A stretch of 64,000 nucleotides of DNA from positions 10,297,501-10,361,500 of the forward strand of contig NC_089727.1 of the NCBI RefSeq assembly GCF_035083965.1, given 5' to 3'. The stretch is from Branchiostoma lanceolatum (taxonomy: Eukaryota; Chordata; Leptocardii; Amphioxiformes; Branchiostomatidae). Under the pieces are notes generated by a model. The model did no database searches. It was not told the DNA's origin and worked only from the letters and a program-made list of their open reading frames with translations. Position 1 is the first letter of the stretch. Each line of letters starts with the position of its first letter. The position numbers were made by a program, and so were the translations under genes. Below are positions 1 through 64,000 of the stretch, one piece after another.

Positions 1-246
1 TTCAAAGTAGGTATGTGGTTAGCATACGGTTTCATACCTTTGCCTCTTCATCAAAACGTCCCCCAAAATTTACAGTTTTCATTGAATAAAATCACAAAAG
101 ATTCAAGTACTTCAAACACTTGACAATGACAAAGTAGTTATTCTTTTGGTGCCTCCTTGATTCAGCAGACATAGGAATGTTTTCTTTACACATGAAAGTG
201 TCCTATAGCAATAATGAAGTCAATTTTCACAGCACTCCTTCCTTAC
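1..246. other. Left edge, CORO7 intron or downstream part; no exon recognised
   Basis: This stretch follows the last recognisable coronin-7 exon on the minus strand. I searched it for the next expected beta-propeller segment and saw no splice-bounded match. It is probably intron, with the rest of the gene beyond the window. Confidence 0.5.
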
Positions 247-3200
247 CATGTTATTCCCCCCCTCCATCCACTCCTGTGCTGTCATGGCAGGCTGTCCAGA
301 TGCTGTGTCAGGGTACAGATCTTCATGGAAGTCACGATACGACTGAAACACACACATCATTCATGACCTTGAAATATCATAACAAATCCAACTTTCTCCT
401 ATTACCTATGGGCATGAATTATAAGTGTACCATGATTCTTAAATGCAATTGCCTTCACAGGGTGTAAAATATTATCTAAATTAATGTAGATCAATAAATG
501 TTTGTGGTGTGCTTAGTTTTAGTAATACATATATTATATATATACTTAACAGTAGTTTTAGTAATACATTTAGCCTGTAGCATGATATGGCTACTTTTCA
601 TCATATTTTTTTTCCAAATCTCTCTTTTGCTGAGATAATCATGAAGCAAAGGAGGGGACAGGTTTCAGGCGTTTTAAACTGATCATTGCAATTCACTTTC
701 AAATTAAAATGGACAGAATAACTACCTTTGACTCAAAGTATAACCAATAGCAACTTCATTTTGCATGCATCTAAATAATCTCCATTTGAAAGTTGCATAC
801 CTTCCTAGGCACGATGTATGGTAGAGGGATGATAGCCTGGTGCACCAGCAGTAACACACGGTTCACTTCTCCTGTCATCACCTCCATGGCTCGCTTGGGC
901 ACCAAGGCAACTCCTTTTACCTGCTCCGAGCTCATGTGGGGCTGACCTGGAAATTAACGGTCACATAATTACATAGAAACATGTGCACCATACAGCAATC
1001 TCACAGTCATATCTCCATCATCTGCATGGCAACTGTAGACATCTCTCTCAAGGATGTTCTGACAATCAACCCCCATTAACATCCACCAGGTTACATAAAT
1101 CTGCCACTTTGAAAGGCAGTGGTTTTAAGAGATCTCTAGTGCAGCACCCCCTAGGTGTGCACAGTTTAGATATACAGCATTGCATTGTACTGGGGAACAT
1201 TGGGTTGGAGATCTGTTTGCCTAATAGACGTATCTTTTCAGGGTGGCAAAAGTGCAACATGAATAAAAGGGACATGAATAAAAGGGATATAAACAAGTAC
1301 AGATGTACTAAGGACCTTTGACAAGTACATATTATAAGATTTTCTCCTGACAGTATTTGTAAGTAAAACAAAAGATTGTGTGAATTACTTTATCAAGAAA
1401 CTTTAAGGATAATGTCTTACACTCTGTGAGATACGGATGCTTTGAGGTGACTTCAAAGTATCTGACAGCAGAATCTCCCTGTGGAAACAAACAGACATAA
1501 GAGACAACACCTGAACAAAAGCACTTTGTTGTGAAGGGCAGTTATGTGAGAAGACTTTAGAACAATTTGGAAGCCTAAGATATTTGGAAAGGATAAAAAG
1601 AAAAGGTTACATGTATCTGGCAGTGACAAATATAAACTACTGGAAGCTGAACTTTGTACATGCTTCAACTCGTCAGAGTAAGAATTGTGCAATAAAAATA
1701 CAATGTATGTATGAAAAAGGACAATGGCGTTCCTAGATTCAGTGGGATGATTATTATAGAGCCCAGTCCTGTCTGTTTCCCCACTGCTTGACTGTGAAAA
1801 TGTACCTTTCCAGCGAGGAAGAGCATTCCAGTGTCTGCATCATACAGTGGCATAATGGGCCTGAAAAAGACAAAATTGATGAAAATATAAACATTCGAAT
1901 ATCAATACCGGTAAGTCAGTAATCATAATATTATGCAATTTCAAAACTTTCTGAAAAAAATTACTGTGGACTTTCTTTTGTCGTTTCTCAGTTATTGACC
2001 ATTGTTCTAGATATATCAAGTTATTTTTTAAACAACCACTCTTTTGTCCTTCCAACTGTGAACATGTCACAATTCATAAGCTTTTCCAAAACATACCCAA
2101 TATAAAAAGTATGGTGGTCTTGTATATTCAAGATTTTTCCAAAACCTACATGTAACATTATGTATTCTTTTTATAAAAACATAAAATTTAGTCATTCACA
2201 CAACATTTTCTACAAGCTACCACCAAACATATAACAGCCAAGACAAAAGCTTAATCAGCTGAAAGCACAAGATGTCCAGACTACACTAGACAGGCATCAC
2301 GAGACGGCAGTGGAAAATGTGCAGGTAGGTACCCAGTGTTGGAGTCCAGTGTTTCGGTGGCCAGAGGCTGGCCCATGTTGCGAGGGTCCCACACAATGTA
2401 CTGACGTTCGCGCATCTAAAAGGTGCAGGGTAGAGAGGACATACAATGTGCATGGACAATGACTGCCACAGTCAAGCCATGCAAGCTACAACAGACAGAT
2501 ACATGTCAAGTCAAAGTATTAGACAGTGGAATAAACATTCTAAACTCATACTAAGCAAAGCATGCCTTCCAACACAAATCTTCTAGTTCTATGATGGGGA
2601 AAATTATGTGACAAAAAGAGACAAGTCATAATGTTTATAAGCAGAAAAGGAAAGAATAAGTAACAAACTCAACTCTGACACAAGTTCAAACACATATTCA
2701 TGTCCTTTCTAGCTAGCAGAGGTACAAATTCATGGGAAACATAGACTCATGCTGGAAATATTTTGAAGAGCAGTCATTATAGATTACCTATAGTAATTAA
2801 TTGCCTTTGCATATCCGATACAATGTATTTCTCTATTGCAGAAAGCCACATGCAATACACATTTCTTGGCCGTGATATTGCAGACAAAGAAGGTTGTACT
2901 TGAATAGTTTTCAAAAGTTCCACTACCCTTAATGTACATTGTACCACAACATACAGAAAGAAATGTACAATGTAAAAAGTGAAATCATGATTTTAGGGTG
3001 TGTTTGCAGCTCTATCCCTACCTTACTGAAGCCTACAGACAGCAGCATGTCCTTCTCTCCCAACCACAACACCCGCGAGTCACGGACATTCTGATGCCCC
3101 TCCCCTGTCTGGAACACACAAGACTATCTTGTACCATTACACCATATGATCAATGTTAGTCTCAAATTCTGCAGGGTGTGGAGAAATAATGCAACTCCAG

Positions 3201-6200
3201 TGCATATACAATGTACGTGTACCTAGATAAGGCTGGGTATATTCTGGCCTGCTAAATCTAACTTTGCAATGTAACCAAACGCTACAGAGGATGGGGAAGG
3301 CATACTGTTTATTTCCATGACATGAAATGTATTTTCAAAAGCTTGAAATGACAAATATAGTAACGAAAATGAACAACACGTTACTTCAAACAGTGAGTGG
3401 GACGGGAAAAGATTTACAGCTGGAGACAGAACTGATTCTAACGTTCATCATTGTGATATTTTGTTGAAAAGTTCTGTACCTGTACTGTTGTACCAGCTCT
3501 GGGATCTAGAACCCGGACCTTTTTGTCCTGGTGGGAGAAAAGGAACTGTTGGCATCTTCATATCTTTAATTTTGCAATACATTTTTGCATTTCTTTCAAT
3601 ACAGAACAAACATACAGCAAACAATAACACGGTGTACAAAAACAAGTCTACTTGCACAACATTGATAGTCTCCTTCTCATGAATGACACAAACACTAACT
3701 TTTCACTGAATACAGGAGAATCAGTGAGCAAGCATGAAGAGTTTCCAGGCACACACATACCTTACAAGATATACATACCTTACATGACGTTGCTAACAGG
3801 CTGCCATCTTCTTTCCAGGAAAAACTCTGAACTAAGTCATTGTGATCCTCTAGCACTGAAATTGTGAAGGAAGAAAAAGTCAAAAAGCCTAACACGGTCT
3901 GTATTGCAGAGTAATACAAGGTACATAATCAAAATGACTTGATAATAAGGACTTAGTGTAGTGACAATCAATATGGCTAATGATAAAGAGGTGAAGGAGC
4001 TGTAATCGTGACACTGGCTGTCTGAACTATACCATAAGCCTCCTGCTGCGTTCCCACATCCCATATCCTGACAGATCTGTCTGAAGAGAAGCCCAGAACA
4101 TTCTCCGCTGTCGGGTGCCACAGCACGCTCTCCACTCTCCTGTTCGGCGCCGTCAGCGTGGCAGTGGCTGGAGGAGACTCGGTCAGCGGGCCTGACGGGA
4201 TGGTCCATAACTTCACCTGGGGGGTAACAGTTATAAGACATTAGGTTTGGAACTACATGTAGCTATCTAAATGGCTCACAAGTCGTGGCATAGAGAAGTA
4301 CAGTCTATGGAGTTAGCTGGCCAACATGGTATTTTCATGCTATGACAGCCCTATTACAAGTAGTGTTCCAACAGTCCTATGTTCCCACACTCCCATGTTC
4401 CTTATGTTAGGGTTAGGGTTATTGTTAGGAGCTTTTAGGAACATATAGCTGTAAAACCTCGGCACGTAAAAACTGTGCTTTAGTCTACATCATCTTTAGG
4501 AAGTTGCATCTAAAATGAATTTACAACAAATGAAATTGATTTCTAAAAGGACAGCACTCTTTTACAATTTTACCCAGGAACAGGACTGGTGCAATGTACT
4601 CTCAAATATCCAACCATAAATATGTCCCAAAGAACTTCTGCCTTATCATTACTATGTACCTGTCATCCATACCTTACACAGTATACTAATGGTATGAACA
4701 CTGATTCAGACATTAAAGGGTATAGAAGAGTTTCCTAAATAGCTCTCTACCTTATCTATAGTATGTTGTGTTTATCATTTCATGTCCAACTCACCGAGCA
4801 GTCCTGAGAACCCGTCGCCAGAAATGAAGTCTCCGAGAAAGCATCAAACGGTGAGAAGTCGAAGTCCGTCACAGAGTCTATTGAAGAAAAACAATGATTT
4901 CTGTAACCATCTCATCACTAACTAAATCGATAAAATGAATAAATCTAGTCCATCATAGGAAAGACTGATTGACAAGGAATGGAAATATGTATACCTGCAT
5001 GAGCGTGTAGCAAAGGGGTAGATTTGTCTTGCCTGCCAACGCTGTTTAGAGGTAATATACCAAGGATGTTTCCACCTGCAGAAAAGGAACACAATTTCAC
5101 ATTTATCTTCACAGATATTGACAAACAATCAAAGGAAACTGTCATAACTTCTAAGTTCAGGTTGTGGTTCCGACCTTCATGATTGGAAGGTGTTGTTATC
5201 AGTTGAATCCAGATGTTCGTTTATGCCCAGTAAATGAGGCAATAGAGACATGTACATCTTTGGGAGCTGACTGTTTGAAATTAAGGGCTGCTAAGGGTGT
5301 TCAAAGCAATAAACCAATCATATGTCTGTGTAATGGAATGAGTGAATGAACTTAATTGCTCAACAATAACATCACCAAGCAAGCAAATGTCTCAATGGTG
5401 TCATTTACCGACCATGAACGAGCCTTAGGACACAACCAAGCACAACAGAAGGGTTGCTGCACAGTTGAATTTCTGTATTTCAAAACTCCTTTTAAATCTT
5501 GAGAAAGTTTGCAATCAAAGCGGCCCGGAAACAAACAGTTGTTATTTATAATCCTTACCTGGGCTGTCATGGTTGTAGGCAATGTGGTGACAGTTGGCCT
5601 TGATGTGGTTGCCTTGAGAAGACAGGCCCCGGGGAACACTGATGTCCGTGATCCAACCCTTAGAACATATCACAAGAACAGACTGTATCAAATGAATAAT
5701 GATACCTTTGCTAAGAACAATGTTGTTCCGTACCTACTCATAGCATAGTATTACTGTAGCAATCATAATAGTTAAAGCGATTATGATTTAACAATAAGTC
5801 AAGTCAACTTAGCCTGGGTGCCATCCTATTTCTACCGCCGTAGTACCGGAGCTCCTACATTCGCTACCCTAGCCCCGGTAGAAATAGGATGGCACCCAGG
5901 CTAAAGTCAACTGGCATTCACCATTGTATGTGACAATTTACCATATAGTATATACACACTAGCGGCTTGTAAACAACACATGTGGCCTGCGTGGCGACCG
6001 ATTAACTGGCTGGCTGGCTTCCCTGCTGGGCCTAGGGGTCATGGATCACAGCTCTTTGACCCGACGGCCCAAAGATTCCCTACTAGAAACAGTTCATTAG
6101 TGGGACATTGTTAATGATCTAATCATAAGAATAAATGGTGTGACTCACATCCTTCTTGGGCACTTTGGCAGCTGCATTCTTGTACTTGGAAGCCTTGAAG

Positions 6201-6211
6201 CGGAACGCCAT
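247..6211 (-). CDS. CORO7: Coronin-7 (tandem-coronin), 5' half, 13 exons
   Basis: Coronin-7 is a WD40 protein of the Golgi and trans-Golgi network; most coronins bind actin, and family members with two propellers act in membrane traffic. Exons with GT/AG ends: 6211-6149, 5658-5559, 5075-4995, 4877-4795, 4216-4015, 3855-3779, 3527-3480, 3108-3022, 2415-2333, 1860-1806, 1478-1421, 946-801, 342-247. They sum to 1179 nt, exactly 393 codons, with no internal stop. The start ATG at 6211 gives MAFRFKASKYKNAAAKV. Visible landmarks are HIKANCHHIAYNHDSPG (about residues 38-54), VTDFDFSPFDAF (83-94), SVRIWDVGTQQ (about 158-168), VRVLDPR (206-212), the MRER segment at about 248 and VPRKSYRDFHEDLYPDTA (358-375), all in the order of the first propeller of human CORO7. 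The usual length is near 925 aa, so over half the protein is missing at the left edge. Intron 1 holds a MITE. Confidence 0.93.
5810..5903. mobile_element. 94-bp Mutator-like MITE in CORO7 intron 1
   Basis: The ends are perfect 28-bp inverted repeats beginning TAGCCTGGGTGCC and reading back from 5903. The element is flanked by an exact 9-bp direct repeat AAGTCAACT at 5801-5809 and 5904-5912. A 9-bp duplication with long inverted ends is typical of Mutator-like (MULE) elements. Only about 38 bp separate the arms, so it codes for nothing. Confidence 0.9.
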
Positions 6212-7458
6212 GATGATACCCAGACAACAGTGTGTTCAACTCAACTGGCTAGAACTGATCAAAGAGGGAGAGATCATTGAAGACTTGCATGTTATTATAA
6301 CAATTCAAGGAGGTTGCATACTATGGGACTATATCATATGGGGTATGGTCTTGTCTATATAACCTCCTCGGTCTAACAGACAATAAGTAACCAGTGTTGT
6401 TGTTCAAAATAAATGTAGTTGTTGATCACTTGATGTTGATGTCGTTATTGTTGTTGACCCCAACCTAAACAGAATAGACTTAGAGCCATCGTCTCAATAC
6501 TTGTTGTTGTTGCACCATAATGTCTTTCGCCGGATCCGGATCCTAATTAGGTAATCTTAATCCACAGGGTTGATCAATGTAAACAGTGATCAGCTGATAT
6601 GTGATCCTGGACCGATCTGCCGGTGTCACATGATGTCTGAACGATATTTGTTCGGCAGACAAAATTAGACACGTGTTTCGGGTTTGGCATCTGTTCTCAT
6701 TAGTTCTCGGCTACCCATACATTTACCGAATACACATATCAACACAGAAATTGCCACATACTCACAGGAAGGATCAGAACGCCGGGCGGAAAGCAGTCTG
6801 GATCACATGGAAGGGGCGTGGAGAAACCACTTCCTGCTTACAAGGTCAAAGGTCGGGTTTACCTTCTCGATCCCAGGGTAGTCTATGATATGTACCAGGG
6901 CCATAATTTGTGGTAAACAAAAAGAGAGACAGAAAAAAGAAACAGTACAAATGGACCAGATACGATTGATGATTTACCAGAGATCTTCAATGTGCAACCC
7001 TGTGATCGCTACCTCTTCTGACCTCATCCCTATTTGGCCAAATTCTGTTATCATTTTTAAGAACGCTAGAGCTCGCTTCTCAATAACTAATACAAAATCC
7101 CAATCCCATTGGAAATCAGTCGAGGATGCAGTATTCTTATTTTCCGCCAAGTGACGCACTTGTCACGTGCGGCGAAAACAGTGTAGTAGTGGGTGGCGTT
7201 CTTTGTTCTCGTATCGCTCGAGAATAGTTTTCTGAACATTGCTTGATTTTGGATTGTAACTGGAGGACCAGCTCTCTGTTCTAAACTAACGTGGCATGAG
7301 TGAAACTGTAAACGTTCTTTCCCTTTTATTTCTCCTTTATTTTCCTTTGCAGTCCTACATTTTCTCTTCTACTTCTAGACAATGTCCTCACTCTCGGCTT
7401 CATCCGCTTCCTAAGAAACTACTGCCTATTTCAAGACTTATGAGCTAGTATCGTAATA

Positions 7459-7607
7459 CAGTCAAACCTGTACAATTCACAACCTCTACTGACCACTTTT
7501 GATGGTTCCTTTTAGATAATTTTTCTCATTGACTATAGTGACCACCTGTCGGTATAGGGCAGATTATATCGGTCCCCTGAGGGCTCAGTCTTGGGCAGTT
7601 TTGACTG
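7459..7607. mobile_element. 149-bp pogo/Tc1-like MITE, CAGTCAAA ends
   Basis: The left end reads CAGTCAAACCTGTACAA and the right end, on the other strand, CAGTCAAAACTGCCCAA. A TA precedes the left end; the right side has CA, so the expected TA duplication is decayed. The same left end recurs at about 53723 and 54979 in introns of gene D, so this is a dispersed family. Confidence 0.65.
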
Positions 7608-8486
7608 CATAGCTAAGTGCATGTATTATAGAAATTGCATGTATTATAAGCTGAAAGTCCAATCGATCATGAGAATTAGATGTCAATTTGTGGTCACGTG
7701 GTTCCCATGATGCCATGTCGTCTCTTTAGTGGTTGTCAGAATTGCTAAGAGGTTAGAGGTTGTCAGAATTCCTAATCACGGGCGACTGTAGGTCAGGGTT
7801 ACTGTGCGTTCCTATGACATCTCCAGAAGAAGAGACTGTTTAGAAGCAGAAGAAACTGTAGAAGAGGTATGTAATTACTGTTGACAAGACTGTTTGATGT
7901 AGTTCATATAAGACGCCGTCGTCCGTGCGTTAGAGCATGCCTTAACTTGAATCTCTCTATATATAGTAGAAATATTTTTATTGATATCAGATAGAATGCC
8001 AATCCCAGTGGCTGGTTTTTAACTACTGGTTGCTCTGCGATTATGAAACGTTTTACAGTCCAAAAACGTGCTGGTCTGTTTTACAATGATGAAATCATAA
8101 CGCTGAAAATAACCACTAGACTGTAAATCAGAATTATTTATATGCAATGCTATTTTTTTGCTATCAGTTGCTCCAAGCGTTTCATTCATCAAAAGAAGAA
8201 TAAAAACATCCTGTTGTAGGTAATCAATTATTCATTGCTCTATTGTTTGATGCTCGAATGGGAAGGTCATCACTTCCTTTGTCTATTCTTTTATTCAGGA
8301 TAATGTTGCCGGAGATTTCATTTCAATAGTTGAAAGAGGGAGACAAACATACGCGAACGTCGCCTGTGTTTCGACAAGAAACCAGCAGTGAGCAGTGTCT
8401 CCCATCGGTATCCTGTCAGGTAAAGGCAGAGGTAAAGTCTATAGTCTTTCGAGGCCGTAGGGGCAGTTGGTTATTACATCACTGCA

Positions 8487-8707
8487 TCTAGGGCACGGTA
8501 CAGGCGGAGCCCATCACTCTCCTTCCACCGTCTTTTACCTCTCCAACCCAAGTCAGGTACCCATTTTTATACCGCGGTGGGGTGAGGAAAAGCCGTGTTA
8601 AGTGCCTTTCCCAAGGACACTGAACGTCCAACAAGGAAAGCCAGGAATCAAACCCGTGACCTCTTGATCTCGTGTCTGCTAACCTCTCGGCCATTCGACG
8701 CAATTCG
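8487..8707 (-). repeat. tRNA-derived SINE
   Basis: On the minus strand the head at about 8705-8645 looks like a tRNA. It has an A-box-like TGGCCGAGAGG and a B-box-like GGTTTGATTCC, followed by a body with the phrase TCCTTGGGAAAGGCAC. The cloverleaf does not close properly and the sequence continues well past tRNA length, so this is a SINE head and not a tRNA gene. Confidence 0.7.
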
Positions 8708-8936
8708 GTCGAGGGTTTAAACCAAATCTCTATGTAACCTTAGCTTGCCCCGTTGCTGTTGTGCGCTATTGAAGCGGTCCTACCATTATCTATGCACCAT
8801 ATACTTCCTGTCGGAGGAAGCCCTGATTGTGATATCTAATATCAGCAGTGCCCACTGGGTCGAGGGGAGGAAATTAAAGTTCATCTGTGGAGATCACTGG
8901 GAAGACAGAGTCTGACAGACTCTGAAGGAGAACAAT

Positions 8937-9452
8937 ATGGGCAACGCGTGCTTTGGGTGTTGCAGAAAATCAAAATACATTGCAAATAGTCTGAAGGAGA
9001 AAAGAGTCAGAGGCCACAGGGATAGATACATACCCTGCCCGGAGACTTTGAAAAGGAGAGACGCTGAGAGCTTTGCTGCGACTCAGGAAAATGTCCCGGA
9101 GAAAGGTACCGAGGCTTGCGAGGAAATGTGCTATAGGAATGACGAAACAGAGCAAACGCACGACACTGTGGATGAAGACCACGAAAATGATACGGATTCC
9201 AGTGCAAGCAGTACGGGTGAAGCAGAAATGTACTTCGGAGAGGAGAGTGAGGAAGAGGGCACTCCGGAGAGGCAGGAGACCCCGGAGAGAAAATTCTCCG
9301 GCATTAAAATCGAGTTCAAGGCGCGGGTGGAAAACAGCGGGAACCAGCTGACAGAAATGCTACAAGCACGTGGTATTCTAAAGACGAAAGAGGACGGAAT
9401 ACACACCGAACAAAGGTTTCGGGAGGACGGGGGAGGACTCACAACTCTTTGA
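8937..9452 (+). CDS. Small acidic protein with N-terminal lipidation signal
   Basis: The uninterrupted 171-codon frame starts MGNACFGCCRKSK. Gly2 fits N-myristoylation and Cys5, Cys8 and Cys9 fit palmitoylation, followed by basic residues, so a plasma-membrane anchor is likely. Residues about 50-115 are very acidic and rich in Ser, Thr and Glu, probably disordered. Two TPER motifs lie near residues 108-117. A last conserved-looking block, FKARVENSGNQLTEMLQARG, lies near residues 128-147. The start context is AACAATATGG. An AATAAA at 10005-10010, about 550 bp after the stop, could end the transcript. I do not recognise the family. It could be a single-exon gene or the coding exon of a spliced gene. 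Codon use and composition favour this frame over the overlapping ones. Confidence 0.65.
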   Translation: MGNACFGCCRKSKYIANSLKEKRVRGHRDRYIPCPETLKRRDAESFAATQENVPEKGTEACEEMCYRNDETEQTHDTVDEDHENDTDSSASSTGEAEMYFGEESEEEGTPERQETPERKFSGIKIEFKARVENSGNQLTEMLQARGILKTKEDGIHTEQRFREDGGGLTTL

Positions 9453-11332
9453 TCACTGTAATCCTGAGAGAGGTTGGAAAAGGTCAAACTGTTACATGCT
9501 TAAGACAAATAGCATCTTTTTTAATTGAATGAATGAATGAATGCATGCATGTCTTTGCATACAGTCACCAGCTGTCGTTATTTACTACAATCGCATGGTG
9601 TCATGGGATGTGTCTATTGTCTACCTTTGTCTACCGTGACTTGTTCCATCATTCAGAGCGACAAGCCCGCCGAGACTCAGGTTTGATGTCATTCATCACA
9701 TTGTGAATTTTTCAAGCAAATCGTACCACTGAATCACTTTTATACGTAACCGGTGAAGCTTGTATTTTTTTCATGTTCACATTCAAAGTACAAAATGTAT
9801 GAAAGGACTGGCTTTGCCTGGTTTCATTTCAGGCTGTCGTTTTCTTACATGACTCATACAATGGTTTCTTCAATTACGAATGGCTACGAGCACATGGCAA
9901 CGTTTGATTGGATTACAAGAAGAACGAATGTTCACTTTGGATTTTTCACATGTTTACCAACTGCAAACTTAACAATCACGATGTGTAGGATTTGACAATA
10001 TGAAAATAAAACACTTGTTTCTTGAATGCTGTACTGGATGAAACTAAGTAACATGCAATGGAAGAACGACCTCTACAACATCCAGCTATGTTATTGAGAT
10101 ATGAAAGGGTTCAAATCACAGTTTTGACATACAAATTATGTCGACAGAAATGACATGTCATCGCTGTAGCAATACCCTTATAAGGCCATGTTGATCTGAT
10201 TATATGGATGACATCCACGTGTACATTAATTTTCCTCCGTTTAAAAAAAAAAAAATTTCGGCCATACTGCAGAGCGTAAAAACGCTACAAAATGAGAAAA
10301 TACATGCTGAAATTTGCAAGCATCAGAAGCTGATGCGGCTACAGACATGCACAGCTCTCGCAAGGTCTGCCTACTCTGTACATTGCAAATGAATATTTCG
10401 GAAAACGGATGTTAATTCTGTAGAATACCAAAGTCAATTCCAAAGTCGAAGAAGAAGTTTTGAAAGAACAAAAATGAAGAACCTATATTTCGGTATACAG
10501 TACTCTGTGTGTAAAGTTTTGTTCATCCTTCCTGACGTAGATTTCATAATAAAGGTAACTTTTTTTGGCAAACGTTTTTTTTCGCACGCTCGCATCAGTT
10601 TTGGGGTCCCAAGAGGATGTCATCCATGTAATCAAATCAACATGGCCTGATTAATAATTTTCAAATCCATTTTACAGTACACATATTTGTTCTTCATCAT
10701 CAACAAATATACAACTTTGCTGTGATAAGTCAAACGTTGGTGTCTTCTAAGTCTATCCTTACACAAATAATCTATTACTGTAACATTCAATAGACTTAAA
10801 GCCTACTTGAAATGGTAAATTTAACTAGCTTGTTCCATCTTAGACTAGCAGCTTTGCATTATGTAAAACAGATACAGGTGTATAGCTTTTCATTCCATAG
10901 ATGGTGTGAGATATCTAGAAATCTTTCTTCGGACAGAAATATATTCTTAAGATATTCTGTATATTCTTACACTCTATCATGAGAGTACGAAAGTTTTTCA
11001 ATACATTTTGTTCGAAATACTGACAACCGTGTAATAAAAAAAATTAGTCGGTTGCATGAAGCAAAAATATTTCCACATTTTGTTACAGATTTCTTTCTGT
11101 TTTAAAAAACACCCCAATTATCTGTATCCCCATAATACTCAAATTTCTTACATAATGTTGCTGTTGTTTTTCTCAATATTTCTAATGTTATTAATATAGA
11201 CCATCTGTACCGTCCATTGTGGTTTGTGGAGTTTTCCTACTAGAAAACGCTAATTGTGTGTCCCAGGTTCCCCCTTGCACAGTCCTGAGTCGACTTAAAA
11301 ACGCGTGTGTAAATCGGGCCTATATCACCACC
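9453..11332. other. Intergenic between the small ORF and the PPEF 3' end
   Basis: It holds the likely 3' UTR of the upstream ORF up to about 10030 and an inverted-repeat element at 10184-10647. Low-GC sequence next to the PPEF stop codon probably includes the PPEF 3' UTR on the minus strand. No further gene was seen. Confidence 0.6.
10184..10647. mobile_element. 464-bp inverted-repeat DNA element
   Basis: 33-bp ends beginning GGCCATGTTGATYTGATTA face each other with about two mismatches. No exact target-site duplication is visible. A partial copy of the same end occurs at about 32543-32575 in an intron of gene A, so the sequence is dispersed. It has no coding capacity. Confidence 0.75.
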
Positions 11333-14300
11333 CTACGTATCCTCCGAACATGGCCGTTTGAAATCTCCATCGACCAATCGGAAGGCCTCAAGAAACTCGT
11401 TGAAGTCGATGCAGCCGTCGTGGTTGAAGTCCATGCTGTACGCCATGTCCTTGATGACGTCATCAGGGAGCGGCGTGTTCATGTGTTGGGACAGTATGTG
11501 GCAGGACTCTTCAAATTCGTCCATGGAAATAAACCCTGAACAAGAAATCGAAGAACTCACACTCCTGTGAAATATCTAATTTTAGTGAATATTTAGTGCT
11601 TTACTGATTCTTGTGAATTTCTTGCTAATTCTGTCTATGCATCTTCCTGCCTTTCCTGTGGGACTTTGGACCCGCGGCCGGGTCAAACCAGACTTCCCAT
11701 CCTGCAAGTCTCCAGTTACACCGTTTTGCGCATCACATCCTGCCACCTTGGACCCTGGCCAGCGGGAACAACTTGGACACACACCAAGACAAACAAACCG
11801 AAAACAATACCTCCATTTTTACGACGACAATAATGACATGAACATATCTTTTTATATTTGTTTGTCACAAGGGGGTTGGGTGATTGATGTAAAACAGAAT
11901 TCCAAAACATAATGTAAAAGACACAATACCATATGCATCAGTATTCAAACGTTCTAGTATGTTGTCAATTCTATGTTTGAAGGTTTGAAGTGTACAAATG
12001 TAGAGGACTACCTGAGTTATCCTTGTCCATGGCTCTGAAAATCGTCTCCAGTTCATGACGACATCTGTACATAGCCTCAGTAAAACTGGTCTGGCATGGC
12101 ATGGAATTGAAGAAGAAAAAAATAGTCACTTGCACGCTCGTCATATGTCAAGTCAAGAAACCTCTGAATTAAGGACCGCTCAAAAACAAGCTTAAAGCTC
12201 TGTTAAGTTTTATGTAGCGAATGCATCATAACGTTATAAGTTGAAAATGGTTTCTAAAACTATGCTTTACGTTATTTCCATTAAAAGTCGTCAACGTATG
12301 TTCTGGAGCATGCAGTAACGGTCTCACCTCCTTAAATCTGTGTGACACAGCGAACGTTTCAAAAAGACTCTTGTAGTAAACCAAATCTCGATCCGGTGTG
12401 GTCACCAGCTGGTTCTTCAGAGCCCTCCATGGAAGGTCCAAGTTCAGAACTGACGTCATCGTCTTGATCCAATTACGTAATGTTATCACACCTACAGGTT
12501 GTTGTAAAGATTTGGTACATGAGCATTTCGCCGTAAAATGATGCGGCTTGAATGTGTTCGTAGAAATCATTCTGAAGCAAAGTTGAACTGTAATTTCCCA
12601 CATTTTCCACTGGATTTCTCACTCCTTCTGAAAGACTGGAGTTTGACCAACTCCAGTTTTTTTTGAAGGAGTGAGAAATCCGTCGTTTCTCTGACGTCAT
12701 AATTTGCAGATAGACAAAGACTTGGCAAAGACTGGGGTTGGGCTGTCGTAATTTTGCTACATGAGCATTTCGATGTGAAATCATGGCTTGAAAGTTCATC
12801 TGTGTTGATAGAAATCATTCCGAATCAAAGCTGAACTGTAATTCCCGACACAAAAATTGTCCTTACACAAATTTTCAACTGTCCAACTGAAGTCTTTGTC
12901 AAGGAATGGGCAGTCCACCGCTTTTGTGACGTCACGTTAAGCAGATAGACAAAGACAACTGGAGTTGGACAGTCGAAAATTTGGGTAAGTTCAATGTTTG
13001 TGTAAAAATGACACTCCTACTTTGCTTCAGATCAATGTGACATCAATGACAACACAATAACGTGATTTGCCAAAACAATAAACAAGAAACCACAAGTTGA
13101 AAGTCATGTTCACCTTTATCTGAGGGGTCCATTTGGCGGAAGGCCTCCATGAGAGCAGTTTTGTTTGCATAGCATTCCTCTTTCAGGTACACGATAGCAG
13201 CCTTTTCAATGATGCTGAGTCTGGAGTGTTGGGCAAACACAACATCGTCAGATAATTATGATCTTATAATAATTTTACGGATATTGTTACATCTATAATA
13301 TATTAATCATAAGTTAAGTTGATGTCCTCCTGACTCCAGATGGTGCATCGGGCGGTGCCCATCTCCGTTCCAATAGTCCTTTGGCCGCACAACTTTGTGC
13401 AATCACTACAGCAGGGGGCTAGTTCACTGGTAGCGGCTTCTGTGTTCAACTACCATACTCCCAAATGTTGTATGTACCATTTTAAGTCTTTGGTATGATT
13501 CGGTTGGGGACCGAATTCATTACCTACCGAGTGCAAGGCGAAAACTCTACTCACTTGGCCATTGCATAGGATACGATAATGTATATAACATGATGGTTTA
13601 GTAATGAGTAAAAGCACACTTGTGAAAACGATGAAGAAACGACATAAGTGCTTTGTTGGGAAATGAACAACGTAAAATGATGGGCACAAATGGTCAAAAT
13701 TGAGATGGCAATTGATTACAGCACAGGTTTCACTAATAGATGTGCGTGTTACTAGTAACATCTAAAGTACGTAATGCTAGCACCTTTCAGACCTTTGGGA
13801 CAACGCCATCTCCTTCTCCGTGTGGAACGACGTGCACATGTACTGTACCAGGCGGGGCTGCAGGTCCGGGCCGATCTTTACATAGGCGCCCCTGTTACTC
13901 CCCTCTTCGTAGTAGTTGGACGCAGAAAATATGGTCAGGACCTTTGTGCATGAAGAGTGGAGGGGCGAGATGTGTTCATTATGTAGCGTCAGTCTGTTGT
14001 CAGTAGCACATTTAACTAAACCTGTATAACGTTGATGAAGGTTAGACATCCAGGTAATAAGATACGCCAAAAATAATTACTCAAGCAACTGGATAAGATT
14101 TTGAAACAGTCAGACGTTTCAGACAGTATCCACTGTCTTTCGTCAGTGACTAACGATAGGACTGAGAACACCAGGTTTTATACCAAAACTCTGAATAGAT
14201 ATGTTAATGAGGTAAAGACAATTTAGGATGTCTTGAAGTAGTCTTTAAAAAGAAGATTAATTCAAGACAAAGTTTATGCCAATAGTTCAATTAGCTACTG

Positions 14301-17300
14301 TTGTTCTAGTACAGTAACTAAATGTTGCTTGTCCGGGGGTGGGGGGTGGTGGGCAGTGCATTATCCCAGGTGCCTGAAAGTTGAACGCGTAGACCCCCTT
14401 TCCTGTTGTGGGCGGGGTTGTACATCCTCTCATTTATTGCTTCTCTAATTCCCCGTTCGAACCAGCGTTCTTCACGATCTAGGATGTCCGTGGATTCGAG
14501 ATTGAATGAGTGTCCCTGGTTGTGTTTTAGATGGTGGTAAATGGCAGAGGAGTAGCGGTTAGCGCTCTGTCTGCAATGTTCCTTGTACCTTTCTTTTAGT
14601 GGTCGACTTGTCTCCCCAATGTACATGTTATTGCAGTTCGGTTCCTCACATTTCAGTTTGTAGATGACATTGGCTTTGATGCCTTTTTCAGGCCTGTCTT
14701 TTGGATGGACTAGTTTCTGCCTGAGAGTTGAGTGAGGTTTGAAGTTAGTGGCAATGTTGAAGTTTTGGAAGATACGTCTGAGTTTTTCCGATACTCCTTG
14801 GACGTAGGGAATGGTAATGTTGACCTTGTTCCTGTTGGTCAATGGTCTGCACTTAGGTGTTTTCTTAGACTGGTCAGAAGGTTTGAGGGCCTTGTTGAAG
14901 GTCCAATTTTGTGTTCTTCTGTTTTTGCTTCGTCTGAGGTAATGACATTGTCTGCTCGATGGAAGAGAGTTTTAATCACTGCTAGTTTGTGTTCCAAAGG
15001 GTGATGGGAATCAAAGGCCAGATATTGATCAGTGTGGGTCGGTTTCCTGTACACTTCGAACTGAAGGTTGCCATCCTTCTCTATGATGGTTTTGGTGTCT
15101 AAGAAGGGGAGCATGTTGTTTTGACATGACTCCTGTGTGAACTTGATGTTGTCATCTACCTGGTTAATATGGTCAAAGAAGTCATCAGCTACTCTCTTCT
15201 TTAGCCTACACCAAGTGTCGTCTACATAGCGAAACCAGTTTGCTGGGGGAGGGCCATTGAAAGTGCTGAGGGCTTTGTTCTCAAACTTCTCCATATACAG
15301 GTTCACCACAATGGGCGATACCGGTGATCCCATAGCACAGCCGTGCACTTGCTGGAAAAACTGTTGTTTGTAAGTGAAATAAGTGCACCCTAGGCAGAGG
15401 TCTAGCAGTTCACATATGTGGTCCACAGAGAGTTTGGTTCTATCTGCAAGTGTGTCGTCGGCCTGCAAGGCTTCCCTAACAACCGATACTGCCTCCTTAG
15501 GGGGCATGCAAGTGAAAAGCGAGCACACATCATATGAAGTGATGATTTCATCTTCTGCTACAGTGATGTCTTTGATTTTTTGGACGAAGTCTGCACTATT
15601 CTGTACATGGTGTTGAGACTTTCCCACCAACGGTCCCAAGATCTTAGCCAGATGACCTGCTAGGTTATAAGTGACAGATCCTATACCGGATACTATGGGT
15701 CGTAGAGAGACACCGGGTTTGTGGATTTTGGGAAGGCCGTAGAATGCTGGGGGTTGTTCTGTATTGGGATTGAGCTTGAAATAGGTGGCCTGGTCCAGAA
15801 ACTCGTCATCTTTCAATTTCTCGAGAGCTTTATGGATTTCCTTTTTGAACTTGTTTGTGGGGTTCTTTTTCAAGGGCCTGTATGTGTCTTTGTCCGCTAA
15901 TAGGTCTTGAACTTTTCTGTCATACTGTTCTCTGTCTAAGACTACTGTGCATCTGCCCTTGTCCGCGGGAAGGATCACTATGTCTTGATTAGTGGCCAAA
16001 TCCTTGAGCGCAGTTTGTTCTTCCCGGGTGATGTTGCTAGAAGGGGGTTTAGAGACTTTCAGAGTGGTGGCTACTTTGGTGCGTAAGGCTTCAGCCTGTT
16101 TATATGGTATATGGGCCCGACTAATTGCTGATTCAGTTTCTGTGATAGTGTCAAGTCTGATCTTTTCGGTGACACCATCTTCTCACTCGCTTCCTGCTAC
16201 TCGCCATACCGACAGTGTATTCAAATAACTAGAGAACATGCAAGAGAACAAACATCCAGACGAACGCACAAGAACACAAACATCTAGACGACACCGAAAA
16301 CAAAACCTTCAAACATGGAGGTAATGAGGTATCAGTACGGCATTGGTCCTTGTTATCATAATGCGATGTACCGCACCTGGCCATTGTGGGTGAATTCATA
16401 TCCCTCGTACTTGCACTCATGTGACCTGATGATGAGTTGCATGTCGTTTTCTTTGAGGAACTTCCCGGTGACGTCAGGACCGAAGTAACATCCGCCCCCT
16501 CGGAACGTGTTGGGCCCGCATCCCAGCTTCCCGCGGGGGTCGCTCCACAATAGGTCAAGAACCTACAGAGTAAACAAGGGTGAAAGTAAAAGTGATTTGG
16601 ACCCATTGATCTCACTAGAGAGGTATCCCTCCACTGGTCGTGACAGAGAAGTACAGACTCTATGTACAGTATTTACAGGTGCATTGTGCGAAATTCCCAT
16701 AGTTCTTTCCGACAAGCACAATGGACAGTGGACCATGGCTTAGAGTTTCGTCGTATATGGACCGAGGCCCTTTCCAGTAGCATGCATGCCGGTTGAGCGA
16801 CAGTAGCCGGGGTTTGAACTCCTAACCTCAGGGTCCAAAGGCAGGGTCACTTACCACTGCACTGCGCACACTACGTCAAGTTTACGCATACTTTACATTG
16901 TATCTAATCATTTCATTAATGCCCACGGAGATAAGTGTATTTGTCGTTCGACATCTTCAGATACCATTTGACCAAAGAAGGACTGTATCGTCGTTGCTCA
17001 GAGGCATCCTGCTAACTAAAGTATTAAAGCGTTAAAATGGGACAAAATGCAGCCGACCATCGAAGGTTGGATAGAAATGTGTTCATTGTTCACTAAACTA
17101 TATGAAGCAATGAATTCCATGTGTGTGGTATATGTTTTTTTTAATAGATTTGAGTTTCAGTGATGCAATTCAAAAGTATATGATAGTTTCAACAACCTCA
17201 CTACTGTATGTACATAGCGATGTCATAGTGATTTTAACTTACCTGTCTCCATTCCAGATCTATTCTCTCTCTGCCAGTCAGAATGCCTAACGGGTCCTCG

Positions 17301-20300
17301 TCACAACTTGGTGGCATTAAGACTGTTATATACTGAAAACAAAGAGGATAATAGCAGAAATTCCGTCGTATGATGATGATTGTACCTCTTTAGTGATATA
17401 TTGAACCAGGTGGTTGCAATTTCTACACAGATTTCGTTCAAGATGTTCCTACAAAATAGACGATGAACCCTACAGCAGTTTCGTTTCAGACCAAAGCCAA
17501 GGAGACAAAGTAGAAGTTGAATTCAATGGAGCTCTTGTAATAGAAACTATATGTCATAGAGTACAGTCATATCTGCCCAAGAAGGCCACTTATGGGGCGA
17601 GAAAACATGCTCTTTGTGGACAGGTGTTCACTATACTACACTATAGACAGGATTATACTATACTATAGACAATACTTGTGTCAATGGATAAAATTATCCG
17701 AGAGACCACCAAAAAGTAGTCACATTGGCCAGGTGGTCCTTATGTACAGGTTTGACTTTAGTTTATTTCCAGACGCTTGGACGATGACCAACTCAAGAGT
17801 TACAGACTAGAAGTTGATGTCCAAAGTTACAGAATGCGTGAGAGATCGTACCTTATGTCTCTCAAGGGTAGCGATGCATTCGAGGTCTGTTGTATCTGAG
17901 ATTCCACCGTGAGCTATAAAAATCTTTTTATCAATGATCGTAGCAAGTGGCAGCCAGCTGAAGACATCTCTGAAATGTTTCACCAGCACTGACGCATTTT
18001 TCTGCAACGGAACATCAAAGAAACTATTCATATATACGGCCAGCAAAGGTAGCAAAACTGTCAGAATGTCTCTGTAGCTGTCAGAATTTCACAAACATCA
18101 TCAGAAAGAATCCTCAAAAAGATCGAACTCAATGAATATTCATTCCTATATAACTTACCTTGTATTTTATAATAATCTCCTTGATAAACCCGTATCTGGA
18201 ACAAATAGGAACATGTTGATATTTTATTTCTTACCAGTTTGACATTTTGATGATAATTTGTAGACAAACTACGTGAAGCTTTTAGTGAATCTACCTATAA
18301 TACCTTTACTTAACATATCATCTTCTGGTAGTGTAAGGATTAAAATCTGTCATTCCTTACACAATGATCTCCAGTAGATTAACGCTAAGTTGGAAAGCAC
18401 ATTAAGTTGGATGTACATTAAAGGATAAAACGATGTGTAATGCTGGGGTATCGGCTGAGGGCTAAGTTGTTATCTAGTATCGGCCAAAGTTGTAATGCCA
18501 AAGTCACGACTGAAATGCCAAACCACTTTGTTACGTGCTCAGTGCCTGATGATATGCTGTCATCGTGACTAGTGGATAGCAAAGGTATTACACAAATACT
18601 TCCCACTGCAAAGATGCATCTGACAAGAGGTATAGTTATAGCCGTGACAAAGGCCCGGTTTACACACGCGTTCCCAAGTATCTTCAGAGTACTCGGAGCA
18701 CACTCTGAGTGTGCTTCAGTGAGACCCAAGCGTATTCCAAGGCTTGGAGTACACTCGGAACACACTCCGACTGTCCTTGGAAATGCATGTGTAAACCCAG
18801 CCAGAGACCGTGTGGGACAGTCATACGTAACTGAATGTTATCCCAATTTCAACTGGTGCACCTTTTTTATTGGAACTGCTTAGAAACTAATCCATGTTCT
18901 GCTATATCATGCAACACTTGCTTGAGTAAAGAGAAAATAAAATCTGACTGACTATACCTGAGATTCATGTTATAGTCTTCATGATTTCCCCTGTTCAGAA
19001 AAACCTGGTACGGATAAACTAAGAGGAATGCCAGTAGAAGTAACGCTATTTCCACGGAGTGAGGCCCACGGTCCACGAAGTCACCATTAAAGACGTACGG
19101 CGTCTCAGGAGAAGGGAGACCATTCTAGAAAAAATATAACGGAAAAGATCATCTGATATCCTATCCGTTTACTATGATCATCTTTATATTCACAAATGCA
19201 CAGCTCCTCTCTGAGTCGACAACTTTAAAGTAATAACTCCCCCCCCCACACACACACACCGAAATTGCAAAAGCTGGGACCTGTTTCTTCTGTTTGATGG
19301 TGTTGTCCATCACATAAACGGATTTAAGAGCAGTATAGACAAGCATATATATATATATAGAATCTGTACTTGACGGAAGAGCGACAAAGGGTTATTCGCC
19401 TTCTTGCTGCTGACTGCAGAGGCATGCGGAGTTCAGGTAAATGTAAGTAGAACTACCCAAATGTGTTGATATTTACCTTGTAAAACACGACGAAGAGATC
19501 GTCCAGACTGCCATGTAGATCGCCTGAAAGCCAGTAAGTTAATGGTGTTTCATGTATGGAAAGAAAACAAAACGTACTCGTATAAAGTACATACATCATT
19601 GTCACACACTGATATTGGAGTGATTTGGATATGACTTTTCTCCACCAGAAAATGTGCGATGGCAGCAATGTATAATTCATTTGGATACTATTTTCTCATT
19701 TCTCAAGAAGATATGTAATGCACTACGTACCACATATAGTTATTTCGTGTAATACTCCGGTGGTTGCTTTGTTTATGTTACCCATGAGCCTCAGGCGCTT
19801 GCGTGCTTCATGTAGAAGTTGAATCGCATACCGGGCATGGAGAGCCTTCAAGAAAGAAACAAAACATTGTTTGATGTACGCGCTATATAATACTGCTATG
19901 TTAGAGTTAATTCCAATCAATCAACAATGCACTTCGAATGAAAGCTCTTCTGTGCTGGCAGAGTCCATGGTTGTACAATGTGATCTTTGTTCCATCACAA
20001 AGGAAACACTCATCATGTCGATCTCGCTGACCTTCATCAGATGTCTGCTCACGGCACTGACTTTCCGGAATCCGGACTGAGCCTGATGACGTCAGGAGTG
20101 AATCAAAGGTGCGCATTTTGGATACGGAGCAGGACTACATTGTGAGGGGGGGTGTAGTCTACATCAGGGCCCACCAACCCTCTCTGAATCGTGACGGTGT
20201 TAGGTTCCGTCTTCCCCTTTGCTTCACTCCTGACGTTATCACGCTTCCGGATTCCGGAAAATCAGCGCAGTGAATCAGACGTCTGATGAAGGTCGGCGAG

Positions 20301-21475
20301 ATCGATTAAAATTCGGGGTGTTTCCTGTGTGTTAGAACAAAGCTCAAACAATACCCTTATGTTCATTTATTCATCACCTAGTTGTTTTGCAACAAAACTG
20401 CACTGAAACGATGACACCTACCTTCTTTTCTCGAAAGTACTCGACCATCTGTGTCACCTGTGTTACAGTCAGTGGGAAGTGAAGTCTCAGACCTGTATAC
20501 TCGGGAGGAACTGAGATGCTCTCGTACTCTGATGCCACGTCTTCTTCTGATTCTTTATCAGTTCCCTTGACACCTGCTCAGATCAAAGTACTTGGATGAG
20601 CAAAAAATGCATTGCACGAGGAACTGTTGACTAAGTTGAATATTTAAGCATTTAACGTTCGTAATCGAAATAACATATCTATTTCAAGTAGAATCTAGAA
20701 AAACCTCTTTCATTAAGGGATCGTTCACGATCGTCGTAGGACTGTTGGGGGTAGTCGTGAATATGTCGTACAACATTCAGCTGCCATGTTACCGACAAGG
20801 CCATCTTAGATCCTCGTGGGCTGATGGTTCTGTCACAGCCTACTGGTTAATCCTGCGACAACAAAATCGTACGACGACCTACGACGAAAGTGGCCAGGCC
20901 CTCGGGTATAGGATTGAAAATTCTACTTTTTCGAACTTCACACTACAATCCAGTATTAACTTTATCACATTCCTCGAATACATGCACATATATGAAATAT
21001 CATATTTTATGAGATGTCTGACCTGTTGTCAAGTCCTCCTGTAACAAGACCGGGAACCGAGACCTCTCCTGGGTTTCTTGAACAGGTCCTAGAGACAGAA
21101 ATAACATCGGACAACTATATTCAAACGTATATCTTTTCACAATGGCATTGAAAAAGAACACTATAAAAGCAGTTTGACTGAAGAAAGAACCAGTAGTAGA
21201 CGCAATAGTAGTTATTTCACTCACCAGGGTCTCCAATATGATCCATCATATCAATGAAGAAATTATGTAGCTGCAAAATAGAAAATCTATCAGTGACAAC
21301 GTATGTAAGATCACCCAGGCACAGTTTCTTTGTAAAGGGTTTTGAAACAAACCGTTGTTTTACGTTATGTGTCTTATAAAGCTTAAAGAAACGCTACCAC
21401 AGAACTGTTTCCTATCTAAATCATTATACAAAAGTTTCAAGACTGTATGGCACCAAGACATTTTCTGTTTATGTT

Positions 21476-21517
<42 letters not shown>

Positions 21518-24500
21518 GGAGGCACAAACAAACGGCACTGAAAAAATAACCTCGTTGTAACTGAAATACACGTATGCGTTTGCAACCAATATTTCACCTT
21601 TCTCCCTCAACAAATCTTCAGAATCGAGATTTCTGTCGCCACTATCAGTCTAGTGATTCGGTAGTCAACGAGTGACTTTAGTAATACAGTAGAAATGCAC
21701 AGGTTGAAGTGAATCTTATCAATGGGAAGATTGCTTTTCGGGCATTTCTAACTGATATTTAGAACACGTCATTGATGGTACATTCGTTGGTTTTCATCAG
21801 TGTATCAGACTGTGTACTTGTACTTACCACCATTACACAGGTAACATGCCAGTAAACACGTACCTTGAGTTGGTCCTGCTCGTTGTGGTACTCTATGCTT
21901 TGGAAGATTCTCCATGTGCACATGCGCCGTGCCTCCAGGCGGGCCAGGTAGCGGCGATACCATCTCTGGATGAGGATCGCCGCTTTTATCGCTGTATCAA
22001 AACGATTTCAGACTCATCATTCCACATACATGGATGAAGGTAAGACATCCAGGTAATGAGATACCCAATACTCAAGCAACTGGATGAGTTTTGAAAACGG
22101 CCGCCAAACGTTTCAGACAGCAGATTTTTCACACAACGTTTAATAGTTTTGTTTCAAGACCTGTTGAACTTCAGATTCTGTTCAGTCACTGACGAAAGAC
22201 AGTGGAAATGCTGAAATTGCAAAAGCTGGAACCTGTTTCTTTTTACCGTTCGAAGGTTTTGTCAATCAACGGATTTAAGAAACATCAACGGATTTCAGAA
22301 ACATCAATGGATTTAAGAGCACATAGAAGCCGTCTGGCCTGTTCAACACTTATCCAGTTGCTTGAATGACGTTAGTATTGAGTACCATTGTTCCACATGT
22401 TATGAATAGCCAGGAATAAGAATAATTCTACTGCCTCTGAACTCTATTTCCTGACACTCCCGTAAGTTTGGCCTTTGCTGTGATACCATATTCCCACTCA
22501 CTTTCTGCCGTGGCCACTCTACTGGCAGTGTATTCAGATACATATACGGACACACAAGAACACAAACATCCAGACACACCAAAAACAAAGCCTTCCATTG
22601 TACAAGGAGGCAACTAACTGTCTGCTGTTGTGTGTTCGCCGATACTCACTTGTCACCGCACACATCGAACTGCAGCACTCTGATCCATTAGGCCAAGCGA
22701 ATGAATAAGCGAGAAATGAGTAGTAGTGCATTCAGCTGCAAGTGGTAATGCTTGCTTCCACAAGCCTCAAAACAGAACTAGTATGTTTACATATTTATCA
22801 TAATGATTATGGTTTAAATATATGTCTGAAGAAATACGTTTATCATTTTTATGAAATATCTATGATTACTTTCGTTTCTAATTAAGAATCTTTTTTTGGA
22901 CATCAATTCAAAGTTCAATCTGACGCCGAATATCTAGGTTGGAAAACAACATTAACTCATCTATTTCCGTAAAGTCAGCGACGATTTGCGAGTCGAATGT
23001 CAAAACCAGCCGGCGAGGAAAGTGTCTTTGAAGCACTTGGTTTCACGGTTTGAGGCCGGGAATGTTCCCATGGTGCTCATTAACCTTTTGCCATAGAGTG
23101 ATACACACGTCAGAAGCAGCTGGGGAATTGTGCGCATGTTCGGAATGTTGTAAGGATATCACAGTCCTCATATCATTAGAATTGCAGAGCTTCCAAAGAA
23201 AATGGATATACGACCATTACGATCGATCCATAATTGATCCATACTGACTTTAGATAATATTCCTTACGTGATATTAACACAATCATCTGCCTACTGATTA
23301 ATGGAATGATTTGGCATTGATTGGTTGATCTTTTTACATATGAATGTGAACAAGTGATATCTGACAGACTGTTGGCGTCTTGGCGAGTATACAATATTTC
23401 TACTTCATTGGTGTTACCGGGACTCCTTCAATATTATAGTTTATATTCACCCTTAACTCTATTGTTTTTAGCAAATAACTTTATGGTAGAGTTATATTGA
23501 TATTATTTCCATTGTGCGTCATTTTCCTATTCCTTATTATTATTATCCTGTCTGCCAAATCGATATCCGACGTTTTTGTGTAGCTTCAATACAACATTCT
23601 CAAAATACGCTAAAATGTTACTATTTTTTGTATATTTGTACTCAACACTCGCTTAGTTCAGCACAGCATGTAGATACTGTAGGTACATGACTGCCATGCG
23701 TATGTTATGTTAGATATTTTGATGGTAAGAGAGATTCAATAAAATTCGAAGTATGATATAACCGGAACCCGTATCCACGGACATTGCTCATGAGATCTTC
23801 ATTTTATATCTAGCAACGGCTTTGCCCTTCGTGCCGTTAGCCGTTTCCATGTACCCGTTCTGACGCTGTGCGGGCAAGCTACTGATCAACAAACGATCGA
23901 GTAAGTAGCTGTAATATGTATGATTAATGTAACGATCTTTCTGATTAGTCATAATGGTTTTCACCGCGCAGAGTTAATAGCCTTGCAACAAATTGTCGTC
24001 TCTGAGGCATGCCACGGCGGTTATTTTGTACACGTGTTGTGGTCGCAAACGCCTTTCATCTTTGATGTTCATAAATAAACGGAGCGTAAACTATAAAAGA
24101 TGACAACCCACCAAAAGCAATTAGTCCATTCAGCCTGTACTAACGCCCATTAGATCATTTGCTGGTATGTTATTATGACAACCTCATTTCTTATTCATCA
24201 ATACCAAGTGCCGTGCGGAACATGGTTTGATCCATTTTCAAAGCACATCATTACTTGAGCCTACGGTGCGGACAAATTGAATTGCAAAGTACAATACAAA
24301 CATCATGAGAGTCGTGATGTTGCTGGAGGCGTAAGGCTAGGGAAGAGGGCACAATACAATTGTTTGGAGACAATTAGCTCTGCTTTGATAAAGATGAATA
24401 TTACCAAGAAGCGAGAAGAAACCGAACCAATGGATTAGACTGCAATATTCGTCCTATCATGTGTTGTGTGTAAACATGTCTTTGTTGTGACTTGTACTCA

Positions 24501-24707
24501 TAGCCCAGAAGGGGAAAAACGTACAATAAAAGTCTTCATTTGATATTTCACTTCCCCACATCTTAGAATAAATAGTCAATGGAATTATTTCAAAAGGAAA
24601 ACTTGCACAATGCACTCAGTCGAGACCATCATGACGTTTAGTTAGAAATAAAACTTACCTTTCTCTGACTTGGACATCCTGGCATTCATGGAGACCCCAC
24701 AGCCCAT
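11333..24707 (-). CDS. PPEF: Serine/threonine phosphatase with EF-hands (PPEF/rdgC), complete
   Basis: PPEF is a calcium- and calmodulin-regulated PPP-family phosphatase of sensory cells; Drosophila rdgC dephosphorylates rhodopsin. Exons: 24707-24659, 21991-21864, 21270-21225, 21088-21023, 20573-20422, 19845-19731, 19523-19477, 19124-18958, 18195-18159, 18001-17852, 17332-17243, 16562-16377, 13941-13793, 13220-13114, 12491-12328, 12090-12012, 11535-11333. They sum to 645 codons with stop (644 aa; human PPEF1 is about 650). MGCGVS at the start is a dual-acylation signal as in human PPEF. An IQ motif ([13 protein letters not shown]) lies at about 22-34. Catalytic metal-site motifs: GDLHG 186-190, GDFVDRG 215-221, RGNHE 246-250, HGG 300-302, RSHE 395-398. 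Canonical EF-hand loops are at 573-584 and 613-624, with a degenerate one near 490-501. All phosphatase ligands are present, so it should be active. The intron between 16377 and 13941 carries a Penelope element. Confidence 0.95.
11605..11815 (-). repeat. Dispersed repeat, copy in PPEF intron 16
   Basis: The minus strand matches segments at about 44460-44640 and 50640-50790 on the plus strand. They share phrases such as CTGGCCAGGGTCCAAGG, GGCAGGATGTGA and GGAGACTTGCAGGA. The three copies sit in unrelated places, so this is a mobile short repeat, probably a SINE, though I could not define its tRNA head. Confidence 0.75.
12480..13030. repeat. Local repeat block with a strong hairpin in PPEF intron 14
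   Basis: The phrases ACATGAGCATTTCG, AGAAATCATTC and GAACTGTAATT recur in two blocks near 12520-12600 and 12760-12850. CAGATAGACAAAGAC recurs near 12706 and 12940. Between them, 12612-12628 and 12665-12681 are 17-bp perfect inverted arms (GGATTTCTCACTCCTTC). The pattern looks like nested or duplicated MITE ends. Confidence 0.65.
14108..14151 (-). ncRNA. Hammerhead-ribozyme-like motif in the Penelope 3' tail
   Basis: Minus strand from 14151: AGTCA, then the core CTGACGA, one extra A, stem II AGACAGT with loop GGAT and ACTGTCT, then GAAAC, GTC and TGACT. Stem I is AGTCA paired with TGACT, stem II is a perfect 7-bp helix, and stem III would be only 2 bp with no loop. Hammerheads in Penelope terminal repeats are established, including forms with very short stem III. 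The extra A after the core departs from the consensus and may weaken it. Confidence 0.5.
14318..14842 (-). CDS. Penelope GIY-YIG endonuclease domain
   Basis: A 174-codon frame carries [20 protein letters not shown] and [11 protein letters not shown], the Penelope form of the GIY-YIG nuclease core with the following Arg, and a Glu-rich region ending near [10 protein letters not shown]. It nicks target DNA for insertion. The frame overlaps the RT stop by four bases and is shifted relative to the RT, whereas intact Penelopes encode both in one protein. The start used here is only where the frame opens, so this is the C-terminal part of a frameshifted protein. Confidence 0.85.
   Translation of the reverse strand: MTNRNKVNITIPYVQGVSEKLRRIFQNFNIATNFKPHSTLRQKLVHPKDRPEKGIKANVIYKLKCEEPNCNNMYIGETSRPLKERYKEHCRQSANRYSSAIYHHLKHNQGHSFNLESTDILDREERWFERGIREAINERMYNPAHNRKGGLRVQLSGTWDNALPTTPHPRTSNI
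14839..16182 (-). CDS. Penelope reverse transcriptase, open frame, N-terminus lacking
   Basis: The frame is open for 447 codons from just after a TGA at 16185-16183. RT motifs in order: [16 protein letters not shown] with LRPIVS, motif [13 protein letters not shown], motif [21 protein letters not shown] and the catalytic FRYVDDTW. All catalytic Asp residues are present. The usual protein has more N-terminal sequence before this point, and there is no good ATG, so the 5' end is truncated or diverged. The frame stops at SADH where the endonuclease should continue, a one-base break. Having no other stop in the RT suggests a young insertion. Confidence 0.93.
   Translation of the reverse strand, partial: EDGVTEKIRLDTITETESAISRAHIPYKQAEALRTKVATTLKVSKPPSSNITREEQTALKDLATNQDIVILPADKGRCTVVLDREQYDRKVQDLLADKDTYRPLKKNPTNKFKKEIHKALEKLKDDEFLDQATYFKLNPNTEQPPAFYGLPKIHKPGVSLRPIVSGIGSVTYNLAGHLAKILGPLVGKSQHHVQNSADFVQKIKDITVAEDEIITSYDVCSLFTCMPPKEAVSVVREALQADDTLADRTKLSVDHICELLDLCLGCTYFTYKQQFFQQVHGCAMGSPVSPIVVNLYMEKFENKALSTFNGPPPANWFRYVDDTWCRLKKRVADDFFDHINQVDDNIKFTQESCQNNMLPFLDTKTIIEKDGNLQFEVYRKPTHTDQYLAFDSHHPLEHKLAVIKTLFHRADNVITSDEAKTEEHKIGPSTRPSNLLTSLRKHLSADH
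16740..16875 (-). repeat. tRNA-derived SINE, second type, PPEF intron 11
   Basis: On the minus strand the head contains an A-box-like AGTGCAGTGG and a B-box-like AGTTCAAACCC, spaced as in a tRNA. A short tail runs to the GGAAAGGGCC phrase. It differs in sequence from the SINE at 8487-8707. Confidence 0.6.
18652..18802. mobile_element. 151-bp MITE with GGYYSGGTTTACACA ends, PPEF intron 8
   Basis: The left end GGCCCGGTTTACACACGCG and the right end, read back, GGCTGGGTTTACACATGCA are inverted repeats. Several internal ACACTC(C/T)GA-like phrases are also mirrored. A related right-hand end occurs at about 11305-11324, just outside the PPEF stop. No exact target duplication was found. Confidence 0.6.
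19260..19345 (+). repeat. Copy of a dispersed phrase shared with 22212-22330
   Basis: GAAATTGCAAAAGCTGG, ACCTGTTTCTT and CGGATTTAAGAGCA occur in the same order here and at 22212-22320. Both lie in PPEF introns, and the second is next to Penelope tail fragments, so this is probably another degraded piece of that element group. Confidence 0.55.
19985..20343. mobile_element. Fold-back element of about 360 bp in PPEF intron 5
   Basis: The two ends are inverted copies over more than 60 bp with indels. The left arm reads TTTGTTCC, AGGAAACAC, ATCTCGCTGACCTTCATCAG; the right arm repeats these inverted at 20285-20343. A second inner inverted pair surrounds TTCCGGAATCCGG near 20067 and 20250. No coding content or clean target duplication was seen. 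Confidence 0.7.
21476..21515. repeat. (CA)n microsatellite in PPEF intron 2
   Basis: About 18 uninterrupted CA units. Confidence 0.95.
22020..22620. repeat. Broken Penelope terminal fragments in PPEF intron 1
   Basis: Minus-strand 22130-22025 matches the 14110-14040 tail, including CCAGTTGCTTGAGTA and ACCTGGATGTCTTACC. Plus-strand 22187-22380 carries the same tail in the other orientation, including CACTGACGAAAGACAGTGG and CTTATCCAGTTGCTTGA. Minus-strand 22605-22430 matches the leader of the 14040-16320 element. The pieces are rearranged and have no RT. Confidence 0.7.
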
Positions 24708-27700
24708 GTTTTGTCACGATTTGCTGATGTCTGTTTCAAAACGAGATTCAACAAGAATGCGTCTCATGTATCCAACACAACCTGTTGATAAGGATCCCTT
24801 TCCGCAGATCGTCGCAGTTTTATTCCTGTACATTTATATTTCATTACGGTGGTGACTCATGCGCAACTGTGCCTCATGCAAATGGCCCTCATTAGGAGAT
24901 CGGCGAAGTCAGGCCCTTCCCATGGCCACGATGAGCAGCGCGTTCTTCCGCATTATTCCTCCACGCTTCCGCAGATTAAAAAGTCACCTTGAAGATCGTG
25001 CGTCCCGTGGATGTTGAAACTCCTGAGAGGGATGGCAGCCCTACCACTGCTGCAGCACCCACGTCCACTGGGGGATACTGTTGTGTTTTCTTCGTTGAAC
25101 CGTAGTGTACGGAAAGGAAATGAAATTTCATGGTCCGGTCGCGCGGTCGATGAGTTGGTTTCCTATCGTTTTAGATGTCCAGATCGGCCGTTCCGTTATA
25201 CCACGGTCTGTCGATAACGACTTATCTTCTCTTCGGCGAAAGCGCGCGGGGCTATCCGCGGAAAATCTCGTTTTTAACGAGGAAAGCGACGCAGTGCGCA
25301 CTGTTCACGGTTGGCGGACGGGCTCATTACGATTGTATGCTCTCTCGGTAGATCAGTAAGCCGTGCGTAAAAAGCACTTAGGTCCGCGCGTAATCCACAG
25401 AAGAGCAGAGGTCCCGCGTGTATTCAGCAGATGACGCTCCGAGCAAAATGGATGTTCTGCTTCCCCTGTATATGAAACAAACGGGAGAGACTTCTGTTGG
25501 CGAGAATCTCGTTAGGAAAGATAAACGGTTGATCCAAATTTGGCCACAAATGGCAATGAAGTTAAGAGGTGGGCGGTACTTATGTAACATCAAATAATCG
25601 TAGGAGGGTTGCTAATGTGTTGTATATTTTCTGGAACATTAACCATACAGTGTCATAAAACAGACAGACCATCTGCAAGTTTGAGATTAAAGGGAATATA
25701 ACGCACAGCTGTGTAGGCTTTTCGAATTTCCCAGCCGGCACGCCATGCCGAGAGTTCTATACAGTTTTCTTTTCCTTCCGCGAGGGAAGGTAGTCCGTTC
25801 CATCACTCCGGGCGTCAACACCCCTTACAAAATAGCTTGTTGCGATCCTAATTGACTACGCCACGGTTGCTAGGCAACGATGATCATATGATTGAATACA
25901 ACATAACATTGGTCTGTGGGCGAATAGGTTTATCCCATGTTCAGGCAGAAGGTTGCTATTTTGGGGACAATTTGAAGGCCTTTTTCTTTTTCAAACGGTT
26001 TACCTGACAAAGCCGTCTGGCCTTAGTACCTGAAGCTAGCATAGGTTGTAAAGAAAGTGACATTGCATTAAGCATGTTGACCTTGACGCTAGAAAGTTCA
26101 TCATTAACACAGTCTATTACTCTATTGCCGCCTTTTTGTCACGCCAACTTGAGTGCCGAATGTATAATACATGTATATGTGCATAGGTCGCGTTGAAAGG
26201 CTTTGAAAATTCTCTTATACGTGCGTCATATACTCCATAGGGACTGTGCTATGGCAGGTCAGGTCAATGTGAATGTGCCTAAATGCCGTATAATCGGCCA
26301 GAAAATAACGCTTGCACAGCACAAAAGGTGTTGCGATAAATTCAAGGCAAGTATATGGAATCTTATACGCTATCTTATAGCTCAATATGACCTTTGCAAG
26401 TGATGTATTGGTTCCCTTTGCCATGTTACTTTTGAAGTCTATACAATACTGTTGATTGACGTAAGTAGCGAAATACACCAACGCAGTTCAAACAAAGTCC
26501 TTGGTTCATGTAACATGACATGGTAACCTCTCCAACAAATGTGCCCAAGCACATACCTCTCTCTCCAGCATTGGGATTATTTCCAAGTAGGAACAGCTGG
26601 TATTTGTACTTACAATCATAAAGTCCTCGTGGGTAAAAGATTTACCTGCGAGGCTAAAAAGACCACAAATATAGCACTACAAGGTCAAATAGGCTTCAAG
26701 TATCAATAGGACTAGTTGACGACTAGTGAGTTAACACTAGGGATGTCAATATTGTTTAGTATTGTTTATTGTTAATTCATTCTACTAGGGGAAACATATC
26801 GCCTACTGACGTCTTAATGTACCATGCAGCCATACCATATCAACGTCAAATGAAAGCAACGATAAAGGAAATGACAAAATCATCTACACAAATTACAAGT
26901 TGATACAAAACCAAAGCAGCCTAGAAATAACATGCTTGCTATACAGAAAGTCCTGGTACAAAATATTTTTGAAAAGGAAAAACAACATGGCGGATCTAAT
27001 TATAACAAGGCCACAGATGGCAATTTGGACTTTGATCTTACCAACTTGAAGGCTAGAGTGGCCATACTAATACAGCCTAACACAGCTGGTATGGTTCGCC
27101 GCCTGATAAGCAAAGGTCCTGTATTTTGACTTCAACACCATGGTGACACGGTGAGCCCACGATACTACAGATTGAGTTAATATCACAACAAGCCACACAA
27201 ATAGATGTCAAAGGCTGAAAATAAGACTTCAAGATCGTGCCAGGCTTACCTGACCTTTTTAGCTCCACGAAACGACGTGACAGGTTGATCTCCGTAGACT
27301 AACACAGACCGGAGCTGTTGAAAGGTCGATTGAGATGCATGAGTTTACGTACTTGTACATACTGAGTACCCCCCCCCCCGCTTTGTGGAGGGTAGTGCAG
27401 TTGTATCATTCTGTCGTTATCATCTAATTTGATCTTGTGATCTAATTATGATAACAATGCACATCCTAGACGTTCAATGTAGGATGTTAACGTTTTATTT
27501 TCTTGATCAGATTTTGAGACGAATCTTCTCCAGATATGTTCGTCTAACCTTGCGTACATGTACTTTCATGTTTAAGATTATTGAAAAAGTATATAATCTT
27601 AATGTATTAAGTTGCTTTTTCATAAGAAAGCCTGTTTCAGTCTTGAAATACGCTCCTGGCGTACCTTCCATTCGTACTCACGTACCGATCGTAGACCAGG

Positions 27701-30700
27701 TTTGAGCAATCTTCGTAATACTTTTGCAATCATTGTATCAACCTGTGCAACAAGACCAGTTTCTAAAGAATTGAGGACAATGAAGGTTTCACATGGCACT
27801 CTAGATTTCAAAATTTCCCGGGGGGGAATACCCCCGGACCCCCCTAGAATTGTCGCGCCTTCGGCGCTCGATATGTTAGGTTTATACACAAATTTTGGGC
27901 TTACGGAAATAAATTTCAGGCTGGCTAGAGCCCTGTCACATGCAGAGTATAGTTACCGTCTGTTAAAACTGCTCTTTTTTTGTTTGTTTGTTGGAGGAGA
28001 CATACTCACGACACTTTGCGTCATCATCAGTAAACGTCCGGGCTACTGGCTAGGCCAAATCATGTGCCTGCGATACAAGAACTGGTATACACTACAACAT
28101 CCTAAATACATAGACGTGTTTGTAAGAGGTCATCAGGATGAAAACAAGCTCTAACCCACCACCTCAAAAAGTAACCAGTTCAGCCTTGTCTTTCGTACTG
28201 GTATCTAAACTTTTTGCTGAAACTCACCGACACGGGTTGCATGCTATGACGCCATCTTGTAGTAATACAACGTAGATATAGTTGATCAACCGGTTTAAGG
28301 TACGTGAGATGATGGCTTTTGTTCCATTATTAATGCTAGATTATCTCTGTAATCCTGTGTCTGATAACGATCTTTGATTGTTTTAAAGAATCGTGAGAGT
28401 GAGGCTTTGTCAATAGAGGCGATAACACGTCATGACGTGTGCACAGCTAATGACATCCCCATGGAAATCACCGCTCACATCGCTACATGTAAGGAAACCA
28501 TCCATTCAAAATTCCCATACGTGACCTGCATACCAAGTTAAAATCAATGTGCAATCATTTGGACGCTAATCTGCTATGTGAAATGGCAACTCTAGAACGT
28601 GGGTTATGTCCGAATAAATCTTAGTGCTCTCAAAAGAAAATTCATCTTTTTTGAGGTGTTTGAGAGGACTGGGAAGTTTTTTTACAATACCATTGAGTTT
28701 ACTGTGCTGTACACCTGGCCGGCCATCTACAGACGGGCAAGCTCAACTTATCATTGTCCTAATATCATAATGCAAAGACTATATCCTGAGTGATATATTA
28801 CTTATACGGTTACTACAAAGAGCCACTGTTTTGAAATTGTACATCGTTTTACAACTGAAATAGAGTGTCCTTGACTATTGTCATTAGTAATGCCATCAAC
28901 ATGGCTTGATACCTTTTATAACATTGCCAAACGCGTGCTGTGCTAAGTCAACCAACGTCTGTTAATGTCGTTATAGTTTATTTTCTAACTGTATGTTACA
29001 AAAGCATGGTAGGCATCGGGTGATGTGAGCAGTGACAACTTGTCTGTTGAGAACACGTACGTACTATTTATCAGACATCAATGTCACCATGATACACGGC
29101 GAATTCCACAAAGAACTATCGCACATGCCTACTACATTCTAGGCACTCTTGCTATCATCGTCTCTTAGACGTATAGTTTATAATTACAGAAGACATCTAA
29201 ACCGTGAGCATCCATGGGGGAGGGGGGGGGCATTGAGCTCCTTGCTTTCTTCATAGAATGTGTTGGGGATACACTCACTGTCTCGAAAGTTTGACATGCA
29301 AGTAATCAAGATCACAGATATTTGTTAACGTTACACAGGCAAGGTTTATAATAATGTACGTTACCTATGTTGGCCGGCAACAGTCATGCACCAAAAACCT
29401 GCCAGGCCTGCCAACACGTGATAGCAGCTGTCCGAGACAGTCCTTCAGTGGAATGTTTGCATTTATACATTTTAACCGAAGTATTCCATGTGTTGCTAAC
29501 GGTGGGCGGGGCCGCCGGGATAGATCTATTGAACATCGCGGTGCATCTGATGATTGTGTGTAGATCGGGTTCCGTCGCTATTGTTCAGACTGTGGTCGGA
29601 AGGCAAAAGATACATGTAAACATTCGAAAATCTGTCAGATTTGACGCCATGAATTCCATTCTAATTCTACATATACTACGCAGAATGAATATAATTAATA
29701 GGTATACAATTTCCCTGTATTTTACTATCGGCATGTCGTTGTATATTAGTAAGTTTTCGATGAACGTCTTTATCAACAAGAAAGGCCGTCTTTAGAGTGC
29801 AACCAAAGTTTTCAAGGTCTCCTGCCGAGCACGAAAGTTTTGCAGATCATCAACTTCCTTTTTGAAAGTCTCTTATCACCAGGACCTCATCATGTAAAAC
29901 ACATATTTGCTTCTCGGTAGCCCATTGTCCTTAACTACATTTGCACTGTTTATTAAACATATTATTGCTAGAGAGGTTCGAGTTCCCTGATCATTGAAAA
30001 GCGGCTGACAACAATGGTATCGGTCACCACGCTACCGATACCATTCACTCAGCCAGCTACCGTGTCATAGAAACGGGTGACACAATAGGTCTCGTAACTT
30101 AATGCATGTCATGCGGTCTGGGAGAGAAAAACACGGTCGCCATCTTTGTTTTTCACCTGTAGATCGCCCCGGGGGTACGTGGAGGGAAACACTTGTTAGA
30201 AGAGCGCTGCTATGGTGAGCATCACGAGCTTAATGATTTACTAACTGCACTCCGAACCTAATCACCCGTTCAAATGGCCGAAGGCGGGGGGCAATGGGCC
30301 GTCTTTCTCAAGTTATGAGATGTGACGCAGTACAGGGACTACATGTATCTGTGTTATCAGATATCAACATGTAAACATGGCCGCCTGACAGGTGTGGCAT
30401 TGAACCTGACTGATATGATCCAAGATGACAATAAGAAGAACCTTATCTCTACACCTGTAGGCAGGTCGACTAGTATAGGACTCGTATAGTAGTCCTGCTG
30501 CATCCATGAGGAGGACATGCAAACTTTGTAGCTAGCTGCTCACCTGTAGATGTAGAGTTACATGTATGTAACGGCGTAAACTTGTCAAGAAAGGAGCGTC
30601 CGATGTGCAAAAGTATTTCAAGCACTCCGACTTTGTGTTAGGTCGCCTAGTTGACAAGTAACACTACTAGTCTCTTCAATGTACGTACATGTTCTATTTT

Positions 30701-31017
30701 GTGCATGTTGTGCAACTTACAACAAATGTTGCAACTTATGTTGCTCTTTACATATTTTCTAGGGCGGTCGACTTTTGGGCAATAGTTTGGGGCAATATGA
30801 GTTGTTAACATTTCGGATGTTCTCTGCTGTTTAACCGCTAACTATTCGTGTCTACATTTACTACTAAGTACTAATTTGGCGCACAACGGCCTTTTGTAAT
30901 TCGAACTTTCGTTTTCCAGCTTTGTTAGTTTACATCTAGTCAAATACATGTCAACAAACAGCAATTAGTTCAAGTTCATGATTAGGGTGACGTTAATTCT
31001 ATGTTCTCCTCCCAACA
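24708..31017. other. 6.3-kb region without a recognised gene
   Basis: PPEF begins leftward from 24707 and gene A rightward near 31018, so both promoters should lie here. An RFX-type palindrome is at 25866-25878. At 27610-28140 an open frame coincides with repeat-like sequence containing the GC-rich hairpin CCCGGGGGGGAATACCCCC. Poly-C lies at 27370 and poly-G at 29220. A small hairpin (ATGGTATCGGT and its inverse) is at 30014-30044. The open frames have no domain or splice support. Confidence 0.6.
25866..25878. promoter_or_regulatory. X-box (RFX-binding) palindrome upstream of PPEF
   Basis: GTTGCTAGGCAAC is a perfect two-half-site RFX consensus, 1.16 kb upstream of the PPEF start codon. RFX factors drive ciliary and sensory-cell genes. 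Its role here is inferred from sequence and position only. Confidence 0.5.
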
Positions 31018-31037
31018 GTGATAGCCATCCCGCCGTC

Positions 31038-33136
31038 ATGTCGTACAACGGTTCGTGTGTGCTCGGTCTGGGCGTGACCTTCATCGTGCTGGGGTCCCTC
31101 AGTCTGATCCTGGGGATCGCAGCGAACGCTGCATTTGTCTCAGATTACTACTTCACTTTTCATCAGATCGGTGCGCCAATATGGAGTGGAATTCTCGTGA
31201 GTGGTTCTATGTATTGCTGTACAGTCCCTGTCCACAAGTACATTTAAACTAATATTTACTCGCTTCAGACATTTCCCAGCGGCTTTACAACATACAGTTC
31301 AGGTAAAAGTTGCAGAAGATAGAACTGACCATGAGTAAGAGTAAACGAAATAGTTTACACACGCACGTAACGTTGCAAAACCTAAGTAACTAGTACTTCA
31401 CACAGAAGTAAATGTTCTTCTAAAATTCATTACTAGTATATGTTATCAGTGACAACCATCCAGTTTTGGTTGCAGTCATGACTTCTTATTTTCTTACAGG
31501 TCATCATTACTGGCATCATCGTGGTGTTCAGTGGAAAAAGTCCCACAAACAAAGGATTGGTAAGTACAAAATACATGCATTGTTATGTTAATACAAAATA
31601 TAAAGCTCTGTGATACATGTATATAGAATACCAACCCCGTGTATTCCGTATCACCCGAGGTACCAGCCCGAAGGCCGGAGGGCGATCCGACCCGCGTGAG
31701 GTCTGGAAAACAGCAGAACGTACAGAAACAGAGTATGCCATATATATACACCTGGTGTATCTTGTTAGATGAGAAGCAAAGACAGCCAGTGACCTAATGT
31801 TTATGTAGGTCTACTACATCGGACATAGGAAGGTCAAAACATTTACACAATGGTAACCTTGACCAATGTAGACCTATTTTTTCTTGAAATCGCAGAGATC
31901 TCTGCGCTCTATGTTGAATTTGAACTTGTGTTTTTTCGAAGATGGCGGCGTACTTGCCATTCAGCATCTTCGTGATCCTGCTATGTTTTGCCTGCGTGGG
32001 CCTGTCAGCCACTGGGATAGCTGTGGATGGAGAGTCCTGCGGCGGCGGTGGCTGCACCGCCATACGGGCCCTCCACGGCGTCTGCCTCCTGCTTGCGCTC
32101 ACCGAGGTGGTTCTCGGATTCATCACCTCCATCATGAGCTGCGTCGGCATGTGTTCTTCTAACCACATCCAGCCGGTACCGTGCTGCACCTTTCTGTCGT
32201 GTTTATAAGCTAAGGCCAGTGTTGGTTTGACTATATGGAAAACATCCTCTGGAAACCCCAAAACTGATGCAAGCGTGCGAATGAAAAAAAGTTTGGCCCC
32301 CACAAATTACCTTCATTAGGAAATGTAAGTGGTCAATAAATTAATAAACACGCAGAGTATGGTCTACCGAATAATAGATTCTTCTGATTTTCTCTTTCAC
32401 ATCTTCTTCTTTGACTTTGGTATACTACGGCATAACTATCCATTTCCTGAAATATATTTTTGCAATTCACGACATATAACGTTATTTGCTATTTTGCAGC
32501 TGATTTGTACGATTTACAGTATGGTCGAAAATTGATGCCCGCGCGTATGTCATCCATATAATCAAATCAACATGGCCTAATAACAATTAAATGAATTGTT
32601 TATATGTATGCCTACTATTATCCCATGTGAGATAAACAATGGCAAACATTCTCTCAGTGATGTTGATTTAAGGACTATATCCTATAAAGGCAGACGTCAT
32701 TCTCTACAATGCATGTGATGAAGTTTATCGGTTTGTTTCCAGACGGTCATCTACCACCAGGCAGGATACCCAGGAGGAGTGGTCTTCATGCAAAACACGG
32801 CAGGTAATAAAAGAACACACATTTTTAAAGAGGAACCCGATTTTCTGTTAAAATTTCTCACCAATGTTTAATACCCAAATGCCTCAAAATATTGTGTTCT
32901 TGGAAAATCGCGTAACATAAAAATATTTGTTTAGTTTTGCTAATAAGTGAAATGTTTTCACAGCCGGCGGCTACCCCATGCATCCATCGGGGATGACCTA
33001 CATTGGCGGAGGCGTACAACCGTCGCCGGTTGTTTTCCAACCTCAATCGACGGCAACCCCACCCGCCTACTCATATGCCATGGCCAGCGGACCCATCAAC
33101 CCTAACATGGTGGTCCACACACAGTCAAACATCTAA
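31038..33136 (+). CDS. Gene A: MS4A-like four-pass membrane protein, short-loop form
   Basis: Exons: 31038-31196, 31500-31559, 31942-32175, 32743-32803, 32964-33136; 229 codons with stop (228 aa). The first coding exon probably opens at 31018 after a CAACAG acceptor. Hydrophobic segments lie at about 7-31, 46-67, 78-100 and 118-143. TM2 starts with PIWSGIL, close to the PxWGxxF signature of MS4A/CD20 proteins. The 60-nt second exon is also found in genes B-E. The loop between TM3 and TM4 is short (DGESCGGGGC), and TM3 and TM4 share one exon, whereas B-D have an intron and a long loop there. The tail lacks nonapeptide repeats but keeps PPAY (204-207), a possible WW-domain ligand. AATAAA at 33481. 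MS4A membership is inferred from topology and motif; a related TMEM176-like family is the alternative. Confidence 0.8.
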
Positions 33137-33418
33137 GCACTGTCTGTTGTCAACTGACAGCACATGTAACGGTTACCATTCATAGAAAACTACTAAGTAT
33201 ATAAAAATGTCGTCGGAAAATGATATTGAAAAATGTTTTCAGTGTCTGTTCTGTGTGAATCTATATATGGTCTACAAAAGACCAGTGTGAATATCTACTG
33301 GAACTTGAGTGCTTTCGCTACACAGTGGAACTGTGAGAAAGGAGACTGACAAAGTAATATTTCAGTTGAGACTGTATTTGGTAGAAACCATGGATCAGAC
33401 CGAATGTTGTACTATAAA

Positions 33419-34505
33419 GTTGGGTAACATAAATTTGGGATTTTTCCGATAATGGTTGACTGAAATCAATCTAGCAGAACAATAAACCATCCTTTTTTTC
33501 TATTATTCTGTCAGTATCATGTACTATCTTTGCACTAATCATATATATGGTAGATTTTGTCTCTAGTCGTGCTGACACCATAATATTTCAACTTAAAACT
33601 ACCGTCCGCCGCACGCACAATGACGGTGCTGTCGGACAGGGGGGCACATTAATTCGGGAGAGAAGATTCGTCTTGAATATCTTACCGCTAATCACATTTT
33701 ATACAGCAGCTATTCGTTCCATCCTTGGCTTGAGGAGAGTGCTATGGATATAGACGTGTCCAAGTAAAAAAAATACAAGAAAAACGGCCGTACCGCAAAC
33801 ATCAGGCCTTCGGGAACAACCCGTGTGTTGAGTCGGTAGAACGTCACTCAAAGTTCACCCCCACCGTCATGGAAATTTGTACATTATTCATCGGGGCGTT
33901 AGCTGGATGCCGTAGAAATGGTAATACTACTATGTCCATGTGTTTCTGCTTGTGCTAAGAGCAAACTTTGAGGAAAATATCGCCATCAGTCCACTATCAC
34001 ACACAACATTTAGACAAAAAAGTGTTCCTCGCAAACGTTTGTCGTCTGCCGAATAGCAGGATTCTGGGTAACGAATATGGCGGCGGGAAAATTCACCGTA
34101 GTGCCGTAGCCATTGGTTGTAGCAACAAAGAGGCGTTTTGATGATTAATCACACTTAGAGTCCAGTTGTAGGTTAGCAAAAGAGATTCTAATAAGTTGTA
34201 TTGTAAATAATTGTGTTTAGCAGGAAGCGGATGTGACATTTGTCTTATAAACCAGCGAACAACTATGTACATATAATTCTCCCACTAAGCCCTCAGACTG
34301 TGACAATAAGGGACGGAGAGTTTTTGACGTAGCCAACTTCTAATGCATGGTTATCGAAGCTTTTCAGACAGTGTTCTGAATACGTTAGTCTGTCAAGTTT
34401 GCATTTCTAGCGGTATTACTGATGTTGCATCTAGCACATATCCCTAAACACCCCGTTTTCGAAAAATCCCGAATTTAAGTACCCCGCGAATTTATGTTAC
34501 CCAAC
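33419..34505. mobile_element. 1.09-kb TIR element downstream of gene A
   Basis: The left end GTTGGGTAACATAAATT with GGGATTTTTC nearby is repeated inverted at the right end (34440-34505), with an insertion between the two blocks. No coding domain was seen inside. Target duplication was not found. The putative poly(A) signal of gene A lies within its left end. Confidence 0.6.
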
Positions 34506-36135
34506 GTTACATAGATATCTGTTATGTCACTCTGCGTGTGTGCGTTTCCCTAGTGATTATGTATATATGGTCATTTGTTTTACTTATAACTCGCCAATAC
34601 CATCGTTGTACGACTTGTATTGTGTAAAGCATGTGCACACTGCTCAAGTATATAGGCCACTTCAAGACACATTCAAATGTGTTGATATTGAATGTTTGCA
34701 TATTCCATGTTTCAATGTAAAACGTTGCGCTACTTGTCTACCTACATGTATAACAGTTGCAAGTTGGCAGAAGTGATGGGAATGCAGTAGTGTTACTGGT
34801 TATGATCGTTCGAATTTCGAAACAATGCTGTGATAGACTTTTACTTCTTGTGTTGCAATGTAATCAAGAAAGCCACAATTTAATCAATAATTCATTGTCC
34901 AGTGATCATTGTCGTCATGATTGACATTTACTGATCTGTGTGTTATTGGAATACTTAGAATCGTAACAATAATATTTTCGCCCATTCTCATAGCTTTTTA
35001 ACTACCTTGTGATTGATTCAAAACGACGTATACAGTAACAGTTTCGTGTGACTTTTGGCCAATGATAAGACATGCCGACGCAATATCCCATACATCTGCT
35101 TGAAGACGCCACCTAGCGAGATTTATGCTAATCCCAATACCCACAATGCACCTTCACCAGTTCCTGTTTTTTGCTTGACTGGTTGGTGTATCAACAGACT
35201 TGGCCTTGAGGATTTGTCTTTACTTTCGCCGTCGACTTCAAGACGTTTCGACCGACCAGGTAAGATTATGCTATAAAGAACGACGGTGCTTTAACAGCAC
35301 ATCATTTCGACCAATCTTCCTTCTCTTTCGAGATTCACCATAATAGCCGTTAGAGTGATCATGACGCACACCTTCTCAAGTGTGTACGGACTGACAACGC
35401 CCATGTCCTCAGTTCCTTGATCACGTCTTAGAGTTAGAGCAAGAGCTGGTCTCTGAAACCTACTTTGTAGATTATCCGGTTAGCAAATATACAGATGTAA
35501 CCGGCTCCTTACTGGGCGCCCAGTACGGAAACCGTGGAGAAAATAGCGCCGATACTCGGCCCCCAGTACGGAAGGAAGTTCCGTACAAGAATTCCAGTAC
35601 GGAACGGCTTTATTCCTAGTAGGATTGGTCTGGACCAATCGTAGGGAATTACGCTGGAGGAAGCGACCTCTGACCTCCGCTCGTGCCATGCTCACAACGC
35701 GAAAATCCGCCGTCTCGTACGGCCGGCTCGCCTCCCCTGCAATGTTCCGTCGGAAGCCTTTCCCCTCTCGAGCTTTCATGAAGCATTTCAACCTACCGTG
35801 CGGCGCTCCCCAACTCCCGAGGCACACGAATCTGCCAAGAAACGCGCGGGTTGCCGTCCTCGTTGGGCCCGACGCCGACTCAGACAGCAGGGCCGCGGTG
35901 TGCACTACAGCAGCGTGTATGGGCCGCCAGTAACGTTGCCCACCTGGATTCGCAGTTCTAAGCGAGAGGCTCCTCCCGACCCTGAGTCTCTACACTGTTC
36001 GTAATCTTTGGCGACGTCCTGCAGCGAGTTTTCTTCACCAGCCTGGGACTGCACACCTGTTCCTGCCTGCCCATAACGTCCACAGAGACAGTGAGTCCAC
36101 AGCGACCGGAACGATAGCCCCCCCCCCCCCCCTCG

Positions 36136-37798
36136 TTCAGGGGGGATTAGGACATTCCAATTTGGGCCAATAATACATGCATCCCTATGGGGAAGTTGAC
36201 AGAAATTAGGTGTCATTATCTCAGGAACCAAAGATCCTGACCAAGAAAACTTACCCTCAATTTTTTACCACTTCTGTAGACTGTCATCTATCAGAATTAC
36301 GAGAACTTCTATACGGCTAGTCTCCGGGGAAACACCCCCGAGCGAGAGCACTTGAGTCAGTCCATTTCCCTTATAAGGGCCGATCGCGACCATCACACTA
36401 TCTCCCGGGGGTCCAGAAGACAAAAAGATGAAGAAAGGTCGTTTTTGTCAACATATTCTAAAATTATGAAGTCTGAACTGTCATACCCACCCCAGACTTG
36501 CCAAGAGTTCACCAAAAAGCCCACCAAGAAAGGCTTTCAATGTTTTAATGCCCTGTTTATTCTTGAGCTCTCTCACCGTAGGGTCTAGGCGCCTGCGCCA
36601 ATACCATCATCCCCCCCTTCTAGGAAAATCAGGTTCAAAGCTGACAGTTGTCAATCATCTCACACAGTGCAGTGTAGGGTAGTAAATTAAAATCCTGAGT
36701 ATTAATGTTCTCTGACAAGAACCAGTCCCCTGGGACCTGATCACTCAACAGGTGTCAGCTATATAGGGTTATGATGGCAAACTCATAGGTACTAGGTGGA
36801 AAATTGACAGGAGAAGAAAATTAAGTCAAAATATGATCACCTGAGTACAGAAGGGCTTTGCCAACTATAGTCCTACCCTGTATTTCCCCGTTGCAACCTG
36901 TCAAAGCAGAAAAAAAGTCCATCTAAGGGGCTCTGACCACCACACGGGACAGGTGTATGCAAGGCCCAGGGCATAGAGATGACCTTGACAATGGCAAAAC
37001 ACAATGTTTACCAGGTCCCGGACCACTCCCGATTACCCGACACCTACTGCCATACCCCCCCCCCCCCCCCAGCACCTACCCCCTGCCAGGTAGACACCTA
37101 CAGTTCACCCCCTAGTATACAGGATCCATTCCTGAGGAGACTGAGTTTGGCTGCAGGGTTAAAAAGTAAGGAAAAAGGCCCAAAATCCTAAAAATGAGAC
37201 AATTCATGAATGAATATGAGTCAACATAAGCCTATCCTTTGCTTAGATAGCAGATTAGAACTGAAAACCCCATAGAAATAGCAGAAATGGCTTGCCTACA
37301 CTTCTACAGATTCCCTTCAGGGGGGATTAGGACATTCCAATTTGGGCCAATAATACATGCATCCCTATGGGGAAGTTGACAGAAATTAGGTGTCATTATC
37401 TCAGGAACCAAAGATCCTGACCAAGAAAACTTACCCTCAATTTTTTACCACTTCTGTAGACTGTCATCTATCAGAATTACGAGAACTTCTATACGGCTAG
37501 TCTCCGGGGAAACACCCCCGAGCGAGAGCACTTGAGTCAGTCCATTTCCCTTATAAGGGCCGATCGCGACCATCACACTATCTCCCGGGGGTCCAGAAGA
37601 CAAAAAGATGAAGAAAGGTCGTTTTTGTCAACATATTCTAAAATTATGAAGTCTGAACTGTCATACCCACCCCAGACTTGCCAAGAGTTCACCAAAAAGC
37701 CCACCAAGAAAGGCTTTCAATGTTTTAATGCCCTGTTTATTCTTGAGCTCTCTCACCGTAGGGTCTAGGCGCCTGCGCCAATACCATCATCCCCCCTT
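36136..37798. repeat. LTR-like pair of 482-bp direct repeats inside the Mutator-like element
   Basis: 36136-36618 and 37316-37798 are identical as far as I could compare, apart from one C in a terminal C run. Each begins TTCAGGGGGGAT and ends ATCATCCCCCCTT, so the repeat itself has short inverted ends. About 700 bp lie between, with no coding domain. It resembles a miniature LTR element (TRIM), but the TG...CA ends and a clear target duplication are missing. A tandem duplication is the alternative. Confidence 0.7.
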
Positions 37799-39753
37799 AA
37801 CGCAGGGCCGCGGTGTGCAACCACAGTAGCGTGCGGGGACTCCCACTAACGTTGTCCACCTGGATTCGCAGTTCTAAGCTAGAGTTTCACCCGAAGACTG
37901 ATTCCGGCTGTCTCTACACTGTTCGTAATCTGTGGCGGCGTTCTGCAGCGAGTTTTTCTCCACCAGCCTGGGACTGCACACCTGCCTGCCCCGTGTGAGT
38001 TTCCCCGACATATACATTCTGAGCCTTCATCAAGCCTCTCAACCTACCGTGCGATGTTTCCCAACTGCCGAGGCACACGAACCTGCCAAGAAACCTGCGG
38101 GTTGCCGCCCCACAATTGCGTATTTACAGAGAGTACACAACGATCGGACCGACAGCCCCCCTCCCTCACTCACCTCCCGCCCTTGAGGCGGGGTCTCGCG
38201 AGACTCCGGCCCGTGATTTGAGCAGCCATGTTTCTTCTCGCGAACCTAACAACTTATCCACGAGCTTCCACGAGCGGTACTTCCTCATTGCACGCCCTTC
38301 TCCCTTTCCACCCGTACCTACACGGTCTACAAGAATGCGGTGTGCATCAACAGCAGCGTACTCAAGGCTCCCCACTCCACGTCGATGCGACTTAACCTTC
38401 CGGTCCGACTCGGAGTCCGCGGCAGCGTCCTGCAGCGAGACCGTCATCAGCCTGGATTACCACGCACACTCGAAACTCTTGACTCTTTCCAGTAGAGTAG
38501 AGTAGATTAGAGTAGTTTAGCACAGCCAGATTGACAGTTCATCAAGATCAGCTCCAGCTGCGTGCCGAAGACCCCCAGTACCCGCCCACGGCCCACTTCA
38601 CAGTACTAAGTGAGAGACTCACGCCGACGTACCCTTTCCGGTTTGTCTCTACGCTGTTCGACAGTGCCCGGCCGGTGACGTCCTGCGGCGCGTTCTTCAC
38701 CAGCCTTGGACACTTTTTTATGAACTTGAATATCCAGCTACCTCCTAATTTAGATTCAGCACTACCACTACAACTAACTACTTTTCCGCTACGCGGTTTG
38801 GGGCCCTCACTACCCTCGGCTTGGCCGTTGATGTCTCTGTACAACCATTATAAGCCTCTACCACAGAGCAGTTTCACAGATTAAAGACATCACATGCCCC
38901 AAACCGCCTAGCTTTCTCCTTGTATTGTCTATGTGTACGTAAGTGTAATTCTAGTAGGATTGGTCTGGACCAATCGTAGGGAATTACGCTGGAGGAAGCG
39001 ACCTCTGACCTCCGCTCGTGCCATGCTCACAACGCGAAAATCCGCCGTCTCGTACGGCCGGCTCGCCTCCCCTGCAATGTTACCACCATCCCGCCCTTGC
39101 TGCAATCTCAACTTGCATCTTAAGAACTCATAAAATTGTTTAAACTTACCAACACTGTACGTAATACATTACAGTTTGTGTTGTGACCGCCAAGACCACA
39201 GTCTTTGGCCGTTGATGTCTCTGTACAACCATTATAAGCCTCTACCACAGAGCAGTTTCACAGATTAAAGACATCACATGCCCCAAACCGCCTAGCTTTC
39301 TCCTTGTATTGTCTATGTGTACGTAAGTGTAATTCAGTACCGAAGCTTCGTCAGCACTGGACGTCCAGAACTGAATTTGTTTCGGCACTCGGGTTCCAGA
39401 GCTGAACGCCTCTCGGTATTCGGGTTCCAGTACGGATTTGCGTTCCGGCTAGGTCAACGGTCATTCGGTACTGGTTACCCAGTGCGGAGGTCATTCAGCA
39501 CTGGATAACCGAGTGCCGATTTACGGATGTAACGGGTTCCGTACTGGATTTACCAGTAAATAGTGAAACTTCAGTACTGGAAGCCGAGACCTCAAATTAT
39601 TTCGGAACTGGGCGTCCTGTACTCACGTTCTATACGGTACTGGGATGATCCATTGTTTGGACCGACTGGACAGTTTTGGATTTAGTTGTCTGTACATTTC
39701 AATGCTTGTACATACTAACGTTTAGGTAGTACTGCTTTGTGCCTTGGTTATGG

Positions 39754-39780
39754 CAAGGAGGTTTGATATAAAACCTCCTT
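39754..39780. mobile_element. 27-bp fold-back micro-insertion with 8-bp duplication
   Basis: CAAGGAGGTTT, GATAT, AAAACCTCCTT sits between two exact GGTTATGG octamers (39746-39753, 39781-39788). It is little more than two inverted ends. The same ends occur at 52899-52917. Confidence 0.75.
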
Positions 39781-40336
39781 GGTTATGGACATAGATTTTG
39801 GTAGGTATTTAAATATAAAGTACATTATTATTTCAGTGTATGTTTTCTCCCGATAAAGGCACAAGCCACAAGGATATGTTGTTGTCGTTGAAACGTAACA
39901 GAATGTGATACTGTATTTTTTCTTTCTTCATTCGAACGTCTTCCAAACAATAGCTTTGAAGTGGGAAAAAGCATTGAAGAGATGAAGCCCTGAAAATAAC
40001 GTTAGACGGTCGTTAGAGTCTCAGCACTTGGTTTCCAGTCCTGACAGGAGGGTTCCCAGTACTGAAGCTGCCCAGTACAGGAAGTCCAGTACTGAGAAAG
40101 TCTCAGTACTGGAGCTCCTGTTCTGACGACCACTTCCGTACTGGTTGTCCAGTACTGACAAAGGAGGCAGTTACATTTGTATATTTGCATCCGGTTACTA
40201 ATTATTGCTTTGCTGCTGCAGTTGTTGTTGTCTTTGTTTCCTCTGTTGCTTTCATTTTTCACAGACGTTGTCTCTTGGTGCTGCATGCTGGGTTTTATAA
40301 GTTATGCCCCATTAGAAGATAACATGTATCAAAAAG

Positions 40337-40454
40337 CCCATTCGCGGTTGCGACTACGCATGTGCAGTGTCAAAGGTAAAGGCCCCTGAAACGTAAACAA
40401 GCCAGGGGCCTTCACCCTTGACACTGCACATGCATAATCGGAACCGCGAATGGG
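40337..40454. repeat. 118-bp long-armed hairpin upstream of gene B
   Basis: About 50-bp arms beginning CCCATTCGCGGTT and AGGCCCCTG are inverted around a short loop (AAACGTAAACAAG) with a few mismatches. Similar sequence TATGCCCCAYTARAAGATA lies on both sides (about 40303 and 40462), which may be a long target duplication. Confidence 0.75.
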
Positions 40455-41047
40455 TTTATTTATGCCCCACTAAAAGATATCTATTGACATATGCATGTTT
40501 TCCTGTTCTGCTTGCCAAGGAACCACTCAACCTCCCGAGCCATTGCACTGATTTTTTTGGTTGGATGTTTACTGTTTCAAACTTTCGAATTGGTGTGTGC
40601 ACTGTCCTAAGCCTAAAGCCTGTTCAGGACCTAAACCATATGACTTTGCTCCCAACCTCTACTCCCCAACCAAGGTCGGCACTGAGTTGGGAGAAGCCTG
40701 GACTCTATTCTATTCTATCTCCGGTTCGACGTTCACTCCTCTGATCACATCAATTGGACCAAACAGTATATGGTTTTCCCGACTTTGATCATTCAAAAAT
40801 TATACGCACCTGCCGACTTTCAAAGACTAGTAGGCAACTGACCAATTGCAACTCCATATCACAGATGACCTTGCTCACCACCAACTCCCAACCATGGTGT
40901 GGAGAAGGCCGGGAGGCCATTATGGTTTAATTCTAAAGGCTATGTGTGACAAGGATAAGTTAAGGTACCATAATTAGTATTGCTGACTATATAACTGTAT
41001 GAATGTAAACGTAAACCTACATTGTGATATTTCCTTCCTATCCAGCC

Positions 41048-42971
41048 ATGTGCTGTAGTGAGGGAGGCTGTTGTGGAGGCAGCTGTAAGTACAAGGGGAC
41101 CTGCATCCGCAACCTGGGCTGGACCCTGATAGTTCTGGGAGTTGTCGGCTTCATCCTGGCAGTGATTGCAGATGGGGTGTACGCAGGATACCCGTTTGCT
41201 ATTGTGCATCACATCAGCACTCCAATATGGGGAGGAGTCTTTGTAAGTCTGACTGTCTTTTCTTTGCTGCTTACAAGTGACTGGAACTACATACAGTATG
41301 CAATGTCACATATGCCAACATATGCAACTTCGCATATGCCTAGCTACTTATGTGACATTGCATATGCCTACATGTACACTTGCATATTTGTTATTGCCTC
41401 AACTCAAACTACCTTTCGTACTGAAATCGTATTTGTTATACAGCAGATGCCACTGTATTTGCTAAAGTTGCTCTGCAACGATTGTAGATATTTGCAATGT
41501 TACTAAGTAGCTAAACTGTTACTAATGATTTTATGATATAACATTTGTTTTACAGATCATAATTGCTGGAGGCTTGGCTGTATGTGGAGGAAACAACCCT
41601 GATAATGCCTGTCAGGTGAGGTCTTCCATACTCTCAGTGTGCAGTAACATTTTTGATTGGTGTCAAGATGTAACACAGAAAATGCCTGTAATTCATGTAC
41701 AGATTCCTAGAAGATTTAGAGTGCTTAATCTATATACAGTAGCTATAACTGTACTTTTACTGTAAACGTGTCAGCAGAGTTTTACAATAACAGACACACA
41801 CTTATTAACTCTATACTGGTTGTTTCATATTCCCCTGTAACTTACAGTGTAAAGCTAGTTTGTCTTGATTTAGATATATCCAGCAATAGCAGATTTACCT
41901 GTATGATTCATACCCTTGTAATGTTTTTGTCAAATATCTAAGTCTAAGGGCCTATGTTCTGTTCTGTAAACAAAAAAGTAATGTACTTAACGGTTATATG
42001 TATGTTACATGTGAAATGTTATATGTAAAAACTAAAATGTTACATGTAAAATGTAATGAAAATTTGAATTCAAGAAACTTCAGTCTAACACCTTCTTTCT
42101 CCTCCGCTTTCACCTTACAGAGGATAGCACTTCTGATCATGAGCATCTTTGGCATCATATTCGCCATGACAATTTGGATCATGGCATCTGTTGGACTAGC
42201 CAATGATGGAAACCAATGTGAATGGTTTAAGCTGGGACCATGTGACAAGAATGATCCTCATAATTATTATAATTATAACTGTGGCTGGTGGTATGACTAC
42301 TGGTAAGTATGAGTACATGATATTACTTACCCTGCCCTGATTATTGCCATGTCATAATTATTAAAAAAATATTATGAAGTTACTAGTTATAGTTTATGGG
42401 GAAGATTGAAGACTTTCTATCTAGGTGTAGTATGCTATCCGACATATCATGATCACAAGGAGCTAGGAGTTTGTAATGATGCATTGGCAGCTTAAATGTG
42501 GTGTTCATGGCTTAACAGTTCGTGATGACATGTTTTAAAGCCTTGTAAACTTGGTCAATGGCAAATGTCAGAAACCATATTGTCCTTGCAGAATTATTAA
42601 GGATGTTTTTGATGTGATAATCAAGCATTTTTATTCAGGATATGTTAAAGACTTGACTGCTTGGTTATGTAACAATAGTAGTTTCCTGTCATCTATCATC
42701 AAAACTTGTACAAATGCAAACTGGGCTTGTTACCCTTGAGCTCCAATTCTCCTTTTAAATGATACATGTTCTTGATGCTGTAAGGATTCTGTTTTGTAGG
42801 TACGATCTGTATCCCAACTGGCGGGATATTGACTGTGGGGGAATAAAGGCCCTCCATGCCCTCCAGCTGGTCCTGGGGCTGACAGAGACAGTGGTGATGT
42901 TCATCGTGAGCATCAGGGCCTGCTGTGGAACCTGCTGTCACTCCACACAACAGCCTCCGGTAGGTGTGGAG

Positions 42972-43018
<47 letters not shown>

Positions 43019-44068
43019 GCATGTGTAAGTGTATTGTAGTGTAGTGTAGTGTGTGTGTTTGAGTGTGAGTGCATGTGTGCTTGTGTGTGTGTGTGCGTGC
43101 TTGTGTGTGTATGTATGTGAGTGAGTGTGAACTTTCAAGCTTTGTGGCAAAACATTTTTGGGGATGCAAACGGTCGGCATACATGATAAAGCTGATTCTT
43201 TGCAGCCCTTCCATATATATTACCCATAATGTAAAAAGCTTGTGATGTTCTGTCAACCTTGTTCTTGTACTTTTCAGACTCATGCCATCATCTACCAGCC
43301 TGGACAGCCCTTACAGCAACAGATGCACTCTGGGGTCATCATCATGCAGACAGGTGAGAATACCATACTTACAAGGAATAATACCACTCTCACAAGACTC
43401 GAGTGGAAGACGACCCTATGTTTTTTTGCTGCCTGTGATTGGCAGCAGTAAGAGAAGCCATGCAAATTTCAATGCCATGCCCACCCTAACAGTGGCCCAT
43501 ACTAAAACAAATTGAATGTTTGTAGCTGTGCATTTTATGATTTCAGTGTGATTTGGCAGGTTTAGTATCATTTAGTATCATGCTGTAGTATCATTTAGTC
43601 GATCTTCATCTGTTGTCAAAAATGATCCTGTGATTTATTCTTATACTTCTGTAATGTTTGCATGTTTATTATACATTATGCATGGGTGATACACCTGTAC
43701 ATCATTTCCCTTTTTTGTCTCCTGTAGTGCCTGGGGCTCCACCTGGCCAGCCCTATGCAGGACAGCAGCTAGTCTACAACCCACAAGCACAACCTGGGGT
43801 GTACCCAGGTCAACCCCAGCCTGGGGCGTACCCAGCTCAACCCCAGCCTGGGGCGTACCCAGCTCAACCCCAACCTGGGGCATATCCAGGTCAACCCCTG
43901 CCCGGGGCAAACCCAGGTCAACCCCAGCCTGTGGCATACCCAGCTCAATCCCAGCCTGGGGTGTACCCTGGATCCCAGCCTAGTCCATACCCCACACAGG
44001 CTGGGTCATACCCCACCCAGATGGCAGCCCCACCAGCTTACAATGTGGTCACTGATCAGAAGGCGTAA
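41048..44068 (+). CDS. Gene B: MS4A-like four-pass protein with repeat tail
   Basis: Exons: 41048-41242 (acceptor just before 41046), 41556-41615, 42121-42302, 42800-42959, 43278-43353, 43728-44068; 338 codons with stop (337 aa). It starts with a Cys-rich [17 protein letters not shown] segment that could be palmitoylated. TM1 is about 22-45, TM2 59-79 ([14 protein letters not shown]), TM3 87-110, TM4 about 163-187. The TM3-TM4 loop is long, with Cys residues, GPC, CGWW and YPNWRDIDC. The C-terminal tail (about 225-337) carries YPxQPQPGx nonapeptides and ends [16 protein letters not shown] is a potential WW/NEDD4 ligand. The function is unknown; MS4A relatives are plasma-membrane signalling proteins. 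Start choice: the ATG follows the CCAG acceptor by two bases in B, C and D alike. Confidence 0.82.
42973..43130. repeat. (GT)n-rich tract after the exon 4 donor of gene B
   Basis: It starts 14 bp after the GTAGGTGTGGAGACT donor segment. The same tract follows the same donor in genes C and D. Confidence 0.9.
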
Positions 44069-44354
44069 ATGACAGATTTCTTGCTGGTTTTCATATGCTT
44101 GCTGGGTTTAGCTTTGAATTCAATGCCATTTTATGTATGAGCTAAGAATGCAAATTTGTAGCAAGATCTAGTATGTGAAAAACCGGCAATAATGTTTCTT
44201 TACCCGTTTGGGAAAGTATGTTTTCCTGATAAACTATTGACCCACACATGACCACAGAGCATGTCGTCAAACATAAATGACATAACATCTAAAACAAGCA
44301 TAGCTTGAGCCAATATTTCTCTGTAAAGTTTTAAGCCATAGACTATGTAAATGA

Positions 44355-44655
44355 AAAGACTAAAAAAACAGATATATGATAGTTTTGGCGAGCCTAGGAG
44401 TAACGTTATGAGAAATGCTTTAAGTGCAAACCACAGATGGTCATCAACAGTTGCGATGATTTTTCATGAAAACAGAGATGTTGTTTTCAGTTTGTTTGTT
44501 TTGGTATGTGTGCTAGTCTGTTCCCACTGGCCAGGGTCCAAGGCGGCAGGATGTGAAGCAGAAAATGGTCTAAATGGAGACTTGCAGGATGGGAAGGCTG
44601 GTTTGGCCCAGGTCCACAATTTGTGAATCTGGCTTGTTGCAGTTGACTTTCTTCC
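44355..44655 (+). repeat. Dispersed repeat inserted in gene B 3' flank
   Basis: It matches 11605-11815 (minus) and 50570-50812. The gene D 3' flank runs straight through the insertion point near 57371 without it. Confidence 0.75.
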
Positions 44656-46146
44656 ATTAAGAAGGGTTGACACTGAAATGCATGACTTGAGTGCAAACCT
44701 GCTTTCTTGATTGTTAACAATATCAGTATTATTAAGCAGATTTATCCAACTCAATTTATGCCTGAAATTATCCAAATTATACATAGGGGATGTACTGTAC
44801 TTCAAATGTGAAAATGTGCTTTTTTGCACTTGAGGCTCTTCCCTTCAAAAGCTGTGTGAGGATCATTGAAACAAGTGTCATTGAAAATGATACCTATTCA
44901 TGCTTCATAATGAGTTGAATACATAGAATGAAGATTATGATCATTATAGAAGCTGAGATATGCCTTGTGCAAATCAGTCATTGCAAAGGAACTAACAATC
45001 ATTCCAACATACATGAACATAATATGTTCCCAAGTTGAGTAGGTGAGGCAAGAAATGATGTGACAATGAAGAAGTAACAAATGCTGATGTAACAGTTATA
45101 TAATATTTACATAAGATTAATTACCAACATGATTTAAAGAAAGATGAGAGTAATTGGAAAGATTTATTTTATCAAGTTACATCCAAAGGTGAATTGCCTG
45201 AGTATTAATCCATGTATCAACATGTGTCTTAACAGTGAATGTTGATAGGTTTGAAAGCCATTCTATTAATTCCATGGTTGATACATATTGTGCTGATACA
45301 TTTAAGGTTTTCAGCGTAAGCATACGGTTCATCCATAAATGCGAAGTTCAGTTGTTGTTTTTTTGCAATGCATGTTTGTAAGCTCATTGCTTATTGTGAA
45401 GGGCCAATAGTGGTAGATATGGTAGCAATAACAGAGGTGACGAAATGCTGTAACTCAACTACCGCATATTCTACTCCTGTATATATATTGTCAGGATTAT
45501 TATAATGGCATTCATGGATTTTGATTATGGCTCCTCCAGAATAATTGTATTAAACATATTTAAACTGATGGCAAGACTGAAATCATTTTTATCATATTTT
45601 TCATCATTCATTCACCTATTAGATTAAGAGACGTATGATCATGAACGACTAAATTACACACTCGTATCATGATTACGGGGCAGTGGGAAGTCAAATGCCT
45701 TGGAAAGGGCATTTAGTTCTGCACCCAGCCAGCCCACTGTTCATTTGTAGGTAACGTTACCTATCCCATCCCTTAGAATTATATTTGATACTGTAATTTG
45801 ATTACTTTCCACTTTCCCATAACGTTAGTTTAGACAAGGATTAACAACCCCACTCACTAGTTGCTGTGTCAACTATTTACTAGTATGATTGTTGAAGAGT
45901 TATGAACAACCTCAAATTATGTCTGACAACCTGAAGGGTTCAAACTGAACGATGACAATTTGTAAGACTTAAATTTCATCGCCCGACGTCGCTCTCTGAC
46001 TGATCAAGATGTAAACAACCACAGCACAAAACCCGAGGGCTCAAGTTTCAGTTCGGATACCCTGAACTCATCCACTATGGGTCACCTCAGCACAACAATA
46101 CTGACGGAAAACTCCAACCTTTGACACCTGTTCGACCTGGCTCGTC

Positions 46147-46233
46147 ATTGGCAGCCATATGCAGGATCATATATACTGAACAAACACCCTGGTCAGGTAA
46201 ACGCCTCTCAGTTCGTGTCGTCATCTGTTACAG
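46147..46233 (+). promoter_or_regulatory. Gene C core promoter and 5'-UTR exon
   Basis: An inverted CCAAT (ATTGG, 46147-46151) and TATATA (46170-46175) precede AAACGCCTCTCAGTTCGTGT and a donor at 46233/46234 (ACAG then GTAGGT). This block is conserved before gene D at 52098-52188 and, decayed, at about 58890-58985. Conservation across copies supports a non-coding first exon spliced to the acceptor at 47285. The start of transcription is inferred, near 46198. Confidence 0.65.
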
Positions 46234-47287
46234 GTAGGTCATGCCATTACTATTTCGTAAGCTATGAAATTAGGTTTATTTGCTGTATGCAGCGAAGTTA
46301 TGCTGGATAGAAGAATGTTTTAACCATGTGATTTTAACTATAACGTTACATGCTTAAGGAAATGGTTCGTGTCACAGGTAGTCTGAATGAGGAAGTTTTA
46401 AACAGGTGTGGCAGGCTAGGTGCGCCAGAAATGGCCACCATTATACAAATTATTCTTTGTTGTTGTCTTTGTTTCGTCTATTATTTCGCTAGACGTTTTC
46501 TCTTGGTGCTGTGTTTCACTATACCCCACTAATTTGAAAATGTTGTATGATACAGGCCGATCCGGGCTATCAACAGGTTGTTCCAGTTCCGCTTGCCAAG
46601 CGACTTCTCTACACCCTAAGCCAACATTTACAACGATTCTTTGATTGGATGTTTACTGATTGAAAGGTATTTCTGTGCTTCCTGTCAATAATTAAAATTA
46701 AGGCTATCTGTGCACTATCAACAGGGTGGGCAGCTTTTTAGTAGTATGGTAGTATTTGATGTCATTTAGCAGCAGATTATGAGAATTTCAATTTGAGCTC
46801 AAACCTGGACCCTCGAAACCCTTTTGTTCTTTTTTCCCCATGCACTACCACGGACCCATGATGCGAAAGAATTGGTGTGTGCACTGCTCTAGCCTAAAGC
46901 CTGTTCAGGACCTTCTATGACTCTGCTCCTTACCCTACCATGACCAGGGTCGGCACTCAGGTTGGGAGTACCCTGGACTCCGAGTATTCTAACTCCGGTT
47001 CGCCCCTCTGATCGCATCCAATCAGACTTTCCCGAGTTTTGAGCGTTCAAAAGTTATTATTGGCTGGTGCAAATGACATTTAAAGTAAGCAACCTCACCA
47101 ACCAACTCCCAACTATTGTTGTCTTTGATCACGACTAACCATAGACGGCCGGGAGGCTATTATCATGGTTTAAAGGTCATGTGTGACAGGGTCTTATAAA
47201 TTACTCGTACTCGGTATTACTAATTAACTGGATGATTGTACAATCTACAGTCAAACGTACATTTTGACATTTCCTTCCTGTCCAGCC

Positions 47288-49319
47288 ATGTGTTGTGGCG
47301 CGGGAGGCTGTTGTGAGTACAAGGGGACCTGCATCCGCAACCTGGGCTGGACCCTGATAGTTCTGGGAGTTGTCGGCGTCATCCTGGCAGTGATTGCAGA
47401 TGGGGTGTACGCAGGATACCCGTTTGCCACCCTGCATCACGTCAGCACTCCGATATGGGGAGGGGTCTTTGTAAGTCTGACTACTTTTCTCTGCTGCTTA
47501 AGATGACTGTAACTACATAGTTATGCAATGTCACATTTGCCAACATATGCGACTTCTCTTACGCCTACTTCTGTGACATGCGTATGCCTACATGTACATT
47601 TGTTATTGCCTCAACACAAGCTCAAGTCAAATTACCTTTCGTACTGAAATCGAGTTACAGCAGATGCCACTGTATTGTCTTAAAGTTGCTCTGCAGCAGT
47701 TGTAAATACTGTTACTAATGATTTTATGATGTGACATTTGGTTTCCAGATTATAATTCCTGGAGGCTTGGCTGTCTGTGGAGGAAAGAACCCTGATAATG
47801 CCTGTCGGGTGAGATTTTCCATACTCCAGGGCATTATCATATTATAGGTGTTGACGTTAGGATGTGACACAGAAATCGCCTGTTGTGTAATTCAGTTACA
47901 GATTCCCAGAACATCTAGAGTGATTTTTTATATAAAGTACATGTAACTGCAATTCTACTGTAAAATGTCAGCAGACTGGGGAATGTGAAACAACTACTAT
48001 GTGTGTCTGTAATCAAACTCTGGCAGAGTTTAACAATTACAGACACACATGGTAGTTGTTTCACATCCCCCTGTAACTTATAGTGTAAAGCTAGTTTGTC
48101 TTGATTTAGATTTAGATATATCCAGCAATAGCAGATTTACCTGCATGATCCATACTCTTGTAATTTTTGTTGAAAAATGTTCAAGTCTTAGGGCTGATAT
48201 TCTGTTCTGTAAAAGAAGCAATGTACTTAGTATGATTAAGTAAAATGTAATGAAAATTTCAAGTCAAGAAACTTCTAATATTTTTTCTTGTCTCACTCCC
48301 ACCTGAAAGAGGATAGCACTTCTGGTAATGAGCATCTTTGGCATCATGTTTGCCATGATAATTTGGATCATGGCATCTCTTGGACTAGCCATTGACGGAA
48401 GCGAGTGTGACCGGTTTAAGCTGGGACCATGTGACAGGAATGATCATTATGATTATGGCTGTAGTTGGTGGGATGATTACTGGTAAGTAACGTTATGCGT
48501 ACATGATATTACTTACCCATATACTCAATTTAACTGCACTGTGCACTTGTTTTAAAAGTAAATTTGATATTGCTTACCATGCCCTGCTCATTACCATGCC
48601 ATATTGCAAAAATATGTTTGAACTTAATAGTAACTAGTGGATTATGGGACAGATTGAAGACTATCTGTCTAAGTGTTTAAATTCTACCCGATATATGCCA
48701 TGGAGCTAGAAAAGATACATTAGCAGCTCAAATGTGGTGTTGATTGTTCAACAGTTAGTGACGACATGTTAAGCCTAGCCAACTTGGTAAATGGAAATGC
48801 CAATACCCCCCAAATGGGTGTTTTTTTATTTGACAATAAAACATTTTTATTCAGGGTATGTTGAAAACTTGACCATTGCTGTTCGGTAATGTAACAGTAG
48901 CAGCTTCCTATCATCTATTATCAAAACATGTATAGATGTCTGCACACTGCGGCTGCATAGCTACAGGATGGATGGATGGATGGATGGATGGATGGATGGA
49001 TGGATGGATGAATGGATGGATGGGTGGATGGATGAATGGATGGATGGATGGATGAATGGATGGATGGGTGGGTGGGTGGGTGGGTGGATTCCTTCTTTTA
49101 TACGACTCATGTTGTTGACCGTACTATTCATTATTCTGATCTGCAGGTATCGTCTGTATCCCAACTGGCGGGATATTGACTGTGGGGGGATAAAGGCCCT
49201 CCATGCCCTCCAGCTAGTCCTGGGGCTGACAGAGACAGTGGTGATGTTCATCGTGAGCATCAGGGCCTGCTGTGGAACCTGCTGTCACTCCACACAACAG
49301 CCTCCGGTAGGTGTGGAGA

Positions 49320-49368
<49 letters not shown>

Positions 49369-50310
49369 TGTGTGCGTGTGTGTGTGTGTGTGCATGTGTG
49401 TGTGTGTGAAAACGGTCGGCTGATAAAGTATATATTTCTCATAAAGGAATAAGCTTGTGATCTTCTGTAAACATTGTTCTTGTACTGTTCAGACTCATGC
49501 CATCATCTACCAGCCTGGACAGCCCTTACAGCAACAGATGCACTCTGGGGGCTTCATCATGCAGACAGGTAAGAAATCCATACTTACAAGGAATAATACC
49601 ACTCTCACACGACACAAAACTCGAGTGGAAATACGATGCAAATTTCAATGTCATGGCCACCCTGACAGTGACCCGTACAAAAAAAAGATCGTTTGTAGCT
49701 GTGTATATCATGGTGATTTCAGTGTGATTTGGCAGATTTTAACATAATTGTACAATCTGATCAATCTTCATCTGTTGTCAAGCATCCTTATTTTGGTTCA
49801 AAAGTAAAATTACACGGTTATGCCTGATGAGCACAGAATGCCTTTGAACTCTTCATCGTCAACACATACATTCCTCCTTTTATTTTCATATTTTTGTGTA
49901 TCATACATTGTGCATGGGTGATACATGTAAATCATTTCCCTTTTTTGTCTCCTGTAGTGCCTGGGGCTCCACCTGGACAGCCCTATTCCGGACAGCAGCT
50001 GGTCTACAACCCCCAAGCACAACCTGGGGTGTACCCAGCTCAGCCCCAACCTGGGGTGTACCCAGCCCAACCCCAACCTGGGGTGTACCCAGCTCAACCC
50101 CAGCCTGGGGCGTACCCAGCTCAACCCCAGCCTGGGACGTACCCTGCTCAACCCCAGCCTGGGGCATATCCTGGATCCCAGCCTAGTCCATACCCCACAC
50201 AGGCTGGGTCGTACCCCACACAGGCTGGGTCGTACCCCGCTCAGATGGCACCCCCATCCACTGAGTCACAGCCACCACCTTATGATGTGGCTACTGATCA
50301 GAAGATTTAG
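47288..50310 (+). CDS. Gene C: MS4A-like four-pass protein with repeat tail
   Basis: Exons: 47288-47470, 47749-47808, 48310-48482, 49147-49306, 49493-49568, 49958-50310; 335 codons with stop (334 aa). The layout is as in gene B: Cys-rich start [15 protein letters not shown]2 [14 protein letters not shown] with a Pro where B and D have Ala, and a loop with [11 protein letters not shown] and CSWW. The tail has YPAQPQPGx repeats and a duplicated YPTQAGS before [12 protein letters not shown] (PPPY at 323-326). The exon 3 acceptor is a weak CCTGAAAG where B and D have a pyrimidine-rich stretch and ACAG; splicing may be less efficient. Exons 1 and 4 are nearly identical to those of B. Confidence 0.82.
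47978..48070. repeat. 93-bp palindrome in gene C intron 2
   Basis: GGGGAATGTGAAACAACTAC with TATGTGTGTCTGTAAT faces its inverse at 48036-48070, around an inner AACTCTGGCAGAGTT hairpin. Gene B has only one half of this at the same place, so the palindrome arose in C by a local inverted duplication. Confidence 0.75.
48966..49087. repeat. (GATG)n array in gene C intron 3
   Basis: About 30 units of GGAT/GGTG-type tetranucleotides. The open frame read through it is a repeat artefact. Confidence 0.95.
49320..49408. repeat. (CT)n(GT)n tract after the exon 4 donor of gene C
   Basis: It occupies the same position as the GT tracts of B and D, with a CT block added at its left side. Confidence 0.9.
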
Positions 50311-50569
50311 ATGACAGATTCATTGCTGGTTTTCATATGCTTACTGAGTTTAGCTTTAAATTCAATGACATTTCATGTATTAGTTAAGTGTACTGGACCA
50401 TTGTGTAAACTTGTAACAAGATCTATGTGAAAAACCGGCAATGATGTTTCTCTACCCTTTGGGAAAGTAAACATGTTTTCCTGATAAACTATGGAACGGA
50501 GCATGTTGTCAGACATGAATGACATGAAATCTAAAACAAGCATAGCTTCAGCAAGTATTTCTTGGTAAA

Positions 50570-50812
50570 TGAAAAGGGTTGGTATATGACAGTTTGATGG
50601 TCATCAACAGTTATTATGATTTTTCATGAAAACAGATATGTTGTTTTTCGTTGGTTTGTTTTCGTGTTTGTGCTAGTTTGTTACTACTGGCCAGGGTCCA
50701 ATGTGTCAGGATGTGAGGCGGTAAATTGTCTGACTGGAGACTTGCAGGACGCAAAGGCTGGCCTGGCCCAGTTTCAAAGTCGGTGCTTTTTGCAGTTGAT
50801 TTTCTTCCATTA
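50570..50812 (+). repeat. Dispersed repeat in gene C 3' flank
   Basis: It lies at the same paralogous position as 44355-44655, so it was inserted before B and C separated or was copied between them. Confidence 0.75.
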
Positions 50813-52097
50813 AGAGGTATTGACACTGAAATTCATGACTTGAGTGGAAACCTGCTTCCTGGATTAGGACTGCTAACAATAACAGTATTACTATGCAGAT
50901 TTATCCAACTAATTCATGCCTGATATGATACAAACTATGCATAGGGGATATTCTCCAAATATTAAAATGTGCCCCTTTTGGCGCTTGAGGCTATTAAAAA
51001 AAAGTGTAATGAGTATGGAAAGAAATGTCATTCAAAATGATACCTATTCATGCTTCATAATGAGTTGAATACATAAAATAAATGTTATGATTATAGAAGC
51101 TGAAATATGCCTTGTCCAAAACAGTCATTGCGAAGGAACCAACAATCATTCCAACATACATGAACATAATATGTTATGTACATCCAAGCTGAGGCGAAAA
51201 AATCATGTGACAATGAAGGTGAAATAACAAATGCTGATGTAACAGTTATATAACATTTAAAGAAAAATATGAGCAATGATTAAAAGAAAGATTAGAATGA
51301 TTGATTAGAAAAGATTTTATACTATCAGTTTACATCAAAAGGTGGTGAATTGCCGAAGCATTTATTCCATGCATCAACATGTGTTTTAATAGTGAATTGT
51401 GGTAGACTTGAAACCATTTTATCAATTCCGTGGTTGATAGATATCTTACTATTGTGTTGATACATTAACGGTTTTTGTTGAATTATATCCATAAAGATGT
51501 AGTTTAATTTTGTTGCAATGCTTGTTTGTAAGCTTATTGTGAAGTGCCAAAAGTAGTACACATTGCAGATATGGCAACAGCCACAGAGTTGATTGAATAA
51601 AGTAACTGGTGTCCTGCATAGTCTACTCTTGTTTATGATGCCAGGAGTATTCTTATGATTGGAGACTTCGTGGATTTAGACGGTGGCTCTTCCAGGAACT
51701 TTGTAATAAACATACATACACTCATCAGAGAACAAGACTGAAGTCGTATTTTTCAACATTCATTAATCTATCAGAGACATGTATGATCATGAAAGACATG
51801 CATGATCATGAGTGACAAGATTACACACTCGTAGCATGATTATGGGTCACTGGAAAAAAACATTTACAGGCCCTGCAGTCAGCCACTGTTCATCTGTACG
51901 CACCTGTCCCAGCCCTTGAGATATTGTTCTTATCGTCCGAAGTCGCTCCCTGTTGAAGATGTAAAAAACACAGCACAAGGGCCGAGGGCTCGAGTTTCTG
52001 TTGTAGGTCGGATTCGGCGATGAGTGTCAGCACAACAACACTGACGGAAACACTCTAACCTTTGACACACCTGTTCGACTAGTCCTGACAAGGCTCG

Positions 52098-52188
52098 TCA
52101 TTGGTTGTCATACGCAGGATCATGTATAATGAACTAGCACCCTAAGGTCATGTAAACGCCTCTTAGTTTGTGTCGTCTTCTGTTACAG
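52098..52188 (+). promoter_or_regulatory. Gene D core promoter and 5'-UTR exon
   Basis: An inverted CCAAT (ATTGG), TATAAT at 52125-52130, then TAAACGCCTCTTAGTTTGTG and a donor at 52188/52189 (ACAG then GTAGGT). It is parallel to the gene C promoter. Confidence 0.65.
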
Positions 52189-52898
52189 GTAGGTCATGCT
52201 ATTATTGTTCCGTAGGCTATGAAATTAGGTTTATTTCGAGTATACAACTGACTTTTGCTGGTTAGAAGAATGTTTTAACTTAGTAACCACTAATGGTTCG
52301 TTTGCATGTAACCAGATGTATCCCTTGGTGTTATTTTTCTCACATATCTGATCTGACTTTCCTTCCTTCTGTTTTGGCTTCGTCGACCTTTTTCCACCGT
52401 CACAGGTTGTAGGTGTTTATGGTTGCTTGAAACTGGATAATTTCAACGTTCAGCGATGTCAGTAAGCTTAAGGTTTGAACGGCAGACTAGAATTCCTGAA
52501 ATATCAGGACACCGCAGTGTAATGTCACTATACACTAGCGCACCCCAGATCTTTTGTTGAAATCATTCCGGCGATCGGTGTGTCGCGTCTTATCCAGACA
52601 GTGGAACTTCATTAAGCTTTTCTTTTACGCTCTGTGGTATCGTTCGATGTATAGAAGAAAGACATTTGTCATAACCTTGACTTTGTAGTTCTCGGGACTT
52701 CAGTAACTAGTAACTATGAGGATGTTGTGCAGTAGGTTTTATTGCTATCATACCACAGAGAAACACTTCTTTCGTCTATCATTAAATGAGTTGGTCTGAG
52801 AGTCAGAGTGACACTGCACAGCAATCACAACAGAACATTATTTCGACTGACCTCCCTTCTCTTTCGAGATTCTGTAAGTATCACACATAAGGTCAGAG

Positions 52899-52917
52899 CA
52901 AGGAGGTTAACCTCCTT
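52899..52917. mobile_element. 19-bp fold-back micro-insertion with 8-bp duplication
   Basis: CAAGGAGGTTAACCTCCTT lies between exact GGTCAGAG octamers (52891-52898, 52918-52925). The paralogous sequence upstream of B (about 35352-35362, CGTTAGAGTGATCATG) has a single uninterrupted copy of the target. Confidence 0.75.
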
Positions 52918-53489
52918 GGTCAGAGTGATCATGACTCACACCTTCCCAAGTGTGTAACACGGACTGACAACGCCCATGTTTTCAGTCCCGTGAACACGTC
53001 TTAGACCAGAAACCAGAGCTGGTCTCTAAAACCTACTTTCTAGATAATCAGATTGATAGCTAATCATGTGTTGTAGTTTTCGTCTCTATTTCGTCTATTA
53101 GATATTTAGCTAGTCGGACGTTTTCTCTTGGTGCTATGCACCACCAAAACAAGATAATGTGATACAGGTCCACCAAGGCCATTGACAGGTTGTTCCTGTT
53201 TTCCGCCTGTTCCAATTGCCAAGCGATTACTAGATAAGACTATGAATTTCCCGAATTTTGATTGTTCAAACATTATTGTTGGCAGATGTTTTTTTAAAGA
53301 CTACTAGGCAATCTCACCGACCAGCTCCCAAGCATGGTTGATTTTGATCATGATTAACCATAGACGGTCGGGAGGCCATTATCGTGACATGTGTGACAAG
53401 GGCTTAGAGGTACCACAATCACTGATTAAATGTATGATTATACAATCTACAGTCAAAGGTACATTGTGATATTTCCTTCCTGTCCAGCC

Positions 53490-55806
53490 ATGTGTTGTGG
53501 CGCGGGAGGCAGCTGTAAGTACAAGGGGACCTGCATCCGCAACCTGGGCTGGACCCTGATTGTTCTGGGTGTTGTCGGCTTCATCCTGGCAGTGATTGCA
53601 GATGGGGTGTATGCAGGATACCCGTTTGCTGTCGTGCATCACATCAGCGCTCCTATATGGGGAGGAGTCTTTGTAAGTCTGGCTGCCTTTTCTTCACTAA
53701 AAAGTGACTGGGACTACATGTACAGTCAAACCTGTACAAGTGACCATCTGTACATGAAGACCGCCTGGACAATGCGACCAGTTTTTAATGGTCCCTTAGA
53801 ACTTGTTTCATATCACAGAGGGATACGCCTCATATACAACGTTATATATGCCTGCATGTACAATTGCATATTTGTTGTTGCCTCAACACAATCCCAAACT
53901 ACATTTCACTCCTGACCAGTCATTTTCTAAATCTTCACAATTGTTCTTAAGATTCTATTGATTACAGCAAATTACAGCAGATGTCTTTCCCTCAAGTTGC
54001 TCTGCAACAGTTGACAACAATCTGATATAATTCCATGTGACATTCTTTCCAGATCATAATTGCTGGAGGCTTGGCTGTATGTGGAGGAAACAACCCTGAT
54101 AATGCCTGTCAGGTGAGGTCTTCCACATTCAACTGAACTCTCATTCGGGGCATTGTCAGAGTATAGGTGGTGTGCAGTATCATTGAAAAAGGCCTGTTGT
54201 GCAGATTCCCAGAGTTCTTTTTTTTATACCCCTTACCCACTTACAGTGCACGACTCGACATTTATTTTGGGATGTAGGTGCACTGGTGCAACTATTAGAC
54301 ATGAAGATGTATGTGCACAGAATTTATTTTAGGTGCACAACATAAGATAAAGTAGAATGTCAGGAAAATAAATTTACAAGCCCTACTGCCTCTCTTAAGA
54401 ACTTCAATCTGAAATTCTATAGCTAATTTCAAAATTTTAAACAAGTACAACAAATGTTATATTACTTTTTCTGCTATTTAGATATCAAGAATATTCTATA
54501 AACTAGTGTACAATATTACCTCTACCCTATAACCTTAAAAATATCTAGGTGCACTGGTGCGTGCACCCACGTGCACAGTCAAAAATTAGGTTCACAGCTT
54601 TCTGTTCTGTAGAAAAATCAATAAACTAAGTAGTATGTTATATGTAGAATATGATGAAAAGTCAAGAAACTTCTAACATGTTTTTCTTCCCACCCCCACC
54701 CCTTCTCCATACAGAGAATAGCACTTCTGATAATGAGCATCTTCGGCATCATAGCTGCCTTTGTGATTTGGATCATGGCGTCCGTAGGACTATCCGTTGA
54801 TGGTAGTCAGTGTGACTTCTTTAAGAAGGGACCATGTGACAGAAGTTATCAATATGGATATGGTCTATATGACAACTGTGGTTGGTGGTCTGATTACTGG
54901 TAAGTAGTTGTGCTTGTTTTAAAGTACATATTACATTGCTTACCTTGCCCTTGTTCTTGCCATGTCATAAAGATATATACAGTCAAACCTGGTCAGGCAA
55001 CCACCTCTATTCACAAGCCACGGTAAAACTATTCACAAGCCACGGTAAAACTATTCACAAGCCACGGTAAAACTATTCACAAGCCACGGTAAAACAGTCC
55101 CGTCAATTTTCACATAGAACAGGTGACCCTATAAATCGGGAATGACACTCTAATTCCGGAAAACCTTAAGAATATTTTTTTCAAGACATTATCTGATACC
55201 ATTATGTTCTGATGATGTTACATCGTGATACAAAATACCAATAACTCAAATAGAAACATTCTTTATTCATTATAATATACAGTTTACCAAAATTCTGTCT
55301 GAGGTTTCCAGAATTCTCAAGAATTCTAGCTCAGGTCCCAGAATTCTGGCAGAAATCTAAATTCAGAAACATCATGATGTTTTTTATTTTATTTGATTTG
55401 ATTTGATAATCAAAGTTTTGTATTCAGGATTTGACCGTTGCTGTTTAGTTATGTAACAATAGTTTTCTTCATTGCCATCTATCATCAAAACATGTTGAGA
55501 TGTTTGTGCAAAGATGTTTTCACATGAAAGATTTTTGCACACTGGGGTCATTGTACTTGAGGTCCATTCCTCCTTTTAAATGATTCATGTTGTTGACCGT
55601 ACTATTTCTTATTCTGTTTGCAGGTACGATATGTATCCCAACTGGCGGGATATTGACTGTGGGGGGATAAAGGCCCTCCATGCCCTCCAGCTGCTCCTGG
55701 GGCTGACAGAGACAGTGGTGATGTTCATCGTGAGCATCAGAACCTGCTGTGGAACCTGCAGGAACTGCTGTGACTCCACACAACAGCCACCGGTAGGTGT
55801 GGAGAC

Positions 55807-55858
<52 letters not shown>

Positions 55859-57086
55859 TGTGAGTGTGCGTATGTGTGTGTATATGTGAGTATGTTTGTG
55901 TGTGTGTATATGTGTATGTATGTGTGTCTCTGTGTGTATATATATATATATGTATGTGAGTGGGTGTATGTGTGGCCGTGTTTGTGTGTTTATGTGTATG
56001 TTAGTGTGTTCGTGAGTGTATTTGTGTGTTTGTATATGTGTATGTGCATGTGCATTCATGTTGACAAAGGTTTGACCCTTAGTTACCCTTTTTCGATTGT
56101 GATACACTGACTGTTTGATGACAATTTTCACAGAACTCACGTGTACGAGGAAGTATGGCACATACTAGTAGCTTTGTGGTAAAACAGATAGCACTCAAAA
56201 AGTTTACTCAAGCTCCATACAGCCGCTATCCCTTCTGTATATATTGCCCATAGTTTGAAAAGCAGAGAAGACAAAAGCAAAGTATGATTTTGAATTTATC
56301 TAAATCCACAGCTAACTTAACATTTCAGCTAGCTATTCTTGCTGTAACGCTTGTGATGTTCTCTCAATCTAAAAATGTTCTTGTACTTCAGACTCATGCC
56401 ATCATCTACCAGCCTGGACAGCCCTTACAGCAACAGATGCACTCTGGGGTCATCATCATGCAGACAGGTGAGAATACCATACTTATAATACTATAAGACT
56501 TTATATTTTCTACAGTCACAAATATGTCAGCTTTTCCTTTGCCATCCGTGGTTGGCAGCAGTGAGAGACCACATGTGAATTTCAATGTAATGGCCATCGG
56601 TCCATATTAGTCTATAAACTAATCAGTTAAGATCAGCTGGTTAAGATAATCACAGAATGCAGTGCAAGTCTATAACTTCAAGACATACATGTTCCTCATT
56701 GCTTTTCATGCCTCTGTGATGTTTTCCTGTGTAGTATTTATAGCACATGTATAATACATGAGCTCTCTTTGTCTCCTGTAGCGCCTGGGGCTCCACCTGG
56801 CCTGACCTATCCAGGACAGCAGCTAGCCTACAACCCCCAAGCACAACCTGGGGTATACCCAGCTCAGCCCCAGCCTGGGGCGTACCCAGCTCAGCCCCAA
56901 CCTGGGGGATACCCAGCCCAACCCCAACCTGGGGCATACCCAGCTCAACCCCAGCCTGGGGCATACCCTGGGCCCCAGCCTAGTCCATACCACACACAGG
57001 CTGTGTCGTACCCCACCCAGATGGCACCCCCAGCCACTGTGTCAGAGCCACCACCTTATGATGTGGCTACTGATCAGAAGATATAA
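53490..57086 (+). CDS. Gene D: MS4A-like four-pass protein with repeat tail
   Basis: Exons: 53490-53672, 54053-54112, 54715-54899, 55624-55792, 56392-56467, 56782-57086; 326 codons with stop (325 aa). The topology is as in B and C. The loop is Tyr-rich ([15 protein letters not shown]), and exon 4 has three extra codons ([10 protein letters not shown] against CCGTCCH). The tail has five [13 protein letters not shown] units and ends [12 protein letters not shown] (PPPY at 314-317). Intron 1 contains a pogo-type MITE end (53723). Intron 2 carries GTGCACTGGTGC-rich repeat sequence (54240-54600). Intron 3 carries a 22-bp tandem array. The other family members set the start and splice sites. Confidence 0.82.
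55006..55094. repeat. 22-bp tandem repeat, four copies, gene D intron 3
   Basis: The unit ACTATTCACAAGCCACGGTA plus AA repeats four times. It follows a CAGTCAAACCTGG pogo-type end at 54979, so it probably expanded from that element. Confidence 0.85.
55806..56050. repeat. (GT)n-rich tract after the exon 4 donor of gene D
   Basis: The longest of the three tracts, with GTAT and TATA interruptions. The reverse-strand open frame of His/Thr runs here is a repeat artefact. Confidence 0.9.
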
Positions 57087-58298
57087 ATGGTAAAGTTCTG
57101 GGTGGTTTTCATATGCTTGCTGGATTTAGCTTCAAATTCAACGACATTATATATATGAGCTATTATGCAAAGTATAACAAGACTGTATGTAAAAAAACTG
57201 TATATGTTTCTTCACCCCTTAAGACAGGTAAACCTGATGTTTTCCTGATATACTACGGACCCACACATGACCACGGAGCATGTGGTGAGACATGAATGAC
57301 ATGAAATATTAAACAAGCATAGCTTGAGCTAATATTTTTTGGTAAAGTTTTTAGCCATAGATTATGTAGATTAAGAGGTGTTGACACTGAAATGCATGAC
57401 TTGGGTGAAAATCTGTTTTCTGGATTGTTAACAATATCAGTGTTATTAAAGAGATGTATCCAACTAATCTATGCCTTATATGATAATAGGTATGTACTTC
57501 AAATGTGATAATGTGATTTTTTGCACTTGTGGCTGTTCTCTTAAAAAGCTGTGTATGGATCATGGAATCAAGTGTCATTCAAAATGATGTCTATTCATAC
57601 ATCGAATGAAGAGTATGATTATTCAACCTGAATATGCCTTGTACAAACCAGCCATTTCGAAGGAACTAACAATCTTTCCAATATACATGAATACTAGTTG
57701 TGTATATCCAAGGTGAGGCAAAATATCATGTATGAAATGAAGGTAAAGTAACAAATGCTGATGTAACATTTATATTACATTTAAACAATAATAGGAACAA
57801 TGGTTAAAATAAAGATGAGAAAAATATATCAGAAAAGACTTGATACTCATGATCAATTTACATCTAAAGATGGTGAATTACCTGAGCATTTATTTCGTGT
57901 ATTAACATGATTCTTAACAGTGAACGTTGATAGACTTGAAGTCAATTGATTAATTCCGTGGTTGATACATATAACATATATGATTAGTGTGCTGATACAC
58001 TAAAGGTTTTCATTGTAAACTTATTCATAAACGTGAAGTTAAGTTTTGTTGCACTGCGTGTTTGTAAGGGCCAGTAGTAGATATGGCAGCAATAACAGAG
58101 ATGATCAAATGCTGTAACTCGTCAACCACATATTCTACTCCTGTAACGTGTTACATATATTGTCAGTGTTATTATGAACGCAGACTTCATGGATTTTAAT
58201 GGTGGCTCTTCCAGGCTCTTCTTGTATCAAAAAACATACATTAAGCTGACGGCAAGGCTGAAGTCGTATTTTCAACGTTCATAACCCTATGAAATCAA

Positions 58299-58415
58299 TA
58301 GAGCCGCGGCGACTCGGGTGGGAAGACGTATTTTGCTTGTATATTCATATAGTGTCTGACAGTATATGAATATACAAGCAAAATACGTCTTCCCACCGGC
58401 GAGTCTCCACGGCTA
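58299..58415. mobile_element. 117-bp MITE with 9-bp duplication
   Basis: Ends TAGAGCCGCGG and, read back, TAGCCGTGG lead into long inverted arms GTGGGAAGACGTATTTTGCT. Exact TGAAATCAA direct repeats flank it (58290-58298, 58416-58424). The TAG start and 9-bp duplication are the same as in the 5810-5903 element, though the sequences differ. Confidence 0.88.
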
Positions 58416-58889
58416 TGAAATCAAGAGACATGTTTGGTCATGAGCTGACAAAATAACACACTCGTATCATGATCACGGGCAGTGGGAAGTCAAATGCCTT
58501 GGAAAAATCATGTAGTTCTACAGTCAGCCACTGTTCATTTGTACGTACCTTTCCCCATAATTACTTTCCCACTGTCACTTAGCGTTATGTTCTACATGGA
58601 TGAACACCCCTATTGGTAGTCGTGTTGACTATTTATAGTTGTTGCAGAGAGATATCTGACAGCCTCAAGAATTGACACTGAACAACGACAATTTGTAAGA
58701 CTTCAATTTTCATCGTCCAAAGTCGCTCCATGACTCCATATGTAAACACCCACAGGACAAAAGCTGAGGGCTCGAGTTTCAGTTCGGATGCCCTGTAGGT
58801 CGTATTTAGCGATTAGTTATCTCAGCACAACAACATTGGTGGAAACACTCTAACCTTTGACCCACCTGTTCGACGACTCCTGACAAGGC

Positions 58890-58985
58890 TCGTCATTGGC
58901 AGCCATACGCAGGATCATGTTTACTGAACAAGCACCCTAAGGTCAAGTAAACGCCTCTCACAGTTCGTGTCGTCTTCTGTTACAG
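58890..58985 (+). pseudogene. Orphan MS4A-like promoter and 5'-UTR exon, no gene body
   Basis: CATTGGCAGCCATACGCAGG, AAACGCCTCTCACAGTTCGT and a donor at 58985/58986 (ACAG then GTATGT) match the promoter blocks of C and D. The TATA position has decayed to TTTACT. Homology to the C and D upstream introns continues to about 60190 and then stops. The expected acceptor and MCC start exon are not found before gene E. Confidence 0.7.
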
Positions 58986-60414
58986 GTATGTCGCTGTTCT
59001 TAAGCTATAAAATTAGGTTTATTTCTAGCATACAGCTAAGTTACGCTGTTTAGAAGAATGTTTTAACCTAGTAACCATAACGTTACATGCTGGAGGAAAT
59101 GGTTCGTGTCACAGGTAGTCTCAATGAGGAAGTTGTGAAACAGGTGTGCTAGAAATGGTCCCGAAACAAATGATTCTCTTCTTACAAACAACAAACGTTC
59201 CTGACGCATATCCTGTACATATGTATAGCCATGTACAACATTGTCGACAGATAATCGGCCATTAGGCGTCATTTCGGTGATACATGGTCTCCTGAGATCA
59301 GAATTCGTGTCTACAAATTAAAACTAGAAAGCAACAAATATATTGTGCAATCACCAAGGAAGTCACAACTTATAGCTCAGTCTATTTTATGCAAGTACGT
59401 GACGACCAGAGCTCCCTATTTTAAGTTCCTGTTCCTGTATTACCGAACCTGATACGTTAGATGCATTGCGTAATGGCCTATCATGGCGTCTTCGGCTGCT
59501 ATTTGGGGGTAATGACGTTATTTCGTTGAAAAATTACAGTAGAAAGAAAGTCCAACAGGTCTAGACTGCAACGTCAGTTCAGACGAGGGATCAGAGATAG
59601 GTGGGTGGTGTGTTACCCTCTTACAACGTTTGGAGTTTCAGTCGTATTTTGTTTACTTCTATGATATTTTTGGCAATTTTATGATATGACTATGGCACTT
59701 TCATACTTTGAAACTGTATGTAAACAGATGTATAATTTGGTGTTATTTTTCTCACATGTCTGATCTGACATTTCCTTTCTTCTGTCTTGCCTTTGTCAAC
59801 CTTTTATCCCACCGTCACAGGTTTAAGGTATTTATAGTTGGCTGAAAGTGAGTGTCAGTAGGGTTTGAATGGACAGACAGGAATTATTGCACTATAAGAA
59901 CACCACAGTTTATGTCACTACATACACTAGTAAGGTCTGGGTCATTTCTTGAAAGCGTTCGGGTGTTCAGTGTACCGTATCCAGGCAGTGGAACGCCATG
60001 AAGCTATTGCTAGCACTTTCATTCTTAGCGTAATGTCTGATTTAGAGAAGAACAAACGAATGTCATAACTTTGAATTTGTAGTCCTCGGGACTTCAATAA
60101 CTATGAGGATGTTGTGCCTATTTATTTCTATCATACCGAAGAGAAACGCTTCTTTCGTCCAACATCAAATGACTCGGTCTGAGAGAGGCACGGTAATGTT
60201 TGAAAATTACATATGGATGCCAACATGAAGTAGCACATAAATTATTCAATGCTTTTATCTAGGGCATTCTTTGTTCGCGTGCAACATGGACATATGGAAT
60301 CAGCTTGATCTTTGTCTGATAAGCCTAACACGTTTTACATGTTGTATTAATAGGGAATATCCACTGAATACTATTTGTTATACATACTTGGTATTTGTAA
60401 CATACAACGCTATA

Positions 60415-61281
60415 GGGCGTATTCACGTGACGTCATCACCCCTGCCCTCCGTGGGCGGCCATGTTGGTGCTCACCCTGCAGTGAAGTTTCTCGGTGTCCG
60501 ACGCTCTCTAAATTTCCAAGGAATGCGAAGTCGTCTGATCGCTGTTTTATTATATGCAAAGAGTCTCCAGCCTCACATCCTTTTCGCTACAAAAATCCAA
60601 TTTCACCTACTGGAAATGACCCAGTTATCGACGAGCGAGGTTCCCCAGCAGCAAACCGGCCGCTAAACTGTTTACAGAGTACGCATAAAATCAGTTCACA
60701 GCATACAAGTGTTCCAAGGCCTGTAGCCACGTAGTACAGTGTCTTGAGTGTCGTGAGAAATTTTATTGACAGGGAGTACGTTATGATCGGGAAAGTTCGA
60801 CGTTGAAAGACCCCCAGTTTATGAATGAACGTATCTCAAGCAACGATTAAACGGTGCCGCGACTGTGTTACACAACGGGCCTGTAACTTGCTTTTCGACC
60901 AGATACAAAAGGTTTCCATACACACACGTTTATTCTCAAACTTCAACTATTTAGATCCGCTGTTCGTATGTCAGAAATCCACTTTTGTTTCAGTCGTTTA
61001 GTCCCTTCGTAATCGTATGTTCCCGCACGTAACACGAGAAACGCAAAACCAATCTTACTGTTACCCGACCGGTGTGTGCTTTATCAGTCTCAATCCAACA
61101 TCTGACCACGAGGCAAAACACCATGATTATGAGACAAAACGTTTTGAAGGGAAATTGTGAATGGCGTAGAAAACATCTGCCATTTATACAGAGAGTTCCA
61201 TAGGGCTCCACTATCAAGTGAGCACCAACATGGCCGCCAGTGCTCGTTGCTAGGGGGAGGGCCACGTGACTGAATACGCCC
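60415..61281. mobile_element. 867-bp TIR element flanked by TATA
   Basis: The left end GGGCGTATTCACGTGACGTC and the right end, read back, GGGCGTATTCAGTCACGTGG are inverted, and both lead to a GGCGGCCATGTTGGTGCTCA block. TATA lies directly outside each end. No transposase was seen. The family could not be assigned; PIF/Harbinger-like is one possibility. Confidence 0.75.
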
Positions 61282-61362
61282 TATACACAATAAAAACTTT
61301 CCGTTCAGTTGTAGCTGGTGTTCTATAGTGTGTGTAGCCAAGGACATTACTTAGTACTAGTA

Positions 61363-62145
61363 CAGACGAAGCCACTTAATTGCACCTCGGATAAACGCAC
61401 CTTCCATTTAATTGCACCGAATCCCAATATCCAAAACCGGTTCCCATTCACTGCATTGTTAGTGACTCCGCATATCTGCACCGCGCATGGTCACCAATGC
61501 CGGATAATTGCACCATTTTTTTTCAAAAGCCCTTGACAAATGAACTGAAAAGGTGCGCTAAAATCGGCAAAAGCGGTACAAATGAGCCGATACCTGTCGG
61601 TGTAAAGGCGCAATACCGCCAATATGTTTAAAACTGTTTTGAGTAACAAAAGAAGGCGGTCTCCATTGGCATTTACGTTGATAGGAATCGTATGGGAGGT
61701 CCCTGCCGGGTCACCCGTAATCAGTAACCAAGTTTTAGTTTCAATTCGTAGTTTCATGGCGGTACATGATTTTCGTAAATCGACAACTGCACTCTACGTA
61801 ACGTAACACATGAAACTGTTATCCCATGAGTGGCATGACGATGTTTCAGAATGCCTCCCCTGTAACATTACGTGTGTTGTAATGCGGTAGATCGCATGGA
61901 AAATGAAAGAATGCAAAATAAAAACAGGTTCGTAGTCATTTCTTTATTTTCAGCCAAGGGTCAATAAATAAAGTTAATAACTGAATAATTTTGTCTGTTT
62001 TCTTTGTGCTAGTGTTTCTGACTAACAATACACCCCCTCGCCCATGGTGGTGCAGTCCAGCTGGGCATTTCGCATAATTGCACCAGCCGGATAATTGCAC
62101 CAAAAACGCTGACAAATGGGTGGTGCAGTTAAGCGGATTCTACTG
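61363..62145. mobile_element. 783-bp pogo/Tigger-like element
   Basis: Ends CAGACGAAGCCACTTAATTG and, read back, CAGTAGAATCCGCTTAACTG are flanked by TA on both sides (61361-61362, 62146-62147). TAATTGCACC words are repeated at both subtermini, as in pogo elements. The interior has no intact transposase. Confidence 0.8.
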
Positions 62146-62678
62146 TATATAGGCCTATACAATGTCCTTGGTTTAGCTAAATGAACAGAACCCTGGTCCC
62201 ATTCCTGTTGTTTTGGGAGTCCTGAATGGCGACGATGTCGTATTTGTGTGAGAGCTTCAATTGAGCTCGAGCACACCGAATTATGTTGCCTTATTCATAC
62301 AATGTATACCCCACCTATTAACGAAGTAGGGTGACATTTGAAATGAAAGTAATGAGGTGCTGTTCCAAACCTTAGCTTCCCACTTACAACTGCACACACT
62401 CTCCTCAGGTTGAGGTTTTTGCTGTTTCTTACCTAAACCCTTCGCCCGCCAACTTGGTAGTTCCAATCTCTGATCTTCTTCGAAGTTGACTGGTAATTGT
62501 CTACGTTCCACAAAGTAAAGTAGGCTCTCGCACGGCGCGATCCAATCATATTTTCTATCTTCTTACGCATCGCAAATGCACCTTGGAAACCGTGACGTCA
62601 TGGCATGGACCAGTAACCATATGAATGGTTCTCTTCCACAGGTGGACAGTTCACGGATCACCGTGAAAGAGTGAACCG

Positions 62679-63764
62679 ATGGTGAAGACGAAGGACCTCT
62701 ACCAGCCCGTGGGGTGGGTGCTGACGGCCCTGGGGGTGGCGACTGTCGGCCTGGGGTTGGGAGGACACAGAGTAGGTCTGGCTACAGCCACCCTGTGTGT
62801 GGGTACGGGTGTGGGGGTAAGTGTGCCTACATTTCAAGTTTTCAACTTCCATATTGCCGGTTGCTACAAGCTCATAAAAGAGCAAGAAATAGCAATACCT
62901 TTACGTATAGAAGTTAATAACTCCTAAGTTACTAATTGATATGACAAAGGTGTTTCAAAATTCAAACCCGTTGCCACCAAGTACAGGTAGGAGCATCCTC
63001 ACTAGATACGTTTGAATGGCGCTTGTAGCTAGATGTGCAAAGGTTAGGTGTGACAGGTCGTTCAGTGTAATATAACTAGCTGCTGCCGTGTAGGATGAAA
63101 CATATACTTGTACAGTGTTTGGTGGGATTTTTGTAATCTCCAAGCAGATCAATAGGTTGCGAAGACCGTATCAAACTGGCAGAAGAAGTACGTTTTGCAA
63201 CCCATACAAGCTCCTTCTTCCAGTTGGATACGGTCTTTGCAATCCATTGGGCCTGGTTGGAGGCTAGGATTTTTGGTGGGATTCGGTGGGATTTGATTTT
63301 GGTCGTTCAGTGTAATACAGCCAGCTGCTGTCGTGTAGGATGAAACAGTATACTTGTACAGTGTTTGGTGGGATTTTTGGTGGGATTTGATTTTGGTCGT
63401 TCAGTGTAATGTAACCAGCTGCTGCCGTGCAGGATGAAACAGTATACTTATACAACGTTTGGTGGGATTTGGCGGGATATCTAGGCACTTCTGTGTACTG
63501 TCACGTGTAGGGATTATCACATGTCAATATGTACTTAAATTTTCTCCTGGTACAGAAGATGACAAACATGCATTTCATAATATCTAAAACATTCAATCAA
63601 AAATCATATTCGGCCTCTATTTCAATGGACTTACCCTCTGATCAACAGGATTTTTCTTTGAATATCATGGACCAAACGTTTCTTTCCTGTAACCACAACT
63701 ACAGGTCGCAGTCGCTGGCATTGTGGGTATTTTCTGCGGTCGGAAGTCTGAAAAAGGCCAGCTG
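62679..63764 (+). CDS. Gene E: divergent MS4A-like protein, first two coding exons
   Basis: Exons: 62679-62816 (46 codons, MVKTKDLYQPVGWVLTALGV) and 63705-63764 (20 codons, VAVAGIVGIFCGRKSEKGQL). The second has the same 60-nt length, phase and hydrophobic-then-charged pattern as exon 2 of genes A-D. An acceptor (TTCCACAG) before 62641 suggests a 5'-UTR intron as in the others. Downstream exons lie beyond 64000. TM1 is about 12-31. No Cys-rich start is present. It is older or faster-evolving than B-D. Confidence 0.65.
63055..63480. repeat. About 95-bp tandem repeats and a fold-back in gene E intron 1
   Basis: GGTCGTTCAGTGTAAT, CAGCTGCTG, AGGATGAAAC and GTTTGGTGGGATTT recur in order three times (starts about 63055, 63300 and 63395). 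Between the first and second copies, GAAGACCGTATC and GATACGGTCTTTGC form inverted arms (63160-63240). Confidence 0.8.
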
Positions 63765-64000
63765 GTAAGTAAATTTCATATACCACTCTTTTCTAGATTT
63801 CATATACCAGTCTTTCCAAGATTTATATATAACAATCTTTCCTAGCTTCAGGCATACGCCCCTATCACACAGTACATGAGCGAACACATTTGTCGATCGA
63901 CAAAAGGTCGCCGGATCTAAAAATTGCCAGAGACTCGACTGCATCTTTCAACACAGATACAACATAAAATCCAGCAAAAGCATTGGATGTGACTAGAAGA

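What the first reader, a model, noticed from the sequence alone, without database searches (positions are those of the whole stretch)
39746..52925. Micro fold-back insertions: 19- and 27-bp elements with 8-bp duplications
CAAGGAGGTT...AACCTCCTT units of 19 bp (52899) and 27 bp (39754) each sit between perfect octamer repeats (GGTCAGAG, GGTTATGG). The paralogous B site lacks the first. These look like transposons reduced to their two ends, or products of a transposase acting on tip-only DNA. Elements so short are below usual detection limits and could be widespread.
Basis: seen in the sequence. Interest (0 to 1): 0.72.

Follow-up and report, generated by a model that had tools for sequence, protein, structure and literature searches.

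The report
Tiny transposon-end palindromes with target duplications
Two 20- and 28-base palindromes in an animal-like sequence carry the marks of a jumping-gene insertion, but they are so short that they are more likely scars of a larger element that left than mobile elements themselves.

Summary
The window holds two CAAGGAGGTT...AACCTCCTT palindromes (39754, 52899), each between perfect 8-bp direct repeats. A generic scan for this structure finds only these two, and none in 500 shuffles. Exact copies of the palindrome in 15 unrelated prokaryotic or viral loci never have flanking repeats over 2 bp. If the element ends in its symmetric G, it is 20 or 28 bp and the duplication 7 bp (GTCAGAG, GTTATGG). 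A probable third member (65 bp, no target duplication) lies at 6306-6370; with the 28-mer it suggests ends CAAGGAGGTTNNATA.

These are best read as tips of an inverted-repeat DNA transposon that inserted with target duplication. The hAT label is not supported: both targets break the hAT consensus nTnnnnAn. A P-superfamily origin is possible (7-bp duplications are known for Drosophila 1360; P transposase cuts 17 bp inside its ends) but the target motif fit is near chance. I favour excision or end-joining footprints over mobilised micro-elements. No host genome, transposase or parent element could be searched, so superfamily and mechanism are inferred.

The parts
39746..39753 (.). left target-site duplication GGTTATGG (7-bp reading: GTTATGG 39747-39753; part of a 12-bp repeat starting at 39742)
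   Evidence: sequence; scan
39754..39781 (.). 28-bp micro-element CAAGGAGGTTTGATATAAAACCTCCTTG (27 bp if the last G is counted in the duplication); within the first 16 bp the two arms differ only at position 12; centre ATAT
39781..39788 (.). right target-site duplication GGTTATGG (GTTATGG 39782-39788 in the 7-bp reading)
52891..52898 (.). left target-site duplication GGTCAGAG (GTCAGAG 52892-52898)
52899..52918 (.). 20-bp micro-element CAAGGAGGTTAACCTCCTTG, perfect palindrome (19 bp if the last G is counted in the duplication)
52918..52925 (.). right target-site duplication GGTCAGAG (GTCAGAG 52919-52925)
6306..6370 (.). probable older, longer member, 65 bp: CAAGGAGGTTGCATA ... TATATAACCTCCTCG (right end has one mismatch), no detectable target duplication
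   Evidence: expected number of such end pairs about 2e-4, computed after the pair was seen
35349..35355 (+). single-copy GTTAGAG in the other window copy of the dispersed repeat that holds the 52899 element; no element there
   Evidence: inconclusive

Best explanation
The two micro-elements are what is left after a larger inverted-repeat DNA transposon, with ends beginning CAAGGAGGTT (probably CAAGGAGGTTNNATA), inserted with a 7-bp duplication (8 bp if the element is asymmetric) and was then lost. A transposase that cuts the second strand well inside the inverted repeat, as P transposase does (17 bp inside), leaves both tips as 3' tails on the donor chromosome. End joining of the two near-identical tails fuses 10 to 14 nt of each tip between intact target duplications, perhaps helped by self-complementary tetramers at the centre (TTAA in the 20-mer, ATAT in the 28-mer). 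Shown: shared tips, direct repeats, rarity by chance. Inferred: a longer parent, P-like cleavage, end joining.
For: The only two such structures in 64 kb carry the same 10-bp tip; 0 of 500 shuffles. 15 of 15 control palindromes have flanking repeats of 2 bp or less, against 7-8 bp for 2 of 2 in the window. A 65-bp probable relative shares CAAGGAGGTTNNATA with the 28-mer, which points to longer elements of the same family. The two arms of the 28-mer differ at position 12 (TG versus TT), as expected from two ends of a parent rather than copying one arm (or from later mutation). P transposase cuts 17 bp inside its inverted repeat (passages of PMC7776569); donor ends keep 17-nt 3' tails, in which the microhomologies used in repair often lie (passages of PMC2895639). 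Tips of 10 and 14 nt fit inside a 17-nt stagger. The P-superfamily element 1360 makes 7-bp duplications (table passages of PMC3276498).
Against: Only two clear cases. No longer element with intact ends and duplication was found in the window, and no transposase among the 15 of 34 ORFs of 120 aa or more that were searched in Pfam. Target motifs fit P-superfamily motifs hardly better than chance: 5 of 7 against KTNBWAB for both (chance mean 4.10), 4 of 7 against GTTNAAC (2.58), and 1 and 4 of 8 against GTCCGGAC (1.84). The P literature seen is not all favourable: in wild-type flies most recovered products after P{wa} excision come from partial repair synthesis plus end joining, and direct joining at the tails was scored in Rad51-deficient flies (about 17% of chromosomes); P excision in cells gave small flanking deletions and zebrafish THAP9 larger ones, which would damage the duplications. 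The 65-bp relative has no target duplication and is too long for a simple stagger footprint. The 20-mer is too short to show NNATA. A palindromic centre is automatic in a perfect palindrome, so TTAA is weak evidence for microhomology.
Confidence: 0.43

Rival explanations
1. Mobile or trans-assembled micro-elements: two transposon tips, cut loose or fused, are themselves inserted by transposase acting on tip-only DNA, so that the 20- and 28-mers are a very small non-autonomous family.
For: Intact duplications and undamaged 10-bp tips; different centres would follow from joining loose tips after insertion. I have an untested recollection that such palindromes are common in amphioxus DNA, a possible but unproven host.
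Against: Ends 20 bp apart can hardly be synapsed in cis (general knowledge, not tested). The two copies do not share one centre, as copies of one mobile unit would. No copy number is available.
Confidence: 0.25
2. Extreme internal-deletion derivatives: after excision the gap was partly copied back from a sister and then end-joined, leaving 10-14 bp of each end (ordinary deletion-derivative formation taken to the limit), without any special stagger.
For: Passages of PMC2895639 describe incomplete repair synthesis followed by end joining as the main outcome after P{wa} excision in wild-type flies; the 65-bp relative fits a less complete deletion.
Against: Random deletion endpoints should rarely fall within 10-14 bp of both ends in two of two clear cases (inference).
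Confidence: 0.25
3. Not a transposon: chance, local template switching, a hairpin motif, or tandem duplication.
For: The 12-bp rather than 8-bp repeat at 39742 is an oddity; the empty-site test is inconclusive; palindromes of this sequence do occur in prokaryotic and viral DNA, and a similar CAAGGAGGGAGACCTCCTTG stretch lies in a sugar-beet satellite (passage of PMC2820488).
Against: 0 of 500 shuffles; the same foreign tip at unrelated sites; 15 of 15 control palindromes lack flanking repeats over 2 bp.
Confidence: 0.06

Closest known systems
P-element excision products (Drosophila P superfamily)
   Same: Would combine kept target duplications with short tips of both inverted repeats; cleavage 17 bp inside the repeat is stated for P and 17-nt tails on donor ends.
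   Different: No P-like transposase or full-length parent seen here; the end CAAGGAGGTT differs from zebrafish Pdre2 CATACCTGTCAAC, and Pdre2 and P have 8-bp duplications; flanking deletions reported after excision are not seen here.
1360 element of Drosophila (P superfamily)
   Same: 7-bp duplication, motif beginning GT or KT.
   Different: Targets here match the published motifs only slightly better than chance; end sequence not compared.
hAT elements (hobo, Hermes)
   Same: Long duplications of about 8 bp; ends beginning CA (recalled).
   Different: Target consensus nTnnnnAn broken at both sites in both registers; symmetric duplication 7 bp.
MITEs
   Same: Inverted repeats with target duplications, no coding capacity.
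   Different: 20-28 bp is almost nothing but the two tips; typical MITEs are tens to hundreds of bp (recalled); copy number unknown.

Membership tests
TIR DNA transposon insertion (class II, any superfamily) | terminal inverted repeats directly flanked by a target-site duplication | tested here: met
   2 of 2 micro-elements, 0 of 500 shuffles; control palindromes 0 of 15. The probable third member has no duplication.
TIR DNA transposon insertion (class II, any superfamily) | empty site with one copy of the target | tested here: inconclusive
   The repeat copy at 35349 has one GTTAGAG and no element. Removing element plus one duplication raises the alignment score from 100.0 to 108.0, but the 15 best of all 27-bp removals start at 52874-52888 and score 108.5-110.5.
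hAT | 8-bp duplication fitting nTnnnnAn | tested here: not met
   GGTTATGG fails positions 2 and 7, GGTCAGAG fails position 2; GTTATGGA and GTCAGAGT fail position 7 (consensus, compared). It is a consensus and there are two sites.
hAT | hAT transposase on a full-length element with these ends | not testable with these tools
   no host genome held
P superfamily (P, 1360) | 7- or 8-bp duplication in the P or 1360 target motif | tested here: inconclusive
   Length fits 1360 (7 bp) or P (8 bp); motif matches 5 of 7 (KTNBWAB), 4 of 7 (GTTNAAC), 1 and 4 of 8 (GTCCGGAC), chance means 4.10, 2.58, 1.84 (motifs, count)
P superfamily (P, 1360) | P/THAP9-type transposase on a parent element | not testable with these tools
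   no host genome held; none among the 15 of 34 window ORFs searched in Pfam
MITE family | many dispersed copies with the same internal sequence | not testable with these tools
   only the 64-kb window is available; 2 clear and 1 probable copy, with different centres

The most novel reading that the evidence does not exclude
The 20- and 28-mers belong to a large genome-wide class of tip-only insertions, made by a transposase that inserts loose or fused ends in trans, so that transposition can spread sequences far shorter than any recognised element.
Probability: 0.17. Interest if true: 0.72.

Novelty: new member of a known kind. Interest (0 to 1): 0.4.

Why it matters
If footprints of this kind can be read from one genome, they record where transposons once sat and how the breaks were repaired, and they hint at the cutting geometry of a transposase without an active copy. 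If they prove to be mobile in their own right, they would be the smallest class II insertions that I know of (recall), below the length limits of usual repeat annotation.

Tried and rejected
Host genome search: none is held. Looking for the palindrome elsewhere: 3 viral loci and 12 prokaryotic loci, taken as chance or hairpins and used as controls; L001 and L003 show the same stretch, so there are 14 distinct contexts among 15. A longer element of any ends with 7-9 bp direct repeats and near-perfect 14-bp inverted ends, up to 2 kb: only the two micro-elements and an unrelated 96-bp one; larger or more diverged elements were not sought. Target duplication for the 6306 element, 6-9 bp, up to 2 mismatches, shifts up to 3: none. 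Direct-repeat settings of 5 bp with 8-bp arms and 6 bp with 7-bp arms, in exact register: nothing in the window. Tandem-unit paralogues as empty sites: no usable alignment at either element. A weak 59-bp, 69% match of 39708-39766 to 4602-4659 (minus strand) covers the left side of the first element; it shows neither the element's tip nor a usable target and I did not count it. Gaps in alignments between paralogues: 4 insertions with direct repeats of 5-7 bp printed, none with the ends of this family. Repeat copy at 35 kb as empty site: inconclusive. tRNA and Rfam scans of the window: nothing. Relatives of the reverse transcriptase in viral contigs: 10 pattern matches, none confirmed. Plasmid search with 52780-53110: no match.

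Literature: ten searches listed no paper that I could recognise as describing these ends. Most were seen as listings only, and several lists were cut (10 of 37,800; 15 of 1,220; 12 of 26). None of the 15 papers listed holds either 10-mer. The 6 papers that hold both 10-mers have titles unrelated to transposons (listing only). Two papers that hold CAAGGAGG were opened at the passages: a sugar-beet satellite unit and a microRNA table, neither of this family by what is shown. Passages only were read of PMC7776569, PMC10983969, PMC5802833, PMC3706591, PMC2895639, PMC2803484 and PMC3276498. An amphioxus MITE paper that I recall (doi 10.7150/ijbs.2.61) is not held, so it is unread.
Full report
What is there. 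At 39746-39788 the window reads GGTTATGG CAAGGAGGTTTGATATAAAACCTCCTT GGTTATGG, and at 52891-52925 GGTCAGAG CAAGGAGGTTAACCTCCTT GGTCAGAG. These are the only two AAGGAGG(N0-20)CCTCCTT pairs in 64,000 bases. CAAGGAGG occurs 7 times against 1.59 expected, but 4 of the 7 belong to these two elements and a fifth to the probable third member; the other 2 are isolated.

Register. In both cases the first base of the right octamer also completes the palindrome (CAAGG...CCTTG). With symmetric ends the elements are 28 and 20 bp and the duplications 7 bp, GTTATGG and GTCAGAG, each preceded on the left by one further G. Two sites cannot decide between an asymmetric element with an 8-bp duplication and a symmetric one with a 7-bp duplication and a preferred G in front. 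At the first site the left flank also repeats CCTT, making a 12-bp direct repeat; I have no explanation beyond coincidence.

Chance. A generic scan (exact 7-bp direct repeat immediately around a 14-40 bp element with perfect 8-bp arms, low-complexity words left out) returns these two and nothing else; 500 dinucleotide-preserving shuffles return none. With arms of 6 bp, 9 of 500 shuffles have one hit and none has two. An earlier scan with 7-bp arms and one base of slack gave one hit in 1 of 25 shuffles. As a second control I took the exact CAAGGAGGTT(N)AACCTCCTTG matches in viral contigs (3 loci, N up to 30) and in the prokaryote genome collection (12 loci, N up to 12). In 15 of 15 the flanking direct repeat is 0-2 bp; two of the viral loci show the same stretch. 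So the palindrome as such does not bring flanking repeats with it; the window copies do.

A third copy and the end consensus. At 6306-6370 an exact CAAGGAGGTT faces a one-mismatch copy of its complement that starts 55 bp further on; the expected number of such pairs within 80 bp is about 0.0002 from base composition, an estimate made after the pair was seen. No target duplication is recognisable there. Next to the 10-bp tip, both ends of this element and both arms of the 28-mer read NNATA; the exact string CAAGGAGGTTNNATA has 3 matches in the window and none in 100 shuffles. The right end of the 6306 element is not among the 3 because of its mismatch, the two arms of the 28-mer share their central ATAT and so are not independent, and the 20-mer is too short to show NNATA. 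The arms of the 28-mer differ at position 12, which argues that it joins two ends of a parent and is not a copied-back hairpin, unless the difference is a later mutation.

Empty site. The 52899 element lies in a dispersed repeat with one other detected copy in the window, 35293-35476, 83-86% alike over two aligned blocks. That copy has a single GTTAGAG at the corresponding place and no CAAGGAGG. The test is inconclusive: joining the flanks raises the alignment score from 100.0 to 108.0, but the 15 best of all 27-bp removals, starting at 52874-52888, score 108.5-110.5, because the sequence just left of the element has diverged.

Mechanism. The data imply that the same tips entered two unrelated sites with duplication of 7-8 bp of target. 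How a 20-28 bp element came about is inference. P transposase cuts the second strand 17 bp inside the inverted repeat (PMC7776569, passages), and donor ends keep 17-nt 3' tails in which the microhomologies used for joining often lie (PMC2895639, passages). Direct joining of such tails could leave this kind of scar: duplications intact, up to 17 nt of each tip, fused. hAT and Tc1/mariner excision leave fewer or no tip bases (recalled). Against this, the same paper says that in wild-type flies most products recovered come from partial repair synthesis followed by end joining, and it scored joining at the tails in Rad51-deficient flies (about 17% of chromosomes); and another reports small flanking deletions after P excision and larger ones with zebrafish THAP9 (PMC10983969, passages), which would damage duplications.

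Superfamily. The 1360 element of the P superfamily has a 7-bp duplication with motif GTTNAAC (earlier KTNBWAB), P has 8 bp and GTCCGGAC, hobo 8 bp and GTNCGNAC (PMC3276498, table passages). GTTATGG and GTCAGAG match KTNBWAB at 5 of 7 positions (chance mean 4.10) and GTTNAAC at 4 of 7 (2.58); the 8-mers GGTTATGG and GGTCAGAG match GTCCGGAC at 1 and 4 of 8 (1.84). The hAT consensus nTnnnnAn (PMC2803484, passage) is broken at both sites in both registers. Zebrafish Pdre2 has different ends, CATACCTGTCAAC, and an 8-bp duplication. A P-like origin is thus possible, not shown; hAT is less likely, not excluded.

Rivals. Mobilised or trans-assembled tips would be far more surprising; they are disfavoured because ends 20 bp apart can hardly be synapsed together (general knowledge) and because the two copies do not share a centre, but only a genome-wide table can settle it. 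Incomplete gap repair giving extreme internal deletions is close to the favoured model and differs in predicting a smooth length distribution. Chance or template switching is disfavoured.

Context and limits. The window looks animal: a reverse transcriptase ORF (Pfam RVT_1, E 1.5e-7; its Penelope-like label is recalled) and a tandem array of similar sequence from about 41 to 60 kb. I suspect amphioxus from memory of its repeats; this was not tested. Only 15 of the 34 ORFs of 120 aa or more were searched in Pfam, and the reverse transcriptase was the one match. No whole genome is held, so copy number, polymorphism and the parent element are out of reach. Ten paper searches listed nothing that I could recognise as describing CAAGGAGG-ended elements; that is a statement about those searches, several of them cut lists, only.

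Verdict. A real, well-defined pair of micro-insertions with transposon hallmarks; most likely ordinary in kind (footprints or remnants), unusual in cleanness and size. Interest 0.4.

Noticed in passing
window 5809-5904: A separate 96-bp element with inverted ends TTAGCCTGGGTGCCATCCTA and flanking direct repeats AGTCAAC (7 bp) or AAGTCAACT (9 bp), depending on register; looks like an intact MITE.
   Followed up: partly
window 40328-40463 and 40056-40144: Two fold-back stretches near the first micro-element, self-complementary at 81% and 77%; neither came up in the scan for inverted ends with 7-9 bp direct repeats.
   Followed up: no
window 14318-16182 (-): Reverse transcriptase ORF (RVT_1) and an overlapping ORF with a GIY-YIG-like stretch (motif recalled, no Pfam hit), resembling a Penelope-like element.
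   Followed up: partly
window 40900-60200: Tandem array with unit spacing of about 6.0-6.9 kb and a 27-nt (9-residue, [13 protein letters not shown]) repeat that differs between units; the ORFs look membrane-protein-like by eye, with no Pfam match for the two tested.
   Followed up: no
window 39742-39753: The left flank of the first micro-element repeats the element's own CCTT end, giving a 12-bp direct repeat; unexplained.
   Followed up: no
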